Source: Heliocidaris tuberculata
Lineage: Eukaryota > Echinodermata > Echinoidea > Camarodonta > Echinometridae
Assembly: GCA_025618425.1 (NCBI GenBank)
Contig: CM046833.1
Coordinates: 6,276,066 to 6,340,065, forward strand
DNA: 64,000 nucleotides
Direction of reading: 5' to 3'
Shown: one piece after another, positions 1 to 64,000 of the stretch
Position numbering within the stretch: position 1 is the stretch's first letter
Layout: every line of letters begins with the position of its first letter
Notes under the pieces: generated by a model
What the model saw: only the letters and a program-made list of their open reading frames with translations
Told to the model about the DNA's origin: nothing
Database searches by the model: none
Made by a program: the position numbers and the translations under genes

Positions 1-314
1 TTTTTCCACAAGAGGCTAAATGAGGCAAAATTTATCAAAACTTTGTTTTGCTCTAAAGGCCTACATGCACATGTACACATGCACTGAGATATCACACATA
101 TTTTTGTTCTTACTCGTTACTCGTGGCGAGTTTGTATCAAACAACCAGCTGGCATCTTCCGAAAAAGCCGAGATTGTAGCCTGCAATGCACCGCAGTTGT
201 GGGGGAAACCCTGAAAAATGATAAACATTAATAATTATAATAACACGTCACATTTATAATTAGATAATTAGATAATACAATTACATACATATAAATACAT
301 TTTTATTGTTACAT
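1..314. other. AT-rich unassigned sequence
   Basis: Nothing convincing is seen here. A 64-residue ORF at 20-214 resembles no family I know and lacks clear codon structure. Confidence 0.5.
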
Positions 315-1047
315 CAGGGGCAGTATTCTGAAAGCTCACTTAGCACTCAATTAGCGCTTAATTAGCAAATTGGTATTCTGAAAGCTCAACTAAGAGCCCA
401 TTCCTATTTGGTAGGAGGTGCATATGCAGTGATGCATGCAAGCGTGCACGCCTGTGGTGTGCTCACAGAAGTTACATGTAAAAGAGGAGTCAAGAGTTTG
501 CATATATTCTGAAAGCTCTTTTAGTGTTCAATTAACTTCAAAAAGATAAAAGACCCAATAGGCCTCTTAAGTCCTCCATTTTATAATGACATGGCACTCT
601 TTTATAGTATTTTTCATGTAAAATGTTGCCCGTTCAATCGGAAGGAGGATATGTTTCATTAAATCAGAATTACTTCATCCATTTTGATAAAAAGGAGCAG
701 CCTCAGAGTTTTCAACGTTTAATGGATGTTTGAAATCAAGAAAGTCAAATTATCACAAGGCCGTCTGATTTCATTTTACAGCGGCTCAAGCAGGCAGCGG
801 TTCATTACACATTTTGCTACGTTGAAGCTGGAGTGCGTATACACAATATTTCTTTGTTACAGCGCATCTGATTGGTGGAAATGGACTAAAAAGAGGAGTA
901 GCATATTCTGACTACGCGGGACTTAATTGAGCGCTAAGAGGGCTTTCAGACTACTGAGTGGGAGGTCTATTACCGCTCTAATAATTAGGGGACTTACGAG
1001 GAAAGTTAATAGGAAAGTTCATTGAGCTTGAAGAATACCACCCCAGG
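315..1047. mobile_element. MITE-like element with imperfect terminal inverted repeats
   Basis: The left end reads CAGGGGCAGTATTCTGAAAG. The right end, read as its complement, is CTGGGGTGGTATTCTTCAAG, so the ends form imperfect inverted repeats. The phrase 'attctgaaagct' recurs at 324, 375 and about 508, and the inner parts of both ends share related words (cttagcactcaattagcgc; gacttaattgagcgctaag). There is no coding content. I could not find a clean target-site duplication, so the superfamily is open. Confidence 0.5.
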
Positions 1048-1699
1048 AATATAATTACATTTACGTCACAATCTGAAAGCTGACAGTCTTCATCATGTAC
1101 ATGTAGGTCAAAGGGGTCTAATAATATCTCTTACTTTGTTATTTAGACCCTTAGCATTAGATTAAAACTGTAATTCAGGCAGTTATTAACACCCTTTGAA
1201 ATACCTACCCGAGACCAGTCTCGGGGTGCCCGAGACTCCTTAGGATTTCGGTGTAACAAGGGTCTAAATATATATTTCTGTGAAGACTATAAAGCTAGTA
1301 AGCTAGGCATAGGAACCCAATTTGTAGGTGGCAGATAACCGCAAATATGTTTTACAGAATATCAACTTTCCCATTCTTAAACTGTGTGAAACAGCAAAAA
1401 AATTTGACACTTTATGATCATGACGATGTTAGTTTGAAATTGAAATACCATTCAAACAAAATAAAGTATTTCATTTTAGAATAACAGTCCATCTCGCTGC
1501 CCAAATGCAAAGTGGAAGTTGCCCGAAATCGGTAATTAAAAAAAATCTCAAGTCACTGAGGGCGGGTACAGCCCAATCATCCCCCCCCCCCAACCATTCC
1601 CCCATATTGTAACAAGTACGCCTACGCTAGAAAAAGAGGTGATGAGGACCAGATTTTGAATGCAATAAAAAACCAAGATGAATGCAACTGCGTCTCCAA
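1048..1699. other. Unassigned intergenic sequence
   Basis: No gene is visible. A C run lies at about 1580-1590. A small near-palindrome around 1208-1235 (gagaccagtctcggggtgcccgagact) is the only structured feature. Confidence 0.4.
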
Positions 1700-2550
1700 C
1701 ATATATACAGTGTATGCCTCCGCCTAAATTCAGTTAAGTTCATGGCTCAAACTGTTCTTCAAATATTGAATAATATGTTAACTGAGCTCTTTGACCTTTG
1801 ACCTACACATGTAACCAATCAATCACTTTATCTCGTATAGTCATGCAAACAGAATAGTTGAGATATTGAGATTTTATAACAAAAGTAACAATCTACAATT
1901 TCACGCATACTGACCCAGAGCTTTGACATTTGACCTACTAAACCTGACATCTAATCATTTCGTCTCACTATGGTGATGCATACCAGTACCAAGTTTGAAG
2001 TTCACACGAGGCTAAAAACCTGAAATTTCTGGTAAATGACCTCTACTACCTTTGACCTACTTACCCAAAAATCTAATCAGTTTGTCCCTCTATGGTGATG
2101 CATACTAGCACCAAGTTTGAAGTCATGTACTTCAAATGATTCTTGAGATATCAGGTACATGTAAATGAGGCTAAAACCTGAAATTTCAGAAGTGACGTCT
2201 GTGACCTTTGAACCCCAAAATCTGTTCAGCTCGTCTTCTTATGGTAATACATACTAGCACCAAGTTTGAAGTTCCTGTCTCATGGTTCTTGAGATATCAC
2301 ATTAACAAAGCTAAAACCTGCAATTTCAGAATTGACCTCTATGACCTTTGACCTACATATGTACATCTACGTACCCCCAAATCTACTCAGATTGTCTTCC
2401 TATGTACAAGTTTGAGATTCATACCTCAAATGTTTCTTGAGATATCGCATGAACAAGAAAGCGGGACAGACGGCCACACAGATGCATGGACAGACAGACA
2501 AACAACCCGAAAGTATAATGCCTCCAGCACCACCTTTGGTGGACAGCTCA
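1700..2550. repeat. 850-bp interspersed repeat with about four internal 130-bp units
   Basis: The words 'gacctttgacctac' (about 1795, 1925, 2050, 2345) and 'accaagtttgaagt' (about 1987, 2108, 2258) recur at roughly 120-140 bp. The interval starts near 'tatgcctccgcc' and ends in 'ataatgcctccagcaccacc', suggesting related ends. The ORF at 2437-2658 is part of this repeat and is not a gene. Confidence 0.5.
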
Positions 2551-3513
2551 AGGCATAAAATTCACTCAAACTTGACTTTTTTTGTATTGTACAGTTTTAA
2601 GAATTTCCTACTTATTCTCAACCTCATTTCTTTCATATTACTATTTATCTGTTATTAAACTAGTACATTCATTTTCATTTCAAATTCCATAATTTAAATA
2701 AATAATGAAGAAGCTCAAATATATCCCGATTTTCATGTGTGTACCCCCCCCCCAAAAAAAAAAAAAAGAAAAAAAAAAAAGAGTGATGCATGAAATATAT
2801 TAGAAGAGATCACACACAATGTCATGATCATAGAACACCTTGAAACCTGTATATAAAGACCGCTCAAGGGAGACAAGTGGCCCATCCCCCCCCCCTCCCA
2901 CCCTTTTGAAAGAAAAGTGTACAGCATGCCCCATCTTTTTTAAAATGTGCCCCCCTTTCAAAACTGAAACAGAGAATTTTGAATGACAAAGAAAGCTCAA
3001 AAGGTGTGAAAACCCTTTTTTTTTTTTTTTTTGCTTGTCACGTGTCCGAGAATTTTGGAGGAAAACTGGACCCAACAACTGTGATTTAACCTTTTTTTTT
3101 TTAATTTGCTTGTCAGAAAATTATCGGAGATTTGTGTGCCCCCCCCCCCCACGTTACAAAATCCTGGATCTGTCTTTGAGTGAATGTAATAGTTCACAAG
3201 GCAAACATGTATAACTTTGAATATATTACGAAAATGGCCTATTAGACTGCAAAATTTCACTAAGGTGCCCCCCTTTCTTTGTTCAGTGCAAAAAATGGTG
3301 GTAGTGGGAGTTCTGGGAACTAAAGAAAGGTGAAATACATTGTTTGAATCTGATCAAATTCGTTAACTGTACATCTACCATGTCTACAGGTGTAATATTA
3401 TAAACGGGCATTCCTTCCACCCCCACCCCCCCCCCTAACCATTAATACAATGGAAAAGAGCTTGCTTTTCTTAGTGAAAATGTAAAGAGATTCAAAGAAA
3501 TAATTTTCAAACC
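2551..3513. repeat. Fragments of G-run (hAT-type) repeats
   Basis: Alternating C or G runs and A or T runs contain the recurring module 'ttgcttgtcagaaaattatcggag' and 'acaaaatcctggatctgtc' (about 3040-3175). The same module occurs in the complete hAT-type elements elsewhere in the window. No intact ends could be paired. ORFs here read through homopolymers and are not genes. Confidence 0.45.
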
Positions 3514-3857
3514 TGGGGGGGGGGGGGGGCATGACTCATTGAGACCTGTACATCATCCGCATACACAAAAACGGATAAAGAGGGTACTTTTTCAGCATTA
3601 GGCGCGTATACCGGGTTATGCGTTTAGGGTATCAAAAACAGCAAAAATAAAAAAAAAAGTGTGTCAAATTCAGAGGTGATAAGAAGATCTGCTGAAATCG
3701 TCGTTAAAGGTATAAAAATCAGCGATGTTAGATGGGTTTCCCTAATATTGGTATCAAAACTACTCCTACTGCAATCCCTGTTTAGGGTGCTCTTCAGAAA
3801 GTGATTTACCGGGGTGATGTACAGGTCTCTATGAGACATCCCCCCCCCCCCCCCCCC
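3514..3857. mobile_element. Foldback element of the GTCTCAT family, copy 1
   Basis: The ends are inverted repeats: 'gactcattgagacctgtaca' near 3534 and 'tgtacaggtctctatgagac' near 3820, both next to G or C runs. Shared internal words such as 'aaagtgattta' and 'ccctgtttagggt' match the copy at 20.8-21.2 kb in inverted orientation. No coding capacity is seen. Confidence 0.6.
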
Positions 3858-3981
3858 CACCCCCCGTTTTTCAAAGCACCTGCATGCTGCAGTCTTAAGT
3901 CCTTATCACCATGTGAACACAGATCTACATTGTACATGTACATGTTGAACAATATTCTTCATTTCCAAGCAATAGGATGGC

Positions 3982-4737
3982 CAGGGGTGTTGCTAGAATG
4001 TTTTAAATGGGGGGGGGGGGGGGGGGGGGGGGTTGGATACCCAAATTTGCATACAAATTTTTTAGAGTGTGACACCCAAATTTGCTGACATAGATGCTGC
4101 ACCCTTATCTCCCCCCCCCCCCACATATAATAACAAAAGAAATAACAGATATAAATCTGGATCATATGGGCTCATTTTCACAGGGGGGGGGGGCTGATGC
4201 CTTTTGCCCTAATATCAACTTTTCAATTTCTAAATTTTAGTAAGTCAGCAAATTATTGAGCGAGCAAAATTTCGAAAACTTTTTGTAGTGAAAATGTACC
4301 AAAGTTACATACAGAAGTTACATAATTATCTGGGAACCTCCCTGCCCGAATATCGGAACTTTGAAAATCTTTGTGGGGGGGGGGGGGGGGGGGGGGGGGA
4401 GGATGCTGCTCATTGCCGAAGGGGGATGTACGCCTCTTGCCCAAATATCAACTTACGAGCGAGCAAAAAATTGGCCAGTTTTTCCCTTCTCTTTCTTTTT
4501 AATAGGTTTCCTTCCTTTCCTTATTGTCTTTGTTTTTGTTTTCCTTTCCGTTCCCTTTTCTTTTTTTCAATCTAGCTTTCTCTTTTCTCTTTTCTTTTCT
4601 CATTCCCCTTCCCTCTCCCTCCCCCCCCCCCTCCTCTTCTTTTTTTTTGCCGACAGAGGTGGCGCATTTGAGAACAGCGATTTGGCTTCGGGGGGTGTGA
4701 CACACCCCCTCTAACGTTAGTGTTAGTGATGCCCCTG
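3982..4737. mobile_element. hAT-type nonautonomous transposon with perfect 8-bp TSD
   Basis: The element starts CAGGGGTGTTGCTAG and ends GATGCCCCTG. It is flanked on both sides by AGGATGGC (3974-3981 and 4738-4745). An 8-bp TSD and CAG...CTG ends are typical of the hAT superfamily. The interior is G runs, C runs and pyrimidine-rich filler, with no transposase. The overlapping glycine- or proline-rich ORFs are translated homopolymers. Confidence 0.8.
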
Positions 4738-4745
4738 AGGATGGC

Positions 4746-5474
4746 GATAATGTAATGGAACCATAATCAAGAATTGCTCAAAGATTACTCATTTAATCAT
4801 GACAATATCTCTACACTTTAGGTTCATTTGTAATTGTTCATGGCTAGCAGATTTAGAGCTACGATAGTGTACATGTAGCGTCATATCAAGGAGCTCCTTG
4901 GTCACATAACATAACATCATGCACCAATGGACTACACCCCATGACCCCCGGCCATGCAGCCCATAAATTATTGAATACATGTCATGGACACCAGTACCAT
5001 AGGCAAAAAGGGGTATACATGGAGATATACATGCCCTTTTGTTTGCAATAGTGCTTGCTCCCCAACTTTGCCATTGTAGTTTCGTGCGTCTATTGTTGAC
5101 TAGTGCATCCATCCGTGCTCAAAGTAGATAGCAGTGACACCACAATGAATTCCCCCCACACACCGAAACTCGTGGCTTGAACGCCCGCGAAAAACACCGC
5201 ATGCCTGTTGCATCACTACCGGTACCAGAAGCATGCACATATACACACACACACAGGTGATGCACGCTCTACCATGCATGCAAATTGATCATTTTGATGA
5301 TCGTGAGCAACTGAGGTCTGAGCACCAAAACATAACGCAATCAAAACACAACATTACACATTAACAGCGACAATGACAATATATATATATTACCAAATAT
5401 CAAACCAAGCATGCTGATAGCAATGTTTTTGATGATCAGTGGTCATTTAAAGTGATTTATCGAGTAAAACTTAC
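4746..5474. other. Mostly unique sequence; one unrecognised minus-strand ORF
   Basis: This stretch has few of the repeats seen elsewhere. An ORF of 107 codons runs on the minus strand from 5112 to 4789, starting MDALVNNRRTKLQWQSW. I do not recognise it and see no splice or family support. It lies downstream of the candidate minus-strand first exon at 5475, so it could belong to the same transcript or be chance. Confidence 0.3.
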
Positions 5475-5600
5475 CACGGAGTCTTGGGTTGCGTGCGCCT
5501 CTGATCTCAATCGGGTACCTCGTTGATGCAAATATGGGGTGCGTTTCTAATTAACCCGGAAATAATCGCTATGGATCCGGGGCGCGGCGCGAGCGCGAGC
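5475..5600 (-). other. Candidate 5' exon with splice donor, CpG-rich start
   Basis: Read on the minus strand, this stretch ends ...GACTCCGTG followed by GTAAGTTTTA, a good donor. It begins in a CpG-rich block (about 5575-5600: gggcgcggcgcgagcgcgag), unusual for this window. This fits a promoter and untranslated first exon of a gene running toward coordinate 1. No downstream exon was identified. Confidence 0.25.
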
Positions 5601-5607
5601 AGTATTC

Positions 5608-5683
5608 AAGCCTCATTCAAGCCATTCAAGCCATTCAAGCCATTCAAGCGCAGCACATACACTAATCAAAAAGTTCAAAATGA

Positions 5684-5717
<34 letters not shown>
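5608..5717. repeat. ATTCAAGCC short tandem repeat and 33-G run
   Basis: Four to five copies of 'attcaagcc' (period 10) are followed after about 35 bp by 33 G in a row at 5685-5717. Confidence 0.85.
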
Positions 5718-5719
<2 letters not shown>

Positions 5720-7469
5720 TAGGGGTTCAGCTTCTCCACATTTATTTATTCTTATTTTTAATGCAAGAGGATCTGAAGGATCTCGAAAGAAGACAGAAAA
5801 AATAATCAAGAATTAGGGGAAGAAAAAGATGAAAAAGGGGGAAAAAGAATGGGAGAATGTATAGCCTCTCAAATTATTTAATCCTAATAGTAGGCCTATT
5901 TTATACGTTGGTATACACATTTTTAAAGTCTTTGTATATGAAAATAATCCTTTAAAAGAGGTCTTGAAAGTAAAGTTTACACCTGCCGCGGTGTGAACTT
6001 GGACCTGTGAGCCCGGGAAGGGGGAGGGGGGGGGGGGGGGGTCATTCTCAGACAAATGTGCTATCCAAGCGCTTCCACACACTTAAGTAATGGACCCTAA
6101 ATGGCGTATTGTATGCACGAAGTCTTGCACCCCTATACGGCGTCACATAAAACTAATGATGGCGTCAACAGGGTCATCACGCAATGCACCAAAAATACCC
6201 TAATTATTATTATGGTACCAAGTACAATACCCTTAATGGCGTTTAAAATAAATAACCCCTATTAAGCAGGAAAATAACGAAATAATGCTTTTCGAGTACA
6301 AATAGATAACTTTTAGTGATATCATATTCAATATGTATGCAAACAATCCAAATCACCAATCTGTTATTCATAACAAAATACTCGTGATCACGAAACCAGC
6401 ATGCTCCATTTCCCTAAACACTGTCTGATGCAACGTATAGGGGAATGTCATAAATATTATAAAAATATAAACTGTTCATATTTTCAACTTACAGCCTGTA
6501 ACAAAAAAAAACGAAAAAAAAAATGATTTCCTCACATTTCTTCTGTCACATATCTCTTTGATAATCCTTTAATCATTATTTGTGAGTTGATCTTCACTGA
6601 TGAAATGAGAATGGTAGGAAGTAAAATGAGAATTAACCATCAAGGCGTAGAAACAGATGAAAAGCAGCATTTAATAGACATGCAATTTAAACCCTAAATG
6701 TCGAAGATCGAATTTGTTATTTAGTACTCTAAACGGCGATTGAAGCTGAAAAACGCCCCCTTTTTAAGCAAAACGTCGACCTGACGACGCCTTAAGCCTG
6801 ATCGAAAACAGACCCTTTTCGATGCTTTTTGTGGACGCGGTTGCCTAGCAAGTACGGTGGTGAGTGACCCCCTCCCCCCCCCCCCCGGGCCTGTGAGCAG
6901 TCAGGCAAAAGTAGGAAAAAAATTATTTTAAAGTTACATTATACATCAAAAGAGATAATTATCTATATATCACCGTTGTTTACAGGCAGGGGAGCATCCT
7001 CCCCTGTTCACAGTCTGAAAGTAAGTGAGGATATTTTTTTTTTAAATAAAAAAACACGGATTATTGATTTTTCTTGTCATAGCCCTAAATGTTGCTCTTG
7101 TAGAAAAGAAACCGATTACCGTATTTTGTTAATGTCAGACAATATCTGGAGAACAAAAACTCTCACTTTGATGATTTTTTAGCCCCCCCCAAAAAAAAAA
7201 AAAATAAATAAAAAAAAATCAAACAGTATTTTTTGGTCACATCAACAAAATCAACAACAAAATTACCGGTACTTATACATTTCTTTATTTTGTTTTGTTG
7301 TTTTTTGAATCAAGTTAATTTCTAGTATCATTATCTTTTGTTAAAGTAGGGACTAAACACTCTCTGAAAAAAGAGAAAGAAATACATACCAAATAAAGTT
7401 GTTATGAGAAGTATATACTTTTAATATTTGTTTACACGTCTTAATGAAAGATGAGGGAAAATACAATGA
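5718..7469. other. AT-rich unassigned sequence
   Basis: No gene is seen. G or C runs lie near 6020-6041 and 6870-6887. The phrase 'ccctaaatggcg' recurs in variant form near 6098 and 6730. A 33-bp sequence (attatacatcaaaagagata...) near 6939 is repeated at 8112. Confidence 0.4.
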
Positions 7470-8107
7470 AATATGGCTTGCTATGAACCATCGTGTCATC
7501 ACGTTCACGTCACGTCGTGAATACTAAGCCCTAAATGCACGAAGGGGAGGGTGTAACGGTTGTGAAATACCTCCCTCTTATTGACGAAGTGTCGGGTTCG
7601 AGACATGAGTATCCCGGGTGAGTATTCGTAGATTTGCAATACTTTTTTTTTTTTTTTATAAAGTGTCAGGTAAACTGGACCCGACACTTTGCCAATTAAG
7701 AGGGGGGGGGGGGGGGGGGCAGTGGCGCAAATCCATTTTGAAATACGGGGGGGGGGGGGGTCACCACATGATTTAACTTTTGTACCTGTCCAAAATGTCC
7801 GAAAATTTTCTTTGAAAAAAAGAACAAAGAAAAAAAAAAAGGGTTATCATATTTTGGGGGTCTAATTTTCCTCCAAAATTCTCTGACAAGCAAAAAACAA
7901 AAAAATAAAAACATAAAAAAATGATTATCAGATTTTGTGGAGGGACATTGGCCTATCTTCGAAATAGTGGGGGGGGGGGGGGGTATTTCACAAATGTTTC
8001 ACCCTACCCTCCGTGAGATTTATAGGGCCAATATTCACAATATGTCGTGTAACGTGGCGACGTTGACGTGAACGTGATCACACGATGGTTCGTATAGCAA
8101 GCCATTA
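7470..8107. mobile_element. Inverted-repeat element containing G-run insertions
   Basis: The ends are matched inverted repeats: 'atggcttgctatgaaccatc' at about 7472 and 'gatggttcgtatagcaagcc' at about 8083, with 'acgttcacgtca' and 'tgacgtgaacgt' further in. The middle holds several G runs and the 'ctctgacaagcaaaaa' module of the hAT-type family. It is non-coding. Confidence 0.6.
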
Positions 8108-8489
8108 AATATTATACATCAAAAGAGATAATTATCTATATATAGGTATGAAGAGTGACAAGATATAAATTATCTCAAAGTTGTTACATCCAAACAGGGG
8201 CCGGAATCCAATATTACTACAGATGATGTGAATATATAGTGCTAGAAATAATATACTCCGATCAGAGTCAAATGGAATGAGAGTTAAAAACTATACAAAG
8301 GAGTGTGATTGGGCAGTATAGCCAAGCAAATGGAATATTAGATGGGGGCGGGATAAACAAATTGTTGACAGCATGAATACTGATTATAGGGGACAAACAA
8401 ATTTGTATACAAAGCAATAGCGAGAGGACAATCTAATTGTAAGAAGGTTAAATCTTGAAGAGGAGGTTAAAGGTACTTCATCCCTTTTG

Positions 8490-8650
8490 CAGACTTAAGC
8501 AAGATGTTTCATAAAACTTGTTATCAATAACAACTGCCCCATTTTTATGACAAATTTGATCCCGGTCAATCAGATTCATGGATTTCAGTAGCTTATAACA
8601 ATTACTGTAACTTGTTATTGGTAACAAGTTTTATGAAACAGGGCCCAGAT
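8490..8650. mobile_element. Short foldback element (gtttcataaaacttgttatc family)
   Basis: Inverted ends 'gtttcataaaacttgttatc' near 8508 and 'gtaacaagttttatgaaac' near 8620 enclose 'ttcagtagcttataac'. The internal phrase is also found in the foldback copies at 22.2, 26.2 and 38.0 kb, so this is a diverged relative. Confidence 0.55.
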
Positions 8651-8776
8651 CTAGCACATGCAGGACTGGTATTCATAAAAACGTCCTTACCTCAGTCCAG
8701 TTTTCAGTGGGTAGATTATTCATTCAGTCAACTGCTTTTCTTATCTTGACCTAAAACACTTCATAAAACTCATATT

Positions 8777-9073
8777 CAGTGGCGTAAATCTGAATCGAGG
8801 AGTGGGGGGGGGGGGGTTGAAATAATTTGCCAACATGATCTTGTTTGACAAACACAAGGTACGTTTTGTCATTCAAAAAACACCCATAGGCATATACCCC
8901 TCCCATAGCATTCACATTCAATCCAACACACACAATTATCTAGTAACATATATTTTTTCATTTCTTTCGTGAAAAGTGGGGGGGGGGGGATGATTGTACA
9001 GGCCATCCCCCCCCCTCCTCCTCGAAAAGTGTGGGGGATATATCCCCCCATCCCCCCGGGATTTGCGCCAGTG
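8777..9073. mobile_element. hAT-type MITE with perfect 8-bp TSD
   Basis: The ends are CAGTGGCGTAAATC and GATTTGCGCCAGTG, near-perfect inverted repeats. Both sides carry CTCATATT (8769-8776 and 9074-9081). G runs lie just inside the ends and no transposase is present. ORFs on both strands here are homopolymer translations. Confidence 0.85.
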
Positions 9074-9153
9074 CTCATATTATTAGTTGATCGTATTAGT
9101 AATAGATTTATGTTTGTATTTTTGTTCTTCACGTTCTTTATCTTTCTCTCTTC

Positions 9154-9648
9154 AAAGTCCACCCTGGTATTTAGTTGATTTGAATAAAAGCAGAAAAGAG
9201 AGAAACATATTAGTGAAAGTTCGGATGAAATGCGATAAGAAATAAAAAAGCTATGTAGGAATTTTTAAAGTTGTAATCAATAAAACACGAATTTGCAACT
9301 CCGTGACGTATCTTGCGAGCTCCTTTCCCAATTATTGCTCAGTACAGAAAATTTATAGGAATAGCTTTTGTGTAAAAACATATGAGCACTGATTAATATC
9401 TAAGGTATATGTATGCATAATTTCCTTTAGAGAAAATAGAAATTAATGATGTTTGGGGTACAAGGCAAATAGGAGAGGAGCTCGCAAGATACGCCACGGA
9501 GTTGCCAATTTGTGTTTGATTTATTACAATTTTAAAAATTCATAACTTTCTTACTTATCGGATTTTGCTTAAACCTTCACTGATCTGTTTCTTTAATTTT
9601 CTGCTTTCTTATATAACCGACTTGTAACCAGGGTGGAATTCCTCTTTA
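9154..9648. mobile_element. Long-arm foldback element, AAAGTCCACCCTGG family, copy 1
   Basis: About 190 bp of the left arm (aaagtccaccctgg ... gcaactccgtgacgtatctt) returns inverted in the right arm (aagatacgccacggagttgc ... accagggtggaattcctctt). Non-coding. Related copies lie at 9921 and 17849. Confidence 0.7.
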
Positions 9649-9920
9649 AATTATTTCCTGCGCTTATATTATAAACGTTTTATTAAGCGCTATATAATAT
9701 GTATTTTCAATATTTTATTAAGGAGTGCCGAGTGTCAACCTATTTATCCCATAAAAAATATCGCATAATTCTATAACTGTATGAACAAATATAAATTATG
9801 TCAACATGAAATCAATTACTCATTTTCATGTCATGACTGAATTCATTTCCTTTATTCATTTTTTTTTTACAGAATACTACTTACACAGAAAAAAAATCAG
9901 TGAAGTAATTTAACCCAGGT

Positions 9921-10213
9921 TTAAAGGGGAAGTCCACCCTTGTTTTTAGTTCATTTTAATAAATTTAAAGCAGAAAAAAGAGAGAAACAGATTAAAGAAA
10001 GTTTGAGCAAAATCCGATAAGAAATGAGAAGGTTATGAATTTTTGAAGTTGTAAAGTAATCAATGAAACACAAATTGGCAATTCCGTGACGTGCCTTGGG
10101 AGGTCCTCTCCCATTTTGCTCCATACAGAAAATTTCATACATTTTCATTTTCTTAGTTGTTGAAGAAGGAATAGATTTTGTTTCATACAGGTTTTGTGTT
10201 AAAACATTATGTG
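9921..10213. mobile_element. AAAGTCCACCCTGG family, copy 2, interrupted
   Basis: This stretch matches the left arm of the copy at 9154 (ggggaagtccacccttg ... gcaattccgtgacgtgcctt). It is cut at 10213 by the hAT-type element that follows; the match appears to resume after 11043 (gcaatgattataattatc). The mirrored right arm is not obvious. Confidence 0.6.
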
Positions 10214-11043
10214 CAGTGGCGTGTCTAGGTATTCTGGCGCCCGGGGCAAACTATCAATTCTGCGCGCCCCCCCCCCCATGCCCAAACTGAGATTAATGAG
10301 CGTTTTTAATTTAGAAATGATGGCACTACGTGAAAATGAGTTTTGATGCACATAACCCGGGGTTGTTAGCCCAAATTTAATGAGTTATTGTACAAGCGAG
10401 GAAGCAACGCGACCGAGCGGCAGATTTTTTTTTTCCTTTTCACTCCTCAAATTGAAATTTCTTATGTATTTTACCCTTACAAAAAAAGAAAATCCAAGGG
10501 AATACTGCGACCTAGCAATAGATTTTTGTTTTGAAATTTTGAACATTCCTATTTTGGGGGCGCAAAATGAATGAAAACCCTGAAGAAATATATTTGAGGA
10601 ATTTAGTAATGCATTGCAAGGCAAATTTATAATTTCTTTCAAATGTATATACTTTGAAAGTGCTTTTTTATGTATATCCCACCCGGGGGCGCAAAATATA
10701 ACAAGCAACTGCCTTATGCGGGGGGGGGGGGGGGGGGCAAAGCAACTAGAGTCAATTAATGGTTAAAACTTTAAAAACGCAATTGGGGGCGCGAAATAGC
10801 TAAATCTTGAACATAATTATGCGAGGGAGCAAAGCGACCGAGCTTTAGAAATTTTCGCATTTCAAACCCTATAAAGCACTATTTCTTATGCATTTTGTGC
10901 TCGACTGGGGCGCAAATAACCCTCAAAGACCATAAAATTTCTTGTATTTCTCCCCTTTTCGTTCTCTCTTTTCCGTTTTTTGCGCCCCCTTCAAGTGCCG
11001 CCCGGGGCACGTGCCCCCTCTTCCCCCCGTAGATACGCCACTG
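10214..11043. mobile_element. hAT-type element, 830 bp, with near 8-bp TSD
   Basis: The ends are CAGTGGCGTGTCTAGG and CGTAGATACGCCACTG. The flanks attatgtg and tatatgtg agree at six of eight bases. The interior repeats the phrase 'gggggcgcaaaat', plus a G run near 10720. No transposase ORF is recognisable. Confidence 0.75.
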
Positions 11044-11289
11044 TATATGTGCAATGATTATAATTATCTTAATGACTAAATAATTTCAGCAATTTTATTG
11101 ATACGAGACTTAAATAGGCCTAATAATAGACGACCTCGGCTATTCATTGGTACACAAAGATGACAAATCATCAAATTAAATTTCTTTGACCAATCAGAGG
11201 CCTACAATCTTAATCATTTTATAGGCTACGCGGTATAAAGTTCACAATAATGGTTGATTAAATATTTCAAAGGGTAGTGGGGTAGCCAG
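11044..11289. other. Unassigned AT-rich sequence
   Basis: No gene is seen. It probably includes the remainder of the interrupted foldback element that begins at 9921. Confidence 0.35.
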
Positions 11290-11460
11290 TCGAGCCATTG
11301 AGGAGCTAGGCACTGGCATCATGTGCAGAGACGGCGGAACGTCGGGCTTGGACAATGGAAGTGGGGAGGGGGGGGGGGACCCTTTGTTTGTCTGACAAAA
11401 GATGCCCCCTCCACTTCCATTGTCCGAGCCCGACGTTCCGCTGCCTCTGATCATGTGGGA
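11290..11460. repeat. Hairpin-forming inverted repeat around a G run
   Basis: 'cgtcgggcttggacaatgga' near 11340 is mirrored by 'tccattgtccgagcccgacg' near 11416, with a G run and 'ccctttgtttgtctgac' between. Several overlapping ORFs on both strands arise from this palindrome and are not considered genes. Confidence 0.7.
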
Positions 11461-11930
11461 GGGGGTGCATTGGGGGGGGGGGGGGACTCCAAAAATGACG
11501 CAAATTTACAAGACAACTGCTTCCCCACCGCATTTTGGAGAAATTTTCTATATATGGTCATAACCGGAATTTGATTAGTAATAATCTGCAATGATTTTCA
11601 CTATAATGAACAAGTCCGTTCTTATCTATTGCCTTAATTGGAAGTTTGTCAGGAAAGGGGGGGGGGGGGTGGGGGTGGGGGGCTTCCCCCTTATCCCCCT
11701 TCAAAATAGTAAGCTATATAGTGCTTTGGGGTTACAATGAAGTCAAGTTTGAGATACTTTCCATATAATTGATGAAGTTATAACAGGAATTATTTTGATT
11801 TGCAATGATTTCTTACTTAATTCAGTAAAAAATCAGGGTTGTTTTTTTTTCGCTTGGAATTCGGGGGGGGGGGGGGGGAGGAAAACCGCTCCTTATCCCT
11901 TCAAATATATGCTACTGCCTTGGGGTTACA
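11461..11930. repeat. Reiterated G-run repeat abutting the fucosyltransferase last exon
   Basis: The segment 'ccttatccc..ttcaaa..tagct..ttggggttaca' occurs at about 11690-11735 and again at 11891-11930. Each copy follows a G run (11659-11682 and about 11863-11880). The second copy supplies the final stop codon of the fucosyltransferase reading frame, so repeat DNA touches the coding exon. Confidence 0.6.
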
Positions 11931-12090
11931 AGCGGAATTTCTCGGCACTGTCGGAGACAGGCATCTTGGCTGTTTTGTTCGTGCTGTTAGCGTTCTGCCC
12001 GTGGAAATAGTAGCCTGCGTCTAGGGAGCGGACCTTGGAGGCTGCATCCACTTGATAATGCTGCATCATCTCGTAGACCAACCGACAAAC
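11926..12090 (-). CDS. FUT8: Fucosyltransferase exon H: last recognisable exon, SH3 absent
   Basis: The acceptor is gaataacacag. It encodes [18 protein letters not shown] and then YYFHGQNAN, matching VCRVAYEIMQ...YYFGGQNAH. After GQNA the sequence no longer resembles FUT8 and stops at TAA (11926-11928), inside repeat DNA. In human FUT8 this point leads into the SH3 domain. A possible donor (CGCTT then GTAACC) just before the stop could instead splice to an SH3 exon, but I did not find one between here and coordinate 1. Confidence 0.75.
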   Translation of the reverse strand, partial: VCRLVYEMMQHYQVDAASKVRSLDAGYYFHGQNANSTNKTAKMPVSDSAEKFRL

Positions 12091-14210
12091 CTGTGTTATT
12101 CAAGAGAGAACAAGATATGACTTTAATTTAATGATATAATTTCCATTGTATTTGTTTGACAGAATATTACTTCGATTCATCCGGACTAGTTTGATCTACT
12201 ATACCCGTGACATAATGATACACCCGGGGAGTGGCAAAGGTAGATAAATGTCTTGCCAAAGGACATTAGTGACGCGGCGGGACTCGAACCGCGAACCATG
12301 TGATCCACAGTCCGGTGACGTGTCCACTAGACCTCGACTACTCTATACACCACGAATCAAAAGGAAAATAATAAGATAAGTAAAAAAAAAAAAAAAAAAA
12401 TGGAAAAAAAGAGGTACATACATTTGAGGAGAAGGTGCACACAAGAAAATCTGACCGCGCCAAGAGGTGCATGTCTACGATGATACCCCTCAAAGACTCC
12501 TCTGAAAATCTTGAGGATAGCTCAGCTGACTGAGAAATCGTATTGTCACTCACAAACACATAATCAGGGTATCTGTCGATAGAAAAATTACAAAAGGGCA
12601 AGTCCAAATTAGTTTGTCCCATTATTACCAACCACGTCTAAGATTTCAGTATATACGATGATTGTATCTATAGAGCTGAAAACCCTCCTAAAGCTTGGAT
12701 CAGACAAAATATTACGTAGAACGATGTTTTTTTAAGGTTAATTTCCGGTCACAATTCCATAATAAAATACCAGTATACCTTTAACGTATGCGACATACCT
12801 TGACTTGCCCTAAAATAAAATGTCGGAAATTACGTTCAGGTAATGCTATACTTCTGACAACATACAGTGAATGTTATAATCATGTACGGCATAATTCTAT
12901 TATACAATTTCACTCGATTTATTTCTTGTTTTTCTTCCTTTACCTATTTACGGGTAGTACAAAACAATATTTATTAAATGATTATCTAAAGTAATCGTAA
13001 AAATAAAGTTTGCAGACAGGGGTCTATGAAATACAAGCGACGATTATTAAAAGACTCCTCCACCTATATTTCTTTAAATTTATTTCACCGGGAGTCGTGT
13101 GAGGCAAATGGAAACCCATGTCCTGCCAAAGGATGTTGGGTTGGTGGTAGGGATTCGAAACCCGTACCTTGTAAAACACAGTCTTGTGATTCATAAACAA
13201 GACCACAACACCTCTGTGTCTTTTAATAAAAAGATAATATTCCGTTCTTGTATAGCGCTTATCACATTATGATGCAAAGTCCCTATTCGTTTCGAAAGAC
13301 CTTTGGAAATTAATACACTGGCTTTAGCTCAGGCAACCGTTGTCAGCGCAAAATGCATTTCAAGGAACTTATGGGGTACCTATAACTCAACTGGGTTAAC
13401 CAAATGAAGGCGTCTTGCCAAAGCACGTTAGTGCCCTGGCAGGGTTATTAAGGTTAATATGTTGTTTATATGGTTGTTGTCCTATAAACTCACTTTATCT
13501 GGGCTTCCTTGAGCAGACTGACCTCGTCTGTTGCTAGGTAGATTCTCCTGACAGGCACTTCTTGTCTTCTCTCCAATTCCTGGTAGAACTCTTCGGCGTG
13601 AAACATGTACTCCTCGATACCGTGAAATTTCGCTTCCCAGTCGATTTTGTCTGTTCGCCTCACATGAAGGCTTTCATTGATTTAAAAAAAAATATTGTAA
13701 AAAATTATAAATACATAACGGTAATAATGGTGGCTAATAAACAAAACCTCCTTCATGTCCGTCACGTCGTGACGCTCCTGGCGCTCCAGTATTAATACAA
13801 TGTGTAGCACTCTGCATATCGGGTACCCATTTACACCTGGATGGGGAGTGCATGGCAAACGTGGATTAATGTCTTGCCAAAGGACGTTAGCGCCGGGCTG
13901 AGATTCGAACCCTCAACCCCTTGATTAAGAGTCAAGTGAAAGAACCACTATACCACGACACCGTGCATGTATGTACTCAGCAGTTAACATTATTGCTTTG
14001 AAGTAGGCCGTACTGAATGAAAAAAAAAAATCGAATGCTTCTCTTTCAATTGGCAAAAGCTATTCCTTTTCTACCAAGACTTCATTAATCTTATTCTGGT
14101 GTATACCAGAATTTGTGGCGACATTTTTTTTTTTTGCCAGCCCTGCAAAAGTTGCTCAGTGGGGGAGGGTGGTTATGGGGTCCATTTTCCCTCCATAATT
14201 CTCTGACAAG

Positions 14211-14249
<39 letters not shown>

Positions 14250-17200
14250 TTTTCCGTTCTAAAAGGGTGGGGGGGGGGGGGGGGAGAGCACAATGCATAG
14301 TTTTCTTTCAGAAGAGGGGGGGGGGGGGACACGGGCCGGGATTGCCCCCCCCTAAATCCGCCACTGGTATATAATCCTAAGGTAGTTGTCTTTTCTTTTC
14401 AAGGAATTCCTTGACTTCGGGCTGGGGGGGGGGGGGCCTCAGAATGTAAGTTATAATCGAGTGAGCTATCACCGGGAATCACCTCAACTCACCTCAAATC
14501 AAATTCAAATCAAATTCAAATCAAATTCAAATCAAATTCAAATCAAATTCAAATTCATTCCTCTCACCCAACGATTGGATGTGTGAACCCTAAGGCAGCA
14601 GTCTTGTTGTCAATGAGTTCCTGGACTTCGGGCTGTGGCCTCAGAATGTAAGTCATAATTTGACCTATCCACCAGACAGAGGGGTAACCATGTACTGTTC
14701 TCAGTCTTTGTGCGATGTCCTCTGGAATGGCCAATGGGAGGAAATCTGGCTTTAGATTTGGCGGTAATAGGCCTATGACGGGTATTTCCACCACTTGGAT
14801 GTCTTCAGTGCTACCTGGAGCTAGAGCTGACAAGAATTACATCGTACAGGTGAACTTGAAGATAAAGTTGAGTTCTGGTTATGCAGTTAAATCGTGAAAG
14901 AAGCTGCCTGGAAACGGTAAGGGACGGTTGATTATGTAGTACATATATACACTGCCCTCCAAAAAATTGGGTACACCTGTATTCAGAACTGATTTTTCAC
15001 AATCACCCACCTTTTAATTTATCATCAAATTTTTGGCACTGTAACAATTTGGTATCAAACTGAAGGGTAGACATCAGCCTTCAAGTTGACACCAGTTTAA
15101 CATAATTATGAAAAGCGTTTCAGGAGGTAGTCATGCGTTAAAAAGGCAACCTACCCACTAAAATATAATTTCTAGTGGAAAATATGAGGTCATTGGTTTG
15201 GTCAGATGTGATAGCATTTTTGCCTTTTCGGCATTCTACAAAATCTGACCCTTGTTTTTAGTGATGAATATCAAAAATCTATTGACTAATGTACAATAAG
15301 CATTCCTTTACTCAAGCAGAAAACTAAGATTTTAATCTAATAAACACTTCAATACTTTGGGAACACCACAATGCTTTTTGTTTCCTTTTTTTCTCATAGA
15401 AAATCATCTCTTATTGTTTATTCTTTGCATTTGCGTTACTTCTTCAAGGAAAATAATGCCTAAGTTAATACTAGCTTGCAGTGGCGGATTTAGGGGGGAG
15501 GGCAATCCCCGGCCCGTGCCCCCCCCCCTGGAGGGCTGGCGAGACCAAAAAAAATATGGGTCTCCCTCCAAGCAGTTTCCCAAAGTTGACAATCCTGCAT
15601 TTGTGTGCCCCCCCCCCCTTATACGAAATCCTGGATCTGCCCCTGCTAGCTTGCATGAGATGCACATTTCTTTATTTTTCGAAGTTTATTTAATCACGTT
15701 TCTATTAATAAAGACTTCTCATCAGAGAACCCGCCCCTGGCAGCGACCACAGCATGGCACATCCTGGGCATCCAGCTGGTCAAATTGTTGTGGAGGAAGT
15801 CACTGGAAATGTCTTTCCATGCATTTTGAAGAATTTCCAACAGATGAGGCTCACTTGTTGGGCATTTTTCTGGGACCTTCCTGTCCAACTCTTCACATGG
15901 TATGATTTTCATGATTCCTTTCTCTTATGTTTTCTAAAGGTAGTTTTTACATTGCCTTGAGGAATGTTTGGGGTAATTTTTCTGCTGGAAGACAAGCTTG
16001 TGGAAGTAGTCACTGGAAATGTATTTCAATGCCTTCAGAAGATGAAGCTCACTTGCTGGGAATTTTTATCAGACCTTCCTATAGCTGTCCAGCTTTTCCC
16101 ATATCAGCTCTATCGGCCAATCCATGATTTTCAGGACCCTTTCTCTTCTTTTGCTCCAGGTGGTTTTAGCAAAGCCTTAAATAATGATTGGCGTCATTGT
16201 CCTGCTGGAAGACAATACTTTTTCATCTTCAGAAGGCATAGAAAGACATTTCCAGTGACTATCTCCACAACTACCTCTACAACTTCACCAGCCGGATGCA
16301 CAGGATGTGCCGTGCTATGATCGCTGCCAGGGGCAGGTTCTTAGATGAGAAGTCTCTATATGATCCAAACATGACAAAATTAAACTTTGTAAAATAAATA
16401 AATGTGCATCTCATGATATATCAGTTTTAATTTAGTCATGATTTTTCTTATAAGAGTATACACAAATGCAAAGAATATGACTTCCCATGAAAAAATAAGA
16501 GCAAAAACATTGTGGTGTTCCCAAAATGTTTATGTGTTTCTAAGAAGGAAAAAATAATAGTTTTCTGCATGAGTATAGGAATGCTTATTGCATATCAGTC
16601 AACAAATTTGTACTATTAATCAGTATAAACGAGGGTCAGATGCCCGAAAGGGAAAAAATGCTGGCACAACTGACCAAACCAGTACCCTTCTAACTGCGCT
16701 GGAAATAGTATTTTGGGGGTTTGGTTGCCTTGTTAACGCATGACTGCCCCCTGAAACGCTTTCCATATTAAATTGGTGTCAACTTTAAGGGTGAGGTCTG
16801 CTCTTTAGTTTGATACCGCATTGTTGCAGTGCAACATATCTGATGATAAATACACTGTGGGTGATTGTGAGAAACCAGTTCTTATTAAAGGTGTACCCAA
16901 ACTTTTGGAGGGCAGTGTATATATAATTACATGCTCTGAGGTTTGGGAATCATCAAAATGATAGGACATTGACTCAGGGGCGGCGCTACAGGGGGGGCAG
17001 AGGGGGCGACCGCCCCCCTATGATTTTTCAAGTAGTGAAAAAAGAAAAAAGAAAAAGAAAAAAGAAGAAAAGGAAGAAGAAAAGGGAAGAAAAGGGAAGA
17101 AAGAAGAAAGAGGAGTATTACAAAGAGAGGTCTTAAACATATAAATCTATTTTACCCCTGTTATTTAATGGAGAAAAAATATGACGTCATCTTTAGGTCG

Positions 17201-20200
17201 TCTTGCCCCTCCTATCAAAATACCCTGGCGCCGCCCCTGCATTGACTCACTCTTGATGGAAGTCACATGCACTGCACACAGAAATGACTTGACACAAACA
17301 TGTTCATGAAAATTTGGTCTGAACATTTCAGCTATTTTCTAGTCGTATTTGGAACATGATCGAGGGCACATGAATTCTAAAAACTAACACTAATATGTTA
17401 AATCACCATTTAAAAGGGCCGAGGAGAGACCACTTTTTCATAATGGTAGATGAGCACTTTTAACATGCTGGTTGCAACACTATAAAGGCTGAATCTAGCA
17501 TGTTAAAAGTGTTAATCTACCATTTTCAGAATGCGGTCACTCCTCGGCCCTTTTAAATGGTGATTTAACACTTTCGTTTTTAGAGTGAAGAGCACTCCTT
17601 TTTAGTGGAGATTTCTTCAGACTTCCACAGTGACATTAAGAGAATGGGAAAGCTCGCAAATTAAAATAAATCACCTTTACCAGAAGTCAACTTTCTCTTA
17701 GTTATACAAATCAAGACAGATGTCATTTATGTAAATACGTTTCAACATTATCCTGATGGTAATGCTTGGGGTTTCCATCTATTTACCACATAACAGCTTA
17801 TGTCTACCATGCCCAATATATGACATTACAGCCCAATCACATAACCTGAAAGGGAAAGTCCACCCTGATATCAACTTGCTTTTAAATGAAACGGAAATAT
17901 TGATGAAACAGATCAGTGAAAGTATGAGCAAAATCCGATGAGAAATAAGAAAGTTATGAAGTTTTAAAGTAGTAATCAATCAAACACAAACTGGCAACTC
18001 CGTGACCTATCTTGCGAGCTCATCTCCCATTTGCCCTGTACTGAAAAAATCATAAATTTCCATTTTCTATCTTAAAAATATTTTATCATACATGCACCCT
18101 AGATATAATCACTTCACCTATGCTTTTTTTTTTTACACAAAACCTGTATGATACAAATCTATTCCCTCGTCAAAAAACAATAAAAATGAAAAGTTGTGAA
18201 TTTTGTCTTTGATTTTTCTGCTTCTTTTAAAACTAACTTAATATCAGGGTCGACTTTCCCATTAATATCACATCTAAAACACCGGCTTTTCAGGATTCCG
18301 TTGCCATGCACTGCTGTAGACCCCAACCATATAGCCATCATAGTAACGCGATGTGCTTTACAATCTTCCTTTGCAATTACCTAACAATTCAGCACGGTAA
18401 AGGTAATGAAAATAATACCGGGAGTCCGTTGCCATTAGATCACTAAAATTATGGTTTGGTGGTCGGGCGTAAGTCTTAAGCCCAACCACCAAACCATAAT
18501 CTATCTAATGGATCATGAACATAAGAAACCCAGAATAAGAAGAAAGCTTGACCCATCATAATCATTTTCCAGAGGAGGTGGGGAGGGGGGGGGGGGGGGG
18601 GGGCAGGGGAAAATTCCCTCTAAAAATGTATAACCAAGGAAAAGAAAGTCTTTTAAAGTAAGTTCGGTTAGGGAGCTATTCTAAAGTCAATAATTAAGAT
18701 ATGGCTAATGAATATTCCGTTATGAGCTGTTTAACCAATGGAAAGTCCAGCACCACCCGGGTGGGGGGGGGGAGGACCCACAGTGCCCCCACTTTTCAAG
18801 TACCCTCAAAATGCCCCTTTTTATTTCTGAAAATGCCCCCTTTCTTTCTGATAAGTGCCCTTTTTACCACTAAAAGTGCCCCTTTTCCTGTCTATTAAGT
18901 GCCCTTTCCCTTTCTGATAAGTGCCCCTTTTCTCCTTCTGATAAGTGCCCCTTTTTCAAATCTGATAATTGCCCCTTTTCTTTCTCTAATAGGTGTCCTG
19001 ATCTCCTGATAAGGGCCAATTTTACTTCTGATAAGTGCCCCTTTTCACCTTTTGATAAGTACCACTTTTCAAATCTAATAATTGCCACTTTTACTCTCTA
19101 ATAATTATGTGCCCTTTTCTCCATTAATAAATGCATTTTTACTTATGAAAGGTGCCCTTTTCCCCTTCTAATAAGTGCCCTTTTTATTTTCTTATAAGTG
19201 TCCTTTTCCTTTCTAATTAGTGTCGTTTCCCCCTTCTTATAAGTGACCCTTTTCACTTTCTGAAAAGTACCCCTTTTCCAATCTAATAATTGCCCCTTTT
19301 TCTCTCTATTATGAGTCCTTTTCTCCTTTGATAAGTGACTTTTTACTTCTAATGGGTGGCCCTTTTCCCTTCTGATAAGTAAAAGATTTCTATATCCGCT
19401 ATATAGCTCAAATTTGCCCATAATTTACACCAAGTAACGGCAATATTTTCAGAATATTTCCCCAAAGCTCGCTCGCTACGCTCGAAGTATACCCGCGAAA
19501 CCCAAGTGGCATATATTAAGTACACGACTTCAAGATTGTGGCCCCCCCCTCCCTTTTAAGGCAATGACCCTTTTTGTTTAATACTGTGCCCCTCTTTTAT
19601 AAAATCCTAGAGCCGCCCCTGAAGATACCTACCTCCCCAACTGACGGTGGTCTTTCCTTGTCGATCCCGGCAAGTCTCGCTGAGAGGCCTGAAGAACTTC
19701 TCCCATCCCTCCTGGGCATACGCCCACCCCTTGGACTCGAGGATGAGGGTTCTCCCAGTGGCGTAGGCCATGATCATACAATATGATACATGATGTACCT
19801 GGCAACCGAGCCCGCATTCCACTGTAAAGTTGCACACGATCTTCTTGGCCTTGCTACAGTTCTGGGGGTTCTGGCAGAATACATTCAGTACAATCGCTCT
19901 TTATTAATTTGGTTGATCTGGGGCCCCGTCATTTGCTGACGTTAGAACAGTCAGTGACTTACGGTCTTTTGCACTTAATGAAAGAGTGATAATCATTTAA
20001 AAAATGATTGGAAAATGAACAGCGCAAACAATACCTTTAAAAACTCTGACGTACTGGTTAATTGCATTAACAGGCTCTATTAGCGCAGGTATATACTAAC
20101 GGGATCGAAATGACGCCGGCGATTGATTCAAACAGATTGGAACTTGATAAAATAGATAGGAGATTGTAAATTTGCGATTGATTGGAGGACTTGCGATGGA

Positions 20201-23200
20201 TTCGGATCGATAGTAAGTCAAGGGCCAGATTTCTAACGATAGATCATTTTACAGAAATATATCATGGCAATCCAGAAATTTGTCTAAACTACATGCGAAA
20301 ATATTATCAAAATGTTAAACATCCAATTAATTAGAGAAAATGCACTTGAACACAGACAAAAAGATTCGTAAAATATTTCTATGTAGGCCTATAGTGGTTC
20401 ATATATTTTTTTCATTTTTGAAAATTAAATCACGTATATATATCACATTTCAAGAATATTTTTTAGCAGCTATACCTGGAGAAAATGGAGTCTCTGCTGT
20501 ATGAGGTTTGAGAGCTCCTTGGACTCTTTCTGCCTCCACGATGAATAACCATCTACTCGACTCAGATTATAGACATCCGTCATTATGGACCTGTAAAAAA
20601 AAAAATCAAAAGATGAATAAACGGAATTAAAGCATGAGCCTACTGCTTTTACCCAACAGATCATTCCTTCATTTATTTAGAAAGACTGATTAAAAAATGA
20701 AGATGTGGGCTACAACCATGCCCGAGACCAACAACCTGCGAGACGATTCAGCCCCGGCCACTGCATGTAGACCGAGAGCCCACTAGCATGACTATAGACC
20801 GATATCTGTATCACTTGCCCGGGGCGGGGGGGGGGGGGGGGGGGGATGTCTCATTAAGACCTGTACATCATCCGCGTAAATCACTTTCTGAAAAGCACCC
20901 TAAACGGGGATTGCAGCATGTGCAGTAGGAGTAGTTTTGATATCCTAAACAGGGAAACCCTCTAACATATTTATACCCCTTTCCGCGGATCTTCTTCTTA
21001 TCACCTCTGAATTTGATACCCTTTTCTTGGTTTTGCTGTTTTTGATACCCTAAACGCGTAGCCCGGGTTACGCGCCTAGCTGAAAAAGTACACTTTTTAT
21101 CTGTTTTCGTGTACGCGGATGATGTACAGGTCTCAATGAGACATGCCCCCCCCCCCCCCCGGAGGGGGATCACTTGCCAAGAACACGTACCGCATTTAAA
21201 CACAGAATACTTCTATATTTTAATGCCCCCAAATTTTGGAACTCCCTCCCAATAGATATACGAGACCTTAATACTTTTTTTGTACATTCAAACGTAAATT
21301 GAAAAGATCACCAATTGCATTTTATAGAAATTGATCCCTCACTGATATCAATATGATACTATTTTATAATTATCTTAATGTAAAGACTAGCATCATCCAT
21401 GCTCCATTATTAACAATAATATTTGCGTTTGCTTGTGTAGGGAAATGTATAAATTAAATAAAACCTTTGCTGTAGTTGTTTTTTTCTTATTACCTAAACG
21501 TTAATGCTCTTTATTTTGCTTGTAATGATCGGAACATGCTTCTGCACCTTCCCTGCCGGAAAGAACACAGTGTCCCACAGTGTGTTCACAGTGTGAAATC
21601 ATCTTCACACTGTTAAATTCGAGCATTTTAACATTGTGAATCACATCTTCACAGAGTCGACTATTGAACACTCTGTGAACACACTGTGAACACACTTTGT
21701 TCTTTCCGGCAGGGTTAATTGGTTTCTTTGTCAAATTATTTTTGCATCGTTAATTGTACAATTTTCACTTTGAAAAATGAAAATGAAATGAAATAAATTC
21801 TAACAAAATCTGAAATCGGAACAATCTGAAATGTCAGTCTCGTGGGCCTTCTGATAATTTTTTTAAAAGGTTCACTATACCGACGGCCCACAAATATTTT
21901 TAAATATTCCCTCATGTATTTCTATGACGGCTGTCTGTATTGTGGGCGGTCGGTCTTGTGATCCTTTTGCAACTTTCTTCTTTTCTATTTTTTCTGAAGT
22001 GTTTCTTTGTTTTGTCGGCCTCGTGGGCTCTCAGTCTACTTGTCATGACCCGAAGATTTGTTTTGTGTGTGTGTGTGTGTGTGTGTGTGGGGGGGGGGGG
22101 TGTGGACGTGTGTGTGACCATTTTATTTATATAGGCCTACACTATGATCTTGATGAGGTTCAAGAAATATGACTTGTCGAAAGTAATTTCGAACACTCCA
22201 GGGGAGCGTTTCATCAAGCGTTTTGTCAGTGATTTTTACCGACAACTGTTATAAGCTACTGAAATCCTTGCATCTGATTGGCTGAGAGCAAATGTGTCGG
22301 TAAAAATCATTGACAAAACGCTTGATGAAACGCTCCCCAGGTTGATTGACAAAGGCAAAACAATTATGACAACACGGCAAATAGACTTATTAGAAAACTC
22401 GTTTTGTACCTGAGACTGCAGCTGTTCTATGTACAGTTTTAAGAATTCAGCTGAGATATGAGAAATCTCTCTTTCTCTCTCTCTCAATCTCTGTCTCTCT
22501 CTCTCTCTGCCTCCCTCTTGTCTTCAATGTTCAATGCCCATTATAAAAGCAACTGTGTAATTCTTGTGTATAGACCTTCAAAATAATTTCGGCATTGTTT
22601 GGAGCTACAGCGGTGACTCAAAACTTGATTAGTCACTTTACAAAACAGACGGGGGGGGGGGGGGGGTTGGTACTTGATTTTCCTTTGAAAAAGATGGAAT
22701 AATGGGGTTTTAACACCTTTTTAATGAAATTTTGTATTCTAGACTTTCAACATCTGGAAATGCAGTTCATAATGAATTCATTTGTTTGGTGCATTTTCAT
22801 TTAAAAAATACCATTTAAACGTATGCTAAAACCAAGATTGTTTGGAGTAGTCCCAGATTATGTCATTTCATGTACAGTTTCAGATTCTCCATGAAGAGGC
22901 ACGCAAGGATCAAATTGATGCTAGAAAATGATTTTCCTGATCAATCTTGACATAAAATCACAATTTTAACCATCTTGAGCATAAAAGATGGAAGAAATAC
23001 TGATTTCAACATTTTTTGGTTATGTCTCACTAATCGTGAAATTGCTCTTATTCACATAAGAGAATGCTTTAAAATTGTAAATGGAATAGTAACCCCATCA
23101 ATATCTTACCAGCAGCCACTAGCGTGCCCAAGGGAGGGGGGGGGGGCAAGGGGGTCGACTGCCCCCCTGACGATTTTTGACAGAAAAAAATAAATTTTCC

Positions 23201-24998
23201 GCCATTTTAGACCTTTTTTTTTTTTTTTTTTTTTTTTTTTGCTTATCAGAAAATTCTGGATCCCATAAAATGTGATACCCCCACCACGGTGCGATTTTTG
23301 GAGCGATGGGGTAATTTTTTTGCCCCCCCCCCCCCTACTGAGCCGGACTTTTGAAGGGCTGGCGAGACAAAAAAATAGGGATCGACCTTTTCAAACTTTA
23401 TTTTAAACTTTTTTTTTTTTTTTTTTTTTTTGCTTGTAAGAGAATTATGGAGGAAAACATCTGATACCCCCCCCCCCCCCCTCCCTCCACTGAGCTAGTT
23501 TTGGAGGGCTGGCAAGAAGAAAAATATACGGGTCTTCCTCCAAGCAGAATTGACAGTTTGACAAAATTTGCCCCCCGTCTACAAAATCCTGGGTACGCCA
23601 CTGCCAGCAGCAAATGAATGCTACCTCATGCTGTTCTCCCCAAAGGAGAACAATTGAAAAAGAACTAATTCACATAAGAGAATACTTTAAAATAATTATT
23701 GTAAATTGAACAGTTGTCCATCAATATCTTACAAGCATCGATGCTATCTCACCTTAGCTGTCCTCCACCATGTTCCAGAATCTGGTTAATCTTGACTTGG
23801 GTGATGTTCTGATCTCCAGTGGAATTTTTTAGTTGATTGAGTTGCAAACTCATATAGTTCCAGACTTCATTTACTCCATTTTCAACGTTTCTTCTAGTCA
23901 TCTCATAGGCCATGCTGGGCTCCCACGCACAGTCCCGGGATTCAGAATTTGAGTCTGGAAAGAAAAGTCCTTTACTCATCAGGCAGCCTATACTACAAGT
24001 CCAGTGTAGACCTCTTAATCTTTAAGTGATTTTTGTCTTTGTATTCATCTATTTATTTTTTATTTCTGACCATAAGACACAATATCTAAAAAACGGCTTG
24101 TTCAACATGTTCAAATGTCAGCAAATTCACCACAACGACATGCAGTGGTAAATGTTTCGGCTCGGCATCGCATTGTGACGTCATCTGGACGCCATTTTGT
24201 TGAATTTTTAAAGAAATCAATGAAAAAAAGTGATTATTAGCCTCAATGTAATTGTATAAAAAAATAACTGTCTTTAGTCAAACTATCAAAATGACACATA
24301 TTTTCCTATGAATGACTTATTCACAATGTTTTCATTCTCAACAGAATTACAGAATTCAACTCGGCTACAACCCTCATGAACAACTACACACGAGACCGAC
24401 CATGACAGAAGGCCATGACATGTCGGCCTCGTGGGCCTTCTGGCAAATTTTCTGAGGGTTCACCAGAAAAACATTGTCGGTCTCATGCAAGGGCAGATCT
24501 AGGATTTTGTTAAAGAGGGGGGGGGGGGGGATACAAATCTCTGAAAATTTTCTGACAAGCAAAAAAAAAAAAAAAAAGGGTTATCACACGTTTTGGGCTC
24601 TCTTTGTCGTTCAAAATTCTCTGACAAGCAACAACAACAAAAATGGTTATCATTTTCAAAAGGGGGAGGGGCACAATTTTAAAAAGAGGAGGCACAATAT
24701 GATCTTTTCTTTCAAAGGGGGGGGGGGCACGGGCCGGAAGTGCCCCCCCCCCCAAATCCGCCTCTGGTCTCATGGCCGGGCTAGCTAGCTAGCTGTCGGT
24801 CTAGTTGGCCATCGGTCTACTTGGATCGATGTCCCGCAGTATTCACCTGATAACTCTTGCCTTGTATCCTGAATATGTCCTCTGTTCTCCATTTCCAATC
24901 TTGAAATGGTAGCGTCAGCTTCTTGTAATTTCTTTGAGCAATCAACAACTACCTCTCCTTCCTTAGAATCTTTGATACATGATCCGACCATCTGATCT
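11926..24998 (-). CDS. FUT8: Alpha-1,6-fucosyltransferase, FUT8 family (eight exons; N-terminus not found)
   Basis: This gene encodes a GT23 enzyme. Known members sit in the Golgi as type II membrane proteins and move fucose from GDP-fucose to the innermost GlcNAc of N-glycans (core fucosylation). Eight exons total 1,447 nt (481 codons plus stop) and all junctions stay in frame. In order they encode a coiled-coil stem, a helical stem with two N-glycosylation sequons, and the catalytic domain. All six cysteines of the human N-terminal catalytic region (C204 to C266) have counterparts. HVRRTDK (human R365, R366, D368, K369), the catalytic glutamate (E373), ATDE (ATDD in human) and CTFSSNVC are present. 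Two things are missing: the exon with the membrane anchor, and the C-terminal SH3 domain. The human protein has 575 residues. The family call is firm; orthology to FUT8 versus a lineage-specific paralogue is not. Confidence 0.95.
12214..12350 (-). mobile_element. tRNA-derived SINE, copy 1
   Basis: On the minus strand the sequence has an A-box-like GGTCTAGTGGACA and a B-box GGTTCGAGTCC. These are followed by the body word 'gtcctttggcaagacattta' found in two further copies nearby. It lies in a fucosyltransferase intron in the gene's own orientation. Confidence 0.75.
12422..12572 (-). CDS. FUT8: Fucosyltransferase exon G: catalytic motif III
   Basis: The acceptor is ttttctatcgacag and the donor is TCCTCAAAT then GTATGT. 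It encodes [31 protein letters not shown] and VCTFSSN, the most conserved FUT8 stretch. The ORF continues beyond the exon on both sides only as intron read-through. Confidence 0.95.
13080..13215 (-). mobile_element. tRNA-derived SINE, copy 2
   Basis: Same family: a diverged tRNA-like head (GGTTTCGAATCCC on the minus strand) and the body word 'catcctttggcaggacatg'. It lies in an intron. Confidence 0.65.
13370..13455 (-). mobile_element. Truncated SINE body
   Basis: It contains 'gtcttgccaaagcacgttagtgccctgg', the body part of the neighbouring SINEs, without a clear tRNA-like head. Confidence 0.45.
13494..13670 (-). CDS. FUT8: Fucosyltransferase exon F: GDP-fucose binding motif
   Basis: The acceptor is a weak tttaaatcaatgaaag and the donor is CAGATAAA then GTGAGT. 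It encodes [20 protein letters not shown], which keeps the residues equal to human R365, R366, D368, K369, E373 and Y382. It then reads [16 protein letters not shown]; the second aspartate of human ATDD is glutamate here. Confidence 0.95.
13825..13970 (-). mobile_element. tRNA-derived SINE, copy 3
   Basis: On the minus strand it has GGTATAGTGGTTCTTTCACTT (A-box region), GGGTTCGAATCTC (B-box) and the body word 'gtcctttggcaagacatta'. This is the best-preserved copy of the three. Confidence 0.75.
14130..14370. mobile_element. G-run hAT-type repeat fragment
   Basis: It contains the module 'cctccataattctctgacaag', a 37-A run, two G runs, and an end-like 'aaatccgccactgg' at about 14353. A paired left end was not located. 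Confidence 0.55.
14372..14460 (-). pseudogene. Decayed partial duplicate of fucosyltransferase exon E
   Basis: The plus strand 'cttgacttcgggctg..cctcagaatgtaagt' and flanking bases match 14583-14662 of exon E (ctggacttcgggctgtggcctcagaatgtaagt). In the copy, 'tg' between the two halves is replaced by a 12-G run. It cannot encode a continuous frame. Confidence 0.8.
14490..14556. repeat. 11-bp tandem repeat TCAAATTCAAA
   Basis: About six copies of the 11-bp unit lie 12 bp outside the donor of exon E. Confidence 0.9.
14568..14814 (-). CDS. FUT8: Fucosyltransferase exon E: central catalytic domain
   Basis: The acceptor is gctctagctccag and the donor is ATCGTTGG then GTGAGAGG. It encodes [38 protein letters not shown] and LGFTHPIVG, matching QVVELPIVDSL to LGFKHPVIG of human FUT8. 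Part of this exon is also present as a decayed copy about 200 bp downstream. Confidence 0.95.
15479..15645. mobile_element. 167-bp hAT-type MITE nested in the Tc1 element, perfect 8-bp TSD
   Basis: The ends are CAGTGGCGGATTTAGG and CCTGGATCTGCCCCTG. CTAGCTTG flanks it on both sides (15471-15478 and 15646-15653). This short, clean copy best defines the G-run family. Confidence 0.9.
15694..16330 (-). pseudogene. Tc1 transposase C-terminal remnant, repeated about three times
   Basis: The ORF at 15912-15694 reads [20 protein letters not shown] then [18 protein letters not shown], a typical Tc1 transposase tail. The same nucleotide stretch (cactggaaatgtctttccatg..., 'gaggctcacttg') recurs near 15795, 16010 and 16245 with stops and frameshifts; the third copy is partly inverted. 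No N-terminal or catalytic DDE region is legible. Confidence 0.75.
16975..17239. mobile_element. hAT-type MITE with perfect 8-bp TSD
   Basis: The ends are CAGGGGCGGCGCTACAG and CTGGCGCCGCCCCTG. CATTGACT flanks it on both sides (16967-16974 and 17240-17247). The interior is purine-rich (gaagaaaagg repeats) and non-coding. Confidence 0.9.
17380..17583. mobile_element. Foldback MITE with GGGCCGAGGAG arms
   Basis: The left arm 'aaatcaccatttaaaagggc' and right arm 'gcccttttaaatggtgattt' are exact complements. Further inward 'aatggtagatgagcactttt' pairs with 'aaaagtgttaatctaccatt'. It lies in an intron and is non-coding. Confidence 0.8.
17849..18260. mobile_element. Long-arm foldback element, AAAGTCCACCCTGG family, copy 3
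   Basis: The left arm starts 'agggaaagtccaccctgata' and the right arm ends 'atatcagggtcgactttccc'. Internal words (caaaatccgatgagaaataag; gcaactccgtgacctatctt) match the copies at 9.2 and 9.9 kb. Confidence 0.75.
18432..18511. repeat. 80-bp palindrome
   Basis: 'attatggtttggtggtcggg' is followed after about 12 bp by 'cccaaccaccaaaccataat', with 'ccattagat' and 'atctaatgg' at the outer edges. It could form a near-complete hairpin. Confidence 0.85.
18750..19620. mobile_element. G-run element carrying a GATAAGTGCCCCTTTT minisatellite
   Basis: A left G run (18761-18772) and the right end 'atcctagagccgcccctg' are like the hAT-type family. In between, at about 18790-19385, lie some twenty diverged copies of a 28-33 bp unit around 'tctgataagtgcccctttt'. 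Lys/Gly/His-rich minus-strand ORFs here are translations of the minisatellite. No matching TSD was found. Confidence 0.7.
19633..19870 (-). CDS. FUT8: Fucosyltransferase exon D: cysteine-rich start of catalytic domain
   Basis: The acceptor is tattctgccag and the donor is GGGGAG then GTAGGT. It starts [15 protein letters not shown] and includes [17 protein letters not shown] and FRPLSETC, all conserved FUT8 blocks. All six cysteines of this region are kept. The end of a G-run transposon lies only about 12 bp beyond the donor, at 19620. Confidence 0.95.
20476..20590 (-). CDS. FUT8: Fucosyltransferase exon C: stem to catalytic domain
   Basis: The acceptor is ttttttttacag and the donor is TCTCCAG then GTATAG. 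It encodes [18 protein letters not shown], close to [20 protein letters not shown] in human FUT8. The first codon is split with exon B (AG plus G). Confidence 0.93.
20825..21161. mobile_element. Foldback element of the GTCTCAT family, copy 2
   Basis: The ends 'gatgtctcattaagacctgt' and 'acaggtctcaatgagacatg' are inverted repeats next to a G run and a C run. The interior matches the copy at 3.5 kb in the opposite orientation. It lies in the intron just outside exon C. Confidence 0.7.
21551..21714. mobile_element. 164-bp MITE with CCCTGCCGGAAAGAACA ends
   Basis: The ends CCCTGCCGGAAAGAACA and TGTTCTTTCCGGCAGGG are perfect inverted repeats, and the interior continues the symmetry with 'cacagtgtgttcacagtgtg' type words. 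The ORF at 21501-21734 is a product of it. Confidence 0.85.
22063..22101. repeat. (GT)n microsatellite running into a G run
   Basis: A dinucleotide repeat of about 13 GT units is followed by 12 G. Confidence 0.9.
22199..22340. mobile_element. Foldback MITE, GGGGAGCGTTTCATCAAGCG family
   Basis: The left end 'ggggagcgtttcatcaagcg' and right end 'cgcttgatgaaacgctcccc' are perfect complements, and 'gtgatttttaccgaca' pairs with 'tgtcggtaaaaatcat' inward. The core is 'ctgttataagctactgaaat'. Relatives lie at 26.2 and 38.0 kb. Confidence 0.85.
22469..22510. repeat. (CT)n microsatellite
   Basis: Interrupted CT repeat. Confidence 0.9.
23117..23603. mobile_element. hAT-type element with perfect 8-bp TSD, composite interior
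   Basis: The ends are CACTAGCGTGCCCAAGG and CCTGGGTACGCCACTG. CCAGCAGC flanks it on both sides (23109-23116 and 23604-23611). The interior has two or three rounds of G or C run, 'gagggctggcgaga' and a T run followed by 'gcttgt..agaattatggagg'. Located in the intron between exons B and C. Confidence 0.9.
23753..23954 (-). CDS. FUT8: Fucosyltransferase exon B: stem
   Basis: The acceptor is cttttctttccag and the donor is CAGCTAAG then GTGAGA. The exon joins exon A through a split GAC codon. It contains [19 protein letters not shown], which aligns with the helical region of FUT8 (RRRIENGAKELWFFL in human). Two N-glycosylation sequons, NST and NIT, are visible. Confidence 0.88.
24488..24766. mobile_element. 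hAT-type MITE with perfect 8-bp TSD
   Basis: The ends are CAAGGGCAGATCTAGG and CCAAATCCGCCTCTG. GTCTCATG flanks it on both sides (24480-24487 and 24767-24774). The module 'tctctgacaagcaa' occurs twice inside. It sits about 80 bp from exon A. Confidence 0.9.
24847..24998 (-). CDS. FUT8: Fucosyltransferase exon A: coiled-coil stem
   Basis: The acceptor is cttttattttag and the donor is TTATCAG then GTGAAT. About 50 codons encode a charged helical stem (for example [20 protein letters not shown]), matching the position of the FUT8 coiled coil that drives dimerisation. The exon begins with the last base of a codon, so at least one upstream coding exon with the start and membrane anchor must exist. 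None was found between 25 kb and 64 kb. Confidence 0.8.
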
Positions 24999-25139
24999 CT
25001 AAAATAAAAGAGTAAATAGTACCGTAATTTCTTTAAAGCTGGTCAGAAGCATATCTATAGTTACATTCGTTTTACCGAAAGGTTCGTTATAGGTTCGTAA
25101 AAAAATGACCCCGAATTTTAGGAGGCGTGTGGCAACCCA

Positions 25140-25440
25140 TTCCGACCGAAATTTTTGTCATTTTTTTTTTTTTTTTTTGTACTTCCTACATTGGGTAGAT
25201 GGGGATGAAATCCACCCGACTCTGGGATCTGTTTTGGGGGCTCTGGGGGCTAAACCCATGCTCTAAGTAGCATGGGCAGAGCCTAACCCTAACCCGCAGA
25301 GGTAAAATCTTATGAGTGAAATGGGATGAGTATATTGGGACAGGCTCCCAGAGACCCAGACTAATCATGTAAATTTTGATTTCCTCAAACTGACAATCTT
25401 GTAACATACTACTCCGTAATGGTTACATGCCACGGCTGGG
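25140..25440. repeat. Diverged relative of the 56.5/59.6-kb repeat
   Basis: 'caacccattccgaccgaaat', a T run, 'gatgaaatccacccgactctgggatctgtttt' and 'ggctaaaccca' occur in the same order as in the segment B copies near 56530 and 59630. Non-coding. Confidence 0.55.
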
Positions 25441-25923
25441 AGTATCCTTGCCATTTAATTCAAGTTCAAGTTCGCTTTTATTTCATATTCACATTTCACA
25501 TTTCAATGTTAATACATTATTGTCAGTTGTAGGTTCGTTAACAAGAATTAATAACGATAAAAAAAATAATACAGTGTTTATGTAATAAACATGAGTACAT
25601 AAAAAAAATATATATTGTATCAGTTTCAGTTACTTGTCGTAATTTAAAAGAATGACTAACAAAATTGGAAATGGGGATATGAAGGAGCCTAAAGTAAAAG
25701 CAGAGCTTGTTGGTTATAGGCTCCAGAGAGTAATAAAATATAAGTCTTACAGGGTTGTGTAAAAGAACAAGAAACAGTTATAGTTAAGTTTAGGTAAAAC
25801 AACTACACGTTGAAATTGAAAGGAAGTCGAAGATTAAGTGGAGAAAGAAAGGAAGAAAAAAATAGAAGGAGGAAAAAGACAAAAAGTGAGAGAAAGTTAT
25901 TACACAAATAGTACAGTCATACA

Positions 25924-25960
<37 letters not shown>

Positions 25961-25963
25961 TGC
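25441..25963. other. Unassigned sequence, possible retroelement tail
   Basis: 'tcaagttcaagttcgcttttatttc' looks like the reversed 3' end of a non-LTR element. The rest is AT-rich, with a 36-A run ending at 25956. No reading frame supports a gene. Confidence 0.3.
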
Positions 25964-26112
25964 AGGGGCCCGTTGCACAAAACATGCGTTTAATCGCATG
26001 TCCTAAAAATCAAACGCAAATCCTAAATGCGCACTTCTGATTGGCTGCAAATAAAGTTGCGTTTGAGTTTCCTGAGTTGCGTTCAAACGCGAGTTTTGTG
26101 CAACGGGCCCCA
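25964..26112. mobile_element. Foldback MITE with GGGGCCCGTTGCACAAAAC arms
   Basis: 'ggggcccgttgcacaaaac' at the left is mirrored by 'gttttgtgcaacgggcccc' at the right. The inner part repeats 'gcgtttgagtttc' type words. Located after a long A run. Confidence 0.8.
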
Positions 26113-26170
26113 GGACTGACGACAAGATAACAAGAGAAGGGATACTCCGACATATGCTCGAGCGACAACT

Positions 26171-26325
26171 GATCCAGTGCCCTGTTTCCATGGTTTCATG
26201 AAACTTGTCATCAATGATCACTTGCAGTAACTGTTATAAGCTACTAAAATCCTTGCATCTGATTGGCTGAGAGCAAATTTGTCAGTAAAAATCACCGACA
26301 AGGCACTTGATGAAACGCCCTCCAG
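26171..26325. mobile_element. Foldback MITE related to the GGGGAGCG family, diverged
   Basis: It shares the core 'actgttataagctactaaaatccttgcatctgattggctgagagcaaa' with the copies at 22.2 and 38.0 kb. Its right end reads 'gatgaaacgccctccagg'; the left end is diverged. Confidence 0.7.
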
Positions 26326-26330
26326 GCTAG

Positions 26331-26405
26331 ATAAAGGGTTAGGGTTAAGGTTACAATTGGGTTTTAGTTTAGTTTCCGGGTTAGGGTTAGGGTTAGGTTT
26401 AGAGT
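26331..26405. repeat. Interstitial telomere-like TTAGGG stretch
   Basis: It contains 'gggttagggttaagg' and, after an interruption, 'gggttagggttagggttaggt'. It is short and degenerate. Confidence 0.8.
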
Positions 26406-26472
26406 TTGGTCCTGGGTTAACTGAAGCTTTAGAATTCGGTTAGAAACATCGTATTAACTATTATAAATGTTC

Positions 26473-26477
<5 letters not shown>

Positions 26478-26515
<38 letters not shown>
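26478..26515. repeat. (AAT)n microsatellite
   Basis: About 12 trinucleotide units directly adjoin the Helitron-like end that follows. Confidence 0.9.
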
Positions 26516-26516
<1 letters not shown>

Positions 26517-27266
26517 TAGAAATTTAATTCGTCACTGAAGACGAATTAGGTGGTCTGTCCCTGTGGCAAATTGCTTTGTCAGATGTGATAATATTTCTGC
26601 AAGATAATAATCATGATAATGTTGACGAAAATGATGATAAGATGGTCATACAAGTGATAACAATGACGATAATGATATATTGATAATGATGATCATAATG
26701 ACAACAATAATGATGATAATAACCACGATAACCGAAGTCGCATAGCGCCCATTCAGGTTCACTTTTAGGCGCGATTTTTTTAAAAGTGCTTGAAATGGCA
26801 TAAACCGTGTGCAAAATGAATTTGGGAGGATTTGGATACGGACGCGTACGCGCGCGTTTAACGAAAAGACCTTGACTGGAATGACAGTGACCTTAACCAT
26901 GCCAAATATGAAAGAGAAATGACATTTCGTTATGAAGATATGACCAGAACTTGATTTTCACAAAATGGCGCCTGGATGACGTGGATGACGATAACCTGAT
27001 GACCTTGAAAAAGATGTGGGAACTTGAACTTATTAAGACTGATGACTATGAATATGAAGAAAATTGACTCAGCCGATTTGGAGAAATCGTGATAACGAAC
27101 TGGACGATTTGATATTGCAGGACATGTGGGAGATTATCCCCTTAGCTTTAATACACGACAGGAAGCTACTGCACACTACTTTCCAATAGACATAACACGC
27201 AAAATTAGGCAGTTTATTACATTGTTTGTGACGGTATATGTTATAATAGTCAAAGAAGATGGTAAA
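26516..27266 (-). mobile_element. Helitron-like nonautonomous element, 3' end at left (copy 1)
   Basis: Read on the minus strand the sequence ends with the hairpin AATTCGTC-ttcagt-GACGAATT, then aaattt and CTAG followed by T. A hairpin a few bases before a terminal CTAG, inserted at A/T, is the Helitron signature. The next 700 bp match 51824-52590 closely. No Rep/helicase is present. Confidence 0.6.
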
Positions 27267-28300
27267 ATGAAAGGCAAAAAAAAACAATTTGTCTATAGAA
27301 GTGACTATGAATCTAGTCAAAAGGTAATCAATTGTGGGGTACCCCAATGTTCGATTCTCGGTCCCTTACTTTTTATTATATACATTGTGATAGACTGTGA
27401 TAGATTGTCTCATGTATTATCTTTTATATTATTCGCGGACGACTCAAATATTTTCTTTCATCGCATCAAGATCCACACCAGTTAGTACAAACAGTAAACA
27501 CTTAGTTAAAAAGTGTAACTAATTGGATTAGATCAAATAGACTTTCCTTGAATCTTGACAAAATCAATTTCATGTTTTTCAGCAGTACATTGCATACATT
27601 ACCGGGAACTGTTACCATGAACAACCATTTCATAAGGAAAGTCGAAACGACCACATTTCCAGGTGTGACGATCGATGATAAATTTTCATGCCGAAACCAC
27701 ATGTATTTAACCTGTGTAAAAAACAGTTTCCCAAAATATTGGTATCATTAATAAACTAAAACACCCTTTCCCTTGGAAGACCCTCAATACATTATAACGC
27801 ACTCTTGTTTTATCTCTCTGAAACTATAGTATTCTTGCTTGGGGTAACTGTGTTAAAACTAACCTAAACAGATTTTATCTTTAAAAAAAAAAAGAATAAT
27901 GAGAATCATTTTCAACAAGAGTTACTGGGCACACACCAATTTATTATTCCTTGAATGTAAGTCCCTAAAATATACTATTTATACTCCTACAATCATGGAA
28001 ATTTTATGAATCAACTTGACAGAAATGACATGCCAAAAGCACTATTGTAAATGTTTCTTAAAAACAATGACATTCACAGATATCCAACCAGACAGTCATA
28101 TCTCTTTCACAAAAAAACTTGTTTTACAAAAAAATTCATATTTCCAACTTTGGAACTCACTTGGCACGGCGTTGAAATCGGTCCCAACATTTAACACATT
28201 TAAACGTAAATATGAATTGTCCTTGTTGGATAGCTACAAAAATCAAGAAACGCAAATGTATTCTCGTAGATATAAACCAAATTTATTAGACAACATTTTT
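27267..28300 (+). pseudogene. Decayed non-LTR retrotransposon reverse transcriptase
   Basis: The frame at 27267-27485 encodes FVYRSDYESSQKVINCGVPQ, SILGPLLFIIYI and FILFADDSNIFF, which are reverse transcriptase motifs including the catalytic FADD box. The frame breaks and resumes at 27548-27690 (LDKINFMFFSS..., TTFPGVTIDDKFS) and at 28080-28240 (FQLWNSLGTALKSVPTFNTF). Endonuclease and the N-terminal RT are missing. It resembles the CR1/L2/jockey group in general form; the exact clade is not decided. Frameshifts and stops make it nonfunctional. Confidence 0.88.
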
Positions 28301-28370
28301 TTTTTTTTTTTTGGTCTTTCTCTCTCTCTCTCCATATAAATGTTATGTTCCTGTTCTTTTCTTAATTTGC

Positions 28371-29110
28371 ATATAAACACAACAAAAGAAGTAACCCCTT
28401 AATCAAATTGGAGTAACTTCTTAACGAAAAGGTTGTGAGCAAAATAATTTGGCAAGAGTGTTCTTACACTTATTGACTAACTTTCCTCTAAAACTGAGAT
28501 TGATCCATCGAGTCATGCATAAGTGGGCAAACATTAAAGGCAAAACTGTCACTTTTCAAAAGTCACAAGGGTAATTTTTTTATGCTTTATTAACAGTACA
28601 TTTTAGCATTTCTTGCCCGATTTTAAAGTGTGCTCACTCAACCATGACGCGATGACAACCTCTCATGTTCACATAACATGTGATGTTACATTTTGGTAAA
28701 AATTTCTGGAGTTATTTTTTTTCCAGTAAGCTGAATGGATTTTGCGATTCAAATTCAGGAGGGGTGAATTTTTTTAAAATTGTGCTTACCCAACCATAAT
28801 AATGAGAAAAGTGTCAGGATAGGTGTGAGGGGGTCAAGCGATGGATGATAAACAACAACAAAAACACTTAAATATGCACCGGAAACCGAATTCGCAAAAA
28901 TCTCGTTTCTTGTGACTTTTGAAAAGTGACAATTTTGCCTTTAATGTTTGCTCACTCATGCATGACTCAATGGATCAATCTCATTTTCACAGAAATGTTA
29001 GTCAATAAGTGTAGAAACACTCCTGCCAAGTTATTTTGCTCAAAACTTTTTCGTTAAGAAGTTACGCCATTTCGATTAAGGTGGAGTTACTTTTTTTGTG
29101 TGTTTATATA
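28371..29110. mobile_element. Foldback element, 740 bp, arms over 200 bp
   Basis: 'atataaacacaacaaaagaa' at the left and 'tttttgtgtgtttatata' at the right are complements. So are 'ggagtaacttcttaacgaaa' / 'tttcgttaagaagttacgcc' and 'aggcaaaactgtcacttttc' / 'gaaaagtgacaattttgcct'. It is non-coding and adjoins the retrotransposon remnant. Confidence 0.8.
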
Positions 29111-29186
29111 TCTAAAGAAATTTGTCAAGGGAGGGGGTCACCCTTTGCGCATCCCTTCAAATAAGGTAGTCATTTTATATTATAAT

Positions 29187-29736
29187 ATGCAGCAATGTAA
29201 ATACCCTCATGAGAGTCTACCCAGGGTAGCCCCCCCCCCCCCCCCCCGGTAGCCAAACCCATGGTCGATTAGGGAACTTAAACATTTTACGTATATTTCT
29301 GGCCATTTAGTCAACCCAGGGTAGATAACACTTCCAACTATTCATATCACAGGTGTCCCAGATGTATTAGTTTGTCAACCCAGAGTAGTTTTTGTGGCTA
29401 TTTAGTCAACCCAGGGTAGATAACAATTTCAACTGTTTATCATACGTGTTTCATATGCTTTGATTAGTTGTCAACCCAGACTCGTATTTGTGGATGCCTG
29501 TGATTTAGACAGTAGGAAATGTTATCTACTCTGGGTTGACTTAATGGACACAAAGACAGCTCTGGGTTGACAATAGACTGAAGTTTCTAGGATGATTGTG
29601 ATATAGGCAGCTGGGAATCTTATCTACCCTGGGTTGACTAAATGGCCAGATACATACGTAAAATGTTTAAGTTCCCTAATCGACCCGGGGCCCTACCCCA
29701 GGTAGACTCTCATGTGGGTATTTCCATTGCTGCATA
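29187..29736. mobile_element. Foldback element with repeated GTCAACCCAGGGTAGAT words
   Basis: 'atgcagcaatgtaaatac' and 'gtatttccattgctgcat' are the inverted ends. 'ctaatcga' type words and 'acattttacgta' pair further in. 'tcaacccagggtag' or close variants occur about four times in the left half and, inverted, about three times in the right half. Confidence 0.8.
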
Positions 29737-30719
29737 TATGTATATACACATATATATACCTCTATCGCTATATACATATATATATCGCTATATATTTAGG
29801 AATTTAGATGCCATGTTTAGACGTCAATTTCGAATGAATTTCCCCTTTAGATCATTATCGTCTCGCAGAGAAAATTATGAGATTAGACACGGTCAACGTG
29901 ATAAAGCGAAAACTTCTCGAAAAAAGAAGAATTCTGAAATATATCTCTTAATGTAAACCAAAGAAAGGACATTTTGCAATCAGATGTCATGTTTTCTATG
30001 AAACATACATGGCAACGAACTCTCTAAATGTAAAGGAGTGTAAATCCACTCTCAGAACAGTGGTATCCACATTCAAATGAGTAATTCATGCAAGCCACTA
30101 CTTTTGAGTGGATTTCACGAAGATTTAATACCTTCAATTAAAAAAGTCTACTGCAATCAAGAGAACAAAATTATTTAGCGAAAACATCAAAAATATCACT
30201 ACATCAAATAACTCACCCTAGACGCCGCTCATGTGTCTCTGTGACTAGAAAAAGAAAGGTTTTCTCGAAAGTCTTTGCGATCGTATCGTACATACACTTT
30301 CACCAACAAACCCGAATTTCCAGGAAAGTCAAAGGCAATAGATAATTAACTGCTCTTATCTGTCCAATCCCCCAATGAACATCCATGCCATATCAAAAGC
30401 CTAGGATCATAATAAGCTCTATGATTTAACCACGTTTCCAATATTTTCCCACCCCGTTGTATCCCCCTTTCCGGTCCCTTTCCTCCCGCGTGCGTTCTCT
30501 CTCTCCCTCCATCTCTCTCCCTCCCCATCTCTCTCCTCTCTCTCTCTCTCTTTCTTTCTCTCTCTCTCTCCCTAATTCCCCTTTCTCTATCAGCACCATT
30601 GCACGTACTTTCAATAAATCAACTCAAAGGCAATTTCAATCCCCTTTTGTATTGCCTATAGAAATCATGTTCGGCCGGGATACGTAATGTGCCATTGTTT
30701 AGTTCGCATGCACATTTCA
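29737..30719. other. Unassigned sequence with a CT microsatellite
   Basis: An ORF at 29642-29956 overlaps the foldback end and is not recognised. A (CT)n tract lies at about 30498-30572; the Arg/Glu-rich ORFs on the minus strand are its translation. No gene is supported. Confidence 0.4.
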
Positions 30720-32345
30720 ATAAGGGGCGCATATGGGAATAGAACTTGCCTTACATAGTTGATTTTAAAAAACGTCTTTGGGATCGTATTTATCATTCTC
30801 TCCTTGTCTCATTAGATCGATTTCCCCATCTTTTTTGAAAATATAAATAGTGTGTTCTTTATATAAGTTATATATATAAGTTCCCATGCGAAGCGCGAAA
30901 GCTCTGACGTTTGAGCAAATTTGAGAGAAAGATAACGGTTCGTAGCACCTTTAAAAAAAATTATTCTCTCCTTGTCTCACTGGATCAATTTCCCACTCAT
31001 TTTGAAAATATAAATAGTGTGTTCTTTATGTAAGTAACTTGCACGAATGTGAGTAATATATACGAATGCAAGCCCGTACAAGCTTTTTTTAGGGGGGGGG
31101 GGGTCGCACCTTAACTAAGCTTATAAGAAACTAAATTTTTGCGAGCGAGCAAAGCGAGTGAGCAATTTTTAAAAACTTTTTATAGTGAAAATGTACAGAA
31201 GTTACATATACAGAATTTACAAAATTATCTGGGAAGCTCGATGCCCAAATAAATTATGTGGATATTCTGGCACCTTACTGCCCAAATATGAAGTGGTGGT
31301 TACCCGAATATCGGAACTTGAAAATTTGTCGGGGGGGGGGGGGGGAGGCTGCATCCCATTGCCGAAGGGGGATGCCTTTTTTCCCGAATATTAAAATTCC
31401 AGTGTTCTTGCGAGCGAGCGAAGCGAGCGAGCAAAAAAATTGGCCAGTTTTCCTTCTTTTTCTTACCTTTCCTTTTCTTTTCCTTCTTTTATTTGTTTTT
31501 CTTTTCCTTTCCTTTCCCTTTTCTTATTTCTTTTCTTTTTTCTTCTACTTTCTCTTTTCTCCTTTTCCTTTTCTTTTTCCCCTTCCCTCTTTCCTTTTCT
31601 TTCAATGTTTGCATATTTTCTTAGCTCTATTCAACCACAAAAATGACTTCCCCCCTTTTTTTTCCTAAGGGGGGGGGGGATGCGCGAGCACCCCGCGAAC
31701 CCCTAGTTTGTACGGTACTGGAATGATAAGAACATGCACATTCATGAGACCTTGAACCTAGACAATGAAACCGCGAAGCCAAGATTTAATTTTACGGGGT
31801 GCGGTTGTGAGCAGGCGGGTGAGTGCAGGGAGGGGGAGTATCCCCCTTCGCATGCACATTTCAATAGGTGGCTCATAAGGGAATAGAACTTGCCCTACAT
31901 AGTTGATTTTTTTCATAAGTTCCACGCGAAGCGCGAAAGCTCTGACGTTCGAGAAAATTTAATAGAAAGAGAACGGCTTGTAGCACCGTTTTTTAAATCA
32001 TTCTCTCCTTGTTTCACTAGATCAATTTCCCCCTCTTTTTTAAACATATAAATAGTGTGTCCTTTATATAAGTGACTTGCACGAATATGAGTAATACGAA
32101 TGACAAGAACATTCATGAGACCTTGGCAATAGACAATGTAACCGCGAAGCCACGATCTAATATTAGGGGGTGCGGTTGTGAGCAGGCTGGTGGGTGCAGG
32201 GAGGGGGAGTAGGCCTAACCCCCCCATCTCCCGCGCGAAGCGCGAAAGCTCTGACGTTTGAGCAAATTTGAGAGGAAGATAACGGCTTGTAGCACCTTTT
32301 TTTAGTCGGAAAGTTCGTTCGACGCCTGATTGCTTTTCAATTATT
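30720..32345. repeat. Cluster of direct repeats with CGAAGCGCGAAAGCTCTGACG words
   Basis: A unit containing 'gcgaagcgcgaaagctctgacg', 'tagcacc', 'cattctctccttgt', 'tataaatagtgtg' and 'acttgcacgaat' occurs around 30722-31070, 31850-32110 and again near 32230. A G-run element with 'gcgagcgagcaaagcgag' sits between (31085-31690). A 190-residue minus-strand ORF at 31913-32485 is carried by the repeats and has no recognised domain. Confidence 0.6.
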
Positions 32346-32681
32346 TGGACGCAATACTGCACTGTATGTAACAGGGGTGGGTGAAGGAAGGGGGAGTTTC
32401 CCCCTTCCCTCACGAAGCGCGAAAACTTATAATTCTTATTTATTATCCAAAAATATTGGGGGGGGGGGGTGATAATACAGGCCATTCCCCCCGACTATTT
32501 TTTTAAAATTTTATATATACCCTCATCCCCCAGGGATCGACACCCATGACCCTGACCGCTTTAATATGTCGGTTTTCAAAATGAGATCCCTGTTCCTATT
32601 CTTTGATACGCACAGCTCAACATAATTAGGCTAATATATCCCGACTATAAAGAGACATTAAGGGCTGAGGCCTATGCATAG

Positions 32682-32808
32682 AGGCCTGTAACATAAAGAG
32701 ATACAATCAATCTTACGATCAATTGTAACTCTTCAGTACATGGTTTGCCATAGACTTACGATTGATATCAATCCTAAGATTGATTGTATCTCTTTATGTT
32801 ACAGGCCC
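32682..32808. mobile_element. 127-bp foldback MITE
   Basis: 'ggcctgtaacataaagagat' and 'atctctttatgttacaggcc' are exact complements, and 'caatcaatcttacgat' pairs with 'cctaagattgattg'. Confidence 0.9.
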
Positions 32809-32955
32809 CTGGTCACATTAATATTTGTCCGATAAAGATAACGATAACGAGATTTTCAATTAAAGGCACACCTTACTATACATGCGAATGTGAGTATTTT
32901 TTTTTCAGTACTCTTTTATTGATTCCATATGATATCAAAACAATACATAACAATC

Positions 32956-33058
<103 letters not shown>

Positions 33059-33243
33059 TAACATAAATCAGCAGTAAGTAATTAATAAAATCAAGTATAT
33101 GTTATACTTCAAAACTACTATCACTTCTACAAAAAGAAAGAAGAAAAAAGCATAGCATATTGTACATGCATAAACAACTTTAAAAAAAAAGAAGGAATCT
33201 ATGCAGTTGAGTTCGAACCACTCGGTGGTTCTATCCCCTATCT

Positions 33244-33244
<1 letters not shown>

Positions 33245-33284
<40 letters not shown>
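33245..33284. repeat. 40-C run
   Basis: An uninterrupted run of 40 C, adjoining a further G-run repeat at 33380-33430 (cacgggc-type words, 'cccccaatctgcc'). Confidence 0.95.
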
Positions 33285-33540
33285 ACTGTGGACGATGGGC
33301 TCCGGGCTCGTGGCTGTTAATAATAGGGCAGCGATATGGTGTACGTGTTATTTTTTTAATTTAATTTTTTTTTTAAAAGGGGGGGGGGGCGGGGCATGGG
33401 CAGGGGCCGGATGTGCCCCCCCCCCAATCTGCCATTAATTTCCACAATCAATTCTATGTTTCCTCTACTATAATTACTGTATAGATCTACCATGCCTAAT
33501 GTAGCCCCATGAATCTTGGCCTAATAAAAGCAGTTGAAAA

Positions 33541-33669
33541 CGTGTGGTGAATCTGCACCTAATACATGTACATGTATAGCGGTGAGGTGAATCTGCACGT
33601 ACAGTATAGCGGTGTGGTGAATCTGCACCTAATATTTTTAGTAGCGAGGTGAATCTGCACCTAGTATTT
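33541..33669. repeat. GGTGAATCTGCACCTAATA minisatellite, left part
   Basis: Four units of about 30-35 bp around 'gaggtgaatctgcacctaat'. It continues at 34686 beyond an inserted element. Confidence 0.85.
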
Positions 33670-33673
33670 TTAA

Positions 33674-34681
33674 GCCCCTTTCACAATTGGTCTGCGACCA
33701 GTTTGCGACCGCCTGCAACAGATTTTTCGGGGTGTTGCACGACCGATCGCTTGGTGTCTTGCGACCACTCGCAGTCGTTGCAGGCGGTCGCACGAACCTG
33801 AGGCGGTCGTGACTGGTCGCATCTGAACTTTGAACATGCTCAAAATCCAGATACGACCAGATGCGATCGATTCACTCGCATGAGGTCGTACGACCAGTCG
33901 TGCGATTCTCGTATGAGTGTTGCACAACGTTGCACGATTAGATGCGAGAGTTCGCACGACTCAATAGTCGCAGTGGGTGGGCTGGAGGTCGTGCAACACT
34001 CGCACGTGCGCTAGCGACCTATAGCGACCAGTCTTGCGAATGGGTGCGATTGTGCTAAGACCATGAGACTGTTGCACGACCGATCGCAGCACATCTTACA
34101 ACGTTGTACTACCGTTGCACGACTGTATGAGACTGTATGCGACTATTCCTCGGGGGTATATATAGGGGGACTATGGAGATGATCCTCTGCAACAGGGCCC
34201 TCCTCTAACAACTTTCTCTTCCTTGTAACTTTCTTCTTTGGCATCTTGACTATTAAGAAGGCCAACTTGAAACTGACTACCGGTCAATTGTCGAAGGGGT
34301 TTTTATACCCCATGCCACTCGCACGAATACTCTCACGACCACTTGCACCGGTCTCATTCAATCGCATGAGCGATCGCATGGTCTCACATCCACTCGCACG
34401 ACCATGCAATCGATCGTGCGACTATTGTGATTGGCGTCAAGCCACTCGCAATCACTCGTGCAACACTCGCATGTGAACGCAAGACCACTCGCACGAGCAT
34501 ATGCGAGCAAATGCGACTTACTCATGCAACGGTCTCTTCTAGTCGCTTTTGTTTTACGACCGCTGTTGCATTTGTGAATGCCTTTCTGCGACCTGATGAG
34601 ATCGATGGCGATTGAAGCCTGTTGCAGCCTGTCGTGCGACCAAATGGTCGCAAACGGTCGCAGACCAATTGTGAAAGGGGC
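33674..34681. mobile_element. TTAA-flanked 1-kb element rich in GCGACC motifs
   Basis: The ends GCCCCTTTCACAATTGGTC and GACCAATTGTGAAAGGGGC are perfect inverted repeats. TTAA stands on both sides (33670-33673, 34682-34685). The element splits one minisatellite in two. The interior holds dozens of copies of tgcgacc, cgcacgac and ttgcacgac in both orientations and is CpG-rich. No transposase is present. TTAA targets suggest piggyBac or Kolobok-type mobilisation, but the end motif alone does not decide. Confidence 0.85.
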
Positions 34682-34685
34682 TTAA

Positions 34686-34775
34686 GCGGCGATGTGAATC
34701 TGCACCTAATATTTTTGGTGGCGAGGTGAATCTGCACCTAATATTTATAGCACCGAGGGGAATCTGCACCTTACA
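34686..34775. repeat. GGTGAATCTGCACCTAATA minisatellite, right part
   Basis: Three more units of the same family as 33541-33669. Confidence 0.85.
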
Positions 34776-35520
34776 AATTATTTGAAGGAGTGAATCTTGA
34801 CCGTATTTTTTTCAAAGGAAGGTGAATGAGAGGTGAATCTTTGGGTCACCCGTTTAAGACCAAAGGTGAATAAGAGTGAAGGCTAGAGGGGGGTAGGTTC
34901 AAGATTGCGGTTGACGGGTGCTTTAATAATAGTCTACAATTTCTTGTCGACATGAAATGTTCTGAAAAAATCTTATTATCGTTATGGTTATCGTTATCGT
35001 TATTGGACAAATGTGACCAGCCCTTAAACCAGGATTTCCGGTTTGAAGGTATTAACCTAAATTATATTCCACATACTAAGAATCTTGCTGTTAGATTGGT
35101 CAAAAGGTAATCACGTGATAAAACGTAGTTTTCCCCATCAATCACCCGAGAAGAAAAGTTCGTGACCTTGACGGACATAGTACTTATGTGTTTCGCTGAA
35201 TGCGATATCAATATTTTGGGTACGCACGAAATGAAAGTGCGTGCGAGACCTTTACAAATAGTGGGAATGATAAGTGCGTGACCTTTAAGAATAGCTCCAT
35301 AAGCGTACTAAAATAAGCTTAAATAAGGGCACATTGCCCATGAATGTGCGCACCCAGGAGGGGGTTTGGTTTATACAATGGTAGTTTAAACTTCTTTTGT
35401 GAATTCGGGCCTAAATGTATTTTTCGAGAAGCAGCCAATAATTGTCTTTCTCGTACCAGTTAAACATGTTAAATGTTACAGATGTGGAATATAAAGCAAA
35501 TAATCACCCATTGGTTTCAG
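34776..35520. other. Unassigned sequence
   Basis: No gene or repeat pair is clear, apart from a short 'atcgttatcgttat' stretch near 34980-35005. Confidence 0.35.
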
Positions 35521-35659
35521 GCGATGAGACGTATGTACCATCACTTCCTCGGCCATCTGAATGTAGGCTATATGCTATCTTCCTCAGCTTCACTTCGGAA
35601 AGATAGTTACATCCAGATCGCCTCGGAAGTGATTGTTTGTCCCATCACCTTCACCAACG
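35521..35659 (+). other. Candidate internal exon of an unknown gene
   Basis: A 139-bp stretch is bounded by a good acceptor (cccattggtttcag) and donor (CCAACG then GTAATC). One frame is open through it, encoding AMRRMYHHFLGHLNVGYML and SYIQIASEVIVCPITFTN. The base composition is balanced compared with the surrounding AT-rich DNA. I do not recognise the protein. A chance splice-bounded ORF remains possible. Confidence 0.35.
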
Positions 35660-36286
35660 GTAATCATTTGCTTAATATTTACCATAAACTTGCATGATGA
35701 CGGACATGACGGCTGTTAAATACAAAGCTTTCCGTAATTTTCAGTTAACAGTTTAATGTAATTATCAATGACTATAGGCACGGAATCAGTTGTCTCTTCG
35801 CTTAAGATAATTAGCATGAATTACAGTGAATTGATAATAAGCAATATAAAGGGGATCAGCCTGGACAGGCCAATGACCATGATGACGTTCTTGCTGATCC
35901 CTCACATCCGCGTCATACCCAAGTCTATATCATAAGGCTGTTATCATGATCAGTTTTTCATGACTCTTATCATTTATTCTATGCATTTTGTTGAATGCAT
36001 ATCTTGTAATGTTTTTTTAAACAGAGATTGAGTTTGAGTTTTTAGTTTATTTATTTCATTACGGTTTGATAGCCTACCATACCATATCAGCTGATAGCTG
36101 TTTTTCAGCTTACATGTTATGTGAAAATAACATAACATAATTATGTGAAATAAACTTTGAATCTTGAAAAAGTCAGTGTTATACTTATATCGATTATCTC
36201 TTGACCTCCAACAGTTTTGGCCGATCATGTGTAATTCAATTTTAGACATACTACAGTCAACCCTGTCTTATTAGCGACTACCACTC
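35660..36286. other. Unassigned sequence
   Basis: A minus-strand ORF of 91 codons (36249-35974) has no recognised domain. The plus strand carries 'aataaactttgaatcttg' near 36150, which could be a 3' UTR or retroelement tail. Confidence 0.3.
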
Positions 36287-36288
36287 TA

Positions 36289-36824
36289 CAGTTAATTAAC
36301 AACAAAATTATTCATACCCTTACCAAGTTTTTGATTTTTTTTCCTCCAATTTTGTTTTGTGCGAAATTAGTTTGTCCCAGTTATGTTGTACTTGAGCATG
36401 CGACAAACAATAAATTGTAAGATAATTACGCAAGACAACTGACAAACTTTGATGATTCAGGGTATTCATTGCATTTATTTATCTTTTTTTTAAAACGATA
36501 GATGGTTTGTCCAGAACTATTTATACATCATTGAATAGTTGCAAAACATGTATAGAATCTTAGGAATATCGGAAACATGTGCATTTTCAAAAAAACATGC
36601 CTCAACCCTATGCCTGGACCAGATTATGAATACTTCAAAAATGTCAGGAAATTAATATATTATAGCAAATGAGGTGAAACCACAATCTTTGTTCACCTAC
36701 AGCTGACAATGAAACTTTATTCAACATGTTCAACCAATGCCCAAATTCCACTAGCCAACATTTCGTTCTTAAGAAAGACTTCAAAATTATATACAAGGGG
36801 TATTAATAATTTTGTTGTTAACTG
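36289..36824. mobile_element. Tc1/mariner-type nonautonomous transposon, 536 bp
   Basis: The ends CAGTTAATTAACAACAAAAT and ATTTTGTTGTTAACTG are inverted repeats, and 'tattcatacc' pairs with 'ggtattaata'. TA stands on both sides (36287-36288, 36825-36826). No transposase. Confidence 0.85.
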
Positions 36825-37213
36825 TAGGCCAGGCCTATATTACAGTGGTCACCTCCCTGCACAGACCCCCCCCCCCTTTTTTTAAAAAGAATCTGTCTAT
36901 TGGGGCCGTCTGTCTATGTACACTGGCCATTATATCCTACATCATAAAATTCTCCTGCAAGGATTGCCAGCAATGTCACACGTGACAGAAAGTACTTTCA
37001 CCATGAAGAAAAAATTGATATCGCGTGACGTAAGACCTCCGTATTTTTTTTCGCTATACCAATATTTTGACGTCACTTTTGTTATTCTGATATCGATATC
37101 GCAATATCGCAATAATGTTGGTGCGTGAGGAGCTTCTCAGCTAGTGTATGTAGGTCTACTCTGATTCTACATTTAGTGCTTATTTTGTATTTATCTAGGC
37201 TTACTCTTGAAGG

Positions 37214-37398
37214 ATATAAATCAAATATACCATATACTCTTTTCGAGGCACCAGTTGAAATTATGGATTCGTCGGTAACTGGCATAGTTACCATTTTCTT
37301 CGCGGCTGTGCCCCTCAGAAAAAGGTACTATGCCAGTCACCTCAGAGAATCCATAATTTCAACTGGAGCCTCTCAGTGCAAGGTATATTTGATTATTA
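37214..37398. mobile_element. Foldback MITE with interrupted arms
   Basis: 'ataaatcaaatatacc' pairs with 'ggtatatttgattat', 'gaggcaccagttgaaattat' with 'ataatttcaactggagcctc', and 'aactggcatagtacc'-like words with 'ggtactatgccagt'. Confidence 0.8.
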
Positions 37399-37462
37399 TG
37401 CTCCTCGTGTGGTTTGACTGTATTTAAAAGCAGTAGGTGAGTCCTGATATTGATGGGGCACA

Positions 37463-37635
37463 AGCTTCATAGGGAGGGGGGGGGGGGGAGGTGGCACTGG
37501 TCTTAGGTGAATATAGGTTATCATAATTTTCTTGGCAACCGAACAGGATGAGGTATGTGAGTTCGGTTGCCAAGAAAATTATGATAACCTATATACACCA
37601 GTCCTAAGACCAGTGCCCCCCCCCCCCATGAAGCT
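37463..37635. mobile_element. Foldback MITE with G-run ends
   Basis: 'ggcactggtcttaggtgaat' and 'ataggttatcataattttct' on the left pair with 'agaaaattatgataacctat' and 'caccagtcctaagaccagtg' on the right. The outer parts are a G run and a C run. Confidence 0.85.
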
Positions 37636-37800
37636 GTAAATAAGCGGCCACGCACCCCCTCCCCCCGTAGCTACCTCACTGTATCAAAAGATCTTGAATT
37701 TTGTCGAATCCCCAGCAATATGAAATGGAGGTAGATGTAGGTCTACATGCAGGGAAATGTAACTAAGATTCCCTGGTACATGCAAGTGTCCGCCTCCCCC

Positions 37801-37980
37801 AACCCCCCCCCCCCCTCCCCCCCCCCTCTCTCTCTCTCTCCTTCTCTCTCATTTCTCTTTCTCCCTCTTCTATGTTCTCCCCTTCTCTTTCTCTCCTTCA
37901 TTAATCAGATCTCCCTCTCTTCTCTTCCCATTCCCTTTCTCTTTCCCCTTTCAAATGACACTGACATTATATCGTGTACC
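37801..37980. repeat. Pyrimidine-rich C-run and CT tract
   Basis: Long C runs followed by CT, CTTT and TTCC simple sequence. The Pro/Ser/Leu-rich ORF at 37747-38070 is its translation. Confidence 0.85.
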
Positions 37981-37981
37981 A

Positions 37982-38627
37982 GGGGAGCGTTTCATCTTGA
38001 AAGCGTTTTGACAGTGATTTTTACCGACAAATTTGCTCTCAGCCAGTCAGATATGCAAGGATTTCAGTAGCTTATAACTGTTGTCGGTAAAAATCACTGA
38101 CAAAACACTTGATTAAAGGGGGTACCCAATGCTGAAACAATGTTAGTTCATTTAAAAGATCATGATTTTATTAGCAGAAAATCATCTGCCTTAAGTTTTT
38201 TTAAAATTCGTGTTGCCAGAAAAATCCCCGAAATATGGTAAGACTTCAGAATATTTTGGCCCCTCAGCTGTGTCCCAATTTCAGCTAGGTAACCACAATG
38301 ACGTCAAAGTGGTTACCCAGGTTCGCGTATTGCAGATGTGTTGCGCGCTAGACTGTACAAAATGCATTACACCTTGCGCGCATTTTGCTATAATTGCGCG
38401 ACAAGGTAACCACTTTGACGTCATTGTGGTTACCTGGCTGAAATTGGGACACAGCTGAGGGGACAAAATATCCTGAAATCTTACCATATTTCGGGGATTT
38501 TCTGGCAACACGAATTTAAAAAAAAAAATTTAAGGCAGATGATTTTCTTCTAATAAAATCATGATCTTTTTAATGAACTAACATTGTTTCAGCATTGGGT
38601 AACCACTTGATTAAACGCTCCCCAGGA
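37982..38627. mobile_element. GGGGAGCGTTTCAT foldback MITE, split by a nested element
   Basis: The left part (37982-38115) begins 'aggggagcgtttcat' and has the core 'agcttataactgttgtcggt'. The last bases of the right end (38605-38627, 'acttgattaaacgctccccag') lie beyond the 489-bp insert. Confidence 0.85.
38116..38604. mobile_element. Foldback element AAGGGGGTACCCAATGC, copy 1, 9-bp TSD
   Basis: The arms mirror each other for about 190 bp (ccaatgctgaaacaatgtta / taacattgtttcagcattgg; accacaatgacgtcaaagtg / cactttgacgtcattgtggt). ACTTGATTA occurs on both sides (38107-38115, 38605-38613). A 9-bp duplication is typical of Mutator-like elements; no transposase is present to confirm. Confidence 0.8.
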
Positions 38628-39738
38628 GCATCGCTTGAACATTAATTTGCCAACAAAATGGGGGATATCCGGGTAATTTTGAAACGCTAGGGGGCGGGAC
38701 GGATGGGGATGGATGTATACATGCAGAGACTTTATCGAAATAAAGCATTATATCAATGATACATTTAAAAAGAATGTTCTTACTTTTGCAAAGAAAATGA
38801 TAGAGAAGACATGATCATTTGTGGGGAGGAGGTTTCATTTCGGGGCGTCGCTAGACTATTGAATGGGGGTAGAGGTGATTTGGGACTTCATACGCCAACA
38901 AATTTTCAATAAACAAAAAAGGAAGAAAGCAAGCAAGAAAGAAAAAGGTCCCAAAATTTTGCCGACGGGGGTAAATAGCGGAGGGGCCTATATGTAGTCG
39001 ATATGGAGTTTGTGTGCAGTTCATGTTAATTTGGGCAACCACTGTGAATGTATTGTACTTCGTCACACTAATCGAAAAAAAAGATGTTGCCAAGTTTTTA
39101 TGTTGACCTTCAGTGACCTTAACCCCAAGGTCAAAGGTGAAAGGTCATTATCATGACCATATACCTCATTCAAAATATGTCGATCTTGCTATCAAAATGC
39201 AGCAAACTTGACACGAGACACGATATATATGACATTGGTGTTAAAATCAAGAATTAATGTCTCTAAGGGTTGGAGGAACGTTCCCCCTCAAAAAAATGGG
39301 GGGGGGGGGGAATGAAAAAAGGGTACTTGGGCACGGCAACTACAACATCTTGGTGGAAAAGATTGACAAACTATCATGAATTTACTTTTTTTCGTATGAA
39401 TCCCTTTTTAATGAAAGCATTAACTTCTTTAAAGACTCACTATTTTGAAATAATATTGAAATATTGTAATCTTCTTGGACACAAGAGGCTGGTAATAAGT
39501 TGGTTAGCTATTTGCGAGCGAGCGGAGCGAGCGGATCGAGTGAAAGAAAAGGAGAGTTTAGCTAACAGCCCTGTTGCCTACAGTATCAATTTGTATTTTG
39601 ATTAGGGTGTTAACATCTAAATTTTGTTTAGACGAAGCCTGTTAGTTTATTTTTTTTACTGTATTTTATTACATAACCAAAATATTGTTGTCTCTTTTCT
39701 TCAGATGATTTGGCCGTTATTCCGTAATTTTAAGGCTT
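38628..39738. other. Unassigned sequence between the two foldback copies
   Basis: It includes an end-like 'ggggcgtcgctagac' (38841), a 'ccttgacc'-type stretch near 39100-39160, a G run at 39298-39310 and 'gagcgagcggagcgagcgg' near 39516. No gene is supported. Confidence 0.4.
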
Positions 39739-40231
39739 AAAGGGGGTACCCAATGCTGAAACAATGTTAGTTCATTTAAAAGATCATGATTTTATTAGCA
39801 GAAAATCATCTTCCTTAAGTTTTTTTTTAATTCGTGTTGCCAGAAAAATCCCCGAAATATGGTAAGACTTAAGGATATTTTGGCCCCTCAGCTGTGTCCC
39901 AATTTCAGCTAGGTAACCACAATGACGTCAAAGTGGTTACCCAGGTTCGCGTATTGCAGATGTGTTGCGCGCTAGACTGTACAAAATGCATTACACCTTG
40001 CGCGCATTTTGCTATAATTGCGCGACAAGGTAACCACTTTGACGTCATTGTGGTTACCTAGCTGAAATTGGGACACAGCTGAGGGGCCAAAATATCCTGA
40101 AATCTTACCATATTTCGGAGATTTTCTGGCAACATGAATTAAAAAAAAAATTTAAGGCAGATGATTTTCTGCTAATAAAATCATGATCTTTTAAATGAAC
40201 TAACATTGTTTCAGCATTGGGTACCCCCTTT
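39739..40231. mobile_element. Foldback element AAGGGGGTACCCAATGC, copy 2
   Basis: It is nearly identical to copy 1 over its whole length, and its right end 'gcattgggtaccccctt' is better preserved. The flanks (aaggctta, aaggacgt) are only partly alike. Confidence 0.85.
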
Positions 40232-40364
40232 AAGGACGTTCATCAGTTATGTTTGTGCGCACCTTAGCTGCGCATCCTGGCTGGTTGTGTTACGTCATCA
40301 CAACACCGGGAGAGTATTGCGCGCAGTTAAGACAATGGATACGCACATTAAACACAATGCTTAA

Positions 40365-40408
40365 CTAGAAATTTAATTCGTCACTGAAGATGAATTAGGT
40401 GGTCTGTC
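40365..40408 (-). mobile_element. Helitron-like 3' terminus (copy 2), cut by the inverted-repeat insertion
   Basis: On the minus strand this is the hairpin GACGAATT-type end (one loop-side base changed) followed by CTAG and T. It continues at 51824, after 11.4 kb of inserted DNA; the uninterrupted arrangement is seen at 26516-26600. Confidence 0.7.
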
Positions 40409-41213
40409 CAGGCCCCTAAAGCTCCGCCATCTTGTCGGGGTCCATTAGATCTAGAAGGCCCGATAAGCACCTTTGCATAATTCATGAGCGTAAATGCATG
40501 ATTCATTTTGTAAGATGCTCCCCGAGAGTAGCATTAGTTTGTACGCGGTATGAAACACATTACGCGCATCAGCTTAGAGCATGCGCAGTAAGAAAGGTCA
40601 AATTCAGTAATATATGCATTTATGGTAATGTATTCATCGCTTCAACGTACAGATTCGGCGAATCAGCGTCGGTAATTTCTAATTGTGGCAGACGGTACTC
40701 GGTCAATGCACTTTAATCGTAATCGATCTCCGAATAAAAATATATCGCTTTGCAAATTTGTAAACAAGTAAATAAAGCTAAAAATGTAACCGGACAGACC
40801 GAATCAAATCTAATCATGGATACAGATAATGTAAAAGTAAATGTAAAGTACTTGACACGTCACCAGTGGCATAAGTCTCTTTTGTTGTTGATATACTTAA
40901 TACCGGTAAATATATTCATTTGATATGCATAAAGGATAAATGATAAATAAATGAATAAATAAATGAAACATATATGTATAATGAAAAAAACAAAAACAAA
41001 AAACCCCTCTTGCAGTGTAGGATTTTTTTTCAGGGATGGTTTTCACAACAGAAAGGATGATCTTCATTTGGGGGTGAGGGAATGGGGTCCTTTAGTTAAT
41101 TGAGGTTTTTCTTTAACTTTTTAGTTAGTCTTGATATAAATGATTTTTTGTTTTTAAAGTGTACGTTTGTTCTTTTTTAGAAGGGATTTTGAATTGTATT
41201 AAAAGGAACAATC

Positions 41214-41803
41214 CACTAGCGTAGCTGAGGGAGGGAGGGGGGCAGGGTGCCCCCGACAACTTTTCCTCCCTTTTTTTTTTCTTGTTTGTCAGAGAATTAT
41301 GGAGGAAAACATGTGATACCCCTCCCCCCCCCCCCCCCCCCCCCCCCCCCGAGCGTCTATTTTGAGGGCTGGGGAGTCTTGATGTAAATGATCTTTTTAT
41401 TTTTATTTTTTAAAAATAATATAAGTGTACATTTGTTCTTTTTTGAAAGGGATTTTTTATTTTATTAAAAGGAACAATCCACTAGCGTAGCTGAGGGGGG
41501 GGGGGGGGGCAGGGGGCATAATTTTTTTTTCTTGCTTGTCAGAGAATTATGGAGGAAAACATGTAATAACCCCCCCCCCCCCCCCCCCCCCCCTCCGAGC
41601 GTCTATTTTGAGGGCTGGGGGAAAAAAGTACCGCACTGAGCGAGTTTGGGGAGCTGGCGAGAAGAAAAAAAATACGGGTCTCCCTTCAAGCAGAGTTTTA
41701 GAATTTAGAATTTTTAGTTTTTTGTTTTTGCTTGTCACAGAATTATGATTATGGAGGAAAACATCTGATAACTCCCCCCCCCCCCCCTCACTGAGCGCCA
41801 CTG
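41214..41803. mobile_element. hAT-type element nested in left arm, perfect 8-bp TSD
   Basis: Starts CACTAGCGTAGCTGAGG, ends GAGCGCCACTG; GAACAATC flanks it on both sides (41206-41213, 41804-41811). An internal direct duplication repeats the left end and flank near 41467. Confidence 0.85.
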
Positions 41804-41880
41804 GAACAATCAAAATACCGGGAAGAATTATCTTCTAACTTTTACTTTGCATTTGTGAGTAAAATTTATATGTTGCCATT

Positions 41881-42281
41881 CACTAACGTACCCAAGGGGG
41901 CCGGGGGCAAGGGGGGGGGGGCAGAGTGCCACCTGACAAGTTTTGAAGAAAAAAAAAGGTTATCGGGTTCCTGAACAAGATTCTCGACACCCCCCACTGA
42001 GCGACTTTTGGAGGGCTGGCGAACAATTTTCGGAACTGACCTCTTTTTTTTTTCTTTAATGCTTGTCAGAGAGTTATGGAGGAAAACTGGACCCCATAAA
42101 ATCTGATAACCCCCCCCCCCCCCGATCCACTAAGCGACTTTGGGAGGGCTGGCGAAAAAAAATTCTCGATCCCCCCCCCGAGCGACTTTTGGAGGGCTGT
42201 TGGGGGGGGGGGGAATTGTCGCCATTGATAACCCTTTTTTTTTTTTTAACCCCTCTTGACGCCAAGGTCCAGACGCCACTG
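41881..42281. mobile_element. hAT-type element nested in left arm, perfect 8-bp TSD
   Basis: Starts CACTAACGTACCCAAGG, ends CCAGACGCCACTG; TTGCCATT flanks it on both sides (41873-41880, 42282-42289). Confidence 0.9.
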
Positions 42282-42421
42282 TTGCCATTCCTTTCCAGCT
42301 TTCATGCCTGTAAGTCACCACTCAATCACAAGTCTTATACAATACTATTCATTTCCATCAACTTATGATTGACCATTCCAGTCAAAGCTTATTGTCTTCA
42401 CTCTCCCTTTCACATACGCAG

Positions 42422-42950
42422 GCATGACAGGGGTGTCGCTAGAGAATTATGAATGGGGCAATAGTAACTGTGCCAAGAAAAAAAATTCCCACAAATTTCC
42501 AACAATGAAAAAGTAAAACTGAAGTTTATATTTTTATATATTTTTGGACATACCAAAATACTGACAGTTTGAAACGTTACAAATATTAAGGTGTATTGCC
42601 ATCCCGCCACACCAGTTGTGCATCCAGGATTTTATAAAAGATGGGGCACACATTGCAGAAAATTCTCTGACAAGTTGAAAAAGGTCATTTCAAAGGAGGC
42701 GGGGGGAGGGGGTACAATCTTGAAGTTGTATACTGAAGGTATGTCACTCTGTATCAAGGGGGGCATGGGCCGGAAGTGCCCCCTAAATCTGATACTGCCC
42801 CCTTCCACCCCCACCCCCTCGAGCGATACCACTGCTTTTTCTCTCATTTTTTATCTTTCTCATTCCATTCTAACTCTGGCTTACCTTTCACACAAACTTT
42901 TCATTTAACACTTCTAGTTATGGAACCCCTGCCCCCCCCCCCCCCCTTGA
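42422..42950. repeat. G-run repeat fragments in left arm (mirror at 49600-50110)
   Basis: It contains 'caggggtgtcgctagag', 'ccaggattttataaaagatg' and 'ctctgacaag' modules of the hAT-type family. The TSD of a complete element was not resolved. Pro-rich ORFs are homopolymer products. Confidence 0.5.
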
Positions 42951-43530
42951 ATACTCTATGTAAAAGTATATCACATGAACATTATCACTAAAATGACAAT
43001 TCAAAGTTAGAATTAAAAAGCTCTCAGAATATGTAAATGTTAAAGGTAACTAGATAGATGACTTTCCATCCCCTTAACATGATAAAAGAGATGAACTAAA
43101 TCCTTTGGTTTTTTTTGTCTATTTAATAACAATAAATATCAATTCAAATAACAAGTTTATAATTTGAAAAAAAAAAAATATTGAAATTGCACATCCTTGC
43201 AGAAGTCTAGTGGTAAGTCAAATTTTCATATCACTTACTAGTACAGTATATCACTGAATGAATATTTGGTTTTTCTCACAAGTTCTCAAGCAATTTGCAT
43301 ATCAACTGTTTCATTCTATTATACTGTTGAAATGGTCACTGACATAAATCAAATCTAGGTTTTGTTAAATTTCATTCAGCTGAAGGCACTTATTTTTTAG
43401 AATTTCAGCAAATGCAATATTCAAACAAAAATCCTCCAAATCAGAAACCCTTGTTAGGGATATCTGTATTGTTTTATTCTGAATGAAATCGCCAACTTCA
43501 TTGCATGTATCCACTCGTGAGACTGCTGAT

Positions 43531-43572
43531 CTAGCTTACAGGAATGAAGAGCTGTAGTGGTAATCCGTAAGT
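43531..43572 (-). CDS. Putative next exon in left arm
   Basis: The acceptor is tttcattcaacag-like (gaatgaaaag context) and joins in phase 0 to encode TYGLPLQLFIPVS and a stop. Alternatively CATTCCT then GTAAGC is a donor inside it and the gene continues outward. The right-arm copy reads GTTAAC at this place and would lack that donor. Confidence 0.35.
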   Translation of the reverse strand, partial: TYGLPLQLFIPVS

Positions 43573-43992
43573 CTGTTGAATGAAAAGAGAAATAGAACAA
43601 ATTAAAAACTATTAAGGTCGTAAACAATAAGAAAGAACTGCAATGTGCCAGATATGTATATATGCATGACTCAAACAGAGTGAATATTGCTTGATAAAAA
43701 GCTATTTTACCCACATTCATTAAAATTAAGTTCTTTTGTAAGCATGAAAATGGAAATGATGAATCCTTATAAAAATTAAGTAAAATTCCTATATTTGACT
43801 AAAAATTCTTTTTCAGGTGAGAGGGAAAGGAAATTACAATAGTTTTAAATAACTTGCTTCCTCTTCAAGTTGTGTACTACTGATAAAGGCCTATTATATA
43901 TTTTTTATATTGATATATTTTTTGAAAACTTTTTTTTTGTGGGGGGGGGGGGGGGTAATTGCCAAATTTAATTATGCACAGTAAAGGCCTAC

Positions 43993-44093
43993 CTCTCCAA
44001 GCTTGAGCATGCAGGTCTGAATATCTGCTCTTTGTTCATTTCTCTGGATTGTGTATCTCAATATTCTTTCACCATCCATTGTAAAGAATCATG
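43993..44093 (-). CDS. Putative coding exon in left arm (29 codons)
   Basis: The acceptor is ttttttacacag and the donor is GGAGAG then GTAGGC. From ATG at 44079 it encodes MDGERILRYTIQRNEQ then CMLKLGE, open to the donor and in phase 0. An in-frame stop lies just before the ATG, so this would be the first coding exon. The family is unknown. In the right arm the ATG is TTG and the frame has an extra three codons. Confidence 0.4.
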
Positions 44094-44605
44094 CTGTGTA
44101 AAAAGAGGATAAATAAATAAATTTATAAGTGCAAGTATAAATGAAAGTAATTTAGAGGTACACAATATATATTTCACAGAAATACTTGTACTCCACTAAT
44201 TGTGAATTTTTTTTTTTTATCTTCTCAAACATCTAAATACATCTAATTTAGATCATAGATCAAAGCTCAAAAGAGACCGTTTTCACAGATTGTATTGTGA
44301 ATAAATGTGAAGTGTAATCTTCTCTTTCTTTTCCATGCTTACACACAATGCTGGGCTTTGTTGGTAATGGTTTAAAATGTTTGCATTAAGGACAAGCTAT
44401 TAAAAAATCAATGGCAACTAGTAAGGGCATCTGCAATATGCTTTTAACTAACACATTTAGGGACCCCTGGAAGCCCTAATTGCTTCTATAGTTCATTTCC
44501 TTGTTTCCTGTTAAATTACAATATTTATGATAATCATAAAATGATTCAAATTACACTTTACATGTATAAGCATATAGATACTCAGGAAATGTTCTGTAAA
44601 CTTAC

Positions 44606-44705
44606 CTGTAATTTAGGAAGGCTAGATTTCTGCTTCATCATGTATGGTCAGTTTGCATTTGCGCAATGTTTGAATAACATTTCTTGGGTTCCTTTCCATT
44701 TTGAT
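44606..44705 (-). other. Putative untranslated exon in left arm
   Basis: Bounded by ttaacag and by CTAAATTACAG then GTAAGT. The right-arm copy (47846-47928) has the same splice sites but a 17-bp shorter body, in which one frame (GKEPKKLRKLLTIQDEQKF) is open. Frame disagreement between arms argues for untranslated sequence or decay. Confidence 0.4.
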
Positions 44706-45611
44706 CTGTTAAAAAAAAAATAATGAAAACAAGAGTTGTCATTTTTGGGGGGTCTTTCTTGTTACAGTCATAGCTACATTGATAATAATTGTTTTTATCA
44801 GGCAAATAAATTCCAATCCATTATTTTTCAAAGGTCAAAATTCAATAATCATCAGCTATCTTATGTTTATTAAGGTGCATTCAAGCTACATAAGTTTCTT
44901 GGAAAGAAAAAGAAACAGCCTCAGCAACAAAACTTTCTAGTGACGTGTGTCTGAAATTTTGAACAGGGATCCCTAAACTGGCTTTAACAACCAGACTGAA
45001 TTTTTGCCCAAAATACATTTGCCTCCCCCCCCCCCCAAAAAAAAAAATCATATTCTATCAGACTCCAGTTAATTTAAGTCAGTTTAATTGACCAAATGGC
45101 ATGAATTGAACCAAATATAGATTAGTAGATCCAAGTCTTTTAAGAACGAAAACAAGTCAGGCGTGAAAGTGAAGTTGAACAGAGTTCTTATTAAACATGG
45201 TTAGAGATCTAGATCTTCTTTGACTTTGTCCCCCATGGCCAAGCACAGCTTTAGCCCTAGCCTAGGCCTAGCCAAGTCTACATCTACTCAAGATAGACTA
45301 TCCTTCAGACTTCGGTTTATGGAATAAAGTTTCAACAAATATTCAGAGTTCAAAACAGTAAACCTCGTGTAACATTAATGATTTTATATCAGCACTAATT
45401 CATATCTTATCAAAATCATCGATATCGTAGAATCCCACCACACAGTCACAGATTCCAAATCTAACGTTAACCGTAGTCTCGTAGTTAGACTATAACGAAT
45501 ACGCTTGTGTGCACCATACAGATAAACAACATGAGGAAATTAAGCTTATGGTTATGCAATACAGTCTATCACCATTTAGAGTTTAATAACGTTAGATCTG
45601 TTTAGATCTTC

Positions 45612-45803
45612 TTAGATCCAACTTGTTTGCATGTATTGAATTTTTGACGCTGTCGAAATAGCCACCGCGCCAGTGGCTGAAACTGACCCGTGACTGCCCG
45701 GGTAGCTGTCATGAGCCTCAGCGTGTGAGGACAGCGATCTCCGTGTCAAACTACATCTCGACGATAAATTTAGAACTGTAATTTCGAGAGAAAATTGTTT
45801 CAA
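45612..45803 (-). other. 63-codon ORF kept in both arms (mirror 46725-46916)
   Basis: The predicted peptide (MKQFSLEITVLNLSSRCSLT...) differs at a single position (E/A) between arms. I recognise no family. It sits downstream of the putative first donor, within an intron, so its conservation probably only reflects the high identity of the arms near the centre. Confidence 0.3.
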
Positions 45804-46270
45804 TCCTTTTTCAACACAACTCTTGTGAATCCTTTTGAAATATAGATAAATTATCCTAGATCACCTAGAATTGTACAAGTTATTTTTATTAATAAACTAA
45901 ATGTACGAAATTTAATGATAATTTGACCTCTACTCACCTTGTCCTTTTGAACTAACATCTCTCATTTCGTGCGGATGACGTCTGGCATATAATCTGCATA
46001 ATTAATAGGTCTTGAATTGACGAAGTTGAGGTCAAGTAAATTTTGATCGATACTATCTAATTATGTACATATTCATGACCTAGCATCCAATCAAAGTTTC
46101 ACAATAAACTGACACGCACAAGAAATATGAATAATGCAACGTATCGGGTGCTTATCGGGCTCTTCAAATGATCCGAAAGAGGCGGGGCCTAATTCCATTC
46201 GCGTAATGATTTCCGCGCGTGCTGCTTTCCGTCTAGTAAATCTATAGTATTATACGTCTATGGGTCTGTC

Positions 46271-46590
46271 CATAGACGTATTATAGATTTACTAGACGGA
46301 AAGCAGCACGCGCGGAAATCATTACGCGAATGGAATTAGGCCCCGCCTCTTTCGGATCATTTGAAGAGCCCGATAAGCACCCGATACGTTGCATTATTCA
46401 TATTTCTTGTGCGTGTCAGTTTATTGTGAAACTTTGATTGGATGCTAGGTCATGAATATGTACATAATTAGATAGTATCGATCAAAATTTACTTGACCTC
46501 AACTTCGTCAATTCAAGACCTATTAATTATGCAGATTATATGCCAGACGTCATCCGCACGAAATGAGAGATGTTAGTTCAAAAGGACAAG
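46271..46590 (+). promoter_or_regulatory. Putative promoter and first exon in right arm (mirrored at 45938-46262)
   Basis: CpG-containing sequence next to the centre (gcacgcgcggaaatc, gccccgcctcttt) is followed by a donor AAGGACAAG then GTGAGT at 46590/46591. The mirrored donor lies at 45938/45937. The two copies would transcribe divergently from the centre. The start site is inferred, not seen. Confidence 0.35.
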
Positions 46591-47845
46591 GTGAGTAGAG
46601 GTCAAATTATCATTAAATTTCGTACATTTAGTTTATTAATAAAAATAACTTGTACAATTCTAGGTGATCTAGGATAATTTATCTATATTTCAAAAGGATT
46701 CACAAGAGTTGTGTTGAAAAAGGATTGAAACAATTTTCTCTCGAAATTACAGTTCTAAATTTATCGTCGAGATGTAGTTTGACACGGAGATCGCTGTCCT
46801 CACACGCTGCGGCTCATGACAGCTACCCGGGCAGTCACGGGTCAGTTTCAGCCACTGGCGCGGTGGCTATTTCGACAGCGTCAAAAATTCAATACATGCA
46901 AACAAGTTGGATCTAAGAAGATCTAAACAAATCTAACGTTAGTAAACTCTTTGAATGATGATAGACTATATTGCATAAGCCTTTCCTCATGTTGTTCATC
47001 TGTATGCTGCACACAAGCGTATTCGTTAGTCCAACTTGGACTTGGATCTAACAGTAACACGTAGTGACGTACGACGAGACTACGGAGTACGACTAACGTT
47101 AGATTTGGAAACTGTGACTGTGTGGTGGGATTCTACGATGTCGATGATTTTGATAAGATATGTAGACCAAAATTAGTGCAGATATGATTTCATTAATGTT
47201 ACACGAGGTTTACTGTTTTGAACTCTGAATATTTGATGAAATTTTATTCCATAAACCGAAGTCTGAAGGATAGTCTATCTTGAATAGATGTAGACTTGGC
47301 TAGGGCTAAAGTAAAGCTGTGCTTGGGGGACAAAGTTCAAAGTAGATCTCTAACCATGTTTGATAAGAACTCTGTTCAACTTAACTTTCATACCTGACTT
47401 TTTTTTCGTTCTTAAAAGACGTGGATCTACTATATTTGGTTCAATTCATGCCATTTGGTCAATTAAACAGACTGTAAGTTAACTAGAGTCTGATAGACGA
47501 TGATTTTTTTTTTTTTGGGGGGGGGGGAGGCAAATGTATTTTGGGCAAAAATTCAGTCTGGTGTTAAAGCCAGTTTAGGGATCCCTGTTCAAAATTTCAG
47601 GCACACGTCACTAGAAAGTTTTGTTGCTGAGGCTGTTTCTTTTTCTTTCCAAGAAACTTATGTAGCTTGAATGCAGGCTTAATAAACATAAGATAGCTGA
47701 TGATTATTGAATTTTGACCTATGAAAAATAATGGATTGGAATTTATTTGCCTGATAAAAACAATTATTATCAATTTAGCTATGACTGTAACAAGAAAGAC
47801 CAAAAAAAAGTGACAACTCTGTTTTCATTTTTTTTTTTTAAACAG

Positions 47846-47928
47846 ATCAAAATGGAAAGGAACCCAAAAAATTGCGCAAACTGTTGACCATACAGGATGA
47901 GCAGAAATTTAGCCTTCCTAAATTACAG
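47846..47928 (+). other. Putative exon in right arm, mirror of 44606-44705
   Basis: The acceptor is ttttttttaaacag and the donor is AAATTACAG then GTAAGT. One frame is open across all 83 bp. Confidence 0.4.
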
Positions 47929-48429
47929 GTAAGTTTACAGAACATTTCTTGAGTATATACATGTATAATGTAATTCGAATCATTTTATGATTATCATAAA
48001 TATTGTAATTTAACAGGAAACAAGGAAATGAACTATAAAAGCAATTAGGGCTTCCAGGGGTCCCTAAGTGTGTTAGTTAAAAGCATATTACAGATACCCT
48101 TACTAGTTGCCATTGATTTTTGAATAGCTTGTCCTTAAACTATGCAAACATTTTAAACAGTTACCAACAAAGCCCATGATTGTGTGTAAGCATGGAGAAG
48201 AAGGAGAGGATTACACTTCACATTTTATCCACAATACATTCTGTGAAAATGGTCTCTTTTGAGCTTTGATCTATGATCTAAATTAGATGTATTTAGATGG
48301 ATCAGAAGATTTTTAAAAAAGTCAGAATTAGTGGAGTACAAGTATTTCTGCGAAATATATATTTTGTACCTCTAAATTACTTTCATTTACACATGTACTT
48401 ATAAATTTATTTATCCTTTTTTTACACAG

Positions 48430-48539
48430 CATGATTCTTTACATTGGATGGTGAAAGAATATTGAGATACACCATGTACACAGTCAGGAGAAGTGAACAA
48501 AGAGCAGATACACTGACCTGCATGCTCAAGCTTGAAGAG
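48430..48539 (+). other. Putative exon in right arm, mirror of 43993-44093
   Basis: The acceptor is ttttttacacag and the donor is GAAGAG then GTAGGC. It encodes DGERILRYT in the same frame as the left arm but without the start codon, and with an inserted MYTVRRS-type stretch. Confidence 0.4.
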
Positions 48540-48583
48540 GTAGGCCTTTACTGTGCATAATTAAATTTGGAAATACCCCCCCC

Positions 48584-48615
<32 letters not shown>

Positions 48616-50249
48616 TTGAAAAAAATATCAATATAAGAAATATATAATAGGCATATATCAATAGTACACAACTTGAAGAGGAAGCAAGTTATTTGAAACG
48701 ATTGTAATTTCCTTTCCCTCTGACCTGAAAATGAAGAATTTTTAGTCAAATATGGGAATTTTATTTAATTTTTACAAGGATTCATCATTTCCATTTTCAT
48801 GCTTACAAAAGAACTTGATTTTAATGAATGTGGGTAAAATAGTTGTTTATCAAGCAACATTCACTCTGTTTGAGTCATGCATAATATACATATCTGGCAC
48901 ATTGCAGTCCTCTCTTATTGTTTACGACCTTAATAGTTTTTAATTTATTCTATTTTCTCTTTTCATTCAACAGACTTACGGATTACCACTACAGCTCTTC
49001 ATTCCTGTTAACTAGATCAGCAGTCTCACGAGTGGATACATGTAATGAAGTTAGGGGTTTCATTCAGAATAAAACAATACAGATATCCCTAACAAGGGTT
49101 TCTTATTTGGAGGATTTTTGTTGGAATATTGCACTTGCTGAAATTCTAAAAAATAAGTGCCTTCAGCTGAATGAAATTTAACAAAACCTAGATTTGATTT
49201 ATGTCGGTGACCATTTCAACAGTATAATAGAATGAAACAGTTGATACGCAAATTGCTTGAGAACTTGTGAGAAAAAACGAATATTCATTCAGTGATATAC
49301 TAGTAAGTGATATGAAAATTTGACTTACCACTAGACTTCTGCAAGGGTGTGCAATTTCAAGATTTTCTTCTTTTTTTCGAATTATGAACTTACTTGAATT
49401 GATATTTATTGTTATTAAATACACAACAAAAACAAAAAAGGATTTAGTTCATCTCTTTTATCATGTTAAGGGGGATGGAAAGTCATCTATCTAGTTACCT
49501 TAAACATTTACATATTCTGAGAGCTTTTTAATTCTAACTTGAATTCTCATTTTAATGATAATGGTCATGTGATATACTTTTACATAGAGTACTAGTATTC
49601 AAAGAGGGGAGGGGGGGGGGGGGCTTCCATAACTAGAAATGTTAAATGCAAAGTTTGTGTGAAAGGTAAGCCAGAGTTAGAATGGAATGAGAAAGATAAA
49701 AAATGAGAGAAAAAGCAGTGGTATCGCTCGAAGGGGTGGGGTTGGAAGGGGGCAATATCAGATTTAGGGGGCACTTCCACCCCCCCCCCTTGATACAGAG
49801 TGACATACCTTCAGTATACAACTTCAAGATTGTACCCCCTCCCCCTCCTTTGAAATGACCTTTTTCAACTTGTCAGAGAATTTTCTGCAATGTGTGCCCC
49901 ATCTTTTACAAAATCCTGGATGCACCCCTGGGGTGGCCGGATGGTAATACACCTTAATATTTGTAATGTTTCAAACTGTCAGTATTTTGGCATGTCAAAA
50001 AATATACAATATAAACTTTAGTTTTACTTTTTCATTGTTGGAAATTTGTGGGAATTTTTTTTCTCGGCACGGTTACTATTGCCCCATTCACAATTCTCTA
50101 GCGACACCCCTGTGTATGTGAAAGGAAGAGTGAGGACAGTAAGCTTTGACTGGAATGGTCAATCATAAGTTGATGGATATGAATGGTATTGTATAAGACT
50201 TGTGATTGAGTGGTGACTTACAGGCATGAAATCTGGAAAGGAATGGCAA

Positions 50250-50633
50250 CAGGGCGTATCTGGACTGGGTTAAAGAAAAAAAAAATGGGTTATCAATGGC
50301 GACAAATCCCCCTCATCCCCAGCCCTCCAAAAGTCGCTCGGGGGGGGGGGGGGGGGTCAATTTTTTTTCGCCAGCCCTCCAAAAGTCGCTCAGTGGATCG
50401 GGGGGGGGGGGTATCAAATTTTATGGGGTCCAGTTTTCCTCCATAATTCTCTGACAAGCATTAAAGAAAAAAAAGGTTATCAGTTCCGAAATTGTTCGCC
50501 AGCCTTCCAAAAGTCGCTCAGTGGGGGATGTCGAGAATCTTGTTCAGGAACCCGATAAACTTTTTTTTTTTTTTCAAAACTTGTCAGGGGGCATTCTGCC
50601 CCCTTGCTCCCGGCCCCCTTGGGTACGCTAGTG
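50250..50633. mobile_element. hAT-type element nested in right arm, perfect 8-bp TSD
   Basis: Mirror of 41881-42281, with AATGGCAA on both sides (50242-50249, 50634-50641). Confidence 0.9.
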
Positions 50634-50710
50634 AATGGCAACATATAAATTTTACTCACAAATGCAAATTAAAAGTTAGAAGATAATTCTTCCCGGTATT
50701 TTGATTGTTC

Positions 50711-51008
50711 CAGTGATGCTCAGTGGGGGGGGGGGGGGGGGGGGGGGGGGGAGTTATCAGATGTTTTCCTCCATAATTTTCTGACAAGCAAAAAAATAAA
50801 AATAAATAAAAAATTGTAAATTCTAAATTTCTGCTTGAAGGGAGACCCGTATTTTTTTCTTCTCGCCAGCTCTCCAAAACTCGCTCAGTGGGGGGTGGGG
50901 GTATCACATGTTTTCCTCAATAATTTTCTGACAAGCAAGAAAAAAAAATGGGAGGAAAAGTCGGGGGCACTCTGCCCCCTGCCCCCCCCCCCCAAAGCTA
51001 CGCCAGTG
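50711..51008. mobile_element. hAT-type element nested in right arm, perfect 8-bp TSD
   Basis: Mirror of the element at 41214-41803 without the internal duplication; GATTGTTC on both sides (50703-50710, 51009-51016). Confidence 0.9.
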
Positions 51009-51823
51009 GATTGTTCCTTTTAATAATTTTTTTTTTTTTAATCCCTTTCAAAAAATAATATAAGTGTACGTTTGTTCTTTTTTGGAAGGGATTTAAAAAA
51101 AGACAAGACTAACTAAAAGGTTAAAGAAAAAACCTCAATTAACTAAAGGACCCCATCCCCTCACCCCCAAATGAAGATTATCCTTTCTATTATGAAAACC
51201 ATCCCTGAATAAAATCTTACGCTGCAAGAGTTTTTTTTTTTTTTAATATCATTATATAAATGTATGTAACATTTATTTATTTATTTATCATTATCCTTTA
51301 TGCATATCCAATGAATATATTCACCGGTATTAAGTATATCAACAAGAAAAGAGACTTATGCCACTGGTGACGTGTCAAGTACTTTACATTTATTTTTACA
51401 TTATCTGTATCCATGATTAGATTTGATTCGGTCTGTCCGGTTACATTTTTAGCTTTATTTACTTGTTTACAAATTTGCAAAGCGATATATTTTGATTCGG
51501 AGATCGATTACAATTAAAGTGCATTGACCGAGCGCCGTCTGCCACAATTAGAAATTACTGACGCTGATTCGCCGAATCTGTACGTTGAAGCGATGAATAC
51601 ATTACCATAAATGCATATATTACTGGATTTGACCTTTCTCACTGCGCATGCTCCAAGCTGATGCGCGTAATGTGTTTCATACCGCGTACAAACAAATGCT
51701 ACTCTCGGGGAGCATCTTACAAAATGAATCATGCATTTACGCTCATGAATTATGCAAAGGTGCTTATCGGGCCTTCTAATGGACCCCGACAAGATGGCGG
51801 AGCTTTAGGGGCCTGGGTCTGTC

Positions 51824-54560
51824 CCTCTGGCAAATTGCTTTGTCAGATGTGATAATATTTCTGCAAGATAATAATCATGATAATGTTGACGAAAATGATG
51901 ATAAGATGGTCATATAAGTGATAACAATGACGATAATGATATATTGATAATGATGATCATAATGTCAACAAATGATAATAACCACGATAACCGAAGTCGC
52001 ATAGCGCCCATTCAGGTTCACTTTTAGGGGCGATTTTTTGAAAAGTGCTTGAAATGGCATAAAACGTGTGCAAAATGAATTTGGGAGGATTTGGATCATT
52101 TCTAAATTTTGCGCACACACGGACGCGCGTACGGACGCGTACGCGCGCGTTTAACGAAAAGACCTTGACTGGAATGACAGTGACCTTAACCATGCCAAAT
52201 ATGAAAGAGAAATGACATTTCGTTATGAAGATATGACCAGAACTTGATTTTCACAAAATGGCGCCTGGATGACGTCACGATAACCTGATGACCTTGAAAA
52301 AGATGTGGGAACTTGACCTTATTAGGACTGATGACTGACGAAAATATGAAGAAAATTGACCAGGCCGATTTTGAGAAATCGTGATAACGAACTAGACGAT
52401 TTGATATTGCAGGACATGTGGGAGATTATCCCCTTAGCTTTAATACACGACAGGGAATGAGATTGTACACAAACTACTGCACACTACTTTCCAATCGACA
52501 TAACACGCAAAATTAGGCAGTTTATTACATTGTTTGTGATGGTATATGTTATAATAATCGAAGAAGATGGTAAAATGAAAGGCAAAAAAAAAAAAAAAAA
52601 ATGGTCCCACCCGGAAATCGATCCGGGGTCGCCGGAATGAGAGGCAAGTGCTTTACCAATGGACCAAAATATTTCCAATAGAGATAACACGTAAACGAAA
52701 TACGGGATTCTGAAATCATATTTTGTAGTTAAAAAATGGGCATGATCCCGACATCTGATCAAAAATTGGAAGGCACATTTGTAAAAGCTTATAGTCTCAG
52801 CAATAACATACTAAAATTTGGAAGAAAATCGAGCAGAAATTACAAAGATACTGCTCAAAGAAGACGGGAATGTAGAATCAAGATTTGAGAAAAAGTCATC
52901 TCCTATAGCGAATACACGAAAAATGAGAAAAATTGACATGCCTCCTTTAATCGCAAAAATACGCCATGATGCCTTTGTCAAAATGAAAATTACTGAAATA
53001 TTGTCAAATGAATACAAAAATTATGACGTCATTTTTTCAAAATCGAATTTTTGAGTTCATATGCAAATATGACGACGTTTCGATGTTTGACCCCCCAATT
53101 TTTTTCATGAATTACAATCTACAACTCATAGGCTTTCATAATATGTAAAAAAACTGGGGGGTTTCCACGCATTCTGACGAGCTATGGCGGATTCCATATA
53201 GGCATGTTTTTACCACTTTTTACATTATATTGCCCATTGACGCGCGCACGAATTTGAAAGTTTGACGCGCGCGTGTGGCATTATGGAATGTCGAGAAAGA
53301 CTGTAAATAGTTGGAAATTGTCAAGAATAGTGTCAGGAAGACAAACCATGCGAAAAAACGGCGTTTTTACGTTCTGTACGCGCTGCACGCGCGCATAACG
53401 CGCTCGCGGACGCGCACGGGCGGAAAATTTTGAAATGCTTAAAATGTCCTGAACCGTACTCTAATTTGATTAAAATGTCCTGAACCGTACTCTAATTTGA
53501 TTAAAAAGTGATTTTGAACATTTTATAAATTTTGACGCGTGCGTACGTGCGTGTCATGCGTGCGCGGATTTTGTTGACATGTTATGTTGACCCTTGACCT
53601 GAAATTCATGTGTGTCAAATATGGTTCATTTTTGATGACTCGTTATGAAGATATGATCGATAATGTGATTTCACAAAATGGCGCCTGGATGACGTCACGA
53701 TGACCTGATGACCCGATGAGAATACATGCAAAATGTGAAAAATTGACATGCCTCCTTTAATCGCAAAAATACGGTGTGATTCCTTTGTCAAAATGAAAAA
53801 TGGTGTAATTGATTTTGTAGAGAAGTGTCTTAGCTACAACATATCAAAATTTGGAAGAAAATCGACAACTTATTACTGAAATATTGTCAAATGAATACAA
53901 AAATTATTTCGTCATTTTTTCGAAAATATTGTTTTGAGTTCATATGCAATTATGATGACGTTCCGACCGCCTGACCCACCAATTTTTTCATGAATTCCAA
54001 TTTACAACTTATAGACTTTCAGAATATGGATTTGGAAGAAAGCCGAGCAGAAATAACAGAGATACTGCTCAAAGAAGACTGGAATGTAGAATCAAGATTT
54101 GAGAAAAAGTCATGTCCCATAGAGAATACACGCAAAATGTGAAAAATTGACATGCCTCCTTTAATCGCAAAAGTACGCCATGACGCCTTTGTCAAAATGA
54201 ATAATAGTGAAACGGACCTTTTTGAGAGATTGCCTCAGCTACAACAAATTTGGAAGAAAATCAACGACATTATTACTGAAATACTGTCAAATGAATACAG
54301 AAATTATGACGTCATTTTTTCAAAATCATTTTTTTGAGTTCATATTTAAATATGATGACGTTCCTATACCACTCGACCCCCAATCTTATTCATGAATTCC
54401 AATCTACAACTCATAGGCTTTCAAAATATGTAAAAAAAATTGGGGGGTTCCCAGCCTTTCTGACGACCACTTTTCTGACGACCACTTGACCATGATAGGC
54501 CTAATGACTGACTGAAATTTGATGGAAATTGAGTGAGCCGAACTCGAGTAATCACACCCA
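51824..54560 (-). mobile_element. Continuation of the Helitron-like element (copy 2)
   Basis: 51824-52590 matches 26560-27265 closely. Beyond this, degenerate internal repeats follow: 'aaattgacatgcctcctttaatcgc' (52932, 53744, 54145), 'tactgaaata.tgtcaaatgaatac' (52991, 53874, 54273) and 'gagttcatatgcaa.tatga' (53053, 53937, 54337). A CpG-rich stretch lies at 53235-53580. No Rep/helicase ORF is seen; the far end is not fixed. Confidence 0.55.
52602..52666 (-). mobile_element. tRNA-derived SINE-like fragment
   Basis: On the minus strand: TGGTCCATTGGTAAAGC (A-box) and GGATCGATTTCC (B-box), followed by a T run. It has the layout of a tRNA-like head but no confident tRNA cloverleaf. It is inserted in the Helitron-like repeat. 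Confidence 0.55.
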
Positions 54561-54737
54561 CAAGAAAGTGGTGGAAATAAATAATAATAAATAAAGAAAG
54601 AAAATTCTGACGAAATTAAGAGGTGATCTGATCACTGGAATAATAGCTTTTGGGTAGTACATGTATAATTAAATGGTATGCAACTTTGCATATGAAAACT
54701 CAAAATAACTCAAATAAAAAATGATGTACTGTCATCT

Positions 54738-55920
54738 CGAGACCATATGGGCGATGTACTGTGCAGTTCAAGCTCTCAAATGACATAATCCAGACCCATA
54801 TATTACCGTACCGTAAGGATGAGAACGCCTGTCTACACTTTGCTATTTTTCAAAATGCTTGCAAATAAAACAAAGACATATATACTAATGCCATATTTTA
54901 TAATACGTATGGAATAATTCTGACATAACATGGACAAAAAAAAAAAAAATAATAATAATAATGTCGATAGGAATGTACTTTCTGCAGGGCTCACATGATG
55001 CTTGGTTTACTGTATGTGTTTATGTAAAGTGTTCGTTTTCAATATTTTTTCCCAACAAATTGGAAGTCGCGTGTTTCACGAAATTTATCGATAAATTCTT
55101 TTTTTTTTTAACCATCTTGTGTGTAAAATTGATATTGAAATCAAACCATTTTCTTCATTCTGTGATAATGCTGAGTAAGAGGACATTGGGGAGATGTTAT
55201 TGTGGTATAGTAGATTAAATTATAAATTAAATCAATCTTTGTTTTCTGAAATGGCCCGTCTATGGACGTTTGAGTATACATGCTACAATTAAATCGTCGT
55301 TCATTTCACGAAGTGGCACGAACGCCAAAAACTGCTTAAAATAGCTCGTTTTAAGCTTGCCGCTAGCTTGCCGCAAGCTTAAATTTGTATAGTGGAAGAT
55401 TCATGGTCGTTCGTGCCTCTTCGTGAAATGAGCAACGAAATGTAACATACCAGAAAGTGCGCCTTAAATTACAGTATGTTATGTCGAGAGCAATTACACT
55501 GAATAATTTTTTGTTTTCAACTTTCGTAGTTAACATCGTGAATAGTCTTGCATGTTTCAATCATTGTTCAACTAGTAGTCATCGTGAGTGGTAAAAACAA
55601 GAGTCAACAGTAGCTTTGATATGCTAAGTAGATCTCCATTGGCATACTTGTTATCTTTTCCTCATCGTGTGTTGTAAGGATAATCTTCTTTTGAGATATA
55701 TCTGATAGAATTAAAGAGTGTAATACTAGTATGTGTTAAATATGTAGAAGCATTATAAGAAGCACATGCATTTGAGAAGCGTATTCAATATATTGTTTGG
55801 AGATATGATATTACATTATACCTTGTACTATTGTTTATTGGAGACTTAATAAATATGTTTTTTTTAATAGAAACAGTTCTCGTTTCTCTATTTATATGTG
55901 ACAAGTGCTAAGAAAGCGAC
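54738..55920. repeat. Tandem segmental duplication, segment A copy 1
   Basis: It matches 56931-57985 from 'cgagaccatatgggcgatgt' to 'caagtgctaagaaagcgac' in the same order and orientation. A palindromic stretch 'gctagcttgccgcaagc' and 'cgttcgtgcctcttcgtgaa' lies inside. The ORF at 54961-55218 is not conserved in the second copy. Confidence 0.85.
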
Positions 55921-55984
55921 TTATGTTAATTAAGACAGTCACAAGTCATGTATATACATTTATATAGTATATAGTAGTATACGT

Positions 55985-56288
55985 TTCATGCTTTAGACAC
56001 CAAGAACTATTATGATAAATGTAAATATCTCCTTTAATCAACATAAAACATAGAATCTTTGTCACATAGCCCAGCTCCCCTATTATGCCTTGTCTGGTCA
56101 ATGGGATTACTTACATAATCATGACAATATTTTTGGCTCCTTTTGAGAAAGGAATACAGTATTTGATAAAAACTAAACATTTGACACCAATGTGCACCCC
56201 AAGAACCATACTCATAATTACGTTACGTAAAATGAAATTGAACTGAACTGAATAAAATACTTTTCAGTTATTAAAGTTGAAATAAATG

Positions 56289-56321
<33 letters not shown>

Positions 56322-56765
56322 TTTTACGGGAGGGGGGGGGGGCAACGCTTTGCCAAAGGTTTGGTGTTTGGGTTTTTCACATGGGGGAGAGACACACCCT
56401 TCCCATTGGAAAATTTCATCAATTTTTTGTTCTGTTGTAATGCCGAGCTATGACTCTGCGTTCAGACAAATTTTGGTGTCAGGGCTTTCAGGGAAAAATT
56501 TACCTCAATTTTTTAGGGGGCGTTTTACAACCCATTCCGATTGAATTTATTGTTATTGACAAAGTTTGGTGCATGTGGTAGAAGGGTTGAAATTAACCCA
56601 ACTTTGGGGTCTATTTGGGAGAGAGAGAGGGGGGATGGGGGTAAACCCAATGGCTAAGGTCAGGCTGACAACATTTTTGTCAATGATCAATAAAACTAGA
56701 TATACCTAATATTAAGGGTGAAATGGTGTTACTATTTCTTGACTGGCTCCAAGAATATTAGTATT
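55985..56765. repeat. Segment B copy 1
   Basis: It matches 59047-59905 ('gtttcatgctttaga', 'acttttcagttattaaagttg', 'gctttgccaaaggtttggtg', 'ggtcaggctgacaac'). Confidence 0.8.
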
Positions 56766-56930
56766 TAGTTAACACATAGGCAACAGGGGCTCTTTAGCGT
56801 GTTTCTTTTTTAAGTGGGGTAGGGGCTGAGGGGTGAAAAAGCGAAAAAGCATATTATTTTATTTATCACGTAAACATTATGAAACGTGTCTGCTAAAAAA
56901 ATATGGAAGGCTGCAGTCCCCTCCCTTTTC

Positions 56931-57985
56931 CGAGACCATATGGGCGATGTACTATGCAGTTCAAGCTCTAAAATGAAATAATCAAGACCCATATATTACT
57001 TTACCGTAAGGATGAGAACTCCCGTCTACACTTTGCTATTTTTCAAAATGCTTGCAAATAAAACAAAGACATATAGACTAATGCCATATTCTATAAAAAT
57101 GTATGGAATAATTCTGAAATAACATGGACAAAAAAACAAATGTATGTCGATAGGAATGTACTTTCTGCAGGTCTCACATGATGCTTGGTTAACTGTGTGT
57201 GTTTATGCAAAGTGTTCGTTTTCAATATTTTTACCCAACAAATTGGAAGTCGCATGTTTCACGATATTTATAGATAATTTTTTTTTTAACCATCTTGTGT
57301 GTAAAATCGATTTCGAAATCAAACCACATTCTTCATTCTGTGATAATGTTAAGTAAGAGGACATTGGGGACAGGTTATTGTGGTATAGTAAATTAAATTG
57401 TAGATTAAATCGATCTTTGTTTTCTGAAATGGCCCGTCTCTGGACGTTGAGTATACATGCTACACTTAAATCGTCGTTCATTTTACGAAGTGGCACGAAC
57501 GCTAAAAATTGCTTAAAATAGCTCGTTTTTAGCTTGCCGCTAGCTTGCCGCAAGCTTATATTTGTATAGTGGAAGATCCATGGCCGTTCGTGCCTCTTCG
57601 TGAAATGAGCAACGAAATGTAACATACCAGAAAGTGCGCCTTAAATTACAGTATGTTATGTCGAAAGCAATTACACTGAATAATTTTTCGTTTTCAACTT
57701 TTGTAGTTTACATCGTGAATAGTCTTGCATGTTTCGATCATTGTTCAACTAGTAGTCATCGTAAGTGGTAAAAACAAGATTCAGTATGTGTTAGTATGTG
57801 TTAAATATGTTGAAGCATTATAAGAAGCACATGCATATGAGAAGCGTATTCAATATATTGTTTGGAGATATTATATTACATTATACCTTGTACTATTGTT
57901 TATGGGAGACTCAATAATTTTTTTTTTTAAAATAGAAACAGTTCTCGTTTCTCTATTTATATGTGACAAGTGCTAAGAAAGCGAC
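56931..57985. repeat. Segment A copy 2
   Basis: Second copy of 54738-55920. It has small deletions (for example near 57780, where about 110 bp of copy 1 are missing). Confidence 0.85.
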
Positions 57986-59046
57986 ACTATGTCATGTATG
58001 CATGGTATATAGAAATTCATATATTATATTTATATATAACTGCGAGAAATGAAAATGGGAGAATAATGGTTGCGTAGCTTAAATCAAAGTTCCCCAGAGC
58101 TGTCCTCCCTTTTTGAAATTTTTGCAAAGGTTCAAAAAATGTCTCCGCCTGGAATAGAACCCGGGTCGTTGACTTAGAACGCCAATGCCTTAACCACTAG
58201 ACCAGTTTATTAATGAGGTTGAAGATTTGTCAATCTGTTGGTGAACTTGTAAATACACCGAGTGACCTGCTTCATTCCGTTCCATCATTCTCTTGAATAG
58301 GGTGCAAAATTATAATTTGAGAAAGAGAAAGAGTAGAAAAGGAAAAAAAAATTATGTTATGTTGTGGATTATATACTCCCCAATACTCAAGGTAAGTTGC
58401 ATTAGAAATTAGTCTTTTCAGGGTATAAAATGCTAATGATTTTGTAAAGCTTTTTCGCTTGGCTCCTTCACATAACGTTGCTTCAGGATCTTGTAATTTC
58501 ATGCCCCAGTATATATATAATTTGATATAGTTTAGAAATGGCTTTTAAAAGGGTTCTAAATTGAAAAAAAGGAGAAAAGAAATGTAATATCTTGTTGCTT
58601 TGCTCCCTAATATACACGTAGGCCTGTAAGTTTCATCAGCTTCTTTTTAAGTACTTTGTCCCTAATATAGGATAAAGATAAAGTTAGAGGGTTTCTATCC
58701 TCTTTCTTCCCACCCTTTCTCCCTGTCTCTCTCTTCCTCTCTTCCTATCCTTTGCTTTCTTTCTTCATCACTGAGTGTGTGTTCTTTCTCTCTCTCTCTT
58801 TCTCCTTTCCTCTCTCTCTCTCTCATTCTCTCTCCCTTCTCGCGCCTTGACTCTGTTGTTTATTTTACGCTTGTTGTTTTGACAATAATTATGCGCTATG
58901 CACTACAACCTTAGTGCATTTTTGTACTTGGTATCATTTCCTGAAGAAGCCTTATAGGCGAAATATTGAACCTTTTGTGTCTAACGGAGTCATTTATACT
59001 GTGTCTGTCTCTATTTTTAATCTCCGTAGCAGAACTTTTGAACTAT
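57986..59046. other. Insertion between segments A and B of copy 2
   Basis: About 1 kb is present only in the second copy. It contains a SINE-like fragment at 58141-58205 (A-box TGGTCTAGTGGTTAAGGC and B-box GGGTTCTATTCC on the minus strand) and a CT-rich tract at 58730-58850. No gene is seen. Confidence 0.55.
58141..58205 (-). mobile_element. tRNA-derived SINE-like fragment
   Basis: The A-box and B-box words listed for the surrounding insertion are spaced as in a tRNA gene; the acceptor stem does not pair well. Confidence 0.6.
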
Positions 59047-59754
59047 ATGTTTCATGCTTTTTAAAATTTGCTTTTGATACCAAGCTGCACCTCAAGAAAA
59101 TAACCATACTCAAAATTACATTATGTAAAATGAATTTGTCCTGTATCAAATAAAAACACTTTTCAGTTATTAAAGTTGGAATGTAACACATGATTTTTCG
59201 GTGACAAGACATTTGCTCCTCCGTCCATATCTCGAAAGGCCAAAGGTTAAATTTAAGGTCATAATTTGTTTTTTGTTAAGGACAATGTGAAGATAAGGAT
59301 TAGGATTAGGGTTAGGGTTAGGGTTAGGTTTAGGATTAGAATTAACATGGCAAAGTTAGACTGGAGCAATTGTCACAGGAGCAAATGTCATAGAACCGAT
59401 TTTTCTTTACATCAAGATTGTTTTTTTTAATTTCTTTTTTCTTGGAGGGGGGGGGGGGTGAGTGGGCAAAGCTTTGTCAAAGGTTTGGTGCTTGGGGTTT
59501 TTTTTTACATGGGGTCTGACACAACATTCCTGCTGGAAATTTGTTATTGTTGTAATGAAGAGCTATGACTCTGCCTTCAGACAAAGTTTGGTCCCAGGGC
59601 TTTCAGGGAAAATTGACCTCAAATTAACAACCCATCCCTAATGAATTTTTCGTTCTTCAGTTTGGTCCCGACATACTGCTAGCTATTTACAAGGTTGATG
59701 AATGTATTAGAAGGGTTGAAAACAACCCAATTTTGGGGTCTGTTTGCCGGGGCT

Positions 59755-59810
<56 letters not shown>

Positions 59811-59905
59811 ACCCGACGGCCAAGGTCAGGCTGACAACGTTTTTGTCAGTAATCAAGAAAAATAGATGAGCCAAATATTAAGTGTGAAATGGTGTGACTG
59901 CTTCA
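59047..59905. repeat. Segment B copy 2, with telomere-like tract and 51-G run
   Basis: Relative to copy 1 it carries an extra 'gggttagggttagggttagg' tract (59299-59333). Where copy 1 has 'ggggggatggggg' (about 56630) it has 51 consecutive G (59756-59806). Confidence 0.85.
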
Positions 59906-59914
59906 TCGGTAAAT

Positions 59915-60380
59915 TGCCACTTGGTCTAATGCCAATTGGTCTAACAGCCAAATGGTCTAACATCATTCAGTCTAACAACAATTCCTCCATCATCATTCCG
60001 TCTAATGATCATTTGGTCTAATAATCACTTCGTCTAATCACCACTCCGTCTATAGCCAATTCGTCTAAAACCCGTTTGGTCTAATACCCATTTGGTCTAA
60101 ACACCACTTGGTCTAACAATCATTTCGTCAAATGTTCACTTGGTCCAATATCTATTTCGGCTAAAACCAGTTGGTTCTAATAACCAAATGGTCTAATCCT
60201 CATTTCGTCTAATAGCCATTTTGTCTAAACCCAGTTGATCTAACACCCACATCGTCTAATCATCACTTCGTCTAATTACCATTACGTCTAATCATCGTTT
60301 GGTCCAATTCTCAGTTCGTCTAATAACCGTTTGGTCTAATGTTCATTTGGTCTAATATCCATTTGGCCTAATACTACAGA
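59915..60380. repeat. GGTCTAAT minisatellite, about 30 units of 15-16 bp
   Basis: Units read like 'catttggtctaataac', with two common variants, TTGGTCTAA and TTCGTCTAA. Spacing is 15-16 bp throughout. It starts within 15 bp of the end of segment B. Confidence 0.9.
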
Positions 60381-60848
60381 CAGATAGGTTAGCCTGTCAT
60401 GGTTATATATATACATTGCATGGGCTGTGGAACAGGGCCGGGGGGAGGGGGTGATGGCGCTGCAGACCCTTCACTTTTTGAGTAGACACGTTTCATATGA
60501 TTTCGTTTAATGATTATTTACAGTATATATTTTGTAGAAGAGATCACATAAAGATAATACATTGTAATAATGTTTGGCCGCTTGCTCGCAAAATGTTGAA
60601 AAGGGTAATTGGTACCCGGGCAAGAGGCCTCAGTCCCCACTTTCAAAAACAATCCATTTCCCTGCATTGTGGTACATGTAGTAATATGATGATAATAATG
60701 AAAAGAAACAGAATGACATAATGAGAGAGAGATGGTGGAAGAAAGAATATAAAGAGTAAGGAAAGACGGAAGTAAAGATTAATCGATGAATAGCATTACA
60801 ATAAGGGGGAAATGAAAGTTAAGGGATAGAAGGATAAAGACATAACGC

Positions 60849-60899
<51 letters not shown>

Positions 60900-61058
60900 T
60901 TGTAGAAGCAAAAAGAAAACCATGGCGAAAGATGGGAGAGAAGATTATAAAAAAGGCCCCCCCCCAAAAAAAAAAAAAAAAAAAAAAAAGAGGAAGAAGA
61001 AGAAGAAGAATAACATAACAAAATTAGAGATGAAAAGCAAGAAGAAAAAGAAAATAAA
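60381..61058. other. Unassigned sequence with GA microsatellite
   Basis: A (GA)n tract at 60855-60898, then C, A and GAA runs to 61010. The ORFs at 60497-60721 and 60779-61021 have no recognised domain. Confidence 0.4.
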
Positions 61059-61860
61059 CTAGAAATTTAATTCGTCACTGAAGACGAATTAGGTGGTCTG
61101 TCTTGAACTGGTAAATTGTTTTGTAAGATATGATGATGATTGCGTAAGATAGTAATCATGATAGGGTCGACGACAATGATAAGATGGTCATATATATGTG
61201 ATGACAGTGAAATTGACCATCCGAAATATGAAAGAGACATGACATTTCGTTATGAACATACATGACCATACATGACCATAAGTTGATTTTCAGAAAATGG
61301 CACCTGGATAAAGTTATAATGACATCATGACCTTGTTATTTTCACAGCATAATTGTCCTACCAACACTCATGTCTGTGCCAACTTTCATAAAGATTCAAT
61401 ATTCCGTTTTTAAGTAATCAGCCCCGCAAAAAAGGTGGTTTTGGGTGGTTTTCGATTAATTAGTATGAGATTTTCCGTTTCTTCATCTGTCAATGGGAGG
61501 AAAAAATACAAGAATTTGAAGAATTTTTAAATTGGAAGTAAAATGGACAGGCATTTCCTTGAAGTTTCAGCCATTGGTTTCGTTGTAGAAGGCAGGATGG
61601 ACGAGAAATTAAGGAAAAGATGGACAAGAAAACGACGTCTACACTTTTAAAAGGGAAAAAATGAATTAAAAAAAAACAAAACGAATTGAGCTATGAATCT
61701 GATTTTTGATGTGCATGATATTTGGTCGAAATGTGATGGACGAGGCAAAATTCAGAAAGATTTACCTCCTCTTTTGGGAGTTATTGGGGGTGGCATTTTT
61801 CATATTTGCGGGGGCACTGACGCGCGAACGCGAGCGCACGAGTAGTAGTCGTGAACAGAT
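61059..61860 (-). mobile_element. Helitron-like 3' terminus and adjoining body (copy 3)
   Basis: The same terminal hairpin and CTAG followed by T on the minus strand. The body shares 'aaatatgaaagaga.atgacatttcgttatgaa' with the other copies and then diverges. The far end is unclear. Confidence 0.6.
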
Positions 61861-62350
61861 GCGCAAAAGGGTGCCTTACTTTTTTTCCCTTGGGGGGGGG
61901 GGGAGGGGGCAAACACTCTGAGGTGCCCCACCTCACAAGAATATGGGTCCACCTCACACGCTTGCTACCGGCTTACAGCCCTACCCCTCCCTCCCCCCCC
62001 CCCCCCCGACCATGGAAGCACATCCCCGCGCCGCCTTTTCTTCTATATTCCGATATATTTTCAAAGTGAGAGGTTTAGAATTTTTCATTTAAAAAAATGG
62101 AATAACTGAAGCACTGTAATCATCCATTGTTTTTCAATATCCCTCCTTACACCTGAAATAGGGTTATTTTGTTTCTACATTTTGTGTACAAAATTTTAAA
62201 CACTTTTTGGTATACCGGCACCTCGCTGCCCGAATATGAGGATATTCAGGCGACTCGCTACCAAAATATGAGGATATTCAGGAACCTTGCGAAATTATTT
62301 ATTATAAAAATGCGGGGGCGCTGCAGCCCCGCCTAGTACGCTTATGGGGC
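61861..62350. repeat. G-run repeat fragments
   Basis: G and C runs at 61891-61912 and 61993-62007. 'aatatgaggatattcaggc' is duplicated at 62235 and 62267. Non-coding. Confidence 0.45.
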
Positions 62351-63825
62351 TATTCATGGTAAACATCCTTTATAGGAGAATATTGGAACACATCCACCTA
62401 GAGAATGTTTTAAAGAATATTATAGAATCATTTAACTTTTTTTTTTCTTAAGACGGAACAGTTTTAATAGAACAAAATTTGCTTCATAGGACTATTAATT
62501 GGTGAGGGGGCGTAGAGACCGAGAGAAAAAAAGTTGCTTTCACGATGTTGAAATGTGCATTCAAGAAAAACTTTACACACACAGGCAGGTCACAGCTTAC
62601 TTAGAATTGTGACTTACATAAAATTAAAGATATAGTTATATATTATGTATAATTGTATAGATAACAATCTAGTGATGGGTTGGGAACCAAACAAGGAAAG
62701 CCTCTGGGCCCTGCCCCACACATACAGTGTTAATAAACACTGCATTTATTGAAATGCGAGGGATCTTAGCTATCGATTTAGAAAATTAGATTATTCAATG
62801 TTGAAACTACGTATTTTAGAGCACATAAAACATTTCAATTGTTAAACTGCAAAATGATTGATGTCATATTACATCTTCTGGACTTGTGAGGAGGAGCATA
62901 AAAACGACATTTTTTATTCTTTTTAGGCACAGAGAAGCACCTGCCACACCCACACCCATGCGCTTCAGGGCCTTGTAGTAGAAGAGATATTGTAAAGTCA
63001 AATAATCAATGTTGCCATTGATATGACTGGGAGTGTAGTGACCGAGAGAAAATAGGGAATGTAGAGGCATTTAAAATTAGAACAAACGTTGGCAAAATAA
63101 AGCTTTTTTTTAAACATTGTTTAACATTGAAATCATTTTTCTTGTCTTGCGAGAAGCCCCTCCGAAGGGACAGAACAGCTTATTGTAAGCAAGAAAATTA
63201 AGATTATTGCGTTTTGAAACCTTGCATTTCACATCACTAGAAAATTATTCATTATACCCCTTTCCGCCCAGTCCTTTGATAGTAGGAGAAATCTGCCATC
63301 TCGCTTCTGTTGCCACTGGTAGACAGTATTAATATTTGAGATACATTGCTCCTATCTGCATGTAAGGGAGCGGAGCGACCATGATTGCGATACTTCGCCT
63401 TTTGGAGCACTAGAAAGCCGATCGCAATACTTCAAGCTTTATTATCTTGAGTGTGTGTGTGTGTGTGTGGGTGGGGGGGGGGTAGGGGGCAGAATATACA
63501 ATAGACAGGGTTTCTAAATGTTAAGAAACATCTATAAATTATAGTAGGGACCGTAGTGACAGAGTGCGATTAAAAAAAAAATGAATACTGAAGGTTTGCA
63601 CGATTATTAGATCACTCACAAGGCAGCTTAGTAATGTGAAATCAATTAAGATGTAATTATTTTCTTGCGAGAGGATCAGGGGGAGAGGGTTGCTCCCTTT
63701 TTTTGAATGATTGGTTGGGGAAATTCTCCCTCTGCCCCCCGCCTCCGGTGCCTGTGGTCGTGAATGTACCCCCCCCCAAAAAAAAAAAAATAATAAATAA
63801 AAAAAAATTAAAAGGTATTAAAACA
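62351..63825. other. Unassigned sequence with GTAG.GACCGAGAG words
   Basis: 'gtagagaccgagagaaaa' (62511), 'gtagtgaccgagagaaaata' (63036) and 'gaccgtagtgacagagtg' (63549) suggest a diverged repeat of about 520 bp. (GT)n lies at 63450-63470. The 68-codon ORF at 63070-62864 is not recognised. Confidence 0.4.
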
Positions 63826-63826
63826 A

Positions 63827-63897
<71 letters not shown>

Positions 63898-63916
63898 TAA
63901 TAATAATAATAATAAT
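63826..63916. repeat. (AAT)n microsatellite
   Basis: About 30 trinucleotide units with one ATG interruption. Confidence 0.95.
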
Positions 63917-64000
63917 GTCAGTTACATGTTTGATAATAGGCAATCGAGTAAGTTTTGAGAGTAAAATTAGTAGCAATATTTCCGACGAGAATTTGTAAGT

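Follow-up and report, generated by a model that had tools for sequence, protein, structure and literature searches.

Fold-back transposons are already known, and the sea urchin TU elements are FB-like members of this group. Paired insertions are known as well: in the Drosophila singed-weak allele two P elements lie inverted at one octamer. In the cited passages, Tetris, a fold-back element of Drosophila virilis, has inverted repeats of up to 1,735 bp and target duplications of 8-10 bp (PMC4079207). The inverted repeats of Galileo, a member of the P superfamily, are described as lengthening by copying of the inner sequence of one end to the other end (PMC3573991), and the element makes 7-8 bp duplications with a preference for GTATTAC within a 15-bp palindromic target motif (PMC4168063). 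Composite insertions of maize Ac/Ds, of the hAT superfamily, are reported with 8-bp duplications at their outer ends and flanking DNA joined centrally (PMC4270019).

Here we describe an 11,407-bp palindrome (40409-51815) in a window of 64 kb, the whole stretch of DNA that was analysed. Two inverted elements at one octamer would resemble the double P insertion of singed-weak, but the two ends of one arm mismatch here and the arms probably diverged before insertion. As in Tetris and the TU elements, long inverted repeats dominate, modules lie within them and a transposase was not found. Unlike in Tetris, the arms measure 5.5-5.9 kb around a loop of about 6 nt, and, unlike in either, each arm has a second, opposite terminus near the centre. 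With Galileo the palindrome shares long inverted repeats, of variable length in the published description (PMC3573991), and an 8-bp duplication; in contrast, the six frames of arm 2 gave no P-type transposase in Pfam and the target sequence differs, the comparison covering repeat structure, duplication, transposase and target sequence. The outer 8-bp duplication and the flank-like DNA joined in the centre are also seen in the maize composites, whereas those in the cited passages combine a 5' and a 3' end (PMC4270019). Here both outer ends are the same terminus, L, and the palindromic centre carries the target octamer.

Anatomy of the palindrome and its target

The features are as follows (positions in the window).

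26513-27284, minus strand: aligned part of the empty-site copy of the Helitron-like repeat, with a single uninterrupted octamer at 26552
40362-40408, minus strand: 3' end of the target Helitron-like repeat including the left octamer (40401-40408), matching 26513-26559 and 61057-61102
40409-46262, plus strand: arm 1, 5,854 bp
40409-40485, plus strand: outer terminus L of arm 1, beginning CAGGCCCCTAAAGC, first 37 bp identical to inverted L'
41119-42123, plus strand: diverged repeated modules of arm 1, several with C runs (direct-repeat families D1-D3)
45593-46935: central zone with almost identical arms (663/670 columns)
46127-46191, minus strand: inner cryptic terminus R of arm 1, an inverted match to L by local alignment and BLAST
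46192-46262, plus strand: X, 71 bp, from R to the central octamer
46263-46270: central octamer GGTCTGTC, loop of the palindrome
46271-51815, minus strand: arm 2, 5,545 bp, inverted copy of arm 1
46271-46336, minus strand: X', 66 bp
46337-46401, plus strand: inner cryptic terminus R' of arm 2, identical to inverted R
51745-51815, minus strand: outer terminus L' of arm 2, like L except for a 6-bp gap
51816-52592, minus strand: right octamer copy and aligned further part of the interrupted Helitron-like repeat, matching 26552-27284

An earlier note on this DNA had reported the octamer at both edges (40401 and 51816) and at the exact centre (46263) of the palindrome, with one arm filling each gap precisely, and both statements agree with our coordinates. 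Its proposal that the element inserted, duplicating 8 bp, into a repeat of which the intact form is present at 26.5 kb is likewise borne out: the duplication encloses the whole element, and uninterrupted sites occur at 26552, which reads GGTCTGTCCCTGTGGCAAATT, and at 61095, both in Helitron-like repeats without insert. A mirrored pair inside the arms (40793, minus strand; 51430, plus strand), absent from that note, is among the seven matches on both strands of the window, against a mean expectation of 0.95 and at least seven in 0 of 100 shuffles; the base composition gives the octamer a probability of 7.5e-6 per position.

Sequence features place the insertion in the 3' end of a Helitron-like repeat. 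A hairpin and CTAG end are read directly on the minus strand in three copies, the hairpin of the interrupted copy differing by one base from the other two, and the name follows the Helitron 3'-end rule (hairpin, then CTAG end, then T). The two flanks of the insert show no mirror symmetry; joined, they give a single Helitron copy that contains one octamer. A simple fold-back in place after insertion is ruled out because the right flank is a genuine continuation of the Helitron and not a mirrored left flank. The third copy (61053), at 82.8 % over 163 columns by BLAST and 34-40 % different in forced global alignments, was left out of the dating of the insertion.

Aligned in inverted orientation, the arms are identical at 5,077 of 5,401 sites with 65 gaps, and their difference in length is mainly one 304-bp stretch that is absent from arm 2. 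These inverted repeats make up 5,854 + 5,545 of the 11,407 bp, a fold-back arrangement. Each arm begins with CAGGCCCC at its outer octamer and has the central octamer at its other end. The terminal inverted repeats of hAT elements start with the consensus CA(G), as do the outer ends CAGGCCCC...GGGGCCTG of the palindrome, and the 8-bp duplication has the length found in both the hAT (8 bp) and the P (7-8 bp) superfamily. From this duplication and the CAGG ends the element is most likely hAT-like. Modules D1-D3 lie inside the inverted repeats, as in fold-back elements, and are diverged, with no clean tandem arrays; D1 has four copies in arm 1 at a spacing of 202-325 bp, and a module core occurs four times in arm 1 and twice in arm 2. 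Such diverged modules, together with the tiny loop, recall fold-back elements.

The element is apparently non-coding and non-autonomous. A six-frame Pfam search of arm 2 at E up to 0.1 gave no domain and hence no hAT or THAP-type transposase match, and the 10 open reading frames of the window, eight of them in the arms, gave four weak Pfam matches in three proteins, all below the curated cut-off. No protein homologues were found for 57203-57637 at E up to 0.001 or for the arm reading frame 51514-51801 at E up to 10, and Rfam gave no match over the whole window at gathering thresholds. The 20-base end of L had 0 matches in viral contigs and three single bacterial matches in prokaryote genomes, which we take as chance; arm 2 had no match in phages. 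No second copy of the 11.4-kb palindrome was seen within the window.

The centre and the age of the arms

Inside arm 1, R aligns to L with a local score of 74, compared to a maximum of 56 in 1,000 mononucleotide shuffles, and end against end the two match at a BLAST E of 0.001. Together L and R make up an inverted repeat, imperfect and about 65-77 bp long. Because R, which is similar to the outer end, stops 71 bp before the centre in arm 1, and its counterpart R' 66 bp before it in arm 2, the central part has the appearance of flanking DNA duplicated on either side of a short hairpin. Apart from X', a search of the window with X at E up to 1 gave only one 15-bp match. The earlier note had taken each arm for a complete element of about 5.5 kb, which does not fit: the inner arm end CATAGACG and the outer end CAGGCCCC agree at 3 of 8 bases, and the inverted terminus that clearly does match is found 66-71 bp deeper in the arm. 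The inner arm ends (CTATG) do show CA..TG at the central octamer, like transposon ends.

The first G of the central octamer pairs with its last C, leaving GTCTGT as the unpaired core of the short inverted repeat that X contains, GTCTATGG-GTCTGT-CCATAGAC, and the 75 nt at 46227-46301 fold as a single hairpin (z -11.7). Over its 670 alignment columns the central zone holds two substitutions and one 5-bp gap, with a longest difference-free run of 529 columns; 2,000 random placements gave runs of no more than 201. We reject the idea that a separate, younger palindrome entered at the centre, because R, the partner of L, falls within this near-identical zone.

Outside the core the arms differ at 248 of 4,096 sites (6.1 %), compared to 18 of 713 (2.5 %) between the interrupted Helitron and its neighbour copy (Fisher p 5.6e-5), a comparison that uses one Helitron pair and assumes similar rates and no conversion between the Helitron copies. 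The palindrome is thus probably older than the insertion, the arms having probably separated before it, which holds for the middle of the arms only: the outer 500 columns alone (12/484, 2.5 %) are not above the Helitron figure (p 1.0), while the middle remains above it (165/3,200, p 0.0017) when the four densest of its 36 hundred-site blocks are removed. Because arm divergence exceeds that of the Helitron pair, a first copy hopping into its own duplicated octamer, one form of the second, reversed insertion proposed in the earlier note, is disfavoured, except by the outer 500 columns.

Another palindromic repeat is present in the window at 38113-38608 and 39737-40234. Between its two copies 12 of 479 sites are different, and between the arms inside each copy 25 of 202 and 23 of 206, respectively.

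Possible origins

The reading we prefer, with confidence falling just short of even, is that the locus is an old, palindromic, non-autonomous fold-back DNA transposon which transposed as a whole through its identical outer ends, chance accounting for the central octamer. The starting material would have been an element of about 5.8 kb with ends L and R, plus about 70 bp of neighbouring DNA (X). At the short inverted repeat of X this may then have been turned into a palindrome, fold-back synthesis being one way, which would place L at both outside ends. A transposase supplied from elsewhere and making 8-bp duplications, most likely of hAT type, would have acted on the two L ends and carried the entire palindrome into the Helitron's 3' end, duplicating GGTCTGTC, and conversion between the arms would have held the centre identical. 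The outer 8-bp duplication, the identical CAGGCCCC ends and the empty site, present twice, support movement as one unit, and the L-R match inside each arm, which marks a terminus before the centre, points the same way. The other palindromic repeat of the window offers a parallel, as if palindromes with old arms spread here as units. Against the one-unit reading are the CA..TG inner ends, placed at the octamer as transposon ends would be, the absence of a second copy of the palindrome from the window, and the low divergence of the outer 500 columns. Its serious and unexplained weakness is that the central octamer equals the target octamer, for which we estimate a chance of perhaps 1e-5 to 1e-4, allowing both orientations and nearby placements. 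Of the interpretation in the earlier note, the 8-bp-duplicating insertion and the hAT-like outer ends are retained and the arm as a complete element is not.

Two already diverged copies (L ... R-X, end CTATG) could instead have inserted successively, in opposite orientation, at a single octamer, with 8 bp duplicated each time and the centres converted to near identity later. This is a serious, though less likely, alternative. No coincidence would be needed for the three octamers or for the CA..TG at both inner ends; this reading is also compatible with an arm divergence above the Helitron figure and has a precedent in singed-weak. A literature search for two insertions at one octamer gave no such case among the papers listed. 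The inner and outer ends match poorly, however, the better terminus R would have to be skipped twice, and the same 8 bp must be struck twice in opposite orientation.

The coincidence would also disappear if the octamer were preferred. We consider it improbable that the locus is a giant palindromic transposon with a preferred target octamer in its loop, in which a GGTCTGTC-selective transposase builds inverted pairs at that site and moves them as a unit, which would keep the centre identical to the edges in every case. Quite improbable, too, is a site-selective transposase preferring GGTCTGTC in or near Helitron ends; a palindrome that arose at one of these sites would have retained the octamer in its middle and then moved to another GGTCTGTC site. 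Fold-back-like Galileo does have a target motif of this kind in the cited passages (PMC4168063), but one insertion is visible here, the other two Helitron-like ends of the window are empty, and X must still belong to the element.

A composite insertion by alternative transposition, in which sister copies contributed two L ends that inserted jointly while replication was under way, the re-replicated X flanks being joined centrally, is very improbable: the order of R and then X flank on both sides agrees with it and the maize composites have centres joined by end joining or homologous recombination, but in the passages cited these use unequal ends (PMC4270019), arms of sister copies would start identical and yet exceed the Helitron divergence outside the core, and neither a palindromic centre nor its octamer is predicted. 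A misassembly in which two loci or haplotypes were fused at the central zone is just as improbable, given that the flanks are unmirrored and form one Helitron copy, that 6 % of arm sites differ and that the centre has its own loop, although the centre is near identical and other Helitron copies could supply like flanks; the argument of the earlier note against a simple assembly mirror holds on the sequence itself.

Implications

The conversion of a single element into a palindrome is a step that is hard to catch. This locus offers an inner terminus, flank captured to either side of the centre and a datable host repeat, which would make the origin of the palindrome testable. Should the central octamer be more than coincidence, repeated use of one target or a target-selective transposase would be indicated.

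Octamer-bounded architecture and the interrupted repeat

As the earlier note had described, the same octamer, GGTCTGTC, stands at both edges and at the exact centre of the 11.4-kb palindrome (positions 40401, 46263 and 51816), and one arm fills each gap precisely; the arms are copies of one apparently non-coding mobile element:

40409-46262, arm 1, 5,854 bp
46271-51815, arm 2, 5,545 bp, inverted relative to arm 1

Aligned in full, the arms are identical at 5,077 of 5,401 aligned sites with 65 gaps, the largest being a 304-bp segment of arm 1 without counterpart in arm 2. Each arm also holds one octamer of a mirrored pair (40793 and 51430). Given a base-composition probability of 7.5e-6 per position for the octamer, mere noise is an unlikely source of its exact-centre position, but the finding was selected for that position.

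The octamer is uninterrupted at 61095 and at 26552, the latter being the empty site already recognized near 26.5 kb. The 39 bp and octamer that make up the left flank join with the right flank into one continuous repeat copy with a single octamer, matching the neighbour copy at 26513-27284. The flanks are therefore unmirrored and the proposed 8-bp duplication, surrounding the entire 11.4 kb, is sound. On the minus strand the interrupted repeat carries a short hairpin (AATTCGTC-spacer-GACGAATT), then AAATTTCTAG, then T, an arrangement found in three repeat copies, with one hairpin base altered in the interrupted copy; by the usual rules for such repeats we take this to be a Helitron 3′ end. An extra 34-bp stretch of the interrupted copy (52096-52130) is missing from the copy at 26.8 kb.

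Arm ends and centre

The outer 37 bp are identical between arms (CAGGCCCCTAAAGC...), and an inverted match to this end is found near the inner arm end (GGTGCTTATCGGGC...GGGGCCTA). The match scores 74 versus a maximum of 56 in 1,000 mononucleotide shuffles, with BLAST E values of 0.001 end against end and, window-wide, of 0.014-0.022 for the outer terminus of arm 1 and 1.3e-4 for that of arm 2. In arm 1 the inner terminus reaches to 46191; in arm 2 it begins at 46337. A single arm had been taken as a complete element from octamer to octamer, a reading that these ends do not support: of the 8 bases of the inner arm end CATAGACG, 3 agree with the outer end CAGGCCCC, and the better inverted terminus stops 71 bp (arm 1) or 66 bp (arm 2) short of the central octamer. 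On a plain reading of the sequence, outer to inner terminus would be the former element and the remaining short stretch its adjoining DNA.

A stretch of 75 nt spanning the centre folds into one hairpin (z -11.7). A 5-bp GTATT at 46247-46251, in arm 1 only and 11 bp from the central octamer, is the sole arm-arm gap of the central zone. Arm 1 contains diverged repeated modules, several with C runs; the C-run module of the arms (41119-42123) also occurs at 23217-23564, 14173-14236 and 7841-7909. No transposase domain was found in the arms, arm 2 being the one scanned in six frames.

Divergence and relative age

From 45593 inward, 663 of 670 alignment columns are identical, and the longest run without differences spans 529 columns (largest of 2,000 random placements, 201). 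Differences affect 12 of 484 clean sites in the outer 500 columns and 236 of 3,612 in the middle (Fisher p 1.5e-4). The middle is patchy (dispersion p 7e-10, 36 blocks); possible contributors are conversion tracts, conservation at the ends and misalignments confined to a repeat-rich stretch.

An insertion is never older than its host copy, and arms born at the site are therefore expected to differ no more than the interrupted and neighbour Helitron copies, which differ at 18 of 713 clean sites. In this comparison, which uses one Helitron pair, assumes equal rates and would find the pair too young if its copies had undergone conversion, the arms outside the core lie above the pair (248 of 4,096 sites, p 5.6e-5), also without the four densest middle blocks (165 of 3,200, p 0.0017). 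An origin of the second copy on site from the first is thus at odds with the arm middle but compatible with the outer 500 columns, which are not above Helitron divergence (p 1.0).

Origin and family placement

Two readings mainly remain. We tentatively favour, at slightly under even chances, an old palindrome transposed as one unit into the target, a reading supported by the terminus near each inner arm end, by the identity of the outer ends and by a parallel ~500-bp palindromic repeat in the window:

38113-38608, first copy
39737-40234, second copy

Comparing the two copies shows differences at 12 of 479 clean sites; comparing the two arms of each copy gives 25/202 and 23/206. The second reads TTAA-AGGGGGTACCC...GGGTACCCCCT-TTAA, and the repeat's sequence suggests a hairpin element inserting at TTAA. 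Further self-palindromic stretches (29263-29685, 17396-17570 and 37481-37627) are 76-84% self-complementary; hairpin-form repeats look common in the window. A ~1.1-kb direct duplication (54738-55606 / 56931-57783; 55727-55926 / 57792-57992) has 92-94% identity.

The insertion of two diverged copies at one octamer, less likely in our estimate, would account for the central octamer with CA..TG at either side. A site-selective version is improbable.

The palindrome behaves like a fold-back element. Galileo inverted repeats lengthened through copying of inner sequence onto the other end (PMC3573991), and maize Ac/Ds composite insertions have outer 8-bp duplications with flank DNA joined mid-insertion (PMC4270019); as described there, neither route predicts the central octamer. 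Tetris was placed in Mutator by its authors, given 8-10 bp duplications and earlier suggestions on fold-back elements (PMC4079207). Alternatives for the palindrome may be those types of the P and Mutator superfamilies that duplicate 8 bp. The likeliest superfamily is hAT, because of the 8-bp duplication and the CAGG ends, which fit the hAT terminal consensus.
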